Source of the DNA: Streptomyces vietnamensis
GTDB taxonomy: Bacteria; Actinomycetota; Actinomycetes; Streptomycetales; Streptomycetaceae
Assembly: GCF_000830005.1 (NCBI RefSeq)
Contig: NZ_CP010407.1
Span: 868,001 to 932,000 of the forward strand
Reading direction: 5' to 3'
Length of the DNA stretch: 64,000 nucleotides
A program made the position numbers and the translations under genes. The notes under the pieces were generated by a model. That model worked only from the letters and a program-made list of their open reading frames with translations. It did not search any database and was not told where the DNA came from. The first letter of the stretch is position 1, and each line of letters opens with the position of its first letter. Of this stretch, positions 1-64,000 are shown piece by piece.

Positions 1-135
1 CCACGCGGACACCAGACCGTGCCCGCCGTCCGCGCCGTCATCGGGACGGCCGAAGACATGGCACACCCCCCAGGCCCGCAGGCCGTCGAGGAGTACGTCC
101 CCGCCGGTCGCCCGCCCCCTCGCCCGTTCCCTCAC
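1..135 (-). CDS. TPP-dependent enzyme, N-terminal fragment (runs off left edge)
   Basis: Seen: reading the minus strand from a GTG near 135 gives an uninterrupted frame to the window edge. It contains DVLLDGLRAWGVCHVFGRPD followed by DG and, after a short insertion, LVSAW. This aligns with the N-terminus of the full-length TPP enzyme at 7070 in this window (DYVLERLRDWEVSHVFAYPG, then DGINGLLAAW). The pattern is the start of the pyrimidine-binding domain of the acetolactate synthase/pyruvate oxidase family. The catalytic Glu and the TPP-binding motif lie beyond the edge. No strong ribosome site is visible before the GTG, so the start is uncertain. The DDGADGGHG stretch is longer than the usual GDGINGL loop, so this may be a diverged paralogue. 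Confidence 0.6.
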   Translation of the reverse strand, partial: MRERARGRATGGDVLLDGLRAWGVCHVFGRPDDGADGGHGLVSAW

Positions 136-459
136 GGCCGTGGCAGGGGGGAGCGCGGGGCGTTCTCGTTCGGGGAAGCAGACATCACCCACACCACCCA
201 TCGGCTCGGACCGCGTCGGTACGTCGCGACTGCCCCGGCCCCCGGTTCCGAATCACGCCCGGCAGGCGCGGATCACCACGAGCTCCGCCGACAAGTCGGC
301 CGTACCCCGTCTGTACGTGCCGACAGCGGGTAGTCGCGGCGATGAGGCACGACCGGAAGGAGGCGGGCCCGGCACGCCGGGTTCGGGGCCGCCGCCCGCT
401 GATGCCGGTCCGGGACACCGGATCCCGAAGTGCCCCGACGACATGAAGGAGGCCTGACC
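136..459. other. Divergent intergenic region
   Basis: About 320 bases separate the leftward TPP enzyme from the rightward SRPBCC gene. I see no convincing gene. It holds a sigma-B-like promoter candidate (309-333) and the ribosome site of the SRPBCC gene (AAGGAGG, 446-452). Confidence 0.5.
309..333 (+). promoter_or_regulatory. Candidate sigma-B-type promoter of the SRPBCC gene
   Basis: GTCT at 309-312, 15 bases, then GGGTAG at 328-333. Known: Streptomyces sigma-B-family promoters follow GNNT-N14-16-GGGTA(C/T). The distance to the start codon leaves a leader of roughly 115 bases. Inference only. Confidence 0.35.
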
Positions 460-1104
460 ATGAGCAAGGTGGAGCAGACGATCGATGTGGACGTGCCCCT
501 GCGGAGCGCGTACGACCAGTGGACGCAGTTCGAGGAGTTCCCGCGCTTCATGGAGGGCGTCGAGGACGTCCGGCAGATCGACGCCCGGCACTGCCACTGG
601 CGGACCAAGGTCGCCGGGGTCCGGCGGGAGTTCGACACCGAGATCGTCGACCAGCTTCCGGACCAGCGCATCGCGTGGCGCACGACGGGAGGCGACGTAC
701 GGCAGATGGGCGTCGTCAGCTTCCAGCCCCTGGACGAGGCGCACACCCGGGTGCGGCTCGCCATGGACGTGGAACCCGCCGGCATGGCGGAGAAGGCCGC
801 CGACGCGATGGGCATGCTCGACCGCCGGGTCAAGGGCGACCTCAAGCGCTTCAAGGGCTTCATGGAGGAGCGCGGGGACGCGACCGGCGGCTGGCGCGGC
901 CGGATCCGCCCCGAGGAGGCCGACACCGCGCCGACCGCGGGCGGCGAGCCCATGGGGACGGACATGTCCATGGGGCGCACCGACAAGGGTCCCGAAGCGA
1001 TGAGGGAGGCACCCGGACCGGTGCCGATGCCCGAGCGGACACGCCCGACCCGCGAGACGCGGTCCTGGTCGCTGCCGTCCGACGACGAGCCGGACATGCC
1101 CTGA
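460..1104 (+). CDS. SRPBCC family (cyclase/dehydrase-like) protein
   Basis: 214 residues. The first ~145 residues form an SRPBCC (START/Bet v1-like) fold: the N-terminal IDVDVPLRSAYDQWTQFEEFPRFM and the KGDLKRFKGFMEE helix near 125-140 are typical of actinobacterial 'cyclase/dehydrase' proteins. The fold makes a hydrophobic pocket, but the ligand is unknown for these stand-alone copies. The C-terminal ~70 residues are Pro/Asp/Arg rich and probably disordered. The ATG at 460 is chosen over an upstream in-frame codon because AAGGAGG lies 7 bases before it. A sigma-B-like promoter candidate lies upstream. No partner gene is adjacent, so a stress role is inference. Confidence 0.82.
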   Translation: MSKVEQTIDVDVPLRSAYDQWTQFEEFPRFMEGVEDVRQIDARHCHWRTKVAGVRREFDTEIVDQLPDQRIAWRTTGGDVRQMGVVSFQPLDEAHTRVRLAMDVEPAGMAEKAADAMGMLDRRVKGDLKRFKGFMEERGDATGGWRGRIRPEEADTAPTAGGEPMGTDMSMGRTDKGPEAMREAPGPVPMPERTRPTRETRSWSLPSDDEPDMP

Positions 1105-1195
1105 CCGATCCCTTCCAGCACCGTGGCACGAGGGCCGGCTCCCCGGAGTCGGCCCTCTCCCGTTTCGGATGCCGCAGCCGTGGCAGTCGCCGGAC

Positions 1196-2161
1196 ATGAT
1201 GCACATCGGGTACACGATGATGACCGAGCAGGCAGGCCCCCGTGAGCTGGTCGGACACGTGGTCGAGGCGGAGCGGGTCGGATTCGACTTCTCCGTGATC
1301 TCGGACCACTCCTTCCCCTGGCTGAGCTCACAGGGACACGCCCCGTACGCGTGGAGCGTCCTGGGAGCGGCGGCCCAGGCGACCTCGGAGATTCCGCTGA
1401 TGACCTACGTGACCTGTCCGACCTTCCGCTACCACCCCGTGGTGATCGCCCAGAAGGCCGCGACGCTCCAGCTCCTCTCCGAAGGCAGGTTCCGGCTCGG
1501 CCTCGGCTCGGGCGAGAACCTCAACGAGCACGTCGTCGGCCGGGGCTGGCCCTCGGCGCGCGTGCGCCTCGCCATGCTGGAAGAGGCCACCGAGATCATC
1601 CGCGCCCTCTTCACGGGGGAGTACGTGACACGGCACGGCCGCCACTTCCAGGTCGACGACGCCAGACTCTGGGACGTCCCCGACACGACGCCGCCCCTCG
1701 GCATCGCGGTGTCCGGCCCCCTCTCCTGCGCACTCGCCGGGCGGCACGCCGACCTGGTGATCACCACGGAACCGAAACGCGAACTCCTCGACGCCTTCGA
1801 CGCCCGGGGCGGCACGGGAAAGCCCCGCATGGGGCAGCTGCCCGTCTGTTACGACGCCGACCGGGACGCGGCCACGGCCCGCGCCCACGAACAGTTCCGG
1901 TGGGCACTGGGCGGCTGGCGCCTCAACGCCGAGCTCCCGCTCCCGGCGGGCTTCGAGCAGGCGTCCGAGCACACCCGGCCGGAGGACGTGGCGAAGAGCA
2001 TCCCCTGCGGGGACGACGTGGAGGCCGTCGTGGAGGCGGCCCGCCCCTTCGCCGAGGCCGGGTTCACCGACCTCGCCCTCGTCCAGATCGGCGGCGCCCA
2101 CCAGATGCCCTTCCTCCACTGGGCGGAGACGGCCCTGCTGCCCGCCCTCCGCGACCTGTAG
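1196..2161 (+). CDS. F420-dependent LLM-class oxidoreductase (G6PDH-like subgroup)
   Basis: 321 residues, a luciferase-like (bacterial luciferase, TIM-barrel) flavin-independent F420 enzyme of the TIGR03557 type. Seen: GYTMMTEQAGPRELVGHVVE at the N-terminus, SDHSFPW with the conserved Asp-His, SQGHAPYAWSVLGAAAQAT, MTYVTCPTFRYHP, and LGLGSGENLNEHVVGRGWP, all diagnostic of this subgroup. The family transfers hydride between coenzyme F420 and alcohols or sugar phosphates; the substrate here is unknown. The start is at ATG 1196 or 1199; an ATG at 1169 would add nine residues absent from relatives. It is followed after 11 bases by the HAD gene, so the two are probably co-transcribed. Confidence 0.85.
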   Translation: MMHIGYTMMTEQAGPRELVGHVVEAERVGFDFSVISDHSFPWLSSQGHAPYAWSVLGAAAQATSEIPLMTYVTCPTFRYHPVVIAQKAATLQLLSEGRFRLGLGSGENLNEHVVGRGWPSARVRLAMLEEATEIIRALFTGEYVTRHGRHFQVDDARLWDVPDTTPPLGIAVSGPLSCALAGRHADLVITTEPKRELLDAFDARGGTGKPRMGQLPVCYDADRDAATARAHEQFRWALGGWRLNAELPLPAGFEQASEHTRPEDVAKSIPCGDDVEAVVEAARPFAEAGFTDLALVQIGGAHQMPFLHWAETALLPALRDL

Positions 2162-2172
2162 GGAGCCCCGGC

Positions 2173-2874
2173 ATGGACCGCGCCGCACTCTTCGACGTCG
2201 ACGGAACCCTCGTCGACTCCAACCACCTGCACGTCGTGGCCTGGTGGGAAGCCTTCCGGCAGCACGGCCACCGGGTGGCGACGCACGCCGTGCACCGTGC
2301 CATCGGCCTGCCGGGCGCACAGCTCATCGACCACGTGCTCGACCGCTCCCGCGACCGGTCGGACGACGGCCGGCTCGGCACCGCCCACGACACCGTCTAC
2401 GGCACGTTCCACGAGCGCCTCGAAGCCTTCGACAGGGCCGGTGACCTGCTACGGACGCTCGCGGGCGACGGCTGGAAGATCGTCCTGGTCACCTCGGCCA
2501 AGGACCGGGAGCTGGACGCCCTGCGCCGGGCCATCGACGCCGACGACGCCCTCACGGCCACCGCCTCCGCCGACGACGTCGAGGAGGGCAAGCCCGCCCC
2601 CGACCCGCTCGAACACGCCCTCTCGCTCGTCGGCGTGCCCGCCGACCGGGCCGTGTTCGTCGGCGACAGCGTCTGGGACATGAGGGCCGCGCGCCGCGCC
2701 CACGTGGTGTGTGCCGGGCTGCTGTGCGGCGGCATCCCACGCGCCGACCTCACCGAGGCGGGCGCCGTCGCCGTGTACGACGACCCGGCCGACCTCCTCG
2801 CCCACCTGCACACCAGCCCCTTCGGAACCGTCCGCGCCGGGACCGCCACGGCCGGGCGGTCGAGCGACGGGTAG
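2173..2874 (+). CDS. HAD-family hydrolase (phosphoglycolate phosphatase-like)
   Basis: 233 residues. Motif I is FDVDGTLVDS (residues 7-16; nucleophile D8, acid D10), motif II is the Ser/Thr in VLVTSAK, motif III the Lys in EEGKPAPDP and motif IV GDSVWD. The helical cap between motifs I and II places it in HAD subfamily IA with phosphoglycolate phosphatases and beta-phosphoglucomutases. The specific sugar phosphate cannot be told. Start at ATG 2173 with GGGAG eight bases upstream, 11 bases after the F420 oxidoreductase. Its stop lies only 4 bases from the stop of the convergent topoisomerase gene. Confidence 0.85.
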   Translation: MDRAALFDVDGTLVDSNHLHVVAWWEAFRQHGHRVATHAVHRAIGLPGAQLIDHVLDRSRDRSDDGRLGTAHDTVYGTFHERLEAFDRAGDLLRTLAGDGWKIVLVTSAKDRELDALRRAIDADDALTATASADDVEEGKPAPDPLEHALSLVGVPADRAVFVGDSVWDMRAARRAHVVCAGLLCGGIPRADLTEAGAVAVYDDPADLLAHLHTSPFGTVRAGTATAGRSSDG

Positions 2875-2878
2875 CCGT

Positions 2879-3889
2879 TCAGCCGAGCAGGCGCAGCACC
2901 GCGCGCTCCACCGCGCCGCGGGTGGCCGGGTGCCCGAAGCCGCCGTCCTCTCCGAGGCGTTTCAGCGCCGGGGCGACCGTGACGCCCTCCTCGAAGCGTT
3001 CGACGACGAGCGGGTCGATGTACGAGGCCCGGCAGACCGCGGGCGTGTTGCCGAGGTAGTCGCTGACCTCCCGGACCGCCCGCCGCTCCGCCTTCGCCCG
3101 CGCCGCCTGCGAGTCGTCCGCCACCGGCGACGAGACCGCGAGCGCGACGGCGGCGAGGACCGTGGCGTGCCAGGTCCGGAAGTCCTTCGCGGTGATGTCG
3201 TTCCCCGCGCGCTCCCGCAGATACGCGTTGAGCTCCTCCGCCCGGACCTCGTGCCAGGCCCGCCCCTCCCAGTACGCGAACAGCCGGTCGCCACCGCCGC
3301 GCCGCCGCAACAGGGCGCGGACGACCTCGTACGCCGGCGCGTCCACGAGGGCGCGGGTCTGCCGGCGGCCCGACTTCGCCGGATAGCCCAGGCAGATCTC
3401 CCCGCGTGTGCAGCGCGCGTGCTCGCGGAGCAGGGTGGTCAGGCCGTACGAGGAATTGTCCCGCCGGTACTGCTCGCCGCCGACGCGGAAGAAGCCGAGG
3501 TCGAGGAGGCGTACCGCGCAGGCGAGGACCCGGTCCCGGCAGAGACCGCGCCGGTCCAGGTCGCGCGTGACGGCCCGGCGCAGCCGGGGAAGGCTGCGGG
3601 CGACCTGCCGCACGTGCGCGTGCTTCGCCTCCTCCTGCCGGCGCCGGAACTCCTCGTGGTACAGGTACTGCCGACGGCCCGCCGCATCCGTGCCGACGGC
3701 CTGGATGTGCCCGTTGGGCCAGGGACAGACCCAGACGTCCCGCCACGCGGGAGGGATGACGAGCGCCACGACCCTGGCCCGGTCCTCCGGGCCCAGGGGT
3801 GCGCCGTCGGCGTCCAGGTAGCGGAAACCGCGGCCGTGGCGGACCCGCCGCCAGCCCGGCCGGTCCGGATCGCTCGTCCTCAGCCGCAC
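2879..3889 (-). CDS. DNA topoisomerase IB
   Basis: 336 residues, a bacterial type IB topoisomerase that relaxes supercoils through a 3'-phosphotyrosine intermediate. Seen: RTSDPDRPGWRRVRHGRGFR and PPAWRDVWVCPWPNGHIQAV, typical of the bacterial N-terminal domain; DLGFFRVGGEQY; KDFRTWHATVLAA; and the catalytic Tyr in VCRASYIDPLV (Y290 from this start). The GTG at 3889 is preferred to ATG 4039 because relatives begin at (M)RLRTSDP and because the longer form would run into the divergent P450. It is divergent from that P450 and tail-to-tail with the HAD gene. In actinomycetes this enzyme is accessory to the essential topoisomerase IA and gyrase. Confidence 0.9.
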   Translation of the reverse strand: MRLRTSDPDRPGWRRVRHGRGFRYLDADGAPLGPEDRARVVALVIPPAWRDVWVCPWPNGHIQAVGTDAAGRRQYLYHEEFRRRQEEAKHAHVRQVARSLPRLRRAVTRDLDRRGLCRDRVLACAVRLLDLGFFRVGGEQYRRDNSSYGLTTLLREHARCTRGEICLGYPAKSGRRQTRALVDAPAYEVVRALLRRRGGGDRLFAYWEGRAWHEVRAEELNAYLRERAGNDITAKDFRTWHATVLAAVALAVSSPVADDSQAARAKAERRAVREVSDYLGNTPAVCRASYIDPLVVERFEEGVTVAPALKRLGEDGGFGHPATRGAVERAVLRLLG

Positions 3890-4037
3890 TCCTCCACTGT
3901 GCCGCCGTACCGCTCCACGTGCCTCTCCCCGGAGCCGGGGGCGTGTGACCGCGCACGGTTCCGTCGGGGCTGCGGGCCGTACGCGGATCGTCCGGTACGC
4001 GCGCGTGCCGCCGCCTCGACGGGGTACCGCACCGGGC

Positions 4038-5270
4038 ATGACCCCACTGATCCAGGACCGTACCGTCGCCCTGCTGCTCCAGGGATACGGCTGGCTGCCG
4101 GATCTGCGCCGCCGGGCGCCGAACGGCGACGTCGTCCGGACCCGGCTGCTCGGCCGGACCGCCGTCGCGCTGCACGGGCCCGAAGCGGTGCACTTCTTCT
4201 ACGACGAAGGCCATGTCCGTCGCGCCGGCGCACTGCCCGGACCCGTGCTCGACACGCTGTTCGGGCGGGGCGCCGTGCACACCCTGGACGGCGCCGACCA
4301 CCGCGTGCGGAAGGCGCTCTTCGTCGCCGGACTGACCGATCCGGCGGCCGTCGCCTCGTTCGTCGACCACGCCGAGACCGCCTGGCGGGCGGCGTTCGCC
4401 CCGTCCGGCGGGCGCGAGGTCGTGCTCTTCGAGGAGGCGGCGCTCGTGCTCGCACGGGCCGTCCGCGACTGGGCGGGGCTGCCGTACGACGACGGGGAGG
4501 TCGGCGGCCTGGCACGGGACTGCCTCGCCATGGTCGACGGCTTCGCCACCCCCGGCCCGCGGCATCTGCGGGCCCGCCGTGCCCGGTCCCGCCAGGAGGG
4601 CGTCCTCGCCCGTGCGGTCGAGGAGGCGCGGGGGTCGACGGTGTCCGCGGCGGACACGCCGTTCGCGGCGTTCGTCCGGCACCGGGATGCCGGCGCCGGC
4701 CTGCTCGACCTCCACACCGCCGCCGTGGAGCTCCTGAACGTCGCCCGCCCCGCCATCGCCATCGCCTGGTTCGTGGCGTTCGCGGGGCACGCGCTGCACC
4801 GGTGGCCCGAGACCCGGGAACACCTGCGCGACGACGGCCCCGGCGCCTACGCCACCGCCTTCGCCCACGAGGTCCGCCGGTTCTACCCCTTCGTGCCGTT
4901 CGTCGGCGGACTCGCCGCCCGTGACCTGGAATGGCGGGGCGAGCCGATCCCCGAGGACGCGCTGCTCCTCCTCGACGTGTACGGGCAGAACCACGACGCG
5001 GCCCTGTGGCCGGACCCGTACCGCTTCGACCCCGGGCGCTTCCTCTCCCGCCCGCCGCACCCGGACGCCCTGATCCCGCAGGGCGGCGGCGATGTCCACA
5101 CCGGCCATCGCTGCCCCGGCGAGGACATCACGGTCGCCGTCCTCGCGGCCCTCTCGCGCGCACTGGCCCGGCAGGAGTGGACGGTGCCCCCGCAGGACCT
5201 GCGGATCCCCCTGCGGCGGATCCCGACCGCGCCCCGCAGCGGCTTCCGGATCGCTCTCCCGCCGGTCTGA
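4038..5270 (+). CDS. CYP152-type cytochrome P450 (H2O2-dependent fatty-acid peroxygenase-like)
   Basis: 410 residues. Heme Cys is C359 in QGGGDVHTGHRCPGE; ExxR is EVRR at 278-281. The usual I-helix acid-alcohol pair is replaced by Arg-Pro (NVARPAIA, R237-P238), the hallmark of CYP152 enzymes, which bind the fatty-acid carboxylate at this Arg and use H2O2 directly. The residue aligned with His85 of OleT-JE is His81 (GAVHTLDGADH), where P450-BS-beta has Gln. Known: this His has been linked to decarboxylation to terminal alkenes, though it is not sufficient. Family members need no redox partner, and none is adjacent. ATG 4038 begins MTPLIQDRT, matching the family start. Hydroxylation versus decarboxylation cannot be decided here. 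Confidence 0.87.
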   Translation: MTPLIQDRTVALLLQGYGWLPDLRRRAPNGDVVRTRLLGRTAVALHGPEAVHFFYDEGHVRRAGALPGPVLDTLFGRGAVHTLDGADHRVRKALFVAGLTDPAAVASFVDHAETAWRAAFAPSGGREVVLFEEAALVLARAVRDWAGLPYDDGEVGGLARDCLAMVDGFATPGPRHLRARRARSRQEGVLARAVEEARGSTVSAADTPFAAFVRHRDAGAGLLDLHTAAVELLNVARPAIAIAWFVAFAGHALHRWPETREHLRDDGPGAYATAFAHEVRRFYPFVPFVGGLAARDLEWRGEPIPEDALLLLDVYGQNHDAALWPDPYRFDPGRFLSRPPHPDALIPQGGGDVHTGHRCPGEDITVAVLAALSRALARQEWTVPPQDLRIPLRRIPTAPRSGFRIALPPV

Positions 5271-5276
5271 ACGGAA

Positions 5277-5301
5277 GTTTGCGGAGTCGCACTTCGGGCA
5301 C
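5277..5301 (+). promoter_or_regulatory. Candidate sigma-B-like promoter upstream of DUF6328 gene
   Basis: GTTT at 5277-5280, 15 bases, GGGCAC at 5296-5301; two departures from the GGGTAT box. It lies about 40 bases before the start of the DUF6328 gene. Weak on its own. Confidence 0.22.
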
Positions 5302-5342
5302 CGCACCTCGCAGAACGGGACATGCCGAGCCGAGGAGGCGTC

Positions 5343-5912
5343 ATGACCGCGACGAGGCGCCTGACGGAGGCCGAGTGGCACATCGTGGAGGAGACGGCGG
5401 CGGCGCACCGGCCACCGGCGCCGCACCCGCCGGAGGGTGCCAGGGAGCGGGTCAACAGACGCTGGCAGGAAGTCCTTCAGGAGACCCGGGTCGCCCAGAC
5501 CGGCGTGCAGATCCTGTTCGGCTTCCTGCTGAGCCTCGCCTTCACCGTCCGCTTCCGTGAACTCGGCGGCTTCGACCGCGGACTGTACGTCGTCACCGTC
5601 GTCCTCGCCGCCTCCTCGACCGCCGCCCTGATCGCCCCGGTCTCCCTCCACCGCTGCCTCTCCGGGCTGCGGCTGAAGGAGGAGCTCGTGACCGCCGCCG
5701 GGCGGCTCATGGTCTGTGGCATGGTCCTCCTCGCCCTGACCGTCGCCTGCACGCTCATGCTCATCCTGAACGTGGTCCTCGGCGGCGCGCTGGCCGCCGG
5801 GATCGTCGTCGGCGGCGTGATGCTGTGGTTCGCCCTCTGCTGGTACGTCACCCCGTACCGCCTGCGGCGCAAGGCGCTGTCACGGATCCGGGACGGAGGA
5901 GGAGCGGGATGA
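5343..5912 (+). CDS. DUF6328 family membrane protein
   Basis: 189 residues. A ~55-residue polar N-terminus (RERVNRRWQEVLQETRVAQTGVQILFGFLL is the conserved entry) is followed by four predicted membrane helices near residues 58-75, 85-105, 122-145 and 148-170, then a basic tail. This is the DUF6328 pattern of actinobacteria; function unknown. Start ATG 5343 with GAGGAGG (5333-5339) upstream. Its stop overlaps the next start (ATGA at 5909-5912), so the next two genes are translationally coupled to it. Confidence 0.8.
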   Translation: MTATRRLTEAEWHIVEETAAAHRPPAPHPPEGARERVNRRWQEVLQETRVAQTGVQILFGFLLSLAFTVRFRELGGFDRGLYVVTVVLAASSTAALIAPVSLHRCLSGLRLKEELVTAAGRLMVCGMVLLALTVACTLMLILNVVLGGALAAGIVVGGVMLWFALCWYVTPYRLRRKALSRIRDGGGAG

Positions 5913-6160
5913 ACGCCGACGAGAGCGAGTACCGCATCGCCCGGTTCAGGGACCGGCTGGCGCGCGAGGACGTGGCCGAGCTCGGCGTGCGCGTCGAGGC
6001 CCGTGGCGAGACGGTCCTCCTGACGGGCACCCTCCCGACGGCCGACCGCCGCGACGAGATCCTCCGGCTCGCCGACACGGAGCTGGCCGGCATCCCGATC
6101 CGCGCGGACCTCCTCATCGCCTGCGCCGACCCTCCCGAGCGGTCCGAGGACCTGTCGTGA
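5909..6160 (+). CDS. Small BON-like protein
   Basis: 83 residues. The central VRVEARGETVLLTGTLPTAD and the following helix DEILRLADTELAG then IPIRADLLIA have the beta-alpha-beta order of BON (phospholipid/osmotic-shock associated) domains, without a signal peptide. The match is by pattern only. Starts inside the stop of the DUF6328 gene (ATGA) with GGAGGAG just upstream, and ends inside the start of the phosphoesterase gene (GTGA). Confidence 0.65.
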   Translation: MNADESEYRIARFRDRLAREDVAELGVRVEARGETVLLTGTLPTADRRDEILRLADTELAGIPIRADLLIACADPPERSEDLS

Positions 6161-6939
6161 CCTCCCGCGGCGAACGGAACGGCGCCGTCGTCCGGGTGGC
6201 GGCCGTGGGCGACATCCATCTGGGCGCGGACTGCCGGGGCCTGCTGCGCCCGTCCTTCGAGACCCTGCCGCTCTGCGCGGACCTGCTCCTCCTCGCCGGC
6301 GACCTCACCCGGCACGGCACCGTCCCGGAGGCGGAGGTGGTCGCCGGGGAGGTCCGCGACCTCGGCGTCCCCGTGGTCGCCGTGCTCGGCAACCACGACT
6401 ACCACTCCGAGCAGGAGGCCGAGGTCACGCGGGTCCTCACCGACGCCGGGATCACGGTCCTGGAGGGGGACGGGGTGGTCCTTCCGGTGGCCGGCGGCAA
6501 GGTAGGCGTCGCCGGGGCGAAGGGCTTCTGCGGCGGCTTCGCCGGCCGCAGCGCGGGAGAGTTCGGCGAGCGCGAGATGAAGGACTTCGTCCGCAGCGCC
6601 CGCCGCGGCGCCGAAGGCCTGCACCGGGCCCTGGCCGAGATTTCCGCCGACGGCTGCGGGGCCAGGATCGCCCTGACCCACTTCGCGCCCGTGCCCGACA
6701 CCCTCGCGGGCGAACCGGTCGAGATCTATCCCTTCCTGGGCAGCTACCTCCTCGCGGAGGCCATCGACGGGGCGGGCGCCGACCTCGCGGTCCACGGCCA
6801 TGCCCACCTGGGCACCGAGCACGGCATGACGGTGGGCGGGGTGCGCGTCCGGAACGTCGCCCAGCCCGTGATCGGCAGGGCGTTCGCGCTGTACCACCTC
6901 CCGCTCGCCGACCCTGCGTCCGCCCCGGACCCGGCCTGA
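6157..6939 (+). CDS. Calcineurin-like metallophosphoesterase
   Basis: 260 residues with the five metal-binding blocks of the superfamily in order: VGDIHLG (~14-20), LLAGDLT (~46-52), LGNHDYH (~80-86), a single His in LTHFAPVP (~174), and VHGHAHLG (~212-219). This gives a dinuclear metal phosphodiesterase or phosphatase; the substrate is unknown. There is no signal peptide, so it is cytoplasmic. GTG 6157 overlaps the TGA of the preceding small gene, making a three-gene operon with the DUF6328 protein. Confidence 0.85.
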   Translation: MTSRGERNGAVVRVAAVGDIHLGADCRGLLRPSFETLPLCADLLLLAGDLTRHGTVPEAEVVAGEVRDLGVPVVAVLGNHDYHSEQEAEVTRVLTDAGITVLEGDGVVLPVAGGKVGVAGAKGFCGGFAGRSAGEFGEREMKDFVRSARRGAEGLHRALAEISADGCGARIALTHFAPVPDTLAGEPVEIYPFLGSYLLAEAIDGAGADLAVHGHAHLGTEHGMTVGGVRVRNVAQPVIGRAFALYHLPLADPASAPDPA

Positions 6940-6982
6940 TCCGAAGGACGGACCCCGGCCCCTCCCCCGTACCCGAGGGCGG

Positions 6983-7007
6983 GTTTCATCGCGGCGCCAG
7001 CGGTTAG
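6983..7007 (+). promoter_or_regulatory. Candidate sigma-B-like promoter before the TPP/Mbh-like block
   Basis: GTTT at 6983-6986, 15 bases, GGTTAG at 7002-7007, about 60 bases before the TPP gene start. The box differs from GGGTAT at two positions. If real, it would drive the long co-directional block to 22.5 kb. Confidence 0.27.
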
Positions 7008-7069
7008 CCGCGTCGTGAGGACCACCCGAGGCCCGGGACGCCAGGACCGCATGGTGAAGGAGTTGGGTG

Positions 7070-8857
7070 ATGAAGGTTTCCGACTACGTACTGGAGCGGC
7101 TGCGTGACTGGGAGGTGTCCCACGTCTTCGCCTACCCCGGTGACGGCATCAACGGGCTGCTGGCCGCCTGGGGGCGCGCGGAGGACCGGCCGCGGTTCGT
7201 CCAGTCGCGGCACGAGGAGATGTCGGCTTTCGAGGCGGTCGGGTACGCGAAGTTCTCCGGCCGGACCGGGGTGTGCGCGGCGACGTCGGGGCCGGGTGCC
7301 ATCCACCTGTTGAACGGCCTGTACGACGCGAAGCTCGACCACGTGCCCGTGGTGGCGATCGTCGGCCAGACCGATCGCAGCGCGATGGGCGGCTCCTACC
7401 AGCAGGAGGTCGACCTGGCCTGCCTGTACAAGGACGTGGCGTCGGAGTTCTGCGAGGTGGTCACCGTCCCCGCCCAGCTGCCGAACGTGCTGGACCGGGC
7501 GATGCGGGTGGCCGCCACCCGGCGCACGGTCACCGCCGTGATCATCCCGGCGGACGTGCAGGAGCTGGAGTACGAGCCTCCCTCGCACGCGTTCAAGCAG
7601 GTTCCCTCCAGCCTCGGCGCCCCCTTCTCCCTTCCGGTCCCGGCCGCGGAGGAGTTGGCGAGGGCGGCGGAGGTCCTCAACGCCGGCGAGAAGGTGGCCA
7701 TGCTGATCGGGCAGGGCGCGCGCAGGGCCCGCACGGAGGTCCAGCAGGTCGCCGAACTGCTCGGCGCGGGCGTGGCGAAGGCCCTGCTCGGCAAGGACGC
7801 GCTGCCGGACACGCTGCCGTACGTCACCGGGTCGATCGGCCTGCTCGGCACCCGTCCCTCCTACGAGATGATGCGCGACTGCGACACCCTGCTCGTGGTG
7901 GGCTCCAGCTTCCCCTACACCCAGTTCCTGCCCGAGTTCGAGCAGGCCAGGGCGGTGCAGATCGATCTGGATCCGTCCATGGTGGGCTTGCGCTACCCGT
8001 TCGAGGTCAATCTGGTCGGTGACGCAGGCGAGACGCTGCGCCGGCTGATCCCGATGCTGGACCACAGGTCGGACGGCACGTGGCGCAGGACGATCGAGGA
8101 CAACACGGCGCGCTGGTGGGAGGTGATGCAGCGCCGTGCCGAGGTCTCCGCGGACCCGATCAACCCCGAGTACGTCGTCCACGCCCTGGACGCGCTGCTG
8201 CCCGACGATGCGATCGTGGCCGCGGACTCCGGGTCGGCGGCGAACTGGTACGCCCGCCATCTGCGGATGCGCGGGGAGATGCGGGGCTCGCTGTCGGGCA
8301 CCCTGGCGACCATGGGGCCGGGGGTCCCGTACGCGATCGGCGCGAAGTTCGCGCATCCCGACCGGCCGGCGATCGCGATCGTCGGGGACGGCGCCATGCA
8401 GATGAACGGCCTCGCGGAGCTGATCACCGCCGCGAAGTACCACCGGGAGTGGTCCGACCCGCGCGTCGTGGTCGCGGTGCTCAACAACCAGGACCTCAAC
8501 CAGGTCACCTGGGAGATGCGCGCCATGCAGGGCGCCCCGCAGTTCGAGCCCTCGCAGGGCCTGCCCGACCTGCACTATGCCGACATCGCCCGGCAGTTGG
8601 GTCTGGACGGGGTGCGGGTGGAGCGACCGGAGGACGTGGAGTCGGCGTGGCGTCAGGCCCTCGCGGCGGACCGGCCGTTCGTCATCGACTTCCGCACGGA
8701 TCCGGCGGTGCCTCCGATCCCGCCGCACGCCACCTGGGACCAGATCAAGGACGCGGCCCTGTCGGTCCTCAAGGGCGACAGCGACCGGGCGTCGGTGGTC
8801 CGGCAGGGCATGAAGGCGAAGATCCAGGAGCTCCTGCCCGGCGGTGGACGGGGCTGA
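7070..8857 (+). CDS. Thiamine-pyrophosphate enzyme (pyruvate oxidase/acetolactate synthase-like)
   Basis: 595 residues, three-domain TPP fold. N-terminal PYR domain with the catalytic Glu in RHEE (E49) and ATSGPGAIHLLNGLYDAKLDHVPVVAI; central domain with ALLGKDALP and TGSIGLLGTRPS; C-terminal PP domain with VGDGAMQMNGLAELITA (~438) and the Mg ligand Asn in LNNQDLNQVTWE (~471). Length and motifs match pyruvate oxidases/decarboxylases better than biosynthetic acetolactate synthase, and no small regulatory subunit is nearby. Start ATG 7070 with AAGGAG eight bases before it. Only 3 bases separate it from the following FAD/Fe-S dehydrogenase, so the two probably act together; pyruvate plus lactate or another 2-hydroxy acid is the natural guess, not shown. 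Confidence 0.87.
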   Translation: MKVSDYVLERLRDWEVSHVFAYPGDGINGLLAAWGRAEDRPRFVQSRHEEMSAFEAVGYAKFSGRTGVCAATSGPGAIHLLNGLYDAKLDHVPVVAIVGQTDRSAMGGSYQQEVDLACLYKDVASEFCEVVTVPAQLPNVLDRAMRVAATRRTVTAVIIPADVQELEYEPPSHAFKQVPSSLGAPFSLPVPAAEELARAAEVLNAGEKVAMLIGQGARRARTEVQQVAELLGAGVAKALLGKDALPDTLPYVTGSIGLLGTRPSYEMMRDCDTLLVVGSSFPYTQFLPEFEQARAVQIDLDPSMVGLRYPFEVNLVGDAGETLRRLIPMLDHRSDGTWRRTIEDNTARWWEVMQRRAEVSADPINPEYVVHALDALLPDDAIVAADSGSAANWYARHLRMRGEMRGSLSGTLATMGPGVPYAIGAKFAHPDRPAIAIVGDGAMQMNGLAELITAAKYHREWSDPRVVVAVLNNQDLNQVTWEMRAMQGAPQFEPSQGLPDLHYADIARQLGLDGVRVERPEDVESAWRQALAADRPFVIDFRTDPAVPPIPPHATWDQIKDAALSVLKGDSDRASVVRQGMKAKIQELLPGGGRG

Positions 8858-8860
8858 CCG

Positions 8861-11836
8861 ATGACCGGCAGCCGGCGGGTCGACCTCGCCGCACTCGAAC
8901 GGGGGCTGCGGGCCGAGACGGACGGCGAGGTCCGCTTCGATCCGGGCAGCCGCGCCGCGTACGCGACGGACGGCTCCAACTACCGCCAGGTCCCGCTCGG
9001 CGTGGTCCTGCCGCGCACGGTGGAGGCCGGTGCCGCCGCGCTCGCCGTGTGCGCCCGGTTCGGCGCGCCGGTCCTGTCCCGCGGGGGCGGCACCAGCCTC
9101 GGGGGTCAGTGCACCAACGAGGCGGTGGTCGTCGACTGGACGAAGTACTGCGACCGCCTGCTGTCGGTGGACCCGGAGGCGCGGACCTGTATGGTCGAGC
9201 CGGGCATCGTCCTGGACGAACTGAACCGGCGACTCGCCCCGTACGGACTGAGGTTCGGGCCGAAACCGTCCACGCACACCCACTGTTCCCTGGGCGGGAT
9301 GATCGGCAACAACAGCTGCGGGGCCTCCGCCCAGGCCTACGGCAAGACCGTCGACAACGTCCGCCGCCTGGAAGTCCTCACCTACGGGGGGACCCGGTTC
9401 TGGGCCGGTCGTACGGACCCGGCGGAGTTCGCGAGGATCACGGCCGAAGGCGGGGCCCGCGCCCAGCTGTACCAGGGCCTGAAGGACGTCGTCGGGCGCC
9501 GTCTGGCCGAGATCCGCCAGGGCTACCCGAAGATCCCGCGCCGGGTCTCGGGGTACAACCTCGACTCGCTGCTGCCGGAGAACGGCTTCGACGTGGCCCG
9601 GGCGCTGGTGGGCAGCGAGGGCACGCTGGTGACCGTCCTGCGGGCCGAGCTGGAGCTCGTCGAGGTACCGGCCGCCGAGGCGCTCCTCGTCCTCGGCTTC
9701 GACGACGTCTACGCGGCCGCCGACGCCGTCCCCGCCCTCCTCGAACACAGCCGCCCCACCCAGCTGGAGGCCATCGACGGGCGCATGGCGCAGCTGATGC
9801 GCGAGGAGCACGCCTACCTCGACTCGCTGGAGAGCCTGCCCGAGGGCGACAGCTGGCTGCTGGTCCAGTTCACCGGCGACACGACGGAGCGGGCGGACGA
9901 GCAGGCGTACGAGCTGTTGCGGTCGCTGGGCCGCGACGAGGACGATCCCGGGGTGGTGCTCTCCGACGACCCGGCGCGGGAACGGGAGATGCTCAGGGCC
10001 CGGGAGGCGGGCCTGGGGGTGACCGCCCGCCCGCCGGACGGCTCCGAGACCTGGGAGGGCTGGGAGGACTCCGCGGTGGCCCCGGAGAAGCTGGGCGACT
10101 ACCTGCGTGACCTGGAACGGCTCTTCGACCGGTACGGCTATCAACAGGCCTCCTTGTACGGGCACTTCGGGCAGGGCTGTGTGCACACCCGGATCCCGTT
10201 CGAGCTGCGCGAGGGCAAGGGCGTCGAGGCCTTCCGCAGGTTCCTGTTCGACGCGGCCGACCTCGTGGCCTCGTACGGCGGGTCGTTGTCGGGCGAGCAC
10301 GGTGACGGGCAGGCCCGCGGCGAACTGCTGCCGCGCATGTTCACTCCGGCCCTGATGGAGGCGATGGGCGAGGTCAAGACGCTGTTCGACCCCGGCGACC
10401 GGATGAACCCCGGCAAGGTCGTCCACCCTCACCGCGTCGACGACAATCTGCGCCTGGGCGCTGCCTGGCGGCCCGAACGGCAGCGGACGTACTTCGCGTA
10501 CTCCGGTGACGGCAACGACTTCGGCCGGGCCGTGCTGCGCTGTGTGGGCATCGGCAACTGCCGCACCCACCGGGGCGGAGTCATGTGCCCGTCCTATCGG
10601 GCCACCGGCGAGGAGGAGCACTCCACCCGCGGCCGGGCGCGGCTGCTGTTCGAGATGCTCGGCGGTCACGCCGACTCACCGGTCACCGGCGGCTGGCGCT
10701 CCACCGAGGTCCGCGACGCACTGGACCTGTGTCTGGCCTGCAAGGGCTGTAAGTCCGACTGCCCGGTCGGGGTCGACATGGCCACCTACAAGGCCGAGTT
10801 CCTGGCCCACCACTACCGGGGCCGGCCCCGCCCTCCGGCCCACTACTCCATGGGCTGGCTGCCGCTGTGGGCGCGGCTGGCCCGCACCGCGCCGGGCTTC
10901 GCGAACGCCGCCCTGCACGCCCCCGGTCTGGGCCGGGCGGGGAAGCTGCTGGCCGGAATCGACCCGCGCCGCGACGTACCCCTCTTCGCCGCCGAGTCGT
11001 TCCAGGAGGCCCGGCACCGATCCGGCGGCGCGCAGCCCGATCCGCGCGATCCGCGCACCGTTCTGCTCTGGCCGGACACGTTCACCAACCACTTCCACCC
11101 CCACGTCGCCGACGCCGCGGTCCGGGTCCTCGAGGACGCCGGCTTCCGCGTCGCGGTGCCGTACGGGCCCGTGTGCTGCGGTCTGACGTGGATCTCCACC
11201 GGGCAGCTCGCCACCGCCCGCCGCGTCCTGCGACGGACCACGCGAGCGCTCCGGCCGTGGCTGGAGGCCGGCACACCGGTCATCGGCCTCGAACCGTCCT
11301 GCACCGCGGTCTTCCGGGCCGACGCCCCCGACCTGCTCGCCGGCGACCAGGACGTCATCCGCCTCGCGGCGCAGACCCGGACCTTCGCCGAACACCTCGT
11401 CGGCCGAGGCCCCGAGGGCTGGCAGCCGCCCACGATCGGGCGGGCGGCGACCGTGCAGACCCACTGCCACCAGCACGCCGTCCTCGGCGCCGACGCGGAC
11501 CGGGAACTGATGCGCCGTGCCGGACTGGACGCGCGGGTGCTCGACGAGGGCTGCTGCGGGCTGGCCGGCGACTTCGGCTTCACACAAGGGCACTACGACC
11601 TGTCGCAGGCCATCGCCGAACAGGGCGTGCTGCCCGCCGTGCGCGACACCGCGCCCAGCGCCCTCGTCCTGGCCGACGGGTTCAGCTGCCGTACCCAGAT
11701 CGACCAGGCCGGGACCGGCCGGCAGGCCCTGCACCTGGCCGAGGCCCTCGCCCTGGCACTGGACGGGCCGCTGCCCGCCGACCACCCCGAGAAGGCGGTA
11801 CCGCGCCCCCGGATCCGGAGGGATGCGACACGATGA
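8861..11836 (+). CDS. Fused FAD-binding and Fe-S dehydrogenase (GlcD-GlcF/D-lactate dehydrogenase-like)
   Basis: 991 residues joining two parts that are often separate. Residues ~1-540: FAD-binding (PCMH) domain with VLSRGGGTSLGGQC and GNNSCG, then the FAD-linked oxidase C-terminal domain with SGEHGDGQARG. Residues ~550-991: GlcF-like part with CVGIGNC plus MCPSY (~561 on), the cluster motif CLACKGCKSDCP (~626), and two CCG domains (VCCGLTW ~770; GCCGLAG ~897). The family oxidises D-2-hydroxy acids such as D-lactate or glycolate and passes electrons to membrane quinones. The CysCysGly domains suggest a second cofactor or heterodisulfide-type electron route. It lies 3 bases after the TPP gene and overlaps the next start (ATGA). 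Confidence 0.88.
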   Translation: MTGSRRVDLAALERGLRAETDGEVRFDPGSRAAYATDGSNYRQVPLGVVLPRTVEAGAAALAVCARFGAPVLSRGGGTSLGGQCTNEAVVVDWTKYCDRLLSVDPEARTCMVEPGIVLDELNRRLAPYGLRFGPKPSTHTHCSLGGMIGNNSCGASAQAYGKTVDNVRRLEVLTYGGTRFWAGRTDPAEFARITAEGGARAQLYQGLKDVVGRRLAEIRQGYPKIPRRVSGYNLDSLLPENGFDVARALVGSEGTLVTVLRAELELVEVPAAEALLVLGFDDVYAAADAVPALLEHSRPTQLEAIDGRMAQLMREEHAYLDSLESLPEGDSWLLVQFTGDTTERADEQAYELLRSLGRDEDDPGVVLSDDPAREREMLRAREAGLGVTARPPDGSETWEGWEDSAVAPEKLGDYLRDLERLFDRYGYQQASLYGHFGQGCVHTRIPFELREGKGVEAFRRFLFDAADLVASYGGSLSGEHGDGQARGELLPRMFTPALMEAMGEVKTLFDPGDRMNPGKVVHPHRVDDNLRLGAAWRPERQRTYFAYSGDGNDFGRAVLRCVGIGNCRTHRGGVMCPSYRATGEEEHSTRGRARLLFEMLGGHADSPVTGGWRSTEVRDALDLCLACKGCKSDCPVGVDMATYKAEFLAHHYRGRPRPPAHYSMGWLPLWARLARTAPGFANAALHAPGLGRAGKLLAGIDPRRDVPLFAAESFQEARHRSGGAQPDPRDPRTVLLWPDTFTNHFHPHVADAAVRVLEDAGFRVAVPYGPVCCGLTWISTGQLATARRVLRRTTRALRPWLEAGTPVIGLEPSCTAVFRADAPDLLAGDQDVIRLAAQTRTFAEHLVGRGPEGWQPPTIGRAATVQTHCHQHAVLGADADRELMRRAGLDARVLDEGCCGLAGDFGFTQGHYDLSQAIAEQGVLPAVRDTAPSALVLADGFSCRTQIDQAGTGRQALHLAEALALALDGPLPADHPEKAVPRPRIRRDATR

Positions 11837-12987
11837 AGTCCCGGCCCGAAGCGGTGCGGCGCGGGCCCGCGCCGAAGGACACGGCCACCGGCGCTCCGAC
11901 GGTCGAGTCCCTGCGGGTGCACGTCCTCGAGTTCCCGACCGATGCCCCCGAGGCGGACGGCACCTTCGCCTGGGACCGTACGACCATGGTCCTGGTCCAG
12001 GCCCGTGGCGGCGGTGCTTCGGGCCTGGGCTACACCTACGGCGACCGGGCCACCGCCGGCGTGATCACCGGGCTTCTCCACGATGTGGTCGTCGGTCTGC
12101 CGGCCTTCGACGTTCCGGCGGCGAACGAGGCGATGAGCCGGGCGGTGCGGAACGCCGGCCGGCCCGGCCTGATCGCCGGCGCCGTCTCCGCGATCGACGT
12201 CGCCCTGTGGGACCTCAAGGCCCGCCTCCTGGAGCTGCCGCTGGCCGACCTGCTCGGCCGGGCCCGGACCGACGTGCCCGTCTACGGGAGCGGCGGCTTC
12301 ACCACGTACACCGACCGCCGGCTCGCCGAGCAGCTCGACGGCTGGTCCGGCCAGGGCATCACCCGCTTCAAGATCAAGATCGGCGAGGGGTGGGGAACCC
12401 GGGAGCGACGCGACCTGGAACGTGCCGAGCGGGCCAGGGCGCTGCTGGGCGACGACGCCGAGCTGTACGTGGACGCGAACGGGGCCTACACCCGCAAGCA
12501 GGCCGTCCGGATCGGGCGGGCGCTGGACGGCGTGGGGGTCGGCTGGTTCGAGGAGCCCGTCTCCTCCGACGACCTCACCGGGCTCGCCCGCGTGCGCCAC
12601 TCCGTCACTGCCGACGTCGCCGCCGGCGAGTACGGCTACGACCTGCCCTACTTCGCCCGCATGATCCCGGCCGTCGACTGTCTGCAGGCCGACGCCACCC
12701 GCTGCGGCGGCATCACCGTGTGGCTGCGCGCAGCCGCCCTCGCCCAGGCCCACGGCCTGCAGCTGTCCGGCCACTGCGCGCCGCATCTCCACGCGCACGC
12801 CGCCGCGGCCGTGCCGAACCTCCGGCACCAGGAGTGGTTCCACGACCACGTCCGCATCGAGAACCTGCTGTTCGACGGCGCCCTCGACCCGGCCGGCGGC
12901 ACCGTGCGGCCGGGCCGGGACGGGGAGCCGGGGTTGGGCCTGACGATCCGGCCCGACGTCGCGGATCGGCATCGTGTCCGTGGGTAG
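11833..12987 (+). CDS. Mandelate racemase/muconate lactonizing enzyme family protein (enolase superfamily)
   Basis: 384 residues. Seen: RFKIKIGEGW with the KxK catalytic lysines, three metal ligands as YVDANGAY (Asp), WFEEPVS (Glu) and VAAGEYGYD (Glu), and a C-terminal His in GHCAPHLHAH. The KxK plus His arrangement is that of the mandelate racemase subgroup, whose members racemise or dehydrate acid sugars through an enolate. The substrate cannot be assigned. An N-terminal ~20-residue basic extension precedes the capping domain. The ATG lies in the stop of the FAD/Fe-S gene, so expression is coupled. Confidence 0.87.
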   Translation: MKSRPEAVRRGPAPKDTATGAPTVESLRVHVLEFPTDAPEADGTFAWDRTTMVLVQARGGGASGLGYTYGDRATAGVITGLLHDVVVGLPAFDVPAANEAMSRAVRNAGRPGLIAGAVSAIDVALWDLKARLLELPLADLLGRARTDVPVYGSGGFTTYTDRRLAEQLDGWSGQGITRFKIKIGEGWGTRERRDLERAERARALLGDDAELYVDANGAYTRKQAVRIGRALDGVGVGWFEEPVSSDDLTGLARVRHSVTADVAAGEYGYDLPYFARMIPAVDCLQADATRCGGITVWLRAAALAQAHGLQLSGHCAPHLHAHAAAAVPNLRHQEWFHDHVRIENLLFDGALDPAGGTVRPGRDGEPGLGLTIRPDVADRHRVRG

Positions 12988-13049
12988 CACCGGTGTCGGC
13001 GACGGGCGACGGACCGGCACGCACCGGCCGGGCCGGAAAGGACGCGCCG

Positions 13050-14807
13050 ATGACGGCGTCCGTCCGCGGCCGACCTGATCCGCATGCCCTGCGGGACTAC
13101 GCCCTGCTCGCGGACGGCGAGCGCGGCGCCCTGGTCGGGCCGCGCGGCGAGATCGTGTGGATGTGCGCACCCGCCTGGGACGACGATGCCGTCTTCGCCG
13201 CACTCATCGGCGGCGACGGCTGGTACAGCGTCACCCCGGACGGGCCGTTCGTGTGGGGTGGCTACTACGAGCCGGGCAGCCTGATCTGGCGCAGCCGCTG
13301 GATCGGGACGGACGGCATCGTCGAATGCCGCGAGGCCCTGGCCCACCCCGGTGACCCGCACCGTGCCGTGGTGCTGCGCCGGATCCTGGCCGTCGACGGC
13401 GAAGCCCGCCTGACGGTGCAACTGCGCGTGGCGGCCGGCTTCGGAACGGCGCCGCTGCGCGAGGTGCGCCGCGATGAGCACGGGCGCTGGACGGGCCGCG
13501 CGGGAGACCTGTACGTGCGGTTCAGCGGCGCGCCGGACGCCCGACCCGGCGACGGGGGGCTGAGCACCACCGTCACGATGGAAGCGGGGGCGCACCACGA
13601 TCTCGTCCTGGAGGTCTCCGGTCGGCCGCCGCCGGCACCGGAGACGGCGGAGGTGTGGTGGCGGGCCACCGAGACGGGATGGGCCGGGTGCGTGCCCGAC
13701 CTCACCGGCACACCGGGCCGACGCGACGCCCGGCACGCGTACGCGGTCATGGCCGGCCTGACCTCCTCGACCGGGGGCACGGTCGCCGCGGCCACCACCA
13801 GCCTGCCCGAACGGGCCGAGCAGGGCCGCAACTACGACTACCGGTACGTGTGGATCCGCGACCAGTCCTTCATCGGCCAGTCCGCCGCCGCGGTCGGCGG
13901 GCAGCGACTCCTCGACGACTCGCTGCGCTTCGTCACCGCCCGCCTCCTGGAGCACGGCCCCGGCCTCTCCCCCGCCTACACCGCCGCCGGGCGGGCGGTG
14001 CCCGGCCGGCGCGCCCTGAACCTGCCGGGCTACCCGGGCGGCTACGACGTCGTCGGCAACCGCGTCAGCCACCAGTTCCAGCTCGACGTGTTCGGCGAGG
14101 CCCTGCTGCTCCTGGCCGCGGGCGCCCGGCACGACCGGCTGGACGCGGACGGCCGACAGGCGGCGCTCACCGCGGCCGACGCGATCGCGGCCCGCCGCCG
14201 GGAGCCGGACGCCGGGATCTGGGAACTGCACAACGACCGCTGGACGCACAGCCGCCTGGTGTGCGCGGCCGGACTGCGGGCGATCGCCGCCGTGGCCCCC
14301 CGGGCGGACAGCGGACGCGCCGCCGGCTGGGAGGCGCTCGCGGACGCGATCGTCGCCGACACCGCGGCCGAATGCCTGCACCCGACGGGACGCTGGCAGC
14401 GCTCCCCCGATGACGACCGTGTGGACGCGGCCCTGCTGCTCCCCGCCCTTCGCGGCGCCCTGCCCGCCGACGACCCCCGCACCGTCGCCACCCTGCGCGC
14501 GGTGCGCACCGACCTCGCCTGCGATCACTACGTCTACAGGTTCCGCCACGACCGGCGACCGCTGCAGGACGCCGAAGGGGCGTTTCTGCTGTGCGGCTTC
14601 ACCGTGGCGATGGCCGAGCACCAGCAGCACGACGACGTCGAGGCGATGCGCTGGTTCGAACGCAACCGAGCCGCTTGCGGTCCGCCGGGCCTGTACGCGG
14701 AGGAGTTCGACGTCGCCCAGCGCCAGCTGCGCGGCAATCTGCCGCAGGCCTTCGTCCACGCCCTGATGCTCGAAGCCGCCGCCCGCCTCGGGCAGGAGCG
14801 GCACTGA
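13050..14807 (+). CDS. Glycoside hydrolase family 15 (glucoamylase-like) protein
   Basis: 585 residues, no signal peptide. N-terminal beta-sandwich (~1-255) with YALLADGERGALVGPRGEIVW, the usual opening of bacterial GH15 proteins. The C-terminal (alpha/alpha)6 barrel carries NYDYRYVWIRDQSF (normally DYRYCWLRDA), HQFQLDVFGE, and the catalytic-base region LYAEEFDVAQRQLRGNLPQAF. It likely hydrolyses alpha-glucosides such as trehalose or maltooligosaccharides inside the cell. GGAAAGGA lies just before ATG 13050, 62 bases after the enolase-superfamily gene. Confidence 0.85.
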   Translation: MTASVRGRPDPHALRDYALLADGERGALVGPRGEIVWMCAPAWDDDAVFAALIGGDGWYSVTPDGPFVWGGYYEPGSLIWRSRWIGTDGIVECREALAHPGDPHRAVVLRRILAVDGEARLTVQLRVAAGFGTAPLREVRRDEHGRWTGRAGDLYVRFSGAPDARPGDGGLSTTVTMEAGAHHDLVLEVSGRPPPAPETAEVWWRATETGWAGCVPDLTGTPGRRDARHAYAVMAGLTSSTGGTVAAATTSLPERAEQGRNYDYRYVWIRDQSFIGQSAAAVGGQRLLDDSLRFVTARLLEHGPGLSPAYTAAGRAVPGRRALNLPGYPGGYDVVGNRVSHQFQLDVFGEALLLLAAGARHDRLDADGRQAALTAADAIAARRREPDAGIWELHNDRWTHSRLVCAAGLRAIAAVAPRADSGRAAGWEALADAIVADTAAECLHPTGRWQRSPDDDRVDAALLLPALRGALPADDPRTVATLRAVRTDLACDHYVYRFRHDRRPLQDAEGAFLLCGFTVAMAEHQQHDDVEAMRWFERNRAACGPPGLYAEEFDVAQRQLRGNLPQAFVHALMLEAAARLGQERH

Positions 14808-14941
14808 CCCGTGCACGAGGAGGTGGGGCTCGTGGCGTGATTCCCCCGTGGGGGTGGGCCGCGCGGGTGACCCTGGCCGCGCCGCCCGTACCGGCGCGCC
14901 CCCGAGTGGAGACCATACTCACGGGCAACGGGAGGCCGGGA

Positions 14942-15394
14942 GTGCGCGGGGTGCTGGAGATCGTGGTGTGGTGGGCCGTGCTGACCGCGGCGACGGTGGT
15001 GTTCATCAGCTCCGTGTCGCCCGTCGAACTGGTGGTGGGCGCCCTTGCCGCGCTGGGCGGGGCCTTCGCGGCCCGCAGGATGCGCCTGGCCGCCGGCGGC
15101 CGGGCGAAGGGAGGCCGGGGCGCGGTGCGCGCGCTCGTCGCCCTGCCGGGCTCGGTGGTGCGCGGTCTGGGCGTGCTGACGGCCGCCGTGGTCACCGACC
15201 CGGCAGGCGCGCTGGTGCGGCGCGTCCGCCTGCGGCGGGGAACGGGGGCCGGGTGGGCCGGCACGTTGCTCGGCATGTCGCCGGACACCTGCGTGATCGA
15301 CGTCCCCCGGGACGACGAGGTCCTCGTCCACGCCCTGCGTCCGGGAGCCGGACCGGTCGAGCAGGCCGTGGCCCGCGCGGACGGCGCGCGGTGA
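14942..15394 (+). CDS. mnhE: Na+(cation)/H+ antiporter subunit E (MrpE/MbhA-like)
   Basis: 150 residues. The N-terminal membrane segments (LEIVVWWAVLTAATVVFIS and VELVVGALAALGGAFAAR) and the soluble end PDTCVIDVPRDDEVLVHAL match MrpE/MnhE, whose C-terminal domain normally carries the 'v-d-d-vlvH-l' strand. GTG 14942 is preferred because GGGAGG lies 7 bases before it and an upstream extension would be poor in helices. First gene of a seven-gene antiporter module with overlapping starts and stops. Confidence 0.85.
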   Translation: MRGVLEIVVWWAVLTAATVVFISSVSPVELVVGALAALGGAFAARRMRLAAGGRAKGGRGAVRALVALPGSVVRGLGVLTAAVVTDPAGALVRRVRLRRGTGAGWAGTLLGMSPDTCVIDVPRDDEVLVHALRPGAGPVEQAVARADGAR

Positions 15395-15675
15395 ACGCCT
15401 GGGCCGTCGCAGCCCTGGTCCTCCTGGCCGTCCCGGCGCCGGCGTGCCTGTGGGTGGCGGCTCGTGGCAGCGCGGTGCACCGCCTGGTCGGAGCCTCGCT
15501 GCTCTCCAGCGTGACCGGGGCCGTGTTCCTCCTGCTGCCCCAGGCCTACGACCGGTCCTCCTACCAGGACCTCGCGCTGGTGCTCGGCGTCCTCGCCCCC
15601 GCCGGCGCCCTCGTCTTCACCCGCTTCGTCTCCGGTCGCCATCACGAGACACACGGTTCCGCGACCGACACCTGA
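15391..15675 (+). CDS. mnhF: Antiporter subunit F (MrpF/MbhB-like)
   Basis: 94 residues with three predicted membrane helices (~3-22, 31-52, 60-80). Small subunit F of Mrp-type antiporters keeps this three-helix layout; here the middle helix has VHRLVGASLLSSVTGAVFLLL, and the usual Asp-rich third helix is DLALVLGVLAPAGALVF. GTG 15391 overlaps the TGA of the preceding gene (GTGA). The end is followed directly by a CCGCA repeat tract. Confidence 0.78.
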   Translation: MNAWAVAALVLLAVPAPACLWVAARGSAVHRLVGASLLSSVTGAVFLLLPQAYDRSSYQDLALVLGVLAPAGALVFTRFVSGRHHETHGSATDT

Positions 15676-15725
15676 CCGCACCGCACCGCACCGCACCTCA
15701 CCGCACTGCACCGCACCGCACCGCA
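15676..15725 (+). repeat. CCGCA pentanucleotide tract (10 units)
   Basis: Ten consecutive 5-base units, eight exactly CCGCA and two with one change (CCTCA, CTGCA), filling most of the 79-base gap between the F and G subunit genes. It is not coding and is the only sizeable gap in the module. Confidence 0.9.
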
Positions 15726-15754
15726 CACGTCGGCACACAGGAAGGAGACCGGAA

Positions 15755-16060
15755 TTGACGCCGCCTCACGTGGTCGTACTCGTGCTGCTGTGGACCGGTG
15801 TGGCCGCCGTGCTCCTGTCCGCGGCCGCGGTACTGCGGCTGCGCGGCACCCTGATGCGGCTGCACGCCCTGGCACCCGCGTCCTGCGTCGGGATGCCGCT
15901 GATCGCCGCGGCGGTGGCCGTCGAGCAGGGTGCGGGCCGGGCGGCAGCCAAGACACTGTTCATCGGCCTGCTCTTCGCCGTCGGCGGCACGGTCACCACC
16001 ATCGCCGTGGGCCGCGCCGCCGACCGGTCCGGAGAGGCCGAGAAGGGGGGCGGGTCGTGA
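15755..16060 (+). CDS. mnhG: Antiporter subunit G (MrpG/MbhC-like)
   Basis: 101 residues, three predicted membrane helices (~5-28, 38-58, 66-86). The stretch RLRGTLMRLHALAPASCVGMPLI is the conserved MnhG/MrpG signature (normally lrfpdlytRlHAat...G). The start is TTG 15755: GAAGGAG at 15741-15747 is well spaced and there is no ATG or GTG better placed. Ends in a GTGA overlap with the next gene. Confidence 0.83.
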   Translation: MTPPHVVVLVLLWTGVAAVLLSAAAVLRLRGTLMRLHALAPASCVGMPLIAAAVAVEQGAGRAAAKTLFIGLLFAVGGTVTTIAVGRAADRSGEAEKGGGS

Positions 16061-16353
16061 ACGAGTGGCTGGTCGGAGCCGCCGTCGCCTTCGTCGTCCT
16101 CGCCGCGACCGTCGCGGTCCTCACCCGGGACCCGACGCGCCAGGCCGTCGTCCTCTCCGTCCTGGGCCTGGGCCTGGCGATCCTGTTCGCCGTGCTGCAG
16201 GCACCCGACGTGGCGCTGTCCCAGTTGGGCGTGGGCACCGCGCTCACCCCGCTGATGATCCTGCTGACCGTCCGCAAGGTCACCCGTCAGCCCACGCGCG
16301 CGAGCCGCGACGCCGACCGGCACGACGGTGCCGAGGGGCGGGAGCAGGGGTGA
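16057..16353 (+). CDS. DUF4040/MbhD-like antiporter subunit
   Basis: 98 residues with two to three membrane helices and the core LFAVLQAPDVALSQLGVGTAL, the DUF4040 (MbhD) signature with the conserved 'apDva.te..vG'. In standard Mrp antiporters this segment is part of the C-terminal end of the large MrpA; here it is a separate gene as in Mbh/Mbx complexes. GTG 16057 overlaps the previous stop and its own stop overlaps the next GTG. Confidence 0.83.
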   Translation: MNEWLVGAAVAFVVLAATVAVLTRDPTRQAVVLSVLGLGLAILFAVLQAPDVALSQLGVGTALTPLMILLTVRKVTRQPTRASRDADRHDGAEGREQG

Positions 16354-17102
16354 CAGCGCGCGCCCGGCTGGTCCTGTTCCTGGTCGCCGCCGTGGTGTTC
16401 GCCGGCTTCTTCACGGCCGCGTGCGCGCATCTGCCGCCGTTCGGGACACCGGACCATCCCTACGGCGACCGGGCGGTGGCGGCGGCCCTGGCCCGCCGCA
16501 CCGCGAACGTCGTCTCCGCGGTCAACTTCGACGTCCGCGCCTTCGACACGCTCGGTGAGGAGTCCATCCTCTTCGGCACCGTCCTCGGGGCGACCCTGCT
16601 GCTGCGCCGGGCCCATGACGAACGCCACCGCCGGGCGGAGGCGGAACGCGTCATGCCCACCACCCGGCTGTTCGGCACGCTGCTGCTGCCCATCGCCCTG
16701 GTCGTCGGCGTGTACGTCGTCGCGCACGGCCAGCTCAGTCCCGGCGGCGGCTTCCAGGGCGGCGTCGTCCTGGCCACCGCCCTGCACCTGGCGTACGTGG
16801 CCGCCGACTACCGCGCCCTGAAGAAGCTCCGGCCACTGGCCGTGCTGGACGTGGCGGACTCGCTCGCCGCCGCCTCCTACACCCTCATCGGCCTGGCCGG
16901 CCTGATCGCCGGGAGCGCGTTCCTCGAGAACGTACTGCCCCTCGGCACCTTCAACACCATGACGTCCGGCGGCACCGTTCCGGTGCTGAACGCCGCGGTC
17001 GGCGTCGAGGTCGCCTGCGGCCTGATCACCCTGCTCGCCCACTTCCTCAGCCAGGCCGTCGAACTCACCGACACCGACCGCCGAGAGAACGGAGACGGCT
17101 GA
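16350..17102 (+). CDS. mnhB: Antiporter subunit B with MbhE-like N-terminus
   Basis: 250 residues. The first ~100 residues resemble MbhE/the end of MrpA: one membrane helix, HLPPFGTPDHPYG, then VSAVNFDVRAFDTLGEESILF, the conserved 'vt.Vll.fRg.DTlgE' signature. Residues ~105-245 are the MnhB/MrpB domain: LFGTLLLPIALVVGVYVVAHGQLSPGGGFQGG with the typical GQlsPGGGFqaG, and further helices. So it is a fusion of two subunits that are separate in Mbh. GTG 16350 in GTGA overlap; its end touches the next ATG. Confidence 0.85.
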   Translation: MTARARLVLFLVAAVVFAGFFTAACAHLPPFGTPDHPYGDRAVAAALARRTANVVSAVNFDVRAFDTLGEESILFGTVLGATLLLRRAHDERHRRAEAERVMPTTRLFGTLLLPIALVVGVYVVAHGQLSPGGGFQGGVVLATALHLAYVAADYRALKKLRPLAVLDVADSLAAASYTLIGLAGLIAGSAFLENVLPLGTFNTMTSGGTVPVLNAAVGVEVACGLITLLAHFLSQAVELTDTDRRENGDG

Positions 17103-17449
17103 TGGGGACGTGGCCCTACCTCGCCGCCGGCTGGGTCCTGCTGGTCGCCCTGTACGGACTGGTCACCAGCCGCAACCTGATCCACGCCATCGGCTGCCTG
17201 GCGGTCGCCCAGTCCTCCACCTATCTCCTGCTGCTTGCCGTCGGCTACCGTCGCGGAGCGACCGCCCCCGTGTACTCCGACCTCACCCCCGGCACCCGTC
17301 CGGTCGTCGACCCCGTCGTGCAGGCACTGGCGCTGACCGATGTCGTCGTCGGCGCCACCGTCACCGCCCTGCTGCTCGCCCTCACCATCCAACTGCGCAA
17401 GCGCCACCGCACCGTCGACCCCCAGGCCCTCACGGGCCTGAAGGGCTGA
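17102..17449 (+). CDS. mnhC: Antiporter subunit C (MrpC/NuoK-like)
   Basis: 115 residues, three membrane helices (~5-22, 28-48, 76-98). YGLVTSRNLIHAIGCLAVAQS is the NuoK/MnhC pattern and VVDPVVQALALTDVVVGATVTALLLAL is the conserved third helix (normally DPlpqALvLTaIVigfa). ATG 17102 lies immediately after the subunit B stop. The family helps form the proton path next to the antiporter subunit. Confidence 0.87.
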   Translation: MGTWPYLAAGWVLLVALYGLVTSRNLIHAIGCLAVAQSSTYLLLLAVGYRRGATAPVYSDLTPGTRPVVDPVVQALALTDVVVGATVTALLLALTIQLRKRHRTVDPQALTGLKG

Positions 17450-17452
17450 CAC

Positions 17453-19276
17453 GTGACCGAGGCCGCCCTGCTGCCGCTCGCCGTCGCCATCCCCCTGCTC
17501 GGCGCCGCCCTGCTCGCCGTCGCCGGCCGGACGCTGCCCCGGACCGGCTGCGACATCCTGGCGACCGCGTCGGCGACGGCCGAGGTCGTCTGCCTGGCCC
17601 TGCTCTGGCCGCACAGCCGGCACCTCGCCACGGCGGACCTCGGCGGCTGGCCCGCCCGCCTGGGCATCGTGCTCGCCGCCGACCCGATCGGCGCGGGCCT
17701 GGCGCTCCTCGTCGCCGTCCTGGTGCTCGCGGTCGTCGTCTACTCCTGGCGGTACTTCGACGAACCCGCCGGGGAACACGCCGGAGCGTTCCCCGCCCTG
17801 ATCCTGCTCTTCGAGGCCGGCATGGCCGGCTTCGCCCTGACCGGCGACCTGTTCGACGCCTTCGTCTTCTTCGAGCTGATGGGCGCGGCCGCCTACGCCC
17901 TGACCGGATACCGGATCGAAGACCCCCGCCCCCTCCACGGCGCCCTCGCGTTCGGCATCGTCACCTCCTTCGCCGCCTACTGCTCCCTGTTCGGCATCGG
18001 CATGCTCTACGCCCGCACCGGCGAACTCAACCTCGCCCGCCTGGGGCTCCGTCTGTCCTCCCACCCCGCCGACGTGCTGACCGTCGTCGCGTTCGCCCTC
18101 ATCTGTACGGCCCTGCTGGTCAAAGCCGCGGCCGTACCGTTCCACTTCTGGCTGCCCGACGCCCACGCGGTGGCCCCCACCCCGGTGTGCATGCTGATGT
18201 CCGGCGTCATGGTCGAACTCGGCGTGTACGGCGTCGGGCGCGTGTACTGGACCGTCTTCTCCGGCCCGGGCGGCATCCCTCCCCATGCCTTCCGCACCGC
18301 CTTCACCGCCCTCGGCGTGCTGACCGCGCTGCTGGGCGCCCTGATGTGCTGGCAGCAGCGCCACCTCAAGCGGCTCCTCGCGTTCTCCACCGTCAGCCAC
18401 GTCGGCCTGTTCCTGATCGGCGTCGCCCTGCTCACCCCTTCGGGCGTCACCGGCACGGCGGTGTACGTCGCCGCGCACGGCTGCGTCAAAGCCGCGCTCT
18501 TCGCCCTCACCGGAGTGCTTCTGGACCGCTACGGCTCCGTCGACGAACACGGCCTGCACGGCAGGGCCCGCGAGCTGCGTCCGGTGGGTGTGCTGTTCCT
18601 GACCGGCGCCCTGGCGCTGGCCGGGCTGCCGCCGTTCGGCACCGGCCTCGGCAAAGCGCTCGGCGAGGACGCCGCCGGGCACTGGCAGCCCTGGCTGCTC
18701 CCCGCCGTGTTCGTCACCGCCTCCGCCGTCACCGGTGCCGCCGCGCTCCGCGCGGGCCTGCGCGTCTTCTTCGGCACGGGCCCCGTGCCCCACAGCCGTC
18801 CGGGCGAGGAGGAGACCACCGGCGAGGGCGAGGAACCCGAGATCCGCTCGCCGGAGCGCAGCCTGCCGCTCCCCATGACCGTCGTCCCGGCCGTCCTGCT
18901 CGCCCTGGCCGTGCTCATCGGCTGCCTGCCGGCCGTCGCCGCCGCCCTCGCCCGTGCGGCGTCCGTCTTCACCGACCCGGCCCGGTACGCCGCCGCGGTC
19001 CTCGCCGTGCCCGGCACGCCGCCGGCGGCCGCATCGACGCCGGCGGCCGGGTGGACCGTGGCGGGAGTGCTCCTCGGGCTGCTGTCCACCGTCCTCGCGG
19101 CCGCCCTGGCGACCGCCGCGGTCCACCACCGCGGTCCCTCGCTGTCCACGCGCCACTGGACCGTCCGCGCGGTACGGACGCTGCGCCGCCTGCACTCCGG
19201 ACACCTCGGCGACTACCTCGCCTGGCTCGCCCTCGGCCTCGTCACCCTGTGCGTCGCACTCGTCACCCAGATCTGA
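17453..19276 (+). CDS. mnhD: Antiporter subunit D (MrpD/MbhH; NuoM/N-like)
   Basis: 607 residues, about 14-16 membrane helices. Seen: FFELMGAAAYALTGY with the Glu of the TM5 antiporter motif, LLVKAAAVPFHFWLPDAHAVAPTPVCMLMSGVMVELGVYG with the TM7 Lys and discontinuous helix, and QQRHLKRLLAFSTVSHVGL with the TM8-9 charged residues. These are the ion-translocating features shared with complex I. It is the only large antiporter-like subunit of the module; no MrpA/NuoL gene is present. GTG 17453 lies three bases after the subunit C stop. A 193-base gap leads to the molybdenum enzyme. Confidence 0.9.
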   Translation: MTEAALLPLAVAIPLLGAALLAVAGRTLPRTGCDILATASATAEVVCLALLWPHSRHLATADLGGWPARLGIVLAADPIGAGLALLVAVLVLAVVVYSWRYFDEPAGEHAGAFPALILLFEAGMAGFALTGDLFDAFVFFELMGAAAYALTGYRIEDPRPLHGALAFGIVTSFAAYCSLFGIGMLYARTGELNLARLGLRLSSHPADVLTVVAFALICTALLVKAAAVPFHFWLPDAHAVAPTPVCMLMSGVMVELGVYGVGRVYWTVFSGPGGIPPHAFRTAFTALGVLTALLGALMCWQQRHLKRLLAFSTVSHVGLFLIGVALLTPSGVTGTAVYVAAHGCVKAALFALTGVLLDRYGSVDEHGLHGRARELRPVGVLFLTGALALAGLPPFGTGLGKALGEDAAGHWQPWLLPAVFVTASAVTGAAALRAGLRVFFGTGPVPHSRPGEEETTGEGEEPEIRSPERSLPLPMTVVPAVLLALAVLIGCLPAVAAALARAASVFTDPARYAAAVLAVPGTPPAAASTPAAGWTVAGVLLGLLSTVLAAALATAAVHHRGPSLSTRHWTVRAVRTLRRLHSGHLGDYLAWLALGLVTLCVALVTQI

Positions 19277-19469
19277 ACGAGCGTGCCGGGGCCGGCCGGG
19301 CAGGACGGAGGAGCCCGTCGGTCACCGGCCCGGGGTGTCGCGTGCATGGACCCGCCCCACGGGGGCATGCGCGAAACGGCGTCCCCTGAGGCCGCCGCCC
19401 GCTCCCTGTCCCTGCAACCGGGCGGCGGCAAGGCCGCGGACCCTGCTTCCGGCCGGTCGGGAGGTGACC

Positions 19470-21959
19470 GTGAGGACTTCGGTGGACCGCATCGCACAGC
19501 CCTGGGGCAGTCGCACCCCGTACGGACGGGATCGTCGCTGGCCCACCCGCCGGGACACGTGTCTCGCCGACGGTGTCCGGGAGGACGAGGTCGACCGCTG
19601 GGTGCAGACGGCCTCGCTCCTGCATTCCGACGGCGACGCCATGGACATCGCCGTGAAGGACGGAAGCATCGTCGGCGTGCGGGGCAGGACCGTCGACCGT
19701 GTCAACCGCGGCCGGCTCGGGCCCAAGGACGCCTTCGCGTGGCAGGCCAACAGTGCCGCCGACCGGCTCCGCCGGCCGTTGGTACGCCGGGACGGGCGCC
19801 TCGTCGAGACGGACTGGGACTCGGCGATGACCCTCGTCGCGGCCCGCTCGCGCACGCTGCTGGACGCGCACGGGTCCGGTTCGATCGGCTTCTACACCTC
19901 CGGGCAGTTGTTCCTGGAGGAGTACTACACGCTCGCGGTCCTGGCCCGGGCCGGCCTCGGCACCCCGCACCTCGACGGCAACACCCGGCTCTGCACCTCG
20001 ACCGCGGCCGAGGCGCTGAAGGAGTCGTTCGGGTGCGACGGCCAGCCGGGCAGTTTCGACGACATCGACCACGCCGACGTCATCGCCCTGTTCGGGCACA
20101 ATCTCGCCGAGTCCCAGCCGGTGCAGTGGATGCGCCTGCTCGACCGTCTGGAGGGCGCCGATCCGCCCCGGCTGGTGTGCGTCGACCCCCGGCCCACTCC
20201 GGTGGCCCGACGGGCGTCCGTGCACCTGGCCCCACGGGTCGGCACCAACGTGGCCCTGTTGAACGCCCTCCTGCACGAGATCGTCCGCGCCGGACATGTC
20301 GATCGCCCCTACGTCGAACGGCACACGGTCGGCTTCGACGAGCTGGAACGGGCCGTCGCGCCCTGCACTCCCGAGTGGGCCGCCGCCCTCTGCGACGTGC
20401 CGGCGTCCCGGATCCGGGAGGCGGCCGAGGTGCTCGGCACCGCGGACCGGCTGCTGTCCACGGTGCTGCAGGGCGTCTACCAGTCGCACCAGGCCACCGC
20501 CGCGGCCGTCCAGGTCAACAACCTGCACCTGGTCCGGGGCATGCTCGGCCGGCCCGGCGCGGGCGTGCTCCAGATGAACGGGCAGCCCACCGCCCAGAAC
20601 ACCCGTGAGTGCGGCGCCGACGGCGACCTGCCGGGGTTCCGCAACTGGGCGAACGAGGAGCACGTGGCCGAGCTGGCGAAGGTGTGGAACGTCGAGCCCG
20701 ACAGCATCCCGCACTACGCACCGCCGACCCACGCCCTGCAGATGTTCCGGTATGCCGAGCAGGGCTCCCTCCGCATGCTGTGGATCAGCGGCACCAACCC
20801 GGCCGTCTCCCTCCCCGAGCTCTCCCGCGTGCGCGACGTCCTCACCCGCGAGGGGCTGTTCGTCGTCGTCCAGGACTTGTTCCGCACCGAAACCGCCCAG
20901 CTCGCCGACGTCGTCCTGCCGGCCGCGACCTGGGGAGAGAAGACCGGCACCTTCACCAACGCCGATCGCACCGTGCACCTCTCCGAGCGGGCCGTCGAGC
21001 CGCCCGGGGACGCACGGCCGGACCTCGACGTCTTCCTCGATTACGCCCGCCGCATGGACTTCCGTGACAAGGACGGCGGGCCGCTCGTCACCTGGCACGA
21101 CCCGGAATCCGCCTTCGAGGCGTGGAAGCGGTGCAGTGCCGGCCGCCCGTGCGACTACACCGGCCTGTCGTACGACCGGCTGCGCGGCGGCAGCGGCGTG
21201 CAGTGGCCGTGCACCGACGCGGCCCCGGACGGGACGCCGCGCCTGTACGCCGACGGCGTCTCCTGGGCCCACCCCGACACCTGCGAGTCGTACGGCAAGG
21301 ACCTCGTCACCGGCTCACCGGCGCCGGCCGCCGAATACCGGCACCTGAATCCTGACGGCAAGGCGGTGATCCGGGCGGCGGAGTACCTGCCGCCGCACGA
21401 GGACTCCGGGGCGGAGCTGCCCTTCCAGCTGACGACCGGCCGCACCCTCTACCACTTCCACACCCGCACCAAGACGGGCCGCACTCCCCAGCTGGACGCT
21501 GCGGCGCCCGAGGTGTGGGTGGAGATCTCCGTCGCCGACGCCACCGAGCTCGGCCTCCACGAGGGGGACCTCGTCGAGGTCGGAAGCCCCCGCGGCTCGC
21601 TCCAAGGGCGCCTGCGCGTCACGGAGATCCGGCGCGGTCTGCTGTTCGTGCCCTTCCACTACGGCTACTGGGACACCCCCGGCGGCTCGGGTCCCTCCGA
21701 CGGGTCACCCGGGCGGGCGGCCAACGAGGCCACGGTCACCGACTGGGACCCCGTCTCCAAGCAGCCGCTGTTCAAGACGGCCGCCGCGCGCCTCACACTC
21801 CTGGCGCGCGGTGACGGAAAGCCCTCTCCCGCCCCCACCACCACGGCCTCCGCCCCGGCCCGCCCGGGCACGGTTCCGGCGACCGCGGGCGGCCGGACGG
21901 CATGGGTCGAGGAGTCGTTCGAGGCCGAGGAGCCCCACGAAGCGGAGACGGGACCGTGA
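19470..21959 (+). CDS. Molybdopterin oxidoreductase lacking the 4Fe-4S cysteines
   Basis: 829 residues with the DMSO-reductase/assimilatory nitrate reductase fold and C-terminal molydopterin dinucleotide-binding domain (~680-790). Seen: DRWVQTASLLHSDGDAMDIA, where the cluster pattern CxxCxxxC is S49-H52-D56, and VNRGRLGPKD, where the fourth Cys is G84. Hence none of the four cluster ligands remains. The Lys of that motif (K86) and the probable Mo ligand Cys175 (TRLCTSTA) remain, as do QVNNLHLVRGMLGRPGAG, NGQPTAQNTRECGADGDLPG and GEKTGTFTNADRT of nitrate-reductase relatives. Start GTG 19470 with GGGAGG five bases upstream. The C-terminal ~45 residues are Ala/Pro/Thr rich. Substrate and electron partner are unknown. 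Confidence 0.85.
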   Translation: MRTSVDRIAQPWGSRTPYGRDRRWPTRRDTCLADGVREDEVDRWVQTASLLHSDGDAMDIAVKDGSIVGVRGRTVDRVNRGRLGPKDAFAWQANSAADRLRRPLVRRDGRLVETDWDSAMTLVAARSRTLLDAHGSGSIGFYTSGQLFLEEYYTLAVLARAGLGTPHLDGNTRLCTSTAAEALKESFGCDGQPGSFDDIDHADVIALFGHNLAESQPVQWMRLLDRLEGADPPRLVCVDPRPTPVARRASVHLAPRVGTNVALLNALLHEIVRAGHVDRPYVERHTVGFDELERAVAPCTPEWAAALCDVPASRIREAAEVLGTADRLLSTVLQGVYQSHQATAAAVQVNNLHLVRGMLGRPGAGVLQMNGQPTAQNTRECGADGDLPGFRNWANEEHVAELAKVWNVEPDSIPHYAPPTHALQMFRYAEQGSLRMLWISGTNPAVSLPELSRVRDVLTREGLFVVVQDLFRTETAQLADVVLPAATWGEKTGTFTNADRTVHLSERAVEPPGDARPDLDVFLDYARRMDFRDKDGGPLVTWHDPESAFEAWKRCSAGRPCDYTGLSYDRLRGGSGVQWPCTDAAPDGTPRLYADGVSWAHPDTCESYGKDLVTGSPAPAAEYRHLNPDGKAVIRAAEYLPPHEDSGAELPFQLTTGRTLYHFHTRTKTGRTPQLDAAAPEVWVEISVADATELGLHEGDLVEVGSPRGSLQGRLRVTEIRRGLLFVPFHYGYWDTPGGSGPSDGSPGRAANEATVTDWDPVSKQPLFKTAAARLTLLARGDGKPSPAPTTTASAPARPGTVPATAGGRTAWVEESFEAEEPHEAETGP

Positions 21960-22474
21960 GCGGGCTCGCGGCGGTCCTCGACGCCCTGCGCAGGGACGAG
22001 CGCCGGCTGACCACGGAGCTCCTCGCGCTGGCCGGGCGCCACCGGCAGGAGCACGAGATCCACCACGTCGCCACGGACCTCGCGCGCTGGTCGGCCGAGC
22101 ACGACCGTCTCCTGAGGGAGACCCTGCACCACTACGGCCCCGCGGACACCGCACCGCCCTCGTCCGACCCCCCGGACACCGCACCGCCCCCGGCCGGCCC
22201 TCGGGAGACCGGAGCGCCTCCGGCCGGCCCTCGGGAGGCCGGACCCATGACGGACGACGCTCCTCCCGACCTCTTGGAGGACTTGCGGGCGCTGCACCTG
22301 GCCGTGGCCGGCAACTGCGTGTACTGGCAGATGCTGGCCCAGGCCGCCGCAGCCACCCGGGACTCCCGCCTCACCGAGCTCGTCGAACACTGCGAGCCGC
22401 AGGCGCAGCGCCAGCTCCGCTGGACCGAGAGCATGATCAAGAGCTTGGCGGCACAGCTCCTGACGGCTTCCTGA
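21956..22474 (+). CDS. His-rich helical protein linked to the molybdenum enzyme
   Basis: 172 residues, not assigned to a named family. Residues 1-62 are helical and rich in His/Glu (RHRQEHEIHHVATDLARWS, then AEHDRLLRETLHHYG). Residues ~63-98 are a Pro/Asp linker with two kinds of internal repeat (DTAPP x2; GPRE.GAPPAGPRE). Residues ~103-172 are again helical (VAGNCVYWQMLAQAAAAT, then HCEPQAQRQLRWTES). The two helical halves could make a bundle with metal ligands, as in ferritin- or hemerythrin-like proteins, but no known motif is complete. GTG 21956 lies in the stop of the molybdenum enzyme, so they are coupled. Function inferred only from this coupling. Confidence 0.7.
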   Translation: MSGLAAVLDALRRDERRLTTELLALAGRHRQEHEIHHVATDLARWSAEHDRLLRETLHHYGPADTAPPSSDPPDTAPPPAGPRETGAPPAGPREAGPMTDDAPPDLLEDLRALHLAVAGNCVYWQMLAQAAAATRDSRLTELVEHCEPQAQRQLRWTESMIKSLAAQLLTAS

Positions 22475-22642
22475 GCGCCTCACCGGCACCCTCCGCCCGG
22501 AACCGGGCACGGCATGACGGCCGACGCCGTCAACTCGGGCTCCACCGGTCGGCGTTCGGAGCACGAGCCGGAAAGCAGCCGGCGGACGGCGCCTCAGATC
22601 AGCCTCAAGACCGGACAACGACTTCCGGCTTCGCTCCGGCGG

Positions 22643-23014
22643 TCAACGGGGCCACCTCTGCTCGGCCGGGCCGAAGTCGAAGAGATCGGAAGAGCCCGTG
22701 ATTTCCAGCAGCCGCACCATCTGGTGACTGGGAGCGGCCAGGGTGATGCTCTTCCCCGATCCGAGCGCCATTTCCCTGGCCGCCAACAGCAGATTGAGAC
22801 CGGTCGAATCACAGAACGACGAATTCTGGAGGTCGACGATGATTTCAGTGCCACGCGGCGCGCGGGCGACACCGTCAAGGAGCAAGGACCGCAACTCGGC
22901 CGAGTGATCCAAGTCCAGGTCGCCGCTCACCCATACGACGAAAGAGTGCGGGACACGGCCTTCGGGTTCGACTTCGGATTCGGATTGCGCGGTCCGCTCC
23001 TCGTCAGATGTCAC
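22643..23014 (-). CDS. STAS-domain anti-sigma factor antagonist
   Basis: 123 residues. The STAS fold starts at HSFVVWVSGDLDLDHSAELR; the phosphorylation site is the Ser in NSSFCDSTGLNLLL, and the C-terminal helix is SHQMVRLLEITGSSDLF. Proteins of this type bind an anti-sigma kinase and free the sigma factor when unphosphorylated. GTG 23014 is chosen because of GGAGG just upstream, and it overlaps the stop of the preceding gene (GTGA), so both are in one operon. The partner kinase may be elsewhere; a HATPase protein is encoded at 33616 and a SpoIIE phosphatase at 31819. Confidence 0.87.
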   Translation of the reverse strand: MTSDEERTAQSESEVEPEGRVPHSFVVWVSGDLDLDHSAELRSLLLDGVARAPRGTEIIVDLQNSSFCDSTGLNLLLAAREMALGSGKSITLAAPSHQMVRLLEITGSSDLFDFGPAEQRWPR

Positions 23015-23583
23015 GACGCACCTCCTCCTCGTGGCGGCGACTTCCCTGTTTTCGAGGTCCCATGCGGGCCTTTTCCCGGCTCTCCGCCGGAGGACGGTGT
23101 CGGCTCGGACGATCCGACCCCCTCCTTGCGGTAGCGCGTATGGCGGCGCCCTGCCCACAGAGCAGCCTCCACCACCTGGCCGGAGGTGAGACGGGACTCC
23201 CGTTCCAGATCGGCGAGGCCTATGCCTCGGGGATGGCTGGTCCGTATGCGCACCAGGCGTTCCGCCCACAGTTCCGCCTCCACGAAGGGACGTGCCCGCA
23301 AAGTGGAGACCGCAGCCCTCAAGTGCGCATCGCTACAGGCCACCAGCGGCCGCCAACCGTCCTGCCAGCGGTCGCGAGGATCGAGATACGAGGAGTCCGG
23401 CGCGCGCCCGTGCCATGACGCCCTCTCCGCCACGTACTCCCCGCAGTAGTCGCAGTAGTCATCGACTCCACCCCCCTCGCGGGAGGGCACCGTTCCACGA
23501 GCCATGAGGCCGCCTCCAAAGGGAACACCGAAGGACTGGAACACCTGATCCACGACATTCTCATCAAAGTATACGTCGACCAT
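23011..23583 (-). CDS. Hypothetical protein with a Cys-pair motif, upstream of STAS gene
   Basis: 190 residues, family not recognised. It has one CxxC pair in DDYCDYCGEYVAERASWHGR (about residue 45), which could form half of a zinc site with the nearby His, then a helical segment (DAHLRAAVSTLRARPFVEAELWAERLVRI) and a second helix block ending EAALWAGRRH. The C-terminal 40 residues are Gly/Ser/Pro/Lys rich and likely disordered. Overlap of its stop with the STAS start indicates co-translation. It is divergent from the wHTH gene at 23653 across a 69-base gap. Confidence 0.65.
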   Translation of the reverse strand: MVDVYFDENVVDQVFQSFGVPFGGGLMARGTVPSREGGGVDDYCDYCGEYVAERASWHGRAPDSSYLDPRDRWQDGWRPLVACSDAHLRAAVSTLRARPFVEAELWAERLVRIRTSHPRGIGLADLERESRLTSGQVVEAALWAGRRHTRYRKEGVGSSEPTPSSGGEPGKGPHGTSKTGKSPPRGGGAS

Positions 23584-23652
23584 TACACGAAATCACCTTC
23601 GGGCATTTCTCGGGTCCCTGCTTCTTGTCATCCGGGGAGGCATAGTTGATAC

Positions 23653-23997
23653 ATGGGAGAAAATTCCGGCCACGGATCCGACTGGACGTTCCTGACGAAT
23701 CACGCCCGCGTCCTGCTGTCCATCGCCCGCGACCCCGGCGTGCGGCTCCGCGACGTGGCGGCCGTGTGCGGACTGACGGAACGCACCGTGCAGGCGATCG
23801 TCTCGGACCTCGAGGCTGCCGGATACCTCACGCGCAGCCGGGCGGAGGACGCGCGCCGGAACCGCTACACGATCGCTTCCGACTCCCCCTTCCGCCACCC
23901 CGCCGAAGCCGGCCATGAGATCGCCGGCCTCCTGCGGCTCCTCGCCGATCCCCAGGACGAGGCAGACCGCTCCGCTCCCCAGCAGGTGCAGAACTGA
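23653..23997 (+). CDS. Winged helix-turn-helix regulator
   Basis: 114 residues. Helix-turn-helix and wing are LLSIARDPGVRLRDVAAVCG, LTERTVQAIVSDLEAAGYL and TRSRAEDARRNRYTIA, i.e. the MarR/ArsR-like 'winged' pattern. The C-terminal ~35 residues (HEIAGLLRLLADPQDEAD) have no ligand-binding domain. Many Streptomyces carry this short form. ATG 23653; the closest ribosome-like site is GGGGAGG at 23634-23640, 12 bases upstream, which is long. Likely controls itself and the divergent operon. Confidence 0.75.
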   Translation: MGENSGHGSDWTFLTNHARVLLSIARDPGVRLRDVAAVCGLTERTVQAIVSDLEAAGYLTRSRAEDARRNRYTIASDSPFRHPAEAGHEIAGLLRLLADPQDEADRSAPQQVQN

Positions 23998-24067
23998 GCG
24001 CTCTCGACGAAGACGCCCGAGCAGTCGAGGGAGGGGTCGGCCACACCGACGTGTTGCCGACCGCCCG

Positions 24068-24352
24068 TCAGACGGTGAAGTGCACCCGGCCGAGCCGCAC
24101 CTTCCGGTGCATACCTTTGACCCACACGTAGACGAAGTCATGGACGACGCAAGGGCCTTGAAGGAGAACCGCTTGCGCTGCCCCGTGTCCTCGTGCGGTG
24201 CGGGACCGATGGCGACCGTTGCGCACGACCAGGCACCGCCCGTATTCGTCCGTCTCGGCAGCCGACTCGGCCATGTACGGGTCGACTTCCGCCTCCAGGG
24301 CGGCGGCCGGCATCCGGCGGGCGCCTTCACGGACGATCTCGTCGCTCAGGGA
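24068..24352 (-). pseudogene. IS256/Mutator-family transposase remnant
   Basis: On the minus strand, LSDEIVREGARRMPAAALEA followed by EVDPYMAESAAETDEYGRCLVVRNG is the N-terminal signature of IS256-family transposases. A neighbouring frame carries EDTGQRKRFSFKAL, matching the 'ETGERKRFSSAIL' block, and the first frame resumes with DFVYVWVKGMHRKVRLG, matching the start of the catalytic domain. About 250 residues, including the DDE residues, are gone. So it is a frameshifted and internally deleted remnant, not an active element. No terminal inverted repeats seen. Confidence 0.75.
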
Positions 24353-24509
24353 CCCGGACCGGGCGGAACACTGACGCCCCGCGACAGGCCCCCGGGGCCG
24401 GCCACCGGTGCGTCCGCGTTGGCGTTGCCGCCGGCCTCGTCGTCGAACAGCGGCGCGGTATCGCGAAACCCGCGGAGTGAGGAGCGGGCCGCCCCTGCGC
24501 ATGCGGTGG

Positions 24510-24553
24510 CTCCTGCGGCCGGAGCACCCGAGCAGGGGCTCCGGCCGCAGGAG
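24510..24553 (-). terminator. Hairpin terminator after the M4 protease gene
   Basis: Perfect 16-bp inverted repeat (CTCCTGCGGCCGGAGC and its complement) with a 12-base loop, 22 bases past the stop of the minus-strand protease gene. No U-tract, as is common in Streptomyces. Confidence 0.75.
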
Positions 24554-24575
24554 TGCCGGTGGTGAGCGGGACCGG

Positions 24576-26741
24576 TCAGCCGATGGCGATCTCGTCGACC
24601 AGGAAGACGGTCGACAGGTAGGTGTCTTCGGTGCCGGCGAACTCCAGCTTCACCGTCTGCCCCTTGTAGGCGGACAGGTCGACGGTCTTCTGGACGTATC
24701 CGGAGCTCGCGTTGGCATTGGAGTAGGTGGCCAGCGTGGTGCCGTTGACGTTGACCTTGAGGGTGTCGTAGGCCGCGGAGCCGGACTCCTGGGTGGTGAC
24801 CTTCAGCCAGAAGGTGAGCTTCGGGGTGCCGGTGGAGGGCACCGCGACGTTCGACTGGGACAGGGACTCGACGGCGTCAGCGCCGTAGCCCATCATCCAG
24901 GCGTACCAGGAACCGTCACGCGCAGCCTGCAGAGTCGAGCTGGTGATGATGTCGTCGCTCTGGGTCCAGCCGCTGGTGCCCTGCTCGAAGCTGCCGTTGG
25001 TCAGCGCGTTCCCGCTGGGAGGCGTGGTCGGCGAGGGGGTGGGGGTGGACGGCGAAGGGGTGGGGGTGCCGGGGTCGGGCAGGGCGGTGCCGACGCTGAC
25101 GGCCGCCCACGCCTTGGAGACGAGGTAGCGCTCCTGGGAGTTGGTGCCGTACAGGTCGGCGGCGGCCTGCAGGGTGGCGGTGCGGGCGCCGGAGTAGTTG
25201 GTGGTGGAGGTCATGTAGGTGGACAGTGCCCGGTACCAGACGGCGGCGGCCTTGTCCTTGCCGATGCCCGCGAAGGTGTCGTTGTTGCAGGTGGTGCCGG
25301 TGTGCGAGCGTCCGCCGATGGTCTTCGCCCCAGTGCCCTCGGCGGCCAGGTAGAAGAAGTGGTTGCCGATCCCGGAGGAGAGGTGCACGTCCGCCGAGCC
25401 GGCGCTGGAGGTCCAGCAGGACAGCGATCTGCCGTCGGCGGCAGGGTTGTCCATCCGGCGCATGTAGCCGCCCGACATGTTGAGCTTCTCGCCGATGTAG
25501 TAGTCGCCCGGGTCACCGGCGTTGCCGGCGGAGAACTCGACCATGGTGCCGAAGATGTCGCTGGTGGCCTCGTTGAGGCCGCCGGACTCGCCGGAGTAGG
25601 TGAGGTTGGCGGTGGCGGCGGTGACGCCGTGGCTCATCTCGTGGCCGGCCACGTCGAGCGCGGTGACCGGGGTGTTGCTGTTCTGCGAGGATCCGTCGCC
25701 GAAGTACATGCAGAAGCAGTTGTCGTCGTAGAAGGCGTTGAGCAGGCCGGTGTCGACGTGGACGTAGGCGGGGGCGCCGCGGCCGTCGTTGCGGATGCCG
25801 GAGCGGTTGAAGGAGTTCTTGTAGTAGTCCCAGGTCCTGGCCAGGCCGTAGGAGGCGTCCACCGCGGCGCTCTCGCGGCTGGACGTGGTGCCGTTGCCCC
25901 AGGAGTTGGTGGTCTTGGAGAAGGCCCGGGCGTTCTGCCTGGGATTCGACTGCGGGCTGTTGTACGAGTCGTAGACGATCGTGCCGCCGTGCGCGGCGTC
26001 GGTCAGGGTGTAGCCGCTGCCGGACTGGGTGGTCTCGATGGAGACCTGGCCGGCGGTGACGCCGTTGCCGGTGCCCGTGATGCTCTGGTGCAGTTCGTAC
26101 TGGTCCAGCGGCACGCCGCTGGTCGCGTCGACGATCACCGCCTCCCGCGAGGCCGGGCCGGTCTCGCCCGCGCCGGTGACGGTCGAACGGTAGGCGAGGA
26201 CGGGGATCTTGCCGACCGCGTACACCACCAGGGTGCTGTCCTTGCTTCCTGCCTTGGCGTGCTTCACGTGCTTGGCGTGCTTCACGGCCGCGGCCGAGGC
26301 GTCGGCCGCCGTCAGCTTCGGCGTGGTGTCGGCAATCCGGATCGCGCCCTGGTGCGCCAGGTTCGAGCCGGTGATCGTGCCGTCCTCGGTGAGGTGCACG
26401 ACCAGGTCGCCGCCGATGACGGGCAGGCCTCTGTAGGTGCGGTCGTAGCGCACGTGCCGGGAGCCGTCGGCGTCGATCAGCACGTCCTTGGCCACCAGGC
26501 GCTCGTCGGGGCCCAGCCCGAGCGCGCGGGCGGTCGCGGCCGCGTTCCGGCCTGCCGTGCGTATCGCCTCGCCGCGCGCCTCGGCCGTCATCGCCTGGAA
26601 GCCGGCGCCGGGTTGGGCGGCGGAGTCACCGGCGGCCGCGGTGGGCCGGGGAGCCGCGGTGGACTGGGTGGCCACCACGGTCACGGTGCCCAGGGCGAGG
26701 GCTGCCGCGACACCGGCTGCCAGGGCGTTCTTGCGGTTCAT
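24576..26741 (-). CDS. Secreted M4 (thermolysin-like) metalloprotease with C-terminal domain
   Basis: 721 residues. Signal peptide ~1-30 (MNRKNALAAGVAAALALG...AAP). Propeptide with FTP/PepSY-like region to ~215. The M4 domain carries Zn ligands H367 and H371 in GHEMSHG, catalytic Glu E368, third ligand E391 (LNEATSD) and the acid/base His H453 (DVHLSS). A Pro/Thr/Ser linker (~555-577) joins a C-terminal beta-sandwich (~578-721, NGSFEQGTSGWTQ to FLVDEIAIG), likely substrate-binding. ATG 26741 is chosen over an upstream in-frame ATG because of the signal peptide and the nearby AAGGA. It is divergent from the LuxR regulator at 26920, a possible controller, and ends before a strong hairpin. Confidence 0.92.
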   Translation of the reverse strand: MNRKNALAAGVAAALALGTVTVVATQSTAAPRPTAAAGDSAAQPGAGFQAMTAEARGEAIRTAGRNAAATARALGLGPDERLVAKDVLIDADGSRHVRYDRTYRGLPVIGGDLVVHLTEDGTITGSNLAHQGAIRIADTTPKLTAADASAAAVKHAKHVKHAKAGSKDSTLVVYAVGKIPVLAYRSTVTGAGETGPASREAVIVDATSGVPLDQYELHQSITGTGNGVTAGQVSIETTQSGSGYTLTDAAHGGTIVYDSYNSPQSNPRQNARAFSKTTNSWGNGTTSSRESAAVDASYGLARTWDYYKNSFNRSGIRNDGRGAPAYVHVDTGLLNAFYDDNCFCMYFGDGSSQNSNTPVTALDVAGHEMSHGVTAATANLTYSGESGGLNEATSDIFGTMVEFSAGNAGDPGDYYIGEKLNMSGGYMRRMDNPAADGRSLSCWTSSAGSADVHLSSGIGNHFFYLAAEGTGAKTIGGRSHTGTTCNNDTFAGIGKDKAAAVWYRALSTYMTSTTNYSGARTATLQAAADLYGTNSQERYLVSKAWAAVSVGTALPDPGTPTPSPSTPTPSPTTPPSGNALTNGSFEQGTSGWTQSDDIITSSTLQAARDGSWYAWMMGYGADAVESLSQSNVAVPSTGTPKLTFWLKVTTQESGSAAYDTLKVNVNGTTLATYSNANASSGYVQKTVDLSAYKGQTVKLEFAGTEDTYLSTVFLVDEIAIG

Positions 26742-26919
26742 CGCAATCCTTCCGCCGGGCCTTGTCGGGGATGTGCCGCAGAACGTCATCTGGGGTGCGG
26801 GGGGCGTTCGGCAGCGGTTGGCTCGGCTGTGGCCATGAGGCTAGGGACGCGGGAGGCGGCCGACATCGGGGCAATCCCTTGATCTGGACGGGGAGGTCCG
26901 GCGGGCGCACCATGGCCCG

Positions 26920-29643
26920 ATGCCAGACTCTGCGATGTGGACAGACGCGTCCCACGAGGCCGGTCCCGTGCTGCCGGTGGTGCCGGAGGACGTCCACGGC
27001 ACCCGCCGGATCGTCTTGTTCGGGCCGCCCGGAAGCGGCAAGACCACCGCGGCCGGGGCCTTGGGGCGACGGCTGGGCCTGCCCGTCCTGCGGCTGGCCC
27101 CGCGTCCGCAGGACGCCCGGGTTGCCTGTGCCGGGCTGCTCGAACTCGCGCTGGCCCTACCGTCACTGCCCGCCGGGCGGGAGCTGACGGCGGCACTCGA
27201 CGAGGCCGCCGGCCGGTCGGGTTTTCCGGACGATGCCGGTCGGGCCCTGCGGCTGCGCCGGCAGACCGCCGTTCTGCTGCGGGAGGCTCCACCGATGACG
27301 CTGGTGGTGGACAACGCCCAGTGGCTGGACGCGACCAGTGCGGCCGTCCTGGGCTGGGCGCTGCGCCTGACCCCGGACCTTCCCGTCATCGCGGCCGAGC
27401 GCACCTGGCGCCCGGGGGCCGCAGGCCACTGGTGCGGGGAGAGCACGTGCGCGGTGCGCATCCCACCCCTGACGGTCCCTCAGGTCGCGACGCTGCTGTC
27501 CCCGTACCGGCTCGCCCCCCACGAGGTCACGCGCATCCACACCCACAGCGGCGGGAACCCGGCCCTGGCCCTGGCGCTGGCCGACGTCTCGCGCCCGCTC
27601 CCGGACCGGGAGGGTGGAAGCGAGTCGGCCCTGCCGCCGACGGCCCGCCGACTGGTGGGCGAGTGGCTGGACGAGGTACCGGCCCAGGTACAGGAACTGC
27701 TGACGTTCGCCGCACTCGACGACCGGCCCGACCTCGAACTGCTCGGCCGCCTCGCCGGCCCGGCAGCCGAAGCCCTCCTCGCCCAGGCCGAGGCAGCGGG
27801 GCTGCTCGACATCGGACGGGCGGACAGGAGCGTACGTTTCACCGCCTCCGCGATCGGCACCGAACTCGCGGCCCGGCTGCCGGAGCACGAGCGCAGGCTC
27901 CTGCACGCCCGCCTGGCCGAGGCCAGCCACGACAGCGTCCGCCGCGACCGGCACACCGTGCTGGCGGCCGATGCCGCCGACCCGAAATCGGCCCTCCACG
28001 CCGCCGGCGCTGCCACACGCGCCCGGCAGCGCGGCGACCACGCGCTCGCGGCAGAGCTCTCCCTCCTCGCCGCCCAGCGCACCCCGCACGAGGACGGCGA
28101 CCTGCTCACCGAACGGGCCCTGACTGCCGTACGTGACGCCGCCCACTACGGCGACCTCCCCCGCGGCCGGGCCGCCGCCCGCCTCGTCCTGGGCCACGAC
28201 ACCACCCCCGCCCAACGCGTCGACGCCCTCGTCGCCCTGATCGACGCGAGCGGCCAGCACCTGCACAGCGCGGATGAACTGTTCGCCGACGCACTCCGCG
28301 CGGCGGCCGGACGATCCGACCTCACGGCCCGGCTCCTCATCCGCCAGTCCATCTGGGCCAACGTCAACGAGGGCGACCCCCACCGAGCGTGCGCCTTGGC
28401 CGGCCGGGCCACCGACCTCGCCGAGACCGTCGGCGACACCACCACCACCGTCATGGCCCTCACGATGCAGGCCCGCCTCCAACGCGTCCTCGGCCACCCC
28501 GACGCCGAGACCACGCTCAGCCGCGCCCTGTCCCTGCCACACGCCGCCTCCATCCCGGTCAACGGCACACCCCAGCACCTCGCCGCCCGGCACGCCCTCT
28601 TCGACGACCGCCCCGAGGAGGCTCGTACCTCGCTGCTTCCCCTGCTCGTCGAAGCCGAGCGGACGGGTGACGCCGAGGCGACCGTGGACATCCGGCGCAG
28701 CCTCGCCGAGGCCGAACTCCGCGCCGGACGGTGCGCCAGGGCGCTCGACCACGCCCACCGCGCCCAGGCGCTGACCGACGAGACCTCCCTGTCACCCGCA
28801 CCGGCGTGCTACACCTCCGCCCTCGTCGAGGGCGCCGCCCGTCGCACCGACCTCGCCCTCGTCCACGCACGCCGCGGAGTCGACGCCGCCCGGCAGGAGG
28901 ACAACAAGGTCTTCCTCTCCCGCAACCTCTTCGCCCTCGGCCACCTCCTCCTGGCCACCGGCCACCCCAAGGAAGCCCTGGAGGCCCTGGAGGAAGTCCG
29001 CACCCTGGAGGAACTCCAGCAGGTCCGCGACCCCTCCATCCTGCGCTGGCATCCCGAACTCGCCGAGACCCTCGTCGCCCTCGGTCGCCTCGACCGGGCA
29101 CAGAGCCTGCTGGACGACACCCGCCGCACCGCAGCCGACCTCGGCAGGGACGCGGTCCTCCCTCCCCTCGAACGCGCCCAGGCGCTTCTGGACGCCGCCC
29201 GCGGCGACTACGACACCGCGGCCCGGCGCCTCACCGACGCGGCCGACCGCCTCCGCCACCTTCCCCTCGAACGGGGCCGGACCCTGCTGGCGCTCAGCCA
29301 CACCGAACGACGCGGACGCCGGCGCGCCAGCGCCCGCGCCGCCGCGCAGGGCGCCGCCGACCTCTTCGCCGCCCACCACGCACACCCGTGGGCCGAAACC
29401 GCCGCGCACACGCTCAGCCGGCTGGAAGCCGCCCCTACGAACAACAACGCCCGCCCCCGCCTCACCTCCGCCGAACAACGCTGCGCCGAACTCGCCGCCG
29501 CCGGAGCGAGCAACCGCGACATCGCCACCACCCTCACCGTCAGCGTCAAGACGGTTGAAGCGACCCTCACCCGCGTCTACCGGAAACTCGGCCTGCACTC
29601 ACGCTTCCAACTCGCGCGCGCCGTCACACCAGCACGTGAGTGA
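26920..29643 (+). CDS. LuxR-family (LAL-type) regulator with AAA ATPase domain
   Basis: 907 residues. The P-loop GPPGSGKTT is at 35-43 and the Walker B MTLVVDNAQWLD near 125-136, followed by AAA sensor and winged regions. A long helical (TPR-like) middle part covers ~320-830, and a LuxR HTH ends the protein (RCAELAAAGASNRDIATTLT, then VSVKTVEATLTRVYRKLGLHS). This is the LAL (MalT-like) layout. Known: such proteins need ATP and often an inducer to activate nearby genes. It is divergent from the M4 protease (178-base gap). ATG 26920; a start at ATG 26935 is also possible. Confidence 0.88.
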   Translation: MPDSAMWTDASHEAGPVLPVVPEDVHGTRRIVLFGPPGSGKTTAAGALGRRLGLPVLRLAPRPQDARVACAGLLELALALPSLPAGRELTAALDEAAGRSGFPDDAGRALRLRRQTAVLLREAPPMTLVVDNAQWLDATSAAVLGWALRLTPDLPVIAAERTWRPGAAGHWCGESTCAVRIPPLTVPQVATLLSPYRLAPHEVTRIHTHSGGNPALALALADVSRPLPDREGGSESALPPTARRLVGEWLDEVPAQVQELLTFAALDDRPDLELLGRLAGPAAEALLAQAEAAGLLDIGRADRSVRFTASAIGTELAARLPEHERRLLHARLAEASHDSVRRDRHTVLAADAADPKSALHAAGAATRARQRGDHALAAELSLLAAQRTPHEDGDLLTERALTAVRDAAHYGDLPRGRAAARLVLGHDTTPAQRVDALVALIDASGQHLHSADELFADALRAAAGRSDLTARLLIRQSIWANVNEGDPHRACALAGRATDLAETVGDTTTTVMALTMQARLQRVLGHPDAETTLSRALSLPHAASIPVNGTPQHLAARHALFDDRPEEARTSLLPLLVEAERTGDAEATVDIRRSLAEAELRAGRCARALDHAHRAQALTDETSLSPAPACYTSALVEGAARRTDLALVHARRGVDAARQEDNKVFLSRNLFALGHLLLATGHPKEALEALEEVRTLEELQQVRDPSILRWHPELAETLVALGRLDRAQSLLDDTRRTAADLGRDAVLPPLERAQALLDAARGDYDTAARRLTDAADRLRHLPLERGRTLLALSHTERRGRRRASARAAAQGAADLFAAHHAHPWAETAAHTLSRLEAAPTNNNARPRLTSAEQRCAELAAAGASNRDIATTLTVSVKTVEATLTRVYRKLGLHSRFQLARAVTPARE

Positions 29644-29975
29644 CCCGCCCGTACGGCTCCAGGAGCCGCCGGGTTCAGTCATGGCCGAACTTCCCCCACT
29701 TCGACCAGCGCCGGCATGACGGCAAGTCCTTCGGTGGATTCACCCACTTGACACCGTCGTCGGCGGTAGCGGACAGCGTCGATCATCTGACGGCGGCAGA
29801 AGCCTTCCGGTCGGCCGGCCCGTCCCTGAAGCCATGCCGACATCGACAGAGCCGCCCGGGCGACCTGCCGCTCCGTCCCGGATCGAGGCGGGGCGACGGA
29901 AGCCTGTTCGACTGAACGAGCCTGCCGTCGGCAGGCGGATGGCCTCCGAGCCTCGGGCGTGATGCCGTTTCGGGG
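29644..29975. other. Gap between convergent genes, hairpin at its end
   Basis: 332 bases between the LuxR stop and the Lrp/AsnC stop. A GTG overlapping the LuxR stop (29640) opens a 91-codon frame to 29915, but its product is Arg/His/Ser rich, matches nothing and loses third-position G/C bias in its second half, so I do not call it a gene. A short hairpin is at 29920-29936. Confidence 0.4.
29920..29936. terminator. Short hairpin, possible bidirectional terminator
   Basis: GCCTGCCG-T-CGGCAGGC, an 8-bp dyad (effective stem about 6 bp), between the convergent LuxR and Lrp/AsnC genes. Weak candidate. Confidence 0.35.
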
Positions 29976-30422
29976 TTACGGGGTGCCGGCTTGCTCGGTC
30001 CCGCGGGTCCAGGTGTTCATGATGATGAAGGTCTTGGTGCCCTCCACCTTGCCGGTCCGGCGTACGGCGTTGATCACCTGCTGAAGATGGTTCACGTCCC
30101 GGACCCGGAGCTTGAGCAGGGCGTCGGAGGTGCCGGCGATGCTGTGGCTCTCCTCGATCTCCGGGATGCTCTCGGAGATGCCCTGGATCTCGTCGCTGTC
30201 GGTCGCGCCGAGCAGGCGGATCTCGATGAACGCCTGAAGCATGCCCGCCCGGCTGTCCTCGATGACCGCGGTGTAGCCGCGGATCACACCCGCCCTCTCC
30301 ATGCGCTCTATACGGCGGGCGCACGGAGCCGCTGAGAGTCCCACAGCACGTGCGATCTCCGACACGGGCGCTCGCCCGTCCTTGCGGAGGATATCCAGTA
30401 TGTGGCGGTCGATCGTGTCCAC
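29976..30422 (-). CDS. Lrp/AsnC-family transcriptional regulator
   Basis: 148 residues. N-terminal HTH (DRHILDILRKDGRAPVSEIA, then RAVGLSAAPCARRIERMERAGVI) followed by the RAM/ligand domain (EIQGISESIPEIEESHSIAG, TSDALLKLRVRDVNHLQQVI). The end IIMNTWTRGTEQAG is usual for the family. The GTG at 30422 is favoured: GGGGAG stands six bases ahead of it, whereas a TTG six bases upstream would touch the site. Lrp/AsnC genes usually face their target, an amino-acid transporter or enzyme gene; here the divergent side holds only a transposase remnant, so the target may have been lost. Confidence 0.87.
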   Translation of the reverse strand: MDTIDRHILDILRKDGRAPVSEIARAVGLSAAPCARRIERMERAGVIRGYTAVIEDSRAGMLQAFIEIRLLGATDSDEIQGISESIPEIEESHSIAGTSDALLKLRVRDVNHLQQVINAVRRTGKVEGTKTFIIMNTWTRGTEQAGTP

Positions 30423-30718
30423 GGCCAACTCCCCGAATCATGCGCGCCACGCATAAGTCACGCGCTGAAAGCTCCATTGCTCCTTATGGATCGAGTGAAC
30501 CACGCTCAACATGTGCGTGATCATGCCTGGCCTGTCGCCTGGGGACCGCCGTCCTGTCATCGTCATGGCGTCCGGGTGATCCCCGGCAGGAGGCTCGCAC
30601 CGGCCAACCCCTACGGCGCGGACTCCGACCAGGTGACAGGTGCGCGGGTATCCCCGGCACCCCGCGGCCGGCCCCACATCCTGGGGCCGGCCGGGTACCA
30701 CATCGGATTCACCAGCAG
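30423..30718. other. Intergenic region upstream of Lrp/AsnC gene
   Basis: About 300 bases with relatively A/T-rich sequence near 30460-30510 where promoter and Lrp sites would be expected. No gene supported on either strand. Confidence 0.4.
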
Positions 30719-30864
30719 CCCGTGCCGTGGCTGCGGCACGGGCATCGGTCGAACGCGGCGTCGCCCGCCTGAAGCCCTGGCGGATCTTCCGCAGATCCCG
30801 GTGCAGCCCCAACCGCATGACGTCAATCGCCGAGGCCGTCCTCACCCTGGAGCGGCAACGCTGA
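30719..30864 (+). pseudogene. Transposase C-terminal remnant (DDE type, IS5-like)
   Basis: The last ~48 codons of a frame ending at TGA 30862-30864 read ARASVERGVARLKPWRIFRR followed by SRCSPNRMTSIAEAVLTLERQR. This is the C-terminal end of DDE transposases of the IS5/DDE_Tnp_4 kind ('ER.ia.LK.WRiLr..rC...R.t...qAvl.L'). Upstream residues do not continue the family, so the rest is deleted. Too short to act. Confidence 0.7.
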
Positions 30865-31148
30865 AGAAGCTCATTGATGATCACTGCACGCGTCACGTTC
30901 CCCACCACGCAGCCGTGATCGACGATCCGGAGCTCGACGTCCCGCCGCTTACCGTGCACGAGCTCGTCAGGGCGCGAAGGGCCCGGGACTGTGCGTGTGC
31001 GCGCACCGACACGCTCCCGTCAGCGCATAGGAGCACGGCTGTGCGCCGCCGGGAGAGCCGGGCGGCAGGGTCCCGTGCGGAGTGACCCCGTCGTCGGGCG
31101 CCACGGACAGAGCCGTACCTGTCGCCACTCGACTGTTCCCGGCCGCTC
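30865..31148. other. Spacer without a recognisable gene
   Basis: 284 bases between the transposase remnant and the small reading frame at 31149. Reading frames here are antisense shadows with no family match. Confidence 0.35.
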
Positions 31149-31223
31149 CTACCCCGCGTACGCTGCGGCGAGCTCCTCGATGTCCGCGAAGCCCTTTACG
31201 AATGCGGCCGGTTGAGCATTCAT
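31149..31223 (-). CDS. Possible 24-residue peptide gene
   Basis: ATG at 31223 (minus strand) opens a 24-codon frame: MNAQPAAFVKGFADIEELAA then AYAG, stop TAG. GAAAGG stands six to seven bases upstream, and a perfect 16-bp palindrome (31235-31250) lies just beyond. Third-position G/C (about 70%) is lower than that of nearby genes. The peptide has no Cys, Ser or Thr, so a lanthipeptide core is excluded. It may be a regulatory or leader peptide, a gene remnant, or chance. Confidence 0.25.
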   Translation of the reverse strand: MNAQPAAFVKGFADIEELAAAYAG

Positions 31224-31234
31224 GCGTGCCTTTC

Positions 31235-31250
31235 TGAGTACGCGTACTCA
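31235..31250. promoter_or_regulatory. Perfect 16-bp palindrome TGAGTACGCGTACTCA
   Basis: Exact dyad between the small minus-strand frame (31223) and the plus-strand lipoprotein gene (31309). Its position fits a shared operator; the binding protein is unknown. Confidence 0.5.
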
Positions 31251-31308
31251 CGTCACGGCAGCGATGCGACGGCGAGGGTGGGGGCAGACCGAGCGACTGG
31301 AGACCATC

Positions 31309-31653
31309 GTGTACATGCCCCGCAGAATGACCCGACTCGCCATTGCCCGGCGCCCTGGGAGGGTCCGCTTCGTGGCTGCTGCTCTCGTCGGCGCGGGCGC
31401 AGTCGTGGCCCTCACCGGATGCGCCGGCATCGAGTACCAGGAGGACATCTGCAGCAGCGGCGAGTACCCCGCCATGTCCGTGGGTGCCACCGGCTCTGTC
31501 TGCGTCTCGGACAAGGAGAAGCCCCCGGCCGGTTTCGTGCGGTACCCGGAGGGCAAGGTGCCACAGCAGGTCGGAGACAAGTGGGACGTGTACTGGGACA
31601 CCCACACGCTCGACAAGGACGGCAACATCATCGACGCCCCGGACGCGAGCTGA
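31309..31653 (+). CDS. SCO0607-like lipoprotein
   Basis: About 114 residues. A basic start and hydrophobic stretch (FVAAALVGAGAVVALTGCAG) end in the lipobox LTGC, so the mature protein is anchored by a diacylglycerol-modified Cys. The mature part has EYQEDICSSGEYPAMSVGAT, then GSVCVSDKEKPPAGFVRYPE, then GKVPQQVGDKWDVYWDTHTL, the pattern of the Streptomyces SCO0607-family lipoproteins; two further Cys could form a disulfide. GTG 31309 has GGAGA six bases upstream; ATG 31315 and ATG 31327 are alternatives. Function unknown. Confidence 0.78.
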   Translation: MYMPRRMTRLAIARRPGRVRFVAAALVGAGAVVALTGCAGIEYQEDICSSGEYPAMSVGATGSVCVSDKEKPPAGFVRYPEGKVPQQVGDKWDVYWDTHTLDKDGNIIDAPDAS

Positions 31654-31818
31654 CCCGGAAAGAGCCTGCCCGATCTCGCCTGTCGACGGACGCGGCTTCC
31701 ACCGCGGCGTGAGGCCGCCGGGCACTCTTCGCGTTCTTGTCCGGTCTCGCACAGCGACTGGCCCCGGCACCCGGAGCGGCGCATCCCGCCTCGCGGACGC
31801 AGGTGGAAGGCTTGGGGC

Positions 31819-32967
31819 ATGGCTTTTCGAGCACAGTCGGACGCCCGACGTTCCTGGCGGACGGGGCACGCGCCCGCGCTGCTGGTGATCCCACTCGCGC
31901 TGATCGTCACGGTGTGCGTGGTGGATGTGCTGGCCCCGCCGCACATCCACCTCGGTCCGCTGCTCGTGGCAGCGCCCGCGATCACGGTCGCGTTCGCCGG
32001 CGCCCGCACGACGGCGGCCATGGGGGCTCTTGCGGTAGTGGCCCAAGTACTGGTCGGCGCACTCAGAGGGGTCCTGGGCACCGCCAACGTCCAGGCCCAG
32101 ATCGCCGCCCTGATCGTCGTCTCGGCCGTCTGTGTCACCGTCTGTGTGGTGCGGGACCAGCACGAACGGCAACTGCACCAGGTGCGGTCGGTGGCCGAGG
32201 CAGCACAAAGCGTGCTGCTGCGACCACTGCCCCAACGCGCCGGCCCGCTGCAGATCGCCGGCTTGTACATCCCCGCCGAGGAGGAAGCCGAGCTGGGCGG
32301 CGACCTGTACGCGGCCGCCCGCACCGACCACCACAGCACCCGGCTCCTCATCGGCGACGTGCGCGGCAGCGGCCTGGGCGCCATCAGCAACACCGCCCTG
32401 CTGCTCGGTGCCTTCCGGGCGGCCGCCCACCGTCAGGCCACCCTGCCCCGCCTCGCCGTCCACCTGGACGGCGCGTTCCGCTGGGACACCAGCCAGTGGC
32501 GGCCGCAGACGGAGCAGGACACCGTCGAGGACTTCGCCACCGCCATGCTGCTCGACATCCCCGACCACGATCCGGTCGTCCACCTCATCAGCTGCGGACA
32601 CCCGCCGCCGCTCATCCTCCGCGGAAACCGGCTCATCCCGCTCGTGGCCGAGGCGAGCCACCTCCCGATCGGATTCGGCGGGGCCTTCGGCATCTCCGAC
32701 TACAAGGTCCAGACCTTCCCGTTCGAGGTCGGTGACCTGCTGCTCCTCTACACCGACGGCGTCATCGAGGCACGCAACACCGACGGACGCTTCTACCCGT
32801 TCACCGAACGCGCACCACAGTGGACCACGAACGACCCCGAGGAACTGCTGCGCCACCTCCAGGACGACCTGCTGGCCCACGTCGACGCCCATCTCAACGA
32901 CGACGCGGCCGTCGTCGCGATCCGCCGCCTGGCGTCTGTGCCTCCGCCATCCGACCCGGCCCTGTGA
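31819..32967 (+). CDS. Membrane-anchored SpoIIE/PP2C-type Ser/Thr phosphatase
   Basis: 382 residues. Three or so membrane helices (~21-42, 45-70, 74-112) precede a linker and the SpoIIE phosphatase domain (~130-370). Metal-binding motifs: ELGGDLYAA, LLIGDVRGSGLGA, LISCGHPPPL, LLLYTDGVIEARN and DDAAVVAIRR. Known: this family dephosphorylates STAS-domain antagonists to switch on sigma factors; the membrane part probably senses a signal. ATG 31819 (MAFRAQSD). The following lectin-like frame begins in its stop (GTGA). Natural partners in this window are the STAS protein at 22643 and the HATPase at 33616. Confidence 0.87.
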   Translation: MAFRAQSDARRSWRTGHAPALLVIPLALIVTVCVVDVLAPPHIHLGPLLVAAPAITVAFAGARTTAAMGALAVVAQVLVGALRGVLGTANVQAQIAALIVVSAVCVTVCVVRDQHERQLHQVRSVAEAAQSVLLRPLPQRAGPLQIAGLYIPAEEEAELGGDLYAAARTDHHSTRLLIGDVRGSGLGAISNTALLLGAFRAAAHRQATLPRLAVHLDGAFRWDTSQWRPQTEQDTVEDFATAMLLDIPDHDPVVHLISCGHPPPLILRGNRLIPLVAEASHLPIGFGGAFGISDYKVQTFPFEVGDLLLLYTDGVIEARNTDGRFYPFTERAPQWTTNDPEELLRHLQDDLLAHVDAHLNDDAAVVAIRRLASVPPPSDPAL

Positions 32968-33524
32968 ACGAAGGCGGGGCGCCATGTGATCGAGGACGTC
33001 ACAAAGCGTTGTCGGAAGCGGGGCACCGGGGCTCATGGACCAGCGTCGCCGAGACCTCGGCGACCGGCGGGGTGACACCTCTCTCGCCGACGGTCACCCT
33101 GGTCAACGCGGCCTCCGGAACCTGTGTCGACCTGCCGGACGGCGCCACGATCGCGGGCACCGAGCCCACCCTCTACACATGCCGCGGCGGCACCGACCAG
33201 CGCTGGACCTTCACCGCTGCAGGCGCCCTCACCGGCAAGGACGGCGTCCGCCTCGACGGCTCCGGCACCACCGTCACCGCCCGACCCTGCAACGACTCGG
33301 CCGGGCAGAAGTGGCAGCTCGATGCCCAGTCGAGCGGCCCCCATGGCGGTCGCCGCCTGGCACTGGTCGGAGCAGGCACGGCCAACGGCACGAAACTGGC
33401 CCTCGCCACCTGCGCCGCCTCCGCCGCGGCGCTGGCCCCCCACGCCCTGATCCCGCCCCCACCCCCGCCTGGGCCTCCGTCCGCGGAGTTCCACTGCCGG
33501 AGACCCAGTGACGCAAAAACCTAG
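32964..33524 (+). pseudogene. Ricin-type beta-trefoil lectin fragment
   Basis: From a GTG overlapping the phosphatase stop, a 186-codon frame contains TVTLVNAASGTCVDLPDG, LYTCRGGTDQRWTFTAAGAL and NDSAGQKWQLDAQSSG: two QxW-type repeats of a ricin lectin domain. No signal peptide or catalytic domain is attached, the third repeat decays into an Ala/Pro tract, and relatives carry this domain at the end of secreted glycosidases. I read it as a broken domain fragment; a real short lectin-like gene cannot be excluded. Confidence 0.45.
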
Positions 33525-33527
33525 ACA

Positions 33528-33576
33528 CCCAAAGTTTTGGGACTTACTGTCGTTTTACAGACGGTTTCGAACCGTC
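33528..33576. promoter_or_regulatory. Two dyads upstream of the HATPase gene
   Basis: CCCAAA-GT-TTTGGG at 33528-33541 and GACGGTT-TCG-AACCGTC at 33560-33576, in the unusually A/T-rich leader of the HATPase gene. They may be operator sites, or a weak hairpin ending the lectin fragment's transcript. Confidence 0.4.
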
Positions 33577-33615
33577 GACCGCGCCCCTCCCCCACAGGCG
33601 CAAGGAGCCCCCCAC

Positions 33616-34131
33616 ATGCCCATCCCCGCTTCTCCCGCAGCCCTGCGGGCCAGCGCACCCGGCGTCTCACCAAACACCATCCCCCACCAGCCCGGCCCAG
33701 AGCTCTACGGCACCCGGCGGGCCGTGTCCGTCATGGCCGCGACCGCCGAGGCGGTCCCTGCACTTCGGCGCTTCGCCCGGGACACGGCCCGCCGATGGAA
33801 GCTGGACGCCCAGGCCGACGAGGCCCTGGCCGTCGTCGTCACCGAACTCGTCGCCAACGTGGTCCGGCACAGCGGCAGCCCCGATGTAGCCGTGCTCCTC
33901 ACGACCACCGACCGGACGGTCACGGTCCAGGTCCACGACAGCGGCCGGTGGCGGCCCCGGCGCACCCGCCTCCCCGGCGACGGCGTCGAGGCGTGCTGCG
34001 GCCGCGGCATCGACCTGGTCCGGGCCTACGCCACGGACTGCACGGTCGTCCGCACGGCACGCGGCACACGCGTGGCCGCGACGCTCACCTCGGGCGTCGA
34101 ACGCTCCGGCGCCGACTACTCCTTCGGCTGA
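33616..34131 (+). CDS. ATP-binding anti-sigma regulatory protein (HATPase_c, RsbW-like)
   Basis: 171 residues. GHKL ATPase motifs: N box VVVTELVANVVRHSG, G1 region VQVHDSGRWRPRR, G2 CGRGIDLV. No histidine kinase dimerisation domain is present, as in RsbW/SpoIIAB-type Ser kinases abundant in Streptomyces. They phosphorylate STAS antagonists and hold sigma factors. ATG 33616 chosen: AAGGAG eight bases upstream, and the longer frame from 33508 adds a non-conserved N-terminus. The last 16 bases overlap the end of the convergent TetR gene. Confidence 0.85.
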   Translation: MPIPASPAALRASAPGVSPNTIPHQPGPELYGTRRAVSVMAATAEAVPALRRFARDTARRWKLDAQADEALAVVVTELVANVVRHSGSPDVAVLLTTTDRTVTVQVHDSGRWRPRRTRLPGDGVEACCGRGIDLVRAYATDCTVVRTARGTRVAATLTSGVERSGADYSFG

Positions 34132-34754
34132 CGTGCAAGTCCCGGCTCCGCACCGCCGTCGTCGCGCAGGGCCTCGAGCAGCACGTCGCGCAGCCGCCCG
34201 ACGTCGCCTGCCATGTCGATGGACGGCTCGAGCAGCCACTGGAGCTGGATGCCGTCCGTCGCGGCGAGCAGGATCCGGGCGGCCCAGTCCGCGTCGCACG
34301 CGGACTCGGGGCCGGCGCCCTCCGTCTCCGCGGGCGGACCGGCGAGCAGCAAGGCCGCGATCTGCCGCCGCAGCCCCCGGTAGCGCTCGGTGAAGAACGT
34401 GTGTCCGGGATGGTCCGGGTCCGCGGCTGCGGCCGCGATGTCCAGGAACAGTTTGACCAGGCCGGGCGTGGCGGCGTTCTCGGCGAGCAGCTCGGTCCGC
34501 CACAGCACGGTCTCCGGGGTGTACGCCGCGAGGGCGGCGGTGTCGCGCGCTTCGACGACTGCGGTGAGCAGCGCCTCACGGCTGCCGAAGTGGTGCAGCA
34601 CGCCCGCGTCGGTCATCCCCACCCGCTGGGCGATGTCCCGCACCGACACCCCTCGACTGCCGGCTTCGGCGTAGGCCGCGAGGGCGGCGTCGAGGATCTC
34701 CTGTCGCCTGGCGGCGGTCTTGCTGTAAGGCCCCCGGGACCCGCGTGTACTCAC
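34116..34754 (-). CDS. TetR/AcrR-family regulator
   Basis: 212 residues. N-terminal HTH: RQEILDAALAAYAEAGSRGV followed by SVRDIAQRVGMTDAGVLHHFGSREALL, a classical TetR signature. The C-terminal ligand domain (~60-205) matches the group with ATDGIQLQWLLEPSIDM, typical of Streptomyces TetR proteins near transporter or fatty-acid genes. The start is GTG 34754, close to a CGCGTGTACTCACGCG imperfect dyad that could be its own operator. No obvious target gene is adjacent: its upstream side is a decayed gene. Confidence 0.85.
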   Translation of the reverse strand: MSTRGSRGPYSKTAARRQEILDAALAAYAEAGSRGVSVRDIAQRVGMTDAGVLHHFGSREALLTAVVEARDTAALAAYTPETVLWRTELLAENAATPGLVKLFLDIAAAAADPDHPGHTFFTERYRGLRRQIAALLLAGPPAETEGAGPESACDADWAARILLAATDGIQLQWLLEPSIDMAGDVGRLRDVLLEALRDDGGAEPGLARQPKE

Positions 34755-34763
34755 GCGGGCACT

Positions 34764-36497
34764 CTAACCACGGAAGCCCCGCTCCATGGCACGCGCAGAC
34801 GCCTCCTCCGCACAGCAACAGGCACAGCGCGTCCAGGCACCTTGGCGGCAGGACGACCACAGCCGGCTTTCTCGTTCTGAAGCGGCCCCAGCTATCCGGT
34901 CAGAGCCGGCCTCACCACATGTTCGAGACGTGCTTCGCACCCCGTCGATGCCCAGGTCATCGGCGGAGCCGTCTCGGACCGGAGTGGAACGGTCAACGGA
35001 CTGGTACCAGGCGGAGCCGATTCTCTGGGGCCAGTTCGCAGCGAGAAAGCCACACAGCCTCGGGTCCGGCTCCCCGCGAACGCAGGCCGAAGCGGCGGCC
35101 AGACGCAATCCTTTGGCGCGCAAGGAAGCGGATGCCGAGCTGATCTGGGCCGAACTCAGCGGATGGTGTTTGCCCGTCACCTTGTCATCGAGGTGACGGG
35201 CATCTCGTTCCCCGAGCACAAATGCCTTGCTGAACTGAAACGTCGTGGATCTTGCCGCCGTCGTCTGCTGGATCACGATATTGCGAGTCCCGGTGAGTGC
35301 GTCCTGCCGGTTGAAAGCCGCCTCTCTCGGGTCGTCGGCCACCTCCATCAGTTTGGCGAGACACCTGTTTCGGTCCTCTTTGTCGAGGAAGCAGACAAGG
35401 AAGGAACCGGGGACCATGCGGGTGCCGAACTCGACGCGGTGAGGGTCAGGGTCCGGGTGTCCGAGGATGCGGTCGCGAGCACGATGCGCCTGTTCACGGA
35501 CGGTCGGGTGGCCCGGATCCAGTTCGGCGGGAATGACATCGCCCAGGAAAGTCTCCTCTTCCACGAATTCCGCTGCTCTGATGCGCAGCGCCCACCGTTG
35601 CTCTTCGGTCACGGGCCCCGGTGAGACCGTCTGTGCAGCGCTGGTGTCCTGGTGGGGACCCGACCCCAGAAGCTGGAGAACCGTGTCCTCCGTGATGAGA
35701 CTCGATGCCTTCTGCACACTGGATCGTCAGGCTCCGTGTCTGCGACTCGACCAGTTCACCGGCGAGCCCCCTCGCCGCGAGGTCGGTCACGTCGTCGAGC
35801 AGCCCGGCTTCCCTGAGCGCCTCCAGCTGCCGGCTGCTCAACACGCCGGCATGCCCTCGGAAGCCCGTGTCTTCCAGTCTCGACGCGATTTCGCCGTGCT
35901 TTCCTGCGGATTCGCCCGGTGCCGACGCCCGCTCGGCATCTGACGCACGCAGAATCCGCCTCACCTCACTCGTCTTGAGAGGCTCGATGAGGATGCGGTC
36001 CGCCTGCTCCTGGCGGTCGGGAGGAGGAGCAGGGGCACCCGGAAGGGGGTGCTCCGGTGCAGAAGACCTTCGCCGTCTCGCGAGTCCAGAACCGTACGAC
36101 GACATCAGCCTGGTGGCGGAGGAAGTCGTTGATCTGTTCCGCACCCCACAAGTCCAGTTCGAGGTCCCCGTGCTCCCTTTGGAGAACTGCCGACTCGTCG
36201 GCCGGCTGGGTGCGCTCCGTGGGGGCAGAGGTGGCGACGATCCGATGGCCGGCGCCGAAGGGCCGCCTCCCACCGGTGAACGTCTCCACGGCCTTCCGCA
36301 GGTCCCCCGCAGTGAACTCCTGATCATCCTTGCATGGGACGACGATGAATCGGCCTTCTGTATCCCGGCCCGCCAAGTCGATGTCGTTGGCAGCGGGTCG
36401 GAATGTCGTGTCGGAGGCGAGGGGAGGGAGGTCGCGCTGAGCCACGACCAGGAGTCGTCCCACGCACCCGTGCGCGCTCACGATCTCGCGCCGATAA
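34764..36497 (-). pseudogene. Decayed gene with restriction-endonuclease-like N-terminus
   Basis: Three minus-strand frames follow each other. Frame A (36481 down to ~36050): NDIDLAGRDTEGRFIVVPCK, then DLRKAVETFTGGRRPFGAGH and WGAEQINDFLRHQADVVVRFWT; the D-x(n)-CK layout is that of PD-(D/E)xK (Mrr-like) domains. Frame B continues: LPGAPAPPPDRQEQADRILI, EPLKTSEVRRILRASDAE. Frame C (from ~35720): ASSLITEDTVLQLLGSG, EEQRWALRIRAAEFVEEETF and on. A to B switches at a G5 run (36045-36049): one base fewer restores GAPLPGAPAPP. The start is also off frame (NYRREI stands behind a TGA). Family of the whole protein not recognised; likely a large defence- or ATPase-like protein. The 3' limit is uncertain. 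Confidence 0.6.
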
Positions 36498-36703
36498 TTG
36501 CGTCATGATGCGCACTCGCAAACCTCGGACACGACTCCCTGATCTGATCGATCGTCAGGAAAGTCAGCATTGAGTCAGCATCAGTACCGCTCAGAACCGC
36601 CCCCGCCGCCTCGAACCGCCCAGATCCATAACTCGCCTCACATGCTCTGACCTGCAAAGACCCCGCCCAGCAGCTTGCCTGCCAGTCTCACCAGGAGGTA
36701 CCC

Positions 36704-37696
36704 ATGAGGATGCTGATCAACGTTCCGGAGACCGTCGTCGCCGATGCGCTGCGGGGGATGGCCGCGGCTCATCCCGAGTTGACCGTGGACGTGGAGCGGC
36801 GGGTCGTGGTGCGGCGGGACGCGCCCGTGGAGGGGAAGGTGGCGCTGGTGTCCGGCGGTGGGTCCGGGCACGAGCCGTTGCACGGGGGGTTCGTGGGGCC
36901 CGGGATGCTGGCGGCCGCGTGTCCGGGTGAGGTGTTCACGTCGCCCGTGCCCGATCAGATGGTGCGGGCCGCGGCCGCCGTCGACAGCGGGGCCGGGGTG
37001 TTGTTCGTCGTCAAGAACTACACGGGTGACGTGCTGAACTTCGAGATGGCCGCGGAGCTCGCCGAGGACGAGGGCATCCAGGTCGCCAAGGTCCTCGTCG
37101 ACGACGACGTGGCCGTGACGGACAGCCTGTACACGGCGGGGCGGCGCGGCACCGGGGGCACCTTGTTCGTGGAGAAGATCGCCGGGGCCGCCGCCGAGGA
37201 GGGGCAGCCGCTGGAGCGGGTCGAGGCGATCGCCCGCCGGGTCAACGAGCGATCCCGGTCCTTCGGGGTGGCCCTGAGCGCCTGTACGACCCCCGCCAAG
37301 GGCAGTCCCACCTTCGATCTCCCGGAGGGCGAGCTGGAGTTGGGGATCGGCATCCACGGCGAGCCCGGCCGGGAGCGGCGGGCCATGATGACCTCGCGGG
37401 AGATCGCCGACTTCGCCGTCGACGCCGTCGTGGAGGACCTGCGTCCGGACGGGCCGGTCATCGCCCTGGTCAACGGGATGGGTGCGACTCCGCTCCTGGA
37501 GCTGTACGGGTTCAACGCCGAGGTGCAGCGGGTGCTCGCCGAGCGTCACGTGCCGGTGGCCCGGACCCTGGTCGGGAACTACGTGACCTCGCTCGACATG
37601 GCGGGCTGCTCGGTGACCCTGTGCGAGGTCGACGAGGAGCTGCTGCGCCTGTGGGACGCTCCGGTGCAGACGCCCGCGCTGCGCTGGGGCCGGTGA
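36704..37696 (+). CDS. dhaK: Dihydroxyacetone kinase subunit DhaK
   Basis: 330 residues, full length. DHA-binding His218 in GIGIHGEPG (same number as E. coli DhaK, where it makes a hemiaminal with dihydroxyacetone) and His56 in GGGSGHEP are present, as are FTSPVPDQM and KNYTGDVLNFEMA. With DhaL and DhaM it phosphorylates dihydroxyacetone using PEP through the PTS. AGGAGG five bases before ATG 36704. First gene of dhaKLM, 8 bases before dhaL. Confidence 0.95.
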   Translation: MRMLINVPETVVADALRGMAAAHPELTVDVERRVVVRRDAPVEGKVALVSGGGSGHEPLHGGFVGPGMLAAACPGEVFTSPVPDQMVRAAAAVDSGAGVLFVVKNYTGDVLNFEMAAELAEDEGIQVAKVLVDDDVAVTDSLYTAGRRGTGGTLFVEKIAGAAAEEGQPLERVEAIARRVNERSRSFGVALSACTTPAKGSPTFDLPEGELELGIGIHGEPGRERRAMMTSREIADFAVDAVVEDLRPDGPVIALVNGMGATPLLELYGFNAEVQRVLAERHVPVARTLVGNYVTSLDMAGCSVTLCEVDEELLRLWDAPVQTPALRWGR

Positions 37697-37703
37697 GACG
37701 GGG

Positions 37704-38341
37704 ATGGGCATGGGGAGCGACGACGTGACGGACACCTTCGGTGCCGGGTTCCTGGTGCGCTGGCTGGCCGCGGTGGCCGAGGACGTCGACCGGGAGGCCG
37801 ACCGGCTCACCGAGCTGGACTCGGCGATCGGCGACGCCGACCACGGTGCCAATCTGAAGCGGGGCTTCGCCGCCGTGACGGAGGTTCTCGGGAAGGAGCC
37901 GCCGCCGAGTCCCGGCGCCGTGCTCACCGCCGCCGGGCGGCAGCTCATCTCCACGGTCGGCGGCGCTTCGGGCCCCCTGTACGGGACGCTGCTGCGGCGC
38001 GCCGGGAAGACCCTGGGCGAGGACGCCGAGGTCACCCGGGAGCGGCTGGCGGAGGCGCTCGGTGCCGGGGTGGCCGCCGTGTCGCAGCTGGGCGGCGCCC
38101 AGGTGGGCGACAAGACGATGCTGGACGCGCTCGTGCCGGCCGTGGAGGGGCTGCGGAGCTCGTACGAGGCGGCCCGCGCCGCCGCCGAGGAGGGCGCGCT
38201 GGCCACCGTACCCCTCCAGGCGCGCAAGGGCAGGGCCAGTTATCTCGGGGAGCGGTCGATCGGGCACCAGGATCCGGGGGCGACGTCGTCGGCGCTGCTG
38301 TTCGCGGCGCTCGCCGAGACGGCCGGGGCGGAGGGGGTGGC

Positions 38342-38345
<4 letters not shown>
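37704..38345 (+). CDS. dhaL: Dihydroxyacetone kinase subunit DhaL
   Basis: 213 residues. LDSAIGDADHGANLKRGF carries the Asp residues that hold the Mg-ADP cofactor; STVGGASGPLYGTLLRR and SYLGERSIGHQDPGATSSA are family signatures. DhaL keeps a tightly bound ADP that is rephosphorylated by DhaM and passes phosphate to DHA on DhaK. GTG 37725 with GGGGAG upstream is an alternative start that removes seven residues. It overlaps dhaM by four bases (ATGA). Confidence 0.94.
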
Positions 38346-41291
<2,946 letters not shown>

Positions 41292-41337
41292 CGGCCGCAC
41301 CGTGATCACCGTGGCCGGCCGAACCTAGGATGCGAGC

Positions 41338-41877
41338 ATGTCCCTCCCGCACGCGATCCTCACCGCGCTGCTCGAAAAGCCGTCCTCCGGCCTCGAACTG
41401 ACGCGCCGCTTCGACAAGTCGATCGGCTACTTCTGGTCGGCCACGCACCAGCAGATCTACCGCGAGCTCGGAAAGCTGGAGCAGGCGGGGCACATCAGGG
41501 CCCTGCCCGCTCCGGTGCCCGCGCGGGGACAGAAGAAGGAGTACGAGGTGCTGCCCGCGGGCCGGGCGGAGCTCAGCGACTGGGTGGGGAAGGCCGAGGA
41601 CCCGAAACCGCTCCGGTCGGCCCTGCTGCTGCGGATGCGGGCGGCGGCGATGGTGGGGGCGGCGGGGCTCCGGTCCGAGCTGCGGCGCCACCTCGCCCTG
41701 CACCAGGCCCAGTTGGACGAGTACCTCGTCATCGAGGCCCGCGACTTCCCGGCGGAACGCCGGCGCACCGAGCCGGACCGGCTGCGGCATCTCGTGCTGC
41801 GGGGCGGGGTGGATCTGGAGAGGTTCTGGGTGGAGTGGCTGACGAGCGCGCTGCGGGAGCTGGGGGCGGAGGAGTAG
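41338..41877 (+). CDS. PadR-family transcriptional regulator
   Basis: 179 residues. N-terminal winged HTH: AILTALLEKPSSGLELTRRF, then DKSIGYFWSATHQQIYRELGKLEQAGHI, the PadR pattern with the conserved 'h.qiY.el..L...G.i' helix. The C-terminal part (~95-175) is the Vir_act_alpha_C helical domain used for dimerisation (RHLALHQAQLDEYL, FWVEWLTSALRELG). Relatives act as repressors responding to phenolic or other small ligands. The 46-base gap places it with the FadH-like gene, whose palindrome it may bind. Confidence 0.9.
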   Translation: MSLPHAILTALLEKPSSGLELTRRFDKSIGYFWSATHQQIYRELGKLEQAGHIRALPAPVPARGQKKEYEVLPAGRAELSDWVGKAEDPKPLRSALLLRMRAAAMVGAAGLRSELRRHLALHQAQLDEYLVIEARDFPAERRRTEPDRLRHLVLRGGVDLERFWVEWLTSALRELGAEE

Positions 41878-42030
41878 GGCCTCCTTCGGGCCGCGCCCAG
41901 GACGCCCGAACGCGCCCGCCTCCGCCCCGCCCCACAGGGCCTGCGCCCCGCACGTGTGGCCTACGCCCCGTGCGGGCCCGTGCCCTGCGCCTGTGTGGGC
42001 CCGCGCCTTGCTGAGCGGTGCCCCGCGCCC

Positions 42031-42072
42031 GTGTGGGCAATCGTCCCGCCGGGGCGGGACGGGTGGGCACAC
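42031..42072 (+). repeat. REP-like repeat, copy 1
   Basis: GTGTGGGCAATCGTCCCGCC, then GGGGCGGGACGGGTGGGCAC and AC: an imperfect hairpin (GTCCCGCC/GGCGGGAC core) flanked by GTGTGGGCA. Similar elements are common between Streptomyces genes. Confidence 0.7.
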
Positions 42073-42193
42073 GGGACGGCGCCCTTCAGCGGCGCCTCCG
42101 CGTTCCGCGCCTGGACCCGCACCCCAGCGGCGCCGCACGACGTGGTGCGGGTTCGGGCGCGGGAGCCTCGGGCGCCGGCAAGGGCGCGGGTCC

Positions 42194-42237
42194 GTTGTGC
42201 CCACCCGTTCCGCCCCAGCGGAACGATTGCCCACAAC
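42194..42237 (-). repeat. REP-like repeat, copy 2 (inverted)
   Basis: GTTGTGCCCACCCGTTCCGC, then CCCAGCGGAACGATTGCCCA and CAAC. This is the reverse complement of copy 1 with a few changes, and keeps the hairpin by compensating changes (GTTCCGC/GCGGAAC in place of GTCCCGC/GCGGGAC). Confidence 0.7.
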
Positions 42238-42372
42238 GGGGGCGGCACGAGGCGCCCACAACGGGGACGGCGCCGCCCGGGCGGGTGGGCACCGCCCCGG
42301 CGGGGCGCAGGCCCGCAACGGGGTGGGCGCCGTCCCGGCGGAACGCGGGCCCGCAACGGCCGGGGCGCGGGC

Positions 42373-44277
42373 CTACGGATTCCCCGTCTGTGTCTGTCGC
42401 CACGCCGAGTCCCGCAGCAGCCGCAGGCCGTTCAGGCCCACCAGGACCGTCGAGCCCTCGTGGCCCGCGACGCCCAGCGGGAGCGGGAGGTGGCCCGCGA
42501 GGTCCCAGGCGACCAGGGCGCCGATGCAGGCGCCCGCGAGCACCAGGTTCTGGACGACCAGGCGCCGGGCGCGGCGGGAGAGGGCCACGACGGCCGGGAT
42601 CGCACGGAGTTCGTCGCGGACCACGACCGCGTCGGCGGTCTCCAGGGCGAGGTCGGAGCCGGCCCGGCCCATGGCGATGCCGGTGTGGGCGGCCGCGAGG
42701 GCCGGGGCGTCGTTGACGCCGTCGCCGACGAGCAGCACCTTGGCGCCCGCCCGTTCCCACTCCCGTACCGCTTCCGCCTTCTCGTGCGGGAGGAGGCCGG
42801 CGCGGACGTCGGTGAGCCCCGCCTCGGCAGCGATGCGGGCGGCCGCGCCCGCGTTGTCGCCCGTCAGGAGAGCGGGGGGCGTGCCGGTCAGCCGGGCCAG
42901 GGCCGCGACCGCCTCCGGGGCGCCCTCGCGGAGCCGGTCGGAAAGGTCGAGGACGGCGGCCGCGGAGCCGTCGACGAGGACCTCGACGGCCGTGTCGGTG
43001 TGGGTGCCCGCCGCCCGGCGGACCCGCACCTCGCGGCCGTCGACCACCGCCCGTACCCCCCGCCCCGGCTCGGCGGTGAAGTCGCTCGCCTCGGGGATCT
43101 CCAGGCCGCGGGCGCGGGCCTCGGCCACCACGGCGCGGGCCAGGGGGTGTTCGCTGGGCAGTTCCGCCGCCGCGGCCAGGGCGAGGGCCGCGTCGTCACC
43201 GTGGACGGCGGTCACCTTCGGCGTGCCCTCCGTGAGGGTGCCCGTCTTGTCGAGGGCGACCCTGTCGACCGCGCCGAGACGTTCCATCGCCACGGCCGAC
43301 TTGACGAGGACGCCGTGGCGTCCGGCCGTGGCGATCGCGGAGAGCAGCGGCGGCATCGTGGCGAGGACCACCGCGCACGGCGAGGCGACGATCATGAAGG
43401 TCATCGCGCGGAGCAGGGCCTCGGTGACGTCGGCGCCGAGGGCGACGGGCAGGCCGAAGAGGGCGAGGGTGGCGACGACGACGCCGACCGAGTAGCGCTG
43501 CTCGATCTTCTCCACGAAGAGCTGAGTGGGGGCCTTGGTGGCGCTCGCCTCCTCGACGAGGGCGACGATCCGGGCGATGACGGAGTCGGCCGCGTCCTTG
43601 TCGACGCGGACGCGGAGGGCCCCGGAGCCGTTGAGGGTGCCCGCGAAGACGGTGTCGCCCGGCGCCTTGGGGGCGGGGAGCGGTTCGCCGGTGATGCTCG
43701 CCTGGTCGACGTCGCTGGTGCCGCTCAGGACGGTGCCGTCGGCGGGGAGCCGTTCCCCGGGCCGTACGAGGACGGTGTCGCCGACCGCGAGGGCGGTCGC
43801 CTCGACGGTCTCCTCGTGGTCGAGGTCCCCGGCCGTGAGCCGGACGGCGGTGGCGGGGGCGAGGTCGAGCAGGCCGCGGACCGAGTCGGCGGTGCGGCGG
43901 GTGGCGAGGGCCTCCAGGGCGCCGGAGACGGCGAAGATGACGATGAGGAGGCCGCCGTCGAGGTACTGGCCGATGGCGGCGGCGCCGAGCGCGGCGACCA
44001 CCATGAGCAGGTCGACGTCGAGGGAGCGCTCCTTCAGCGCCTGGAGTCCGGCCCAGCCGGGTTCCCAGCCTCCGGCGGCGTAGCAGACCGCGTAGAGCGG
44101 GCCCCAGAGCCAGGCCGGGGCGCCGGCCAGGTCGAGCGGGAGGGCGAGGAGGAAGGCAAGGGCCGAGAGGGCCGCCCAGCGCACCTCGGGCAGGGCGGTG
44201 GCCCGGGTGCGGTGCGGCGGCGCCGGTGTGCGGACGGGGGCGGGGGCCTGCGGGCTGTCGAGCTCCGGGAGGGCCAT
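42373..44277 (-). CDS. P1B-4-type heavy-metal-exporting ATPase (CtpJ/CoaT-like)
   Basis: 634 residues. SPC metal motif (MTFMIVASPCAVVLA), DKTGTLTEGTP with the phosphorylated Asp, HP of the nucleotide domain (ELPSEHPLARA), GDGVNDAPALA, and HEGSTVLVGLNGLRLL in the last helices. Known: SPC plus HEG(G/S)T define subgroup P1B-4, exporters of Co2+, Ni2+ or Fe2+. No N-terminal metal-binding domain is present, as usual for the subgroup. ATG 44277 (MALPELDSP) follows AGAGG; an upstream frame would overlap the promoter. It is divergent from an NmtR-type repressor with a dyad in between, the same arrangement of functions as ctpJ and NmtR in Mycobacterium tuberculosis. Confidence 0.92.
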   Translation of the reverse strand: MALPELDSPQAPAPVRTPAPPHRTRATALPEVRWAALSALAFLLALPLDLAGAPAWLWGPLYAVCYAAGGWEPGWAGLQALKERSLDVDLLMVVAALGAAAIGQYLDGGLLIVIFAVSGALEALATRRTADSVRGLLDLAPATAVRLTAGDLDHEETVEATALAVGDTVLVRPGERLPADGTVLSGTSDVDQASITGEPLPAPKAPGDTVFAGTLNGSGALRVRVDKDAADSVIARIVALVEEASATKAPTQLFVEKIEQRYSVGVVVATLALFGLPVALGADVTEALLRAMTFMIVASPCAVVLATMPPLLSAIATAGRHGVLVKSAVAMERLGAVDRVALDKTGTLTEGTPKVTAVHGDDAALALAAAAELPSEHPLARAVVAEARARGLEIPEASDFTAEPGRGVRAVVDGREVRVRRAAGTHTDTAVEVLVDGSAAAVLDLSDRLREGAPEAVAALARLTGTPPALLTGDNAGAAARIAAEAGLTDVRAGLLPHEKAEAVREWERAGAKVLLVGDGVNDAPALAAAHTGIAMGRAGSDLALETADAVVVRDELRAIPAVVALSRRARRLVVQNLVLAGACIGALVAWDLAGHLPLPLGVAGHEGSTVLVGLNGLRLLRDSAWRQTQTGNP

Positions 44278-44331
44278 GGGAAGGACACCTCTTTCGAGGG
44301 GGCGGGGAGGGAAGGCCACCACCATACTCGA

Positions 44332-44355
44332 ATACATGAAGAGGTCTTCACATAT
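44332..44355. promoter_or_regulatory. Dyad operator between NmtR-like gene and metal ATPase
   Basis: ATACATGAAGA-GG-TCTTCACATAT: a 6-2-6 perfect inner dyad (TGAAGA/TCTTCA) with matching ATA/TAT ends. It lies 55 bases before the ATPase start and 30 before the repressor start. ArsR-family repressors bind such A/T-rich dyads. Confidence 0.65.
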
Positions 44356-44384
44356 TGACATACGAGCGCCGCTACGATGAGCGC

Positions 44385-44774
44385 ATGGGACACGGAGCGA
44401 ACGGTCAGACCACCCCCGCAACCCACCTGGACGCCGAGTCCGCGGCCACCATCGCCGCCACTCTCCAGGCCCTCGCCACCCCGTCCCGGCTGATGATCCT
44501 CACCACGCTCCGCCAGGGCCCCTGCGGCGTCACCGAGCTGGCCGCCGCCGTCGAGATGGAGCAGTCCGCCGTCTCCCACCAGCTCCGGCTGCTTCGCGCG
44601 CTCGGCCTGGTCACCGGCGTCCGGCAGGGGCGCCGCATCGAGTACAGCCTGTACGACAACCACGTCGCCCAGCTCCTCGACGAGGCCGTCTACCACATCG
44701 AGCACCTGAGGCTCGGAGCGCGCGACGGGGTACGCGACGGGGCCCGCACCGGCGTGGATACTGGTCAGTTGTAG
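44385..44774 (+). CDS. NmtR-type ArsR/SmtB metal-sensing repressor
   Basis: 129 residues. HTH: TELAAAVEMEQSAVSHQLRL. The C-terminal helix carries D91, H93, H104 and H107 (DNHVAQLLDEAVYHIEH), the same numbers as the alpha-5 Ni/Co site of M. tuberculosis NmtR. The N-terminus MGHG also matches; Gly2-His3 coordinate metal in NmtR, so ATG 44385 is the right start rather than the upstream TTG 44355. His109 of NmtR is Arg109 here. It should repress the divergent P1B-4 ATPase gene and be released by Ni2+ or Co2+. Confidence 0.92.
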   Translation: MGHGANGQTTPATHLDAESAATIAATLQALATPSRLMILTTLRQGPCGVTELAAAVEMEQSAVSHQLRLLRALGLVTGVRQGRRIEYSLYDNHVAQLLDEAVYHIEHLRLGARDGVRDGARTGVDTGQL

Positions 44775-44797
44775 TTCCACGACACGAAAGGGCGGGC

Positions 44798-46192
44798 ATG
44801 GCCGACGACTTGGGGCACCGCGCGACACGTCACGCGGTGGTCATCGGGGGAAGTCTCGCTGGACTGCTGGCCGCTCGGGTACTCGCCGAGCACGCCGAGA
44901 AGGTGACGGTCGTCGAGCGCGACCGCTTCCCGGAGGGGCCCGACGCACGGCCGGGCGTCCCGCAGGGCCGGCACCTCCACGTCCTCATCGCGGGCGGGCA
45001 GCAGGCCTTCGACGAACTGCTCCCCGGCTTCCTGAAGGAGCTCGGCGAGCTCGGTGCGCCCAAGGTGGGCGTCCCGGAGGACATGGTCCAGTGGCAGAAC
45101 GGCAAGTGGTTCCGCCGGACCCCGGCGAGCGCGCACTTCTACTCGGGTCCGCGCCCGCAGCTGGAGTGGCTGGTGCGGCAGCGGGTGTTCGCCGACCCGC
45201 GCATCGAACTGGTCGAGGGCCACGAGACGGTGGGCCTGACCGGCGACTCCTCGCGCGTCCGCGGCGTACGGCTGCGGGAGCGTGGCGCGGGCGCCGAGAA
45301 GGAGACCCGGGTCCTGGAGGCCGATCTCGTGGTCGACGCCTCCGGGCGGTCCACGAAGTCCGCGGACTGGCTGGCCGGGATCGGCGCCGAGGCGCCGCAC
45401 GAGGAGACCATCGACACCGGTCTCGCGTACGGCACCCGGGTCTACCGCGCCCCGGCCGGGGTCCTGGGCAGCGACGCCATGGGCTACTTCATCGTGCCCA
45501 ACCCCGCCCAGGAGTACGGGGCCGTCGTGCTGCCCGTCGGCGACGGGACGCACCTGGTGACCCTCTCGGGGCTGCGCGGCAACGAGCCGCCGACGGAGGA
45601 GGGGGCGTTCGAGGAGTACGCCAAGCGGATGCCGCACTCCGTGATCAGCGACTGGCTGGCGGAGGCGGAGCCGGTGTCCCCGGTGTACGGCTTCCGCAGG
45701 ACCGCCAACATCCGGCGCCGGTACGACCGTCCGGGCCGCCGCCCGGCGGGCTTCCTCGCCACCGGCGACGCGCTCTGCGCCTTCAACCCGATCTACGGCC
45801 AGGGCATGGCCGTCGCGGCGCTCACCGCCGTCGCCCTGCGCCGGGCGCTCGCCGACCCCAAGCGCACCCCGACCACCCGGCGGGTGCAGCGCGCCCTCCT
45901 CGACGCCTCCCGGCAGGCCTGGGACATCTCGACGGGCGCCGACAAGAAGATGCCCGGCGCCGTCGGCGGTGCGGCGAGCCCCGGCGCGCTGGACAAGGCG
46001 GTCGGCTGGTACCTGGGCCGGGTGCAGGAGCGGGCGGCCGGCGACCCGGTCGTCGGCGTGCCCTTCCGCAAGGCGCTCACCCTCACCGCACCGATGACGG
46101 CGCTGTTCGCCCCCGCGGTGGCGCGGGCGGTGCTCTTCGGCCCGGTGTCCGAGACGCCCGCCGAACCGCCGCTGCGGCGCACGGACGGCTAG
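44798..46192 (+). CDS. FAD-dependent oxidoreductase/monooxygenase-like protein
   Basis: 464 residues. N-terminal Rossmann HAVVIGGSLAGLLAARVLAE with VVERDRFP; second FAD motif LVVDASGRSTKSADWL; third motif FLATGDALCAFNPIYGQGMA. This is the para-hydroxybenzoate hydroxylase/geranylgeranyl-reductase type fold; the large group with RPQLEWLVRQRV and GYGFRRTANIRRRYD-like text is often annotated only as 'FAD-dependent oxidoreductase' in Streptomyces. The substrate is unknown. GAAAGG before ATG 44798, 23 bases after the NmtR-like gene, so it may share that promoter. Confidence 0.83.
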   Translation: MADDLGHRATRHAVVIGGSLAGLLAARVLAEHAEKVTVVERDRFPEGPDARPGVPQGRHLHVLIAGGQQAFDELLPGFLKELGELGAPKVGVPEDMVQWQNGKWFRRTPASAHFYSGPRPQLEWLVRQRVFADPRIELVEGHETVGLTGDSSRVRGVRLRERGAGAEKETRVLEADLVVDASGRSTKSADWLAGIGAEAPHEETIDTGLAYGTRVYRAPAGVLGSDAMGYFIVPNPAQEYGAVVLPVGDGTHLVTLSGLRGNEPPTEEGAFEEYAKRMPHSVISDWLAEAEPVSPVYGFRRTANIRRRYDRPGRRPAGFLATGDALCAFNPIYGQGMAVAALTAVALRRALADPKRTPTTRRVQRALLDASRQAWDISTGADKKMPGAVGGAASPGALDKAVGWYLGRVQERAAGDPVVGVPFRKALTLTAPMTALFAPAVARAVLFGPVSETPAEPPLRRTDG

Positions 46193-46207
46193 GACGGGTC
46201 CGGCAGA

Positions 46208-46245
46208 GCGAGGGCGGCGACGGACCTGCCGTCGCCGTCCCTCGC
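46208..46245. terminator. Bidirectional hairpin terminator
   Basis: GCGAGGGCGGCGACGG, loop ACCTG, then CCGTCGCCGTCCCTCGC (one bulged base), between the convergent FAD oxidoreductase and hydrolase genes. Confidence 0.72.
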
Positions 46246-46251
46246 CTCAGC

Positions 46252-47880
46252 TCACGGCGCGATCTCGAACGCGGGCGGTGTGAGGCCCGCGAGACAGCTG
46301 GTGTCCGGCGCGTCCGGACGGTCGAAGAACGAGACGGTCATCGTCTGCGCGCACTTCGAGTCGGCGAAGACCACGTGGGCCACGTAGGGCACCGTGACGG
46401 CGATGGACCGGCTCAGCGTCCGGGCGGCGTACGCCCCGCTGCTCGGCGCGGTCTGGGCGTCGAAGCCGCCGGACAGGACGAGGGTCGGGATGTCGCTGTA
46501 CGTCCGGTCCCTGATCGAGGGGTCCGCCGGGGGGACGTCCCAGGCACGGCAGTCCGGGTGGAGCCAGGTGAGGAACGGGGCGTTGACCAGCACCGAGCGG
46601 GGGAACGTCGGGAACAGGCGCTGCCCTGCCCGGACGATGTCGGCCTCGCTCTCGTACGGGGTCCACTCCCGGCAGAAGATGCCGTAGGCGAGCCCGTGCG
46701 AGGTCCTCCCGATGGCCTGCGGGCTGAGCTTGCCGCCCGCCCACTGCTCGGCGATCCGCCGCGGGTTGCCGTGGGCCAGTTCGTCGATGGAGCGGGGCAC
46801 TCCGGCCGCGACGTGGGTGGCGGAGGCCAGCCAGTTCACCAGGACTCCGCCGTCCAGCACGACCTTCACCGGTGCCGGGTGGCCCGGGACGGTGACGGTG
46901 GTGGTGACCGGTCGGGCCTCGACCTCGCCGACGAGGCGCTCGAAGGTGGCCTTGAGGTTCGGATAGCGGGTGTTGCAGGCGGGCTGGTCCTCACATGCCT
47001 TGAACAGGCCGTCGTAGCCTTCTCGTGCGGCCTTCCAGGTCACGGCCCCGCCGGCCAGGGCCGGCGGCAGGACGCCGTCGATGCCGACCGACCGGATGCC
47101 CTCCGGGTGCAGGCGCATGTAGTGGAGCGCCAGGTTGGTCCCGTAGGAGATGCCGAAGACGTTCCACTTCCTGATGCCCAGCGCCTTGCGCAGGTCGTCG
47201 TAGTCGGCGGCGCTCTCGGGGCCGTAGTAGGCGCTGGGGTCGGCCCCGCGGCTCACCACCCGGTCGCGGCATTTCCGCGTCTCCTCGACGTGCAGGCGCC
47301 CGGTGGACGGCGCGCCGAAGACGAGGCCGAGGGAGTCGGCGGCGAACTGGTCGACGTTCGGGCAGGTGAGCTGCGGGTCGGCCGAGTAGGTCCCGCGCTG
47401 GGACATGAAGATCAGGTCCCGGTCGCGGTTCAGGCCGCCGTTGAGGGCCATGGGGATCTCGGACACCGCGTCGTCGCCAGGGCCGCCGGCGAGCCACACG
47501 ATCGGGTCGCCCGCCTTGTTCTTCGTGGCCGCCGGGATGATCGCCACCGCGAGGGTGATCTTGCGACCCTCGTGCTCCTCGTCCCCGTAGCCTCCGTGGT
47601 CCCCGTGGTGCCGGTCACGCGTCTCGGGGACGGTGAGCGTTCCGCAGTTGGCCGTCCGCAGGGCGGGGATCGGGTCCGCCGTCCTCGGGCAGGGGCCCGG
47701 TACGAAGCGGGCGTGACCCGCCGTCCGGGCGACCGTGCCGAGCGGCGCGGCGGGGCCGGACTCGGCGTGGGCGGGCGCCGCGACGAGGCCGGCGGCGAGG
47801 ACGCCGGCGGTCGCTCCGGCCAGCGCGGCCGGGAGCCGTCTCGTGGTGCGCCGGTGGTGGGGTGGTCGAAGGGACATCAT
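46252..47880 (-). CDS. Secreted tripeptidyl-aminopeptidase-like alpha/beta hydrolase (copy 1)
   Basis: 542 residues. Signal peptide with twin-basic region and hydrophobic core (RRLPAALAGATAGVLAAGLV) ending near APAHA. The alpha/beta-hydrolase fold has WLAGGPGDDAVSE as oxyanion region, nucleophile Ser in FGISYGTNLALHY, Asp in VLSGGFDAQT and His in YVAHVVF. The C-terminal TAP-like domain ends with CAQTMTVSFFDRPDAPDTSC. Known relatives remove tripeptides or cleave Pro-containing peptides outside the cell. It is the downstream member of a tandem pair with the next gene, same strand and same length. Confidence 0.88.
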   Translation of the reverse strand: MMSLRPPHHRRTTRRLPAALAGATAGVLAAGLVAAPAHAESGPAAPLGTVARTAGHARFVPGPCPRTADPIPALRTANCGTLTVPETRDRHHGDHGGYGDEEHEGRKITLAVAIIPAATKNKAGDPIVWLAGGPGDDAVSEIPMALNGGLNRDRDLIFMSQRGTYSADPQLTCPNVDQFAADSLGLVFGAPSTGRLHVEETRKCRDRVVSRGADPSAYYGPESAADYDDLRKALGIRKWNVFGISYGTNLALHYMRLHPEGIRSVGIDGVLPPALAGGAVTWKAAREGYDGLFKACEDQPACNTRYPNLKATFERLVGEVEARPVTTTVTVPGHPAPVKVVLDGGVLVNWLASATHVAAGVPRSIDELAHGNPRRIAEQWAGGKLSPQAIGRTSHGLAYGIFCREWTPYESEADIVRAGQRLFPTFPRSVLVNAPFLTWLHPDCRAWDVPPADPSIRDRTYSDIPTLVLSGGFDAQTAPSSGAYAARTLSRSIAVTVPYVAHVVFADSKCAQTMTVSFFDRPDAPDTSCLAGLTPPAFEIAP

Positions 47881-47892
47881 TCGGTCTCCGTG

Positions 47893-49521
47893 TCAGGGGG
47901 TGATGGTGAACGGTTGGGGTGCGAGTCCTGCCACGCAGCCGGTGTCGGGCGCGGTCGGACGGTCGAGGAAGGAGGAGAGGACGCTCGCCGCGCAGGGCGA
48001 CTGCGGCACCACCCAGTGGCCGATGCCCGGGATCCGTACCGAGGTCGAGTCGGGCAGCGTGCCGGCCGCGACGTGGGCCCAGCTCGCGCCGGTCTTCGCG
48101 TCGAAGGTGCCGGAGAGGAGGAGCGCCGGCACCCTGCTGAAGGTGGCCACCCGCTGGATCGCGGTGCGGTCCGGGACGTTCCAGGCCCGGCACATGTCGT
48201 ACTGGAAGGGCAGCTGCGGGGCCTGGGCCAGGACCGTGTCCGGCCAGCCGGGGAAGTTCCGGCGTCCCGCCTTCAGCACGTCGCGCTCCCCGTAACCGGG
48301 GACCCATTCGGCGCAGGCCACCGACTGCGTCAGGCCGTGGGCGAAGGCGCCGATGACGGTCGACGCGTCGACGGCGCGGGCCCGTGCGAAGCGCTCCGGG
48401 TTTCCGTGGGCGAGTTCGTCGAGCGCCGCGGGGACGTCGACGGCCCTGACGGTGTTGGCGACCAGGATGTTGACCAGCGCGCCGCCGTCGAGGACGACCT
48501 TGACCGGGTTCCCGCCCGCCGGCGGCTGCGCCATGAGCGTCAAGGGGTGCGCCTCGAGGCGGCGGACCTGCTCGTCCAGCGTGCGCCGGAGGTGCGGGTA
48601 GCGGCTCTTGCAGCGGGGCTGGGCCTCGCAGGCCGCGAAGATCTCGCCGATCCCCTCGGCGGCGCTGTCCCAGGTCCACGGCAGGTTCACGACCTGGGGC
48701 GGTGCGATCGAGTCGATCGCCACCGAGCGGATGCCCTCGGGGTGCCGCCGCAGGTAGGTGAGGGCGAGGTTGGTGCCGTACGAGTAGCCGTAGACGTTCC
48801 ACCGGTCGATGCCGAGCGCCCTGCGCAGGGCGGCGAAGTCCGCGGCGTTCTCGGTGGTGTTGTAGGCGCTCAGGTCGATTCCGGCGGCCGTCAGACGGTC
48901 CCGGCACTCCTCGGTCGCACGGACCAGGAGCCGTCCGGTCGAGGGGGCGTCGTACCGCAGCCCCACGGCCCGCACGTTGAAGCGGTCGATCTCCGGGCAG
49001 GCGAGGTTCGGCTGTGAGTGGAGCGTGCCGCGCTGGGCCATGACGATCAGGTCGTGGTTCCGGTTGACCCCGGAGGAGATGAGGAAGGGGATGTTGTCGA
49101 AGGCGTCGCCGCCGGGCCCCCCTTCCATGAACACCACCGGTTCGTCGGCCGGTTGGGTCGAGGCGGCGGGGATGATCGCGACGGCCAGCCGGATGGTCCG
49201 GCTCCCGCCGTGGTGGTGGGTGCGGTTCTCGGGTACCTCCAGGAATCCGCACCGTCCCGGGACCGGCTCGGGCGTCTGCGGGCAGGGAGCGGGCACGAAC
49301 CGCCCCGGACCTCCGGGACCGGGTCTCTGGACGGGTGGTGACACCGTGTTGCCCGGTGTCCAGGTGCGTCCCGTCGTCGGGGTGGTCGCCGCGGTCGGAC
49401 CGGCCGCACCCAGAAGGGTGAGGCCGGTCACGACGAGGGCGAGACCGGTGCGTGCGACTCGGAGGCGTCGCCGACCGTACGGGCGCCGGGCGCGCGCTCG
49501 TACGGTGCTGTGTTCCGTCAT
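47893..49521 (-). CDS. Secreted tripeptidyl-aminopeptidase-like alpha/beta hydrolase (copy 2)
   Basis: 542 residues, paralogous to the next gene along. Basic N-terminus and hydrophobic core (TGLALVVTGLTLLGAAGPTA) form a signal peptide. MEGGPGGDAFD, GYSYGTNLALTYL (Ser nucleophile), LLSGTFDAKTG (Asp) and IPGIGHWVV (His) complete the triad; the C-terminal CAASVLSSFLDRPTAPDTGC mirrors copy 1. ATG 49521 (MTEHSTVRA) is used; a longer in-frame start at 49569 adds a non-signal-like segment. Only 12 bases separate it from copy 1, so they form an operon. Confidence 0.88.
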   Translation of the reverse strand: MTEHSTVRARARRPYGRRRLRVARTGLALVVTGLTLLGAAGPTAATTPTTGRTWTPGNTVSPPVQRPGPGGPGRFVPAPCPQTPEPVPGRCGFLEVPENRTHHHGGSRTIRLAVAIIPAASTQPADEPVVFMEGGPGGDAFDNIPFLISSGVNRNHDLIVMAQRGTLHSQPNLACPEIDRFNVRAVGLRYDAPSTGRLLVRATEECRDRLTAAGIDLSAYNTTENAADFAALRRALGIDRWNVYGYSYGTNLALTYLRRHPEGIRSVAIDSIAPPQVVNLPWTWDSAAEGIGEIFAACEAQPRCKSRYPHLRRTLDEQVRRLEAHPLTLMAQPPAGGNPVKVVLDGGALVNILVANTVRAVDVPAALDELAHGNPERFARARAVDASTVIGAFAHGLTQSVACAEWVPGYGERDVLKAGRRNFPGWPDTVLAQAPQLPFQYDMCRAWNVPDRTAIQRVATFSRVPALLLSGTFDAKTGASWAHVAAGTLPDSTSVRIPGIGHWVVPQSPCAASVLSSFLDRPTAPDTGCVAGLAPQPFTITP

Positions 49522-49672
49522 GTGATCGGGTCTCTCTGTGGACCACGGCCGCCCCGACCGGGGCGACACCGCGTGGCTCAGCCCGCGACGGCACGATCCG
49601 GGCGGGCACTGTGCTCATGAGCCTGCGGTCACGACGGGACGCCCACCACCCGTGAGCGCCACTCGGAGCAGT

Positions 49673-51013
49673 TCAGACGCCCGGGGCCGCCGTCACCGTG
49701 CCGGCGGCGATGGCCGCGCCGAGGGCCGCGTAGTCGTCGGCGTTCTGCCCGGCGTAGGCGAGGGCGAAGTCGGCGACGGCACGGTCGAAGACGTCCGAGG
49801 CTCCGAGATAGGCGGCGATGGCGATGCGGTCGCCGGAGCGGGCGTGGGCGCGGGCCAGGGCCCGGCCGCAGAGCCGCGCGTAGTCCCGCAGAGTGGCCGG
49901 GGACATGGTCTCCACCTCGGCGGAGCCCTTCATGTCGCGCAACTGCCGCCAGTAGAAGTGGCGCTGCTCGGGCCCGGTCATCCAGCCGAGGAAGATGTCG
50001 CTGGCGGCCTGGGTGAGCCGCTGGCCGGAGACGACGCGGCGGCCCTGGTGGGGGTGGGCGGTCGGCGGCAGGTACTGCTCCAGGGCGGAGCGGCCGGCCT
50101 CCTTGATCTGGAGGATGAGCGGGTCGCTGTCGTCGCGCCCTTCGAGGAGGAGGACGAAGCAGCGGGTGCCGACGCTGCCGACGCCGACGACCTTCCGGGC
50201 GGCGTCGACGAAGTGGTAGCGGTCGAGGAGGACGCGGCGCTCCTCGGCGAGGGAGCTGCGGTAGTCGCTGAAGATCTTGCCGAGGGTGACCCGGTCGACG
50301 TCCGTGACGCGTTCGAGGAGCGGCGGGTCGTCGACGATGTGCCGGTTGCCGGCCTCGTCCCGCTCGGTGAGCTTGGCGAGGGCCTGGAGGCTGGTGCGGC
50401 GGCGGGCGCCGGCGAGCCGCTTGGCGAGGCGCGCGCGGTCCTCGCCCCGTACCACTCGAAGGATGTCGTCGGCGGAGATCCGCTCGTACCAGACCTCGAG
50501 TTCGCCCATGCCGGCGAGGCGGCGCATGTTCGTGCGGTACGACTCGACGGCGACGAGCGCGGCGCGGTGGGCCTTGGGCTTGGCACTGCCGTTCTGGAGG
50601 GCGGCGACGGTGACGCTGGCGGCGAGCCTCTTCACGTCCCACTCGAAGGGGCCGGGAAGGGTCTCGTCGAAGTCGTTCACGTCGAAGAGGAGCGTCCGTT
50701 CGGGTGAGGCGTACACCCCGAAGTTGAGCAGATGGGCGTCGCCGCAGAGCTGCACGGTGAGCCCGGTGTGACGCTCGGCGCCGAGGTCGGCGGCCATGAC
50801 GCCGGCGGCGCCGCGCAGGAAGGCGAAGGGGGAGACCGCCATCCTGGCGTATCTGAGGGGGACGAGGTCGGACAGCCGGTCCAGGGACTCGCGCTCCAGG
50901 ATCACCAGCGGGTCGGGGCGCTGTGACCTGGGTATCCAGCGGCCGTGAAGGGTGCGGGGGACTCTCTTGCGAGCCGCCTTGCCCCGTGCGGCGCGCTCCG
51001 ACGCTGTCGTCAT
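49673..51013 (-). CDS. DUF2252 family protein
   Basis: 446 residues. Typical DUF2252 text: ARMAVSPFAFLRGAAGVMAADL, LCGDAHLLNFGVYASPERTLLFDVNDFDET, RVVSGQRLTQAASDIFLGWM, RQLRDMKGSAEVETM and YARLCGRALARAHARSGD. The GDxHxxN and D-x-DFD residues look like the catalytic and metal-binding loops of kinase-like (aminoglycoside phosphotransferase-type) folds, so ATP-dependent phosphotransfer is possible but unproven. Common in actinobacterial stress regions. The start MTTASERAARGKAARKR is basic. No partner gene adjacent. Confidence 0.86.
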   Translation of the reverse strand: MTTASERAARGKAARKRVPRTLHGRWIPRSQRPDPLVILERESLDRLSDLVPLRYARMAVSPFAFLRGAAGVMAADLGAERHTGLTVQLCGDAHLLNFGVYASPERTLLFDVNDFDETLPGPFEWDVKRLAASVTVAALQNGSAKPKAHRAALVAVESYRTNMRRLAGMGELEVWYERISADDILRVVRGEDRARLAKRLAGARRRTSLQALAKLTERDEAGNRHIVDDPPLLERVTDVDRVTLGKIFSDYRSSLAEERRVLLDRYHFVDAARKVVGVGSVGTRCFVLLLEGRDDSDPLILQIKEAGRSALEQYLPPTAHPHQGRRVVSGQRLTQAASDIFLGWMTGPEQRHFYWRQLRDMKGSAEVETMSPATLRDYARLCGRALARAHARSGDRIAIAAYLGASDVFDRAVADFALAYAGQNADDYAALGAAIAAGTVTAAPGV

Positions 51014-51123
51014 CCGGCCTCACCAGCCTTCTCCCGCCGACGTGTTCTCGGCCCGGTCATCTGGAACCTCATTACACGGCTCGCCACTCGTTTCGGCCAC
51101 TCTTCCGGACCGGCCTGGCGAAA

Positions 51124-51135
51124 TGGTTTAGACCA
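51124..51135. promoter_or_regulatory. GntR (HutC/DasR-like) operator candidate
   Basis: TGGTTTAGACCA, one change from the TGGTCTAGACCA dyad recognised by HutC-type GntR regulators such as DasR. It lies 62 bases before the GntR gene, so autoregulation is likely. Confidence 0.55.
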
Positions 51136-51197
51136 ATGATAGGAATTGATCACCCACACGACCCACGTGGTCACGGTGAGCGAAGAGAGGGTTGACC

Positions 51198-51953
51198 ATG
51201 GCCGAGCCCGATTCCGAGGCGGTGGCGGACGTACCGCTCTATCTCCGGGTCGCCGCCGCCCTGCGCGAGGACCTCGCCCAGCGGCGCATCTCCCCCGGCA
51301 GCCGGCTCCCGTCGGAGAGAACGCTCTCCCAGCGCTACCACGTCAACCGGCAGACCGTCCGCAGCGCGCTCCGGCTCCTCAGGGACGAACGGCTCGTGGT
51401 CACCGACCGGCGCGGCACCTTCGCCGCCGACGGGACCGGGCCCGAGCCGGCCGCGCCCGCACTCACGGCCCGCCGGCCGACGTTCCCCGGCGGACCGCAG
51501 GCGGCCGAGGCGCTCGTACGGGCCTCGCTCACCTGGGAACCGGCACCCACGCCGCTGGCGCCGCGGCTCCTGCTCGCCCCCGGCGAGCCGACGCTCGTCC
51601 ACCGGCACACGGTGCTCGGGCCGCACGGGGCGGCGCTCCAGCGGGCGGTGTCGTGGTTCTCCCGGCCGGCCCTCGACGAGATCCCCCAGCTCTCCCGGTA
51701 CCGGCGGGGCAGGGACTGCCGCCAACAGCCCGACCTGCGGCTCCTGTACCACTGGATGCACCAGGCGGGGCTGCGGATCACCCACCGCGAGTCGGTCGGC
51801 GTCCCGCCGGGACCGGCCACGACGGCGGCCGGCGGCGCGGCCCGGCTGCTCGTCCACCGGGTCGTCAGCGACCAGCACGGGCACGCCCTGGAGATCACGG
51901 ACATCGACTTCTCGGCCCAGTCGGCCGCCTGGACCTACGAGTTCAGTGCTTGA
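51198..51953 (+). CDS. GntR-family (HutC/UTRA type) transcriptional regulator
   Basis: 251 residues. wHTH: PLYLRVAAALREDLAQRRIS, PGSRLPSERTLSQRYHVNRQ and TVRSALRLLRDERLV, a textbook GntR domain. The C-terminal UTRA-like effector domain (~90-250) has ASLTWEPAPTPLAPRLLL and ALEITDIDF. ATG 51198 has AGAGAGG seven bases upstream; TTG 51192 would overlap that spacing. The stop codon lies inside a 20-bp tandem repeat. Its operator is proposed at 51124. The convergent APC permease gene downstream is the nearest possible target. Confidence 0.87.
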   Translation: MAEPDSEAVADVPLYLRVAAALREDLAQRRISPGSRLPSERTLSQRYHVNRQTVRSALRLLRDERLVVTDRRGTFAADGTGPEPAAPALTARRPTFPGGPQAAEALVRASLTWEPAPTPLAPRLLLAPGEPTLVHRHTVLGPHGAALQRAVSWFSRPALDEIPQLSRYRRGRDCRQQPDLRLLYHWMHQAGLRITHRESVGVPPGPATTAAGGAARLLVHRVVSDQHGHALEITDIDFSAQSAAWTYEFSA

Positions 51954-52037
51954 TCCGCGAGTACGGCGCCTGAAACGCGAGTTCAGCGCCTGATCTGCAA
52001 GTACGGCACCTGAAGCACGAGTTCAGCGCCTGACAGC
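51938..52037 (+). repeat. Five tandem 20-bp repeats across the GntR stop codon
   Basis: Units of pattern CGAGTTCAGCGCCTGATCTG; all five keep CxAGTxC.G.xC(C/T)TGA. The first holds the last codons and TGA of the GntR gene, and each later unit carries its own TGA in the same register. Unit starts: 51938, 51958, 51978, 51998 and 52018. Confidence 0.88.
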
Positions 52038-52040
52038 GCT

Positions 52041-52072
52041 CGGCTCCCGTCCGGGACAGGGGACGGGAGCCG
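52041..52072. terminator. Bidirectional terminator between GntR and APC permease genes
   Basis: Perfect 12-bp stem CGGCTCCCGTCC / GGACGGGAGCCG with an 8-base loop, directly after the tandem repeat and 11 bases from the permease stop. Confidence 0.78.
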
Positions 52073-52082
52073 GGCCCGGACG

Positions 52083-53615
52083 TCAGACGATGCCCTCGGC
52101 GATCTCCGCCTCCTCGCGGGCGGTCCCGTACGCGGTCGGCGTGCCGTACGAGCGGCGGGCGACGTACCACCAGACGCTGGCGAGGACGAGCACGACGGCG
52201 AGCGCGACGGCCGCGTAGTTCATCGTGTCCACGTTCACCGGGGACTTCTGCGGCAGGCAGAAGAGGACGGTCACGAACGCCACCCAGACGACGGCGATCC
52301 AGCCGACCGGCCTGCTCCAGCGGCCGAGGCTCCACGGGCCGGGCACGAAGCGGTTCCCGGCGCGCAGCCGCAGGTAGACCGGGATGGCGTACGCGGGCGT
52401 GATGCCGATGACGTTGATCGCGGTGACGGCACCGTAGGCGGTGGCCGAGTACAGCGAGGGGAGGGCGAGCACCGCGGCCACGACGACCGCGAGCCAGACG
52501 GCGGGGACGGGCGTCTGGGTGCTGCCGCTGACCTTGCGCCAGAGCGCCGAGCCGGGCAGGGCGTTGTCGCGGCTGAAGGCGAAGACCATGCGGCTCGCGG
52601 CGGCCACCTCGGCGTTGCCGCAGAAGAGCTGGGCGACGATCACCACGAGGAGCAGGACGGCGGCGCCGCGGGAGCCGAGCGCGTCCAGGAAGATCTGGGC
52701 GGGCGGGACGCCGGTGGCGCTGTTCTGCGTGCCGGCGTAGTCCTGGATGGCGAAGGTGAGTCCGGCGAGGAGGGCGAAGCCGGCGAGCCAGGAGACCCAG
52801 ATGGACCGGACGATGCCCTTGGCGGCGGTGACGGAGGCGTTCGAGGTCTCCTCGGAGAGGTGGGCCGAGGCGTCGTAGCCGGAGAAGGTGTACTGGGCGA
52901 GGAGCAGGCCGATCGCGGCGACGTAGAACGGGTTGGCCCAGCCGGTGTCGTTGACGAACGTCGTGAAGACGAAGTCGACGGACTGGTGGCGGTCGGGGAC
53001 GAACGCGAGCGCGCCGACGATGACGGCGACACCGGCCAGGTGCCACCAGACGCTGACCGAGTTGAGGACGCTGACGAGGCGGACGCCGAAGAGGTTGAGG
53101 CCGGCGTGGAGCAGCAGGATCGCCAGGAAGACGAGGAAGGTGGAGCCCGGGGTGGGCACGAAGCCCCACTGGAGGTTGAGGAAGGCTCCGGTGAAGAGGG
53201 CCGCGCCGTAGTCGATGCCGGCGATGGCGCCGAGCAGACCGAGCAGGTTCAGCCAGCCGGTGTACCAGCCCCAGCGGCGCCCACCGAGCCGGTCGGCCAT
53301 GTAGTAGAGGGCGCCGGAGGTCGGGTAGGCGCTGGTGACCTCGGCGAGGGCGAGGCCCACGCACAGGACGAAGAGGCCGACGCCGACCCAGCCCCACAGC
53401 ATGACGGAGGGGCCGCCGGTGCCCATGCCGAAGCCGTAGAGGGTCATGCAGCCGGAGAGGACGGAGATGACCGAGAAGCTGATCGCGAAGTTGCCGAAGC
53501 CGTCCATGCGGCGGGCGAGGACGGGCTGGTAGCCGAGCTCTCTCAGTCTCGCCTCCTCGTCCTGGGACGGCGGTGGCATGCGCATCGGCTCGATCGGGGC
53601 TTCGGTGCGGGACAT
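52083..53615 (-). CDS. APC-family amino-acid permease
   Basis: 510 residues, 12 predicted membrane helices. GFGNFAISFSVISVLSGCMTLYGFGMGTGGP is the TM1 region of the amino acid/choline transporter group, AEVTSAYPTSGALYYMADRL the following loop and TM3, and YTFSGYDASAHLSEETSNAS the conserved TM6-7 region with SEET. Typical of the GABA/choline/ethanolamine permease subgroup (ACT family); the substrate cannot be fixed. The ~30-residue N-terminal tail is acidic (SQDEEARLRELGY). It ends at a shared terminator and lies 80 bases downstream of the co-directional hypothetical gene, so the two may be co-transcribed. Confidence 0.88.
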   Translation of the reverse strand: MSRTEAPIEPMRMPPPSQDEEARLRELGYQPVLARRMDGFGNFAISFSVISVLSGCMTLYGFGMGTGGPSVMLWGWVGVGLFVLCVGLALAEVTSAYPTSGALYYMADRLGGRRWGWYTGWLNLLGLLGAIAGIDYGAALFTGAFLNLQWGFVPTPGSTFLVFLAILLLHAGLNLFGVRLVSVLNSVSVWWHLAGVAVIVGALAFVPDRHQSVDFVFTTFVNDTGWANPFYVAAIGLLLAQYTFSGYDASAHLSEETSNASVTAAKGIVRSIWVSWLAGFALLAGLTFAIQDYAGTQNSATGVPPAQIFLDALGSRGAAVLLLVVIVAQLFCGNAEVAAASRMVFAFSRDNALPGSALWRKVSGSTQTPVPAVWLAVVVAAVLALPSLYSATAYGAVTAINVIGITPAYAIPVYLRLRAGNRFVPGPWSLGRWSRPVGWIAVVWVAFVTVLFCLPQKSPVNVDTMNYAAVALAVVLVLASVWWYVARRSYGTPTAYGTAREEAEIAEGIV

Positions 53616-53695
53616 GGGGACCTCCGGGGGACGGGGGGAGCGGGGGTGGGGGGAAGCTTGAAAGCGGGGGCGAAACGCCCGGCGCGGTGGGTGCG

Positions 53696-54670
53696 TCAGC
53701 CGCTGAGACAGCGGGCGCGGGCGCGCAGGAAGACCTCCTCGGCGAGGGCCCGGTCCTCCGGGTGAGCGGTGCGGTAGGCCCAGGGGAGGGTGGTGTAGTA
53801 CGGGCCGAGCGCCTCGAAGACCCGGGCGGCGTCGGCGAAGCGGAGGGCTCCGAAGAGGGCGTGCGCCAGGTGGTTGAGGTCGAGCAGCGAGGCCCCGTCG
53901 GTGGCGCAGAAGAGGAACCAGGCGTCCAGGGCGCGCTGGGCGTCGCGTACGGCGTCCTCGGCGACCCAGTGGAGGTCGAGGGCGCGCTCGTGGCCGCGCT
54001 CGCGCCGGTAGCGCTCGACGCGGACGTAGAGCGGGAGGGCGTGCAGGGCGGAGCCGACGGGTGCCGAACCTGCGGCCCAGTACGAGTAGTTGACGGCCTC
54101 GGAGAGGGGTCCGGACCGGCGGGCGTACACGAACTGCAGCATGCGGTGGTGGGCCTCGCGGTTGTGCGGGTCGCGCTTCTCCACCTCGGCGAGCAGGCCC
54201 CAGGGGCCGGGCGGCAGCATGGGCGCCGGCGGGGTGAGCCGGTGCTCGGCCATGCGCTGGCTTCCGTCGAGGGCGGCGAGGGCGATGAGGCCGACCCAGG
54301 GGACGGGGTCGGCGGGCGACCGGTCGGAGGCCTCGCGGCAGGCGGTCCGGGCCTCCTGCCAGAGTTCGGGGGTCCTGGCGTGGCCGGAGCGGTGGGCGCG
54401 GACGGCGCGCTCGACGGCGACGCGGCTGTGCATCACGGTGGCGGCGTGGCTCTCGGGCTGCTCGGCGCGCCAGAGCGGGACGACGTCGGTGCCCGCGGCG
54501 ACGGTGGCGAGGACCTGGGTGCGCCGGGTCCAGGCCTCCCAGTCGGAGGTCTCGTCGAGCAGCCGGGCCATGGCCACCCAGCGGCCGGTGCGTAAGTCCT
54601 GGACGGCGTTGCGCAGGGCGTGGTCGTGGCCGGCGGGGTGGTAGACGGGCCGGAATCCGTGTCCGGCCAT
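53696..54670 (-). CDS. Conserved actinobacterial hypothetical protein (helical-repeat-like)
   Basis: 324 residues, no signal peptide or membrane helix. Entirely helical in appearance with Ala/Arg-rich segments (TVAAGTDVVPLWRAEQPESH, WVGLIALAALDGS, AHALFGALRFADAARVFEAL) resembling TPR-like arrays without the strict consensus. The N-terminus MAGHGFRPVYHPAGHDHALR and the region GPWGLLAEVEKRDPHNREAH are conserved-looking blocks of a Streptomyces-wide family of unknown function. Upstream of the permease on the same strand. No enzymatic motif. Confidence 0.72.
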   Translation of the reverse strand: MAGHGFRPVYHPAGHDHALRNAVQDLRTGRWVAMARLLDETSDWEAWTRRTQVLATVAAGTDVVPLWRAEQPESHAATVMHSRVAVERAVRAHRSGHARTPELWQEARTACREASDRSPADPVPWVGLIALAALDGSQRMAEHRLTPPAPMLPPGPWGLLAEVEKRDPHNREAHHRMLQFVYARRSGPLSEAVNYSYWAAGSAPVGSALHALPLYVRVERYRRERGHERALDLHWVAEDAVRDAQRALDAWFLFCATDGASLLDLNHLAHALFGALRFADAARVFEALGPYYTTLPWAYRTAHPEDRALAEEVFLRARARCLSG

Positions 54671-54972
54671 CAGGGGGTGGGGCGTGGTGTGGATGACATG
54701 GGTCCTCGGTGGATGGAGGGGGTGGTCAGTCCCCCGGCGGGCGTCCCGGCCGTTGATCGGCGATCACTATAGAGGGCTCTGGATGCGCCCGGTCCACTTT
54801 CTTTTGTGACAGCAACTATTGAGCCAACGACTGAATTTGACTTACCGTCAAGTATTCCGGGCGACCTGACGGGGTCGTTCGCCGAGGCTTGACGAAGGCC
54901 CCGGGCAGCGGCACCCTGACCCTTTTCGGTGATCGGATGATCACGGAGCGGTCGAACGACGGGAGCAGCGGA
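54671..54972. other. Divergent promoter region of the glycerol operon
   Basis: 302 bases between the leftward hypothetical gene and the rightward FGGY kinase. The stretch 54800-54860 is the most A/T-rich of the neighbourhood and carries the dyad TTGAC-TTACC-GTCAA (54837-54851). Confidence 0.5.
54837..54851. promoter_or_regulatory. TTGAC-N5-GTCAA dyad upstream of the glycerol kinase gene
   Basis: Exact 5-5-5 dyad in the A/T-rich leader, 121 bases before the kinase start. May be the operator of a glycerol regulator not encoded here. Confidence 0.4.
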
Positions 54973-56556
54973 ATGACGGGCGGAGCGGTACTCGCCGTCG
55001 ACCAGGGCACGTCCGGTACGAAGGCCCTCGTCCTCTGCCCCGAGCGCGGCGTCATCGGCACCGGGACGGCCCCGGTCCGGCCCCGCCACCTCCCCGGCGG
55101 CCTGGTCGAGGTCGACCCGCGTGAGCTGTACGACTCCGTGGTCGCCGCCGGGCGCGCGGCGCTCGCCGAGGCGGACGCGCACGTCGTCGCCGTGGGCCTC
55201 GCCAACCAGGGCGAGACCGTGCTCGCCTGGGACCCCGCCACCGGCGAACCGCTCACCGACGCCCTCGTCTGGCAGGACCGCAGGGCGGCCTCCGTCTGCG
55301 CCGGCCTCGACGACCGTGCCGAGGAGCTGCGCCGTCTCACCGGCCTTCCGGTGGACCCGTACTTCGCGGCGCCGAAGATGGCCTGGATCCGCCGCCACGC
55401 CACCGGCGCGGGCGTCGTCACCACCAGCGACGCCTGGCTCGTCCACCGGCTCACCGGCGCGTTCGTCACGGACGCGGCGACCGCCGGACGGACCGGCCTC
55501 CTCGACCTCGACACGGTCGCCTGGTCGGAGACCGCCCTCGACCTGTACGGACTCGGCGGCGAGGCGCTCCCCCGGGTCGTGGACTGCGACACCCCGATCG
55601 GCACCACGACCGCGTTCGGCCCCGCCCTGCCGCTCACCGGGCTCCTGGTGGACCAGCAGGCGGCGCTGCTCGCCCAGAGCGCCGACGACCCCGCCGCCGC
55701 CAAGTGCACCTACGGCACGGGCGCCTTCCTCCTCGCGCAGACCGGCCCCGAGCCCCGGCGCACCGCCTCCGGCCTGGTGAGCTGCGTGGCCTGGCGGCTC
55801 GGCGGGCGCGTCACCCACTGCCTGGACGGCCAGGTGTACACGGTCTCCTCGGCCGTGCGCTGGCTCACCGACCTGGGCGTGATCGCCGGGGCCGGGGAGC
55901 TCGACGCGGTCGGCGGGAGCGTGCCGGACGCGGGCGGCGTCACCTTCGTCCCCGCGTTCGCCGGGCTCGCCGCGCCCTGGTGGCGGGGGGACGTACGCGG
56001 CTCGCTCACCGGACTCGGCCTGGACACCGGCCCCGGCCATCTGGTGCGCGCCCTGTGCGAGGGCATCGCCGCCCAGGTCGTGGAGCTCGCCGCGGCCGCC
56101 GCCGCGGACCGGGGCGCACCGCTGACCGCGCTGCGCGCCGACGGCGGCCTGACCCGGTCGGCCCTGCTCATGCAGACCCAGGCCGATCTGCTGCAACTTC
56201 CCGTCGAGGTCGCGTCGTTGCCCGATGCCACGGCGCTCGGCGTGGGCGCGGTCGCCCGGCTCGGACACCAGCGCGGGCTCACGCTCCGCGAGGCCGTACC
56301 GGAGTGGAAGCCCTCGGCGGTGTACGAGCCCCGGATCTCGGCCGGGGAGGCGGCGGAGCGCCTCGGGCGCTTCCGCGCGGAGGTGACGGCGCTGGTGGAG
56401 CGGTCGGGGGGCGCGGGCGGTACGGGCGCGGGCGCGGACACCGGATCGGGCTCGGACGCGGTTGCCGGGTCGGGGGCGGACGCGGTTGCCGGGTCGGGGT
56501 CCGGCGCGGGCGGCGGGGCCGGTCTCGGTGCCGCGGTCGGCGGCGGGGCCGCATGA
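54973..56556 (+). CDS. FGGY-family kinase, probable glycerol kinase
   Basis: 527 residues. ATPase-fold motifs: VDQGTSGTKALVL (phosphate-1), WQDRRAASVC, GLLVDQQAALLAQ, CTYGTGAFLLAQTG and LRADGGLTRSALLMQTQADLL (FGGY signature region). GlpK-type features are GTSGTKA and the QAAL loop. The last ~45 residues after ALVERSGG are a Gly/Ala/Ser/Asp-only tail, encoded partly by a 22-base direct repeat, and absent from usual glycerol kinases. The start is ATG 54973 with GGGAG seven bases upstream, not the longer 54889 frame. The stop overlaps the next start. With the two FAD genes it would convert glycerol to G3P and on to DHAP. Confidence 0.85.
   Translation: MTGGAVLAVDQGTSGTKALVLCPERGVIGTGTAPVRPRHLPGGLVEVDPRELYDSVVAAGRAALAEADAHVVAVGLANQGETVLAWDPATGEPLTDALVWQDRRAASVCAGLDDRAEELRRLTGLPVDPYFAAPKMAWIRRHATGAGVVTTSDAWLVHRLTGAFVTDAATAGRTGLLDLDTVAWSETALDLYGLGGEALPRVVDCDTPIGTTTAFGPALPLTGLLVDQQAALLAQSADDPAAAKCTYGTGAFLLAQTGPEPRRTASGLVSCVAWRLGGRVTHCLDGQVYTVSSAVRWLTDLGVIAGAGELDAVGGSVPDAGGVTFVPAFAGLAAPWWRGDVRGSLTGLGLDTGPGHLVRALCEGIAAQVVELAAAAAADRGAPLTALRADGGLTRSALLMQTQADLLQLPVEVASLPDATALGVGAVARLGHQRGLTLREAVPEWKPSAVYEPRISAGEAAERLGRFRAEVTALVERSGGAGGTGAGADTGSGSDAVAGSGADAVAGSGSGAGGGAGLGAAVGGGAA
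56453..56498 (+). repeat. 22-base direct repeat in the kinase gene tail
   Basis: CGGACGCGGTTGCCGGGTCG plus GG, twice with period 24 (56453-56474, 56477-56498), coding for the repeated DAVAGSG of the C-terminal tail. Confidence 0.85.
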
Positions 56557-57977
56557 GCGTCACACGGACCGGACCGCTCCCCACCGGTGAGGCCGCGGAG
56601 TACGACGTCGTGGTCGTCGGCGCGGGGGTCGTGGGTTCCGCGATCGCCCGCGCGCTGGCCCGTCACCCGCTGCGGATCGCGCTCGTGGAGGCGGCGAACG
56701 ACGTCGGCGACGGCACCTCGAAGGCCAACACGGCCATCCTGCACACGGGTTTCGACGCCGCACCCGGCACGCTGGAGGCCCGGCTCGTGCGCGAGGGACA
56801 CCGGCTGCTCAGCGCGTACGCGCGGGAGGCCGGCATTCCCGTGGAGCCGCTGGGCGCGCTGCTCGTCGCCTGGGACGAGGAGCAGCGGGCGGCGCTCCCC
56901 CGCCTCGCGGAGAAGGCGGAGCGCAACGGCCACCGCACCACCCGCCTCCTCTCGGCGCCCGAACTCGCCGTACACGAACCCCACTTGGGTCCGGGCGCCC
57001 TCGGCGCGCTCGAAGTGCCGGGCGAGTCGGTGATCTGCCCGTGGACGACCACCCTCGCGTACGCCACCCAGGCCGTCCGCTCCGGGGTCGACCTGCATCT
57101 GAACTGCCGGGTGGAGAAGGCGCGTCCGGGTGATCCGTACCACCGGCTCGTCACCCGGCGCGGGGTGCTGCGGACCCGCCTCCTCGTCAACGCCTGCGGT
57201 CTCCACGCCGACGCCTTCGACGCCCTGGTCGGCAGGGAGGACTTCACCGTCACCCCGCGCCGGGGCCAGCTGCTCGTCTTCGACAAGTTCGCCCGCGACC
57301 TGGTCCGGCACATCCTGCTGCCCGTGCCCGGACCGCTAGGCAAGGGCGTGCTCATCTCGCCGACGGTGTACGGGAACGTCATGCTCGGGCCCACCGCCGA
57401 GGACCTCGACGACAAGACCGCCACGGGCACGACGGCGGAGGGGCTCGCCGGGCTGCGCGAGCAGGGCGGCCGGATCCTCCCCGCGCTCCTCGACGAGGAG
57501 GTCACCGCCGTCTACGCGGGGCTGCGGGCCGCCACCGGACAGGAGGACTACCGGATCGCCGCCCACCCCGGGCTGCGGTACGTGACGGTGGGCGGGATCC
57601 GTTCCACCGGGCTCACCGCCTCCCTGGCCATCGCCGAGCACGTGCTCGGCCTCCTCGCGGACTGCGGCCTCGATCCGGGACCGTCCCGCCCGCTCGCCCC
57701 GGTCCGGATGCCGAACCTCGGCGAGGCCTTCCCCCGCCCGTACCGCGACGCCGAACTCATCGCCCGCGACCCGGAGTTCGGGATGATCGTCTGTCACTGC
57801 GAGCGGGTCACCCGGGGCGAGATCCGGGCCGCGCTCGGCTCGACGATCCCGCCCGGCGGCCTCGACGGGCTGCGGCGCAGGACGCGCGCACGGGGCGGCC
57901 GCTGCCAGGGGAACCACTGCGGCGCGGAGGTACGGGCCCTGTTCGAGGAGCGGCCGTACGAGGAGGGGGCCCGGTGA
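56553..57977 (+). CDS. FAD-dependent glycerol-3-phosphate dehydrogenase-like protein with BFD [2Fe-2S] domain
   Basis: 474 residues. N-terminal DAO-type FAD domain: YDVVVVGAGVVGSAIARALA, GDGTSKANTAILHTGFDA (GlpA/GlpO/LhgO-type), LLVNACGLHADAFD. At the C-terminus C414, C416, C451 and C456 (CHCERV, then GGRCQGNHC) form the Fer2_BFD cluster site, CxC-x34-CxxxxC. This is the GlpA/GlpO2-like layout seen in anaerobic-type G3P and 2-hydroxyglutarate oxidases. It oxidises G3P to DHAP, passing electrons through FAD and the 2Fe-2S cluster to the next gene product. ATG in overlap (ATGA) with the kinase stop. Confidence 0.85.
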   Translation: MSVTRTGPLPTGEAAEYDVVVVGAGVVGSAIARALARHPLRIALVEAANDVGDGTSKANTAILHTGFDAAPGTLEARLVREGHRLLSAYAREAGIPVEPLGALLVAWDEEQRAALPRLAEKAERNGHRTTRLLSAPELAVHEPHLGPGALGALEVPGESVICPWTTTLAYATQAVRSGVDLHLNCRVEKARPGDPYHRLVTRRGVLRTRLLVNACGLHADAFDALVGREDFTVTPRRGQLLVFDKFARDLVRHILLPVPGPLGKGVLISPTVYGNVMLGPTAEDLDDKTATGTTAEGLAGLREQGGRILPALLDEEVTAVYAGLRAATGQEDYRIAAHPGLRYVTVGGIRSTGLTASLAIAEHVLGLLADCGLDPGPSRPLAPVRMPNLGEAFPRPYRDAELIARDPEFGMIVCHCERVTRGEIRAALGSTIPPGGLDGLRRRTRARGGRCQGNHCGAEVRALFEERPYEEGAR

Positions 57978-59221
57978 TCCGTACGGTCGACGTCCTCGTC
58001 GTGGGCGCGGGACCCGCCGGGCTCGCCGCGGCCGCCCGGCTCGCGGCGGCGGGCGCGGGCCGCGTCGAGGTCCTGGAGCGGGAGGCCGCGGCGGGCGGAG
58101 TGCCGCGCCACTGCGTCCGGCCGGGGTTCGGCGCGGACGCCCGGGGGCGCGCCCTGGACGGCCCGGCGTACGCGCGGCGCGCGGTGCGGGCGGCCCTGCG
58201 GGCGGGGGCGGTCGTCCGTACCGGCGTCTCGGTCACCGGCTGGGCCGGGCCCCTCACCCTGGACGTCACCGCCCCGACCGGCCTCGAACGGATCCGGGCG
58301 GGCGCGGTGGTCCTCGCCACCGGGGCCCGCGAACGGCCCCGCAGCGCCCGGCTCGTGCCGGGCACGCGCCCGGCCGGGGTGCTGACCACGGGCGAGCTCC
58401 AGCGGACGGTCGCACGCTTCGGGCCGCACGGGGAGTCCGTCGGGCCGCACGGGAAGTCCGTCGGGCGGCTCGGGGAGTCCGTCGGGCGGCGGGCGGTGGT
58501 CGTCGGCGGCGACCCGGTGGCCCGCGGCGCGGTGCGCACGCTGCGCGCGGCCGGGGTGGAGGTGGCGGCCGTCGTCACCGGACTCCCCTCCGCCGCGGTG
58601 ACGTCCGAGCGGGTCCCGGTCCTGACCGGGACGGTCGTGACGGAGCTGCTCGGACGCGGCCGGCTGACCGGGGTCGCGGTGCGGGGCGGGGACGGGCGGG
58701 CGGCCGTGCTGCGGTGCGACACGGTGGTCTTCACCGGCGACTGGATCCCGGACCACGAGCTCGTCCGCGCCCGCGGGCTGCCGCTCGCCCCGGGCACCCG
58801 GGGCCCCGTGACGGACCCCGGCTTCCGCACGGCCGAGCCCGGGGTCTTCGCCGTCGGCAACCTGCTGCGCGGGGTGGAGCCCGCGCCGGTGGCCGCCGCC
58901 GAGGGGCGGGCGGTGGCGGATCCGGTGCTCGAACGGCTCGGCGGCCGCCCCTGGCCGGCCGCCGGGGTGCCCGTGACGGCGGTGGGCCCGCTGCGGTGGG
59001 TGACACCGGGCCTGACCGGTCCGGAGGCGGCGCCCCTCCTGGTCCGGCCGGAGCGGCGGCTCGTGCGCCCGGTCCTGACCGTCGCCCAGAACGGCGTCCC
59101 GCTGCGGCGGGAGCGGCTGGGCGGGACGCTCGTCCCCTGGCGTTCGGTACGGCTCGGGGCACGGTGGACGAGCGGGGTGGACCTCACCGCCGGCCCGGTG
59201 ACGGTCGACGCACAGGAATAG
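57974..59221 (+). CDS. NAD(P)/FAD-dependent oxidoreductase, partner of the G3P dehydrogenase
   Basis: 415 residues. [57 protein letters not shown] and VFAVGNLLRGVEPAPVAAAEG mark the family of GlpO3/HcnB/sarcosine-oxidase-alpha-like flavoproteins that work with BFD-domain proteins. In other bacteria this pair is often joined by a DUF1667 protein; none is seen here. Residues ~150-170 hold three 7-residue repeats (GPHGESV, GPHGKSV, GRLGESV) from a 21-base tandem repeat, placed just before the second Rossmann motif. GTG 57974 overlaps the preceding stop. Confidence 0.8.
   Translation: MIRTVDVLVVGAGPAGLAAAARLAAAGAGRVEVLEREAAAGGVPRHCVRPGFGADARGRALDGPAYARRAVRAALRAGAVVRTGVSVTGWAGPLTLDVTAPTGLERIRAGAVVLATGARERPRSARLVPGTRPAGVLTTGELQRTVARFGPHGESVGPHGKSVGRLGESVGRRAVVVGGDPVARGAVRTLRAAGVEVAAVVTGLPSAAVTSERVPVLTGTVVTELLGRGRLTGVAVRGGDGRAAVLRCDTVVFTGDWIPDHELVRARGLPLAPGTRGPVTDPGFRTAEPGVFAVGNLLRGVEPAPVAAAEGRAVADPVLERLGGRPWPAAGVPVTAVGPLRWVTPGLTGPEAAPLLVRPERRLVRPVLTVAQNGVPLRRERLGGTLVPWRSVRLGARWTSGVDLTAGPVTVDAQE
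58421..58483 (+). repeat. Three in-frame 21-base tandem repeats
   Basis: Units at 58421, 58442 and 58463; the first two differ by one base. They add three copies of a 7-residue unit to the flavoprotein between its two nucleotide-binding domains. Confidence 0.9.
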
Positions 59222-59276
59222 GAGCACGCGCGCGCGGGGGCTGCGTCGGCCGGAGCCTTCGGTCAGACTGGGGCGC

Positions 59277-59753
59277 ATGCCGGACAAGCGCAGCGCGGGT
59301 CTTCTGGTCTTCCGCCGCACGACGGGCGGTGGCGTCGAGGTGCTCATCGGTCACATGGGCGGGCCCTTCTGGGCCTCCCGCGAGGAGTCGGCCTGGTCGA
59401 TCCCCAAGGGGGAGTACGAACCGGACGAGGCCCCCGAGGCCGCGGCCGCCCGCGAGTTCCTGGAGGAGCTGGGGCTCCCGGCCCCCGACGGCGAGTGGTT
59501 CGCCCTCGGCGAGTCCCGCCAGCGGAACGGGAAGCTCGTCACCGTGTGGGCCGTCGAGGGCGACCTCGACCCGGCCGAGGTCGTCCCGGGCACCTTCGTC
59601 ATGGAGTGGCCGCCCCGGTCCGGGATCCGGGAGGAGTTCCCGGAGATCGACCGGGTGGGCTGGTTCTCCCCGGAGACCGCTGCTCCCCTGCTCGTCTCCG
59701 GGCAGCGGGTCTTCCTGGAACGGCTGTCGGAACACCTCGACGGGCGGGCCTGA
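59277..59753 (+). CDS. Nudix hydrolase
   Basis: 158 residues. Perfect Nudix box G45-x5-E51-x7-R59-E60-x2-E63-E64-x-G66. The opening SAGLLVFRR and GGPFWASREESAWSIPKGEYE are typical of the group hydrolysing nucleoside diphosphate-linked substrates such as dinucleoside polyphosphates; GPFW...WSIPKGE is the common Streptomyces pattern. Substrate not assignable. ATG 59277, 55 bases after the flavoprotein. Confidence 0.87.
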   Translation: MPDKRSAGLLVFRRTTGGGVEVLIGHMGGPFWASREESAWSIPKGEYEPDEAPEAAAAREFLEELGLPAPDGEWFALGESRQRNGKLVTVWAVEGDLDPAEVVPGTFVMEWPPRSGIREEFPEIDRVGWFSPETAAPLLVSGQRVFLERLSEHLDGRA

Positions 59754-59815
59754 GCCCCATTGTCAGACCCGTACGAGAAGGTGGTGAGCGCCGAACTGTC
59801 GAGAGGGAGCCCGAC

Positions 59816-60061
59816 ATGACCACGATCACCGCCAGCGAGCGCGCGGCCGCCCAGGCGTACCTGCGGCTGCTCGAGTCCACGCAGGCCGTGCTGACCGACC
59901 CGCAGCTCGCCCCGTACGCGGGGGTGATGCTCGCCCATCCGATGGCCGAGGCCGACGAGGCGCTGCGCGCGGCGGGCCTCGCCGGGAACGAGGACCGGCT
60001 GCTGCGCCTCGTCTCCTCCCTGCGGGCCTCCCCCGCGACCGCCTGGGGGCGCACCGGTTGA
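59816..60061 (+). CDS. Small hypothetical protein
   Basis: 81 residues, helical, no membrane segment or known motif (MTTITASERAAAQAYLRLLE, then STQAVLTDPQLAPYAGVMLA). GAGAGGGAG lies close before ATG 59816, and codon use is normal for the window. It ends 18 bases from the stop of the convergent P450. Unknown function. Confidence 0.6.
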   Translation: MTTITASERAAAQAYLRLLESTQAVLTDPQLAPYAGVMLAHPMAEADEALRAAGLAGNEDRLLRLVSSLRASPATAWGRTG

Positions 60062-60079
60062 GGCGGACGGGAAGGACCC

Positions 60080-61333
60080 TCAGACGCCCGGGCGGACCGG
60101 GAGGGCCCGGACGCTGTTGCCGACGAAGCCGGAGTGGCGGGTCAGCTCCGCCTCCGGGACCGCCAGGTCCAGGTCGGGGAAGCGGGTGAAGAGCGACTCC
60201 AGGGCGATCGCGGCCTCCATCCGGGCGAGCGGGGCGCCCAGGCAGTAGTGGGGGCCGTGGCCGAGCGAGAGGTGCTTCGCCGTCGCGGTGCGGGTGATGT
60301 CGAAGCGGTCGGCGTCCGGGCCGTGGGCCTTCGTGTCGCGGCCCGCCGCCGAGTATCCGGCGAGGACGGGGGTGCCCTGCGGGATGACCGTGCCGTCGAC
60401 GGTGAGGTCGCGGGTGGGGTAGCGGAACGGGAAGTAGCTGACCGGACTGTCCCAGCGGAGGGTCTCCTCCACCACGTCGGCCCAGTCGGCGCGGCCCTCG
60501 ATGACCAGGGCCAGCTGGTCGCGGTGGGCGCAGAGCGCCCGGACGGCGTTGGTGACGAGGTTCAGGGTGGTCTCGTGGCCCGCGACGATCATCAGGAGCA
60601 GGGTGCCGATCAGCTCGGGCTGGCTGAGCCGGTCGCCGCCCTCGTCCCGGGCCGCGATGAGGGCGCTGGTGAGGTCGTCTCCAGGGGCGGCGGCCTTGTC
60701 GGCGGCGATGGAGGCGAGCAGCTCGACGAGGTCCCGGTTGGCGGCGACGGCCCGGGCGGGCTCGGTGTCGGTGGCGACGACCAGGCTGGACAGGTGGTGC
60801 AGCCGGTCCTGGTGGGCCGGGTCGACGCCGAGGAGTTCGCAGATCACGCCGAGCGGCAGCGGAAGCGCGTAGTGGCGGCGCAGATCGGCGACGCCGTCGC
60901 CGGCGCGGGCAGCCTCCGCGAGGCCGTCGAGGAGTCCGGCGGTGACCGTCTCGACGCGCGGGCGGAGCTCCTCGACCCGGCGGGCGGTGAAGGCGCTGCT
61001 GACGAGGGTGCGCAGCCTGCGGTGGTCGGCCCCGTCGGCGGTGATCATGCCGGGGACGGTGGCGAAGGTCAGCAGCGGCCAGCCCTCGGGTATGCGGCCC
61101 TCGGCGAGCGCGGTGAAGTGCTGGGGCCCCTTGGCGACGTCGGGGTGGGAGAGGAAGTCGCGCAGCGCGTCGTGGCCGAGCACCGCCATGCCCTCGATCT
61201 CGCCGGGCAGGATCACCGGGGCCACGGCGCCCTCGGCGAGCAGCCGGGCGTTGTCCGCGTGCGGGCAGCCGCCCGCCGGGTCCATGCGGTGCGGCGGGCG
61301 GCCGGCGGCCGGGGTGGTGTGCGGCGTGTTCAA
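60080..61333 (-). CDS. Cytochrome P450 (CYP105/107-like class I)
   Basis: 417 residues. I-helix AGHETT with the acid-alcohol pair, ExxR in EETLRWDSPV, PERF-like region ADRFDIT, heme loop LSLGHGPHYCLGAPLARME with the Cys ligand. Complete bacterial P450 needing ferredoxin and reductase, neither adjacent. The start is TTG 61333: AGGAGT lies eight bases upstream, and relatives begin near NTPHTTP/DPAGGCPHAD; the first internal ATG would cut the N-terminus. No biosynthetic genes surround it, so the substrate is unknown. Confidence 0.87.
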   Translation of the reverse strand: MNTPHTTPAAGRPPHRMDPAGGCPHADNARLLAEGAVAPVILPGEIEGMAVLGHDALRDFLSHPDVAKGPQHFTALAEGRIPEGWPLLTFATVPGMITADGADHRRLRTLVSSAFTARRVEELRPRVETVTAGLLDGLAEAARAGDGVADLRRHYALPLPLGVICELLGVDPAHQDRLHHLSSLVVATDTEPARAVAANRDLVELLASIAADKAAAPGDDLTSALIAARDEGGDRLSQPELIGTLLLMIVAGHETTLNLVTNAVRALCAHRDQLALVIEGRADWADVVEETLRWDSPVSYFPFRYPTRDLTVDGTVIPQGTPVLAGYSAAGRDTKAHGPDADRFDITRTATAKHLSLGHGPHYCLGAPLARMEAAIALESLFTRFPDLDLAVPEAELTRHSGFVGNSVRALPVRPGV

Positions 61334-61444
61334 GGAAGGGACTCCTGACTGCGGATGCGGGCCGGTGCGGGCCGGTGCGGGCCATCGCGGACCGTTGCCG
61401 GCCGTTGAGGGCCGTTTCGGCACGTGAGCGGTCAGATCCTACGG

Positions 61445-63502
61445 TCAACCACGCTCCGTTCGTACGGAGTTGTCCGACGCGCCGCGGGCGTCCCGGCCGC
61501 CCCGGCCGTGGAGTTCGGCCAGGCCCCGGCGGGTGGCGGCCACCACCACCCGGTCCCCCGCGCCGAGGAGACGATCCGGCCGGAGACGCCAGTCCTGGCC
61601 GGAGCCGCCTCCGCGCCCGCGTCCGTCGAGGGCGATGACCCGCCAGGCACCCGGCCGGAAGGCCTCGGCGACGGTCCGGCCCTCCAGGAGCGGGTGGTCC
61701 GCGACGTCCACGGCGGCGAAGAGGAGGACGCGGCGCTCGACCGGTACGGCGCCGAAGACCTGGCGGCCCATCATGGCGCCCGCGAAGGCGGGTGCGGCGA
61801 GGTGGGAGACGCTGCGGCTCCGGGTGAGGGCCCCGGGATGGGCGGTGCGCAGGGTGCGGAAGACGGCGGTGGCGAAGTCGTCGTCGAACAGGCGCAGGAC
61901 GACCCGCAGGTCCGGGGTGACGGCGCGGGCGGAGAGCGCGGCCTCCAGGTTGGTGATGTCGACGCTGGTCAGGGCGAGGAGGGCGCGGGCGCGGTGGATG
62001 CGGGCGGCTTCCAGGACGCCCTCCTCGGTGACGTCGCCGATGACGGTGGGCACGCGCAGCCGGCGGGCGAGGGCGATGCCCCGGGCCTCCGGGTCGGATT
62101 CGACGCACACCACCGGGATGTTCAGCCTGCGGAGCCGGGCGAGGACACGGGTGCCGACCTTGCCGAGCCCGAGGAGCACGACGTGGCCGGAGAGTCCGCG
62201 CGGCGGGCGGCGCAGGGCGGTCGCGGTGCGGAAGGTGCCGAGGCCTTCGAGGAGGGCGGCGACGATCACCGGGAGCAGCAGGAGGCCGACGAACCCGGCG
62301 AGGATCTGGAGCAGTTGGCGGCTGGTCGGCTCGCCGACCGCCGGGTCGCCGATGGCGAAGATGTCGAGCAGCGTCAGATAGGCGGCGTGCAGGGGGTGGT
62401 CGCCGGTGGTGAAGGTGGAGGTGAGGGCGAGCGCGAGGACGGCGGCGACGGCGCCCGCGAGGGACCAGCGCAGACGGCGGGAGAAGAGGGAGGCGACGGG
62501 CAGCGCGGAGGCGGCGAGGCGGGCCGTGGGGAGGGCCGGGCCCGCCGGGGTGACCGCTTCGAGGGTGACGGCGGCCCGTCCGGTGGCGGCGGCGACCGTC
62601 CGGTCGTCCGGCAGGAGGCGGGGGCCGGCGTCGCCGCTGCGCTCGGAGCCCTCGCAGCCGACCGGGTCGCCGGCGGTGGCGGAGAGCAGGGCGAGCGTGC
62701 AGAGCCCGGGGTCGGGTGCCTGGCCCGCGACGGGCGGCCGGTCCACGGCGTGCAGCAGCAGTCCCCCGGCCTGCACCACCTTGCTGGTGCCCGCGACGGC
62801 GGCCGCGGCGAGGCCGGGGGCGGCGGTGTCGACGTCGGAGAGGACCGTGGTGGCGGCGTCCAGCTTCTCCGGGTCGAGGCCGGGTTCGGCGACGGCGGCG
62901 GCCTGGTCGAGGAGGGTTTCGAGGTGCTGGCCGAGCTTGCGGTTGTAGAGCCGGATCACCAGGCGCAGGCGGGGGTTGAGCCGGCGGGCGGTGAGCGCGG
63001 CCCGGATGTTGGTCTCGTCGTCCTCGTGGACGAGGGCGAGGGCGGCGGCGCGCTCGACCCCGGCGTCCGTCAGGGCCCGGTCGTCCGCCTCGGCGGACTC
63101 GACGACCCGCAGGACGCCGGTGGGATCGTCCCCGGGGGATCCGGCCACGGCACCGGCCCCGGTGGTGCGGGTGACGGCGGCGGTCACCCGGCCGAACAGG
63201 GCGAGCGCCCGGCCCGTGCGGCCCGCGGGCGTGCGGGGCGCGTCGGGCAGCGCCGGCACCAGGAGCGTGACCTGCTCCCCGTACACCTCGTGGAGTTCGC
63301 GCGCGAGGCGGTGGGCGAGGGCGTCGTCACCGCACACGATCATGTGCTCGGCGGGGGCGGTACGGGACTGCCGCTCGGGCCGGAGGGCGGGTGCGCCGAA
63401 GGGGCCGGCGGGGGCGGGGACGGACCGGCCCGCCGGCGCGGCGGGGGTCGCCGCGGGGCTCCCGTCCGGAACGGCGTTGCTCTGATGCGGGTATGAGGGC
63501 AC
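61445..63502 (-). CDS. Two-RCK potassium-channel-like protein (TrkA-N/ion channel/TrkA-N)
   Basis: About 685 residues. First NAD-binding RCK/TrkA-N domain (~55-300; HMIVCGDDALAHRLARELHE), then two membrane helices with a pore-like segment between them (LRWSLAGAVAAVLALALTST; AAYLTLLDIFAIGDP; LLQILAGFVGLLLLPVIVAAL), then a second Rossmann RCK (SGHVVLLGLGKVGTRVLARL) and a TrkA-C-like end. The pore loop lacks a clear TVGYG filter: its place is LLDIFAIGDPA. So it may be a non-selective or non-channel member of the CASTOR/RCK-like group. GTG 63502 gives VPSYPHQS; the start is uncertain. Confidence 0.8.
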   Translation of the reverse strand: MPSYPHQSNAVPDGSPAATPAAPAGRSVPAPAGPFGAPALRPERQSRTAPAEHMIVCGDDALAHRLARELHEVYGEQVTLLVPALPDAPRTPAGRTGRALALFGRVTAAVTRTTGAGAVAGSPGDDPTGVLRVVESAEADDRALTDAGVERAAALALVHEDDETNIRAALTARRLNPRLRLVIRLYNRKLGQHLETLLDQAAAVAEPGLDPEKLDAATTVLSDVDTAAPGLAAAAVAGTSKVVQAGGLLLHAVDRPPVAGQAPDPGLCTLALLSATAGDPVGCEGSERSGDAGPRLLPDDRTVAAATGRAAVTLEAVTPAGPALPTARLAASALPVASLFSRRLRWSLAGAVAAVLALALTSTFTTGDHPLHAAYLTLLDIFAIGDPAVGEPTSRQLLQILAGFVGLLLLPVIVAALLEGLGTFRTATALRRPPRGLSGHVVLLGLGKVGTRVLARLRRLNIPVVCVESDPEARGIALARRLRVPTVIGDVTEEGVLEAARIHRARALLALTSVDITNLEAALSARAVTPDLRVVLRLFDDDFATAVFRTLRTAHPGALTRSRSVSHLAAPAFAGAMMGRQVFGAVPVERRVLLFAAVDVADHPLLEGRTVAEAFRPGAWRVIALDGRGRGGGSGQDWRLRPDRLLGAGDRVVVAATRRGLAELHGRGGRDARGASDNSVRTERG

Positions 63503-63663
63503 GTCACAAGGATGCCCTGCGCCACCGACAGCGGGTCCGGGCCCGCTCGACGGGGTCGGCACCACCCGGGCGGACGCACGACTCGCCGCCGTACGCCACA
63601 CCCGCTACGCCGGTCGGCGCACTCCGATCTGCGCGGTCCGCGCCTCCTTCCTACGGTGGCTGA

Positions 63664-64000
63664 ATGATCGTCACGTCAGCTGTCCGTCACGCCGCCGCCG
63701 GTTCCGCGGCGCTGCTGTTCGTGCTGCCCGTTCCGGCGGCCGTCGCCTCTCCCGCCACTCCCGTCTCCCGGGTCGTGTCCTCCGTCGGGGAGCCCACTCC
63801 GCCCGCGCGCCAGTACGTCGACCGGACACGGCTCTCCCGGAAGGGCACCCAGGTGCAGCGGCTGCCGGGCGCGCCCGCCGTGCCCTCGGTCTCCGCGCTG
63901 TCGTGGGTGGTGGCGGACGCCTCCTCGGGCGAGGTGCTCGCCGCGCGGAACGCGCACCGGAAGCTGCCCCCGGCGAGCACCCTGAAGGCGCTGTTCGCGC
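63664..64000 (+). CDS. D-alanyl-D-alanine carboxypeptidase, N-terminal part (runs off right edge)
   Basis: 112 residues before the window ends. A signal peptide (~1-28, AAAGSAALLFVLPVPAAVASPA) is followed by a linker and the start of the penicillin-binding domain: SWVVADASSGEVLAARNAHRKLPPASTLKALFA. The Ser and Lys of ASTLK are the SxxK active site. The family trims pentapeptides in the cell wall. Promoter side is divergent from the RCK protein. Confidence 0.85.
   Translation, partial: MIVTSAVRHAAAGSAALLFVLPVPAAVASPATPVSRVVSSVGEPTPPARQYVDRTRLSRKGTQVQRLPGAPAVPSVSALSWVVADASSGEVLAARNAHRKLPPASTLKALFA

Follow-up and report, generated by a model that had tools for sequence, protein, structure and literature searches.

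The 13 genes that lie in one row on the plus strand at positions 7070–22474 of our window, a 64,000-nucleotide stretch within the 9.15-Mb genome of Streptomyces vietnamensis, are probably a composite of known kinds of parts: an Mrp-type antiporter module allied with a catabolic set, in a neighbourhood that recurs in relatives in shuffled form, and an independent molybdenum enzyme pair that lies downstream. The first-pass annotation had proposed that this run is a new electron-transfer and ion-pumping system, an interpretation that is partly supported overall. Its description of the locus holds, in that the 13 genes are co-directional, have the domain content named (Pfam, NCBIfam) and are interrupted by gaps of 62, 134, 79 and 193 bases.

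The run opens with four enzyme genes. The first (7070–8857) encodes a TPP-dependent, pyruvate-oxidase-like enzyme of the PRK08273 type, with the N, M and C TPP_enzyme domains of Pfam and a score of 999.8 bits to NF006129 (cut-off 724). It is followed by a fused FAD and 4Fe-4S/CCG dehydrogenase of the D-2-hydroxyacid type (8861–11836; YdiJ/GlcD-like, under equivalog cut-offs), an acid-sugar dehydratase-like enzyme of the enolase superfamily (MR_MLE; 11833–12987; best match NF047820 at 188.9 bits, under the cut-off of 500) and a GH15 enzyme with a trehalase-like N-terminal domain (13050–14807; Pfam and NCBIfam). The same-strand run extends past the 13 genes: P450, DUF6328, BON-domain and metallophosphatase genes are immediately upstream (4038–6939), the last two directly before the run (5909–6939). 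Downstream are genes for STAS, SpoIIE-phosphatase and anti-sigma-type kinase proteins, and the surroundings look like a stress-associated accessory island. A bacterial topoisomerase IB gene is encoded on the minus strand (2879–3889) amid plus-strand stress-type genes. A scan of the run returned no promoters and two terminator-like sites (mean of 1.9 in shuffled sequence), which neither favours nor excludes a single transcript, and an Rfam search of the window gave zero matches.

Seven genes after the enzymes form the antiporter module. These are an MnhE/MrpE-like subunit (14942–15394), MnhF/MrpF (15391–15675) and MnhG/MrpG (15755–16060), both from Pfam, MbhD/DUF4040 (16057–16353; PF13244), which is a separate gene outside any full-length MrpA, a fused MbhE+MnhB subunit (16350–17102), whose best PDB match is MbsE of Pyrococcus furiosus MBS (6u8y_E, 5.2e-23), an MnhC/NuoK-like subunit (17102–17449; Pfam) and an MnhD/MbhH-like antiporter subunit (17453–19276). 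PMC8415708 defines group 3 Mrp by the absence of mrpA. By that definition and judged from its sequence, the module is a seven-gene stand-alone group 3 Mrp (MrpE-F-G-MbhD-MbhE/B-C-D). The E, F, G, B-type, C and D subunits occur together, MnhE only as a weak match (22 bits against a Pfam cut-off of 27) that also draws on its position in the module. The starts of MnhE and of the molybdenum gene (19470) were chosen among several possible ones. Group 3 is used differently in PMC5703873, for an irregular gene order with each subunit present, and a group 3 cluster that includes an A gene is listed there for the actinobacterium Microbacterium sp. TS-1.

MrpA is absent from the operon and was not found elsewhere in the genome among the PF00361 places checked. 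The nine antiporter-type places are the MnhD of the window, two complex I sets of three (an assignment based on the order and length of the genes) and, at a Hyf/Ech-like locus, two more. That locus (L187, G000:C1:517001-532000) encodes NuoB-, NuoH- and 30/49-kDa-like and two antiporter-like subunits and lies ~350 kb from the block. The two complex I gene sets of the same genome (L188 and L189, G000:C1:4958001-4976000 and 4998001-5014000) are ~35 kb apart.

Among solved structures, MnhD is most similar to the MbhH subunit of the P. furiosus MBH hydrogenase (6cfw_H, 5.9e-47), and Mrp D subunits rank behind it. In the alignment with MbhH, residues E141, K224 and K401 pair with Glu and Lys, and 38 of 39 sequences retain each of them. 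At position 255, 36 of 39 relatives have Glu in place of the TM8 Lys of the aligned MbhH and MrpD. The predicted activity of the module is most likely the exchange of Na+ or K+ for H+. The closest described counterpart is the stand-alone Mrp of P. furiosus (mrpEFGBB'CD) described in PMC8415708, which calls it unique in having no energy-input module and ties it to pH-dependent growth with Na+ as the coupling ion. Both systems have the E-F-G-B-type-C-D order and one antiporter-like D subunit, and both lack MrpA and an energy-input module. However, the module described here is actinobacterial, has a separate MbhD gene, has MbhE fused to MnhB as in MBS and carries the Glu in place of the TM8 Lys. 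Among the matches listed by a literature search, no paper deals with the 13-gene block or with a group 3 Mrp from Streptomyces.

So, is the run one redox-driven ion pump? The reading taken from the first-pass annotation is a single electron-transfer complex, with a membrane arm powered by the molybdenum enzyme and the dehydrogenases. The genes are contiguous in the window, and Mrp arms that work with redox modules are described for MBH/MBS and for Thermococcus onnurineus fdh2-mfh2-mnh2 in PMC8415708 and PMC5522443. The module resembles the MBH/MBS membrane arm (6cfw, 6u8y), with MnhD nearest to MbhH and the MnhB-type subunit nearest to MbsE, but MBH/MBS has a hydrogenase-like JKLMN module and none occurs in the 13 genes or their scanned neighbours. 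Similarly, an Fdh-family molybdenum enzyme is encoded near an Mnh module in both T. onnurineus and the window, but fdh2-mfh2-mnh2, as presented in PMC5522443, includes an Mfh hydrogenase module, whereas the window lacks one and its molybdenum enzyme has no Fe-S cluster. Neither NuoB/NuoD/NuoH-type coupling subunits nor a hydrogenase domain were found in the 13 genes and 17 scanned neighbours, so a single redox-driven pump is not supported. The molybdenum enzyme also lacks an Fe-S relay, and it was not found together with Mnh genes in the available flanks of 120 loci (80 molybdenum, 40 antiporter; see below). We consider a single complex extremely unlikely.

MnhD matches occur in 41 of 150 Streptomyces genomes, that of the window included, and in 16 of 296 genomes of the class (both at E 1e-60), as well as in 12 of 396 genomes of the phylum (E 1e-80). 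We inspected the neighbourhoods of 40 of the 57 Streptomyces and class-level places outside the window's genome, and nine phylum-level stretches; several stretches are on short contigs, and some genes were missed by the gene caller, which is suited to high-GC DNA. MnhB and MnhC were recovered in 39 of the 40 loci and MbhD in 38, and the MnhE and MnhG counts run low because these short, diverged subunits escape tblastn.

Relatives of the window enzymes are encoded near some of these antiporters: the TPP enzyme in seven of the 40 loci, the FAD/Fe-S dehydrogenase and GH15 enzyme in four each and the enolase-superfamily enzyme in three (five, two, two and two, respectively, at ≥55% identity). In 10 loci at least one of the four lies no more than ~10 kb from the antiporter, and none is near in the other 30. 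In one locus (L139), the FAD/Fe-S, TPP and GH15 genes come directly after MnhD and are co-directional with it, with spacings of 112, 75 and 153 bases, and in another (L128) a co-directional FAD/Fe-S gene begins 315 bases after MnhD. In a locus from another family (L150), co-directional FAD/Fe-S, enolase and TPP genes (50–52% identity) precede the antiporter, with one opposite-strand gene and at least one further called gene between the enzymes and the antiporter. The TPP gene is divergent from the antiporter in L129, L130 and L132; the first two look alike and may represent one event. Among the nine phylum-level stretches, five have a recognisable module, and the only enzyme match among their called genes is a GH15-like protein at 32% identity (L172). 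The company of antiporter and enzymes thus recurs while order and strand change.

Co-occurrence across the 150 Streptomyces genomes shows the same tendency. MnhD is present in 24 of 36 genomes with the FAD/Fe-S dehydrogenase and 17 of 114 without it, in 28 of 42 with the enolase-superfamily enzyme and 13 of 108 without it, and in 31 of 80 with the TPP enzyme and 10 of 70 without it. The FAD/Fe-S test used, among the matches listed, 36 rows at ≥60% identity and ten near 50%. The TPP gene lies ≤20 kb from MnhD in 6 of the 31 genomes with both, that of the window included (~0.14 expected at random), and still in 5 of 30 (~0.13 by random placement) when the window's genome is left out. The corresponding counts are 3 of 24 genomes for FAD/Fe-S and 3 of 28 for enolase. 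Neither the co-occurrence nor the distance tests take account of shared descent or of the way accessory genes crowd on chromosome arms.

The TPP, FAD/Fe-S and enolase genes also cluster without the antiporter. They occur together in at least 12 of the 150 genomes (that of the window included), six of which lack an MnhD match; this count used 36 FAD/Fe-S, 24 of 91 TPP and 21 of 43 enolase rows, leaving out versions at ~50% identity. At 5 kb, it agrees with the co-occurrence test for the TPP–FAD and FAD–enolase pairs and is lower for TPP–enolase (16 versus 23). A fixed operon of upstream enzymes and antiporter is rejected, given the shuffled order, the 30 of 40 loci without the enzymes and the enzyme set that also occurs alone; a recurrent, loose association is kept instead. 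The expectation that the four enzymes travel with the antiporter therefore stands in part. The presence of at least one nearby in 10 of 40 loci is above random placement, but the order and strand change, most loci lack all four, and FAD/Fe-S, TPP and enolase stand alone in six genomes without MnhD.

We read this association as a physiological alliance. The main rival holds that there is no functional link, and that all three components (antiporter, oxidation enzymes and molybdenum pair) are accessory genes that crowd into the same stress-type islands of Streptomyces. Consistent with crowding, the antiporter repeatedly has other, unrelated families nearby as well (luciferase-like proteins in 6 and DUF6328 in 4 of 40 loci), 30 of the 40 loci are without the four enzymes, and the formate dehydrogenase subunit FdhB likewise co-occurs with MnhD, as detailed below. 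The tight co-directional arrangements in L139 and L128 argue against it, as does the comparable set that L150, from another family, carries at ~50% identity. Crowding alone is possible but, in our judgement, rather unlikely, and the alliance is the leading reading.

Near other group 3 Mrp modules, genes for FdhA, FdhB and NrfD occur in six of the 40 loci, from four actinobacterial families (L133, L135, L136, L145, L148 and L150). In L135 (8728–16213) they directly follow MnhD and are co-directional with it, and the Fe4S4 domain of FdhA is intact. FdhB is found in 23 of 41 genomes with MnhD and 11 of 109 others; put the other way, MnhD is present in 23 of 34 genomes with FdhB and 18 of 116 without it. 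FdhB lies ≤20 kb from MnhD in 4 of the 23 genomes with both (nine distances were computed, and the rest are on other contigs or, in G023, 1.6 Mb apart). These patterns raise the idea that the redox partner of the antiporter, where there is one, is an NrfD-type formate dehydrogenase, with the link lost in the window's genome. However, the distance and strand vary, 34 of the 40 loci have no such genes, and a search of the window's genome at E 1e-60 gave no match to FdhB. We view a lost formate dehydrogenase partner as improbable.

The most interesting part of the locus is the molybdenum enzyme family, in which four Fe-S cysteines are replaced, together with its ferritin-like partner. The gene at 19470–21959 encodes a Mo-bisPGD oxidoreductase of the Fdh/Nap/Nas type, with PF00384 and PF01568 present and the Fe4S4 domain PF04879 absent. 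The absence of an Fe-S cluster noted in the first-pass annotation is shared by the aligned relatives: the CxxCxxxC...C motif has become SxxHxxxD...G, and no Cys occurs in the former Fe4S4 stretch in any of the 80 readable rows of the family alignment. The Mo-ligand position is Cys-Thr in 81 of 81 rows, and the Cys of the RLCT motif is the putative Mo ligand. Compared with NapA, NasA and FdhF (2jim, 7qv7), the enzyme shares the domain order and the Cys at the Mo-ligand position, but differs in the SxxHxxxD...G replacement, the Thr after the Mo-Cys and the ferritin-like partner. In formate dehydrogenases, His follows the Mo-coordinating Cys or Sec (as in Escherichia coli FdhF). Formate dehydrogenase activity is disfavoured here by the Thr, which stands in place of His in 81 of 81 rows, and that reading also scores low (453 bits to TIGR01591 against a cut-off of 666). 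Among the matches listed, the nearest named relatives are from Streptomyces, and no Fe-S-less molybdenum enzyme of such a type was found in the literature. An AlphaFold model of the enzyme (pLDDT 52.6) was left out of the evidence.

Does this enzyme belong with the antiporter? We examined the 80 loci that hold its closest relatives, out of at least 590 confirmed stretches. The small partner accompanies the enzyme in 78 of the 80. Other window families are rare (TPP in three, GH15 in two, FAD/Fe-S in one, enolase in none), and Mnh subunit genes occur in the flanks of none of the 80. Gene calling gave 79 molybdenum ORFs in these loci; upstream sequence reaches at least 2 kb for 77 of them and at least 9 kb for 64, so an adjoining MnhD would have shown up in those 77. 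Conversely, none of the 40 antiporter loci holds an orthologue of the enzyme; six hold other molybdenum proteins, with 24–36% identity to it. The first-pass annotation linked the antiporter module to the molybdenum gene, and because the two are apart in both sets of loci, we reject the proposal that the enzyme serves the antiporter as a redox partner. The enzyme and its partner are best interpreted, on this comparative evidence, as an independent pair that chances to sit downstream, with the enzyme a probable bystander of the antiporter.

The upstream gene context of the molybdenum enzyme in relatives is partly conserved. BON-domain and metallophosphatase genes precede it on the same strand at 0.76–5.3 kb in 14 of the 80 listed loci. 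In 13 of these the distance is 0.76–1.47 kb with one minus-strand gene between; in the other (L065) it is 5.3 kb, with six genes between. In the window, a 12.2-kb stretch (7070–19276) separates the BON and metallophosphatase genes from the molybdenum gene, and the TPP-to-MnhD stretch may have ended up between them. Given the intervening genes in all 14 loci, we do not claim that the molybdenum gene is part of a BON–metallophosphatase operon. The whole block, molybdenum pair included, may be stable in the window's own clade; the genomes surveyed are not very close relatives of the window's.

The small partner (21956–22474) matches no Pfam or NCBIfam family above cut-off, and its sequence has no PDB match up to E 1. 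A ferritin-like four-helix fold is predicted for a homologue (L054), which has 4–14% identity to ferritin, bacterioferritin and Dps structures in the rows shown. E15 and H33 are invariant and E34 and H37 almost so. A single ExxH (E34/H37) of possible di-iron ligands is visible, and a second was not seen in the alignment. The partner homologues listed, among them one at 86% identity in a Streptomyces vietnamensis record, carry no protein name. The enzyme would act on a small substrate, perhaps swapping electrons via the partner. A bolder proposal is that the pair is a two-protein oxidoreductase of new build: an Fdh/Nap-type enzyme, its Fe-S cluster gone through fixed Ser/His/Asp/Gly replacements, would receive or give electrons by way of a four-helix protein that is ferritin-like and binds metal or haem. 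We regard this joint claim as doubtful.

How might the antiporter and catabolic set be allied? Gene content, recurrence and separation in relatives and the residue losses are observed, and from these we infer the alliance and all activities. The enolase-superfamily enzyme, the FAD/Fe-S dehydrogenase, the TPP enzyme and the GH15 enzyme would most likely work on a sugar or hydroxy acid, dehydrating and oxidising it, and most likely hand the electrons to the quinone pool. Respiration would build a proton gradient, which the Mrp would spend in swapping cations for protons. Mrp and catabolic enzymes would then be allied physiologically yet separate from any common complex.

A tempting single energy-coupling machine is thus replaced by separate, testable parts. 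Also of interest are the recurrent company of the Mrp with acid-oxidation enzymes and an actinobacterial molybdenum enzyme family that has no Fe-S relay and an unnamed, putatively ferritin-like partner. For Streptomyces, an aerobic and genetically tractable genus, a stand-alone group 3 Mrp would offer a route to what drives Mrp without MrpA.
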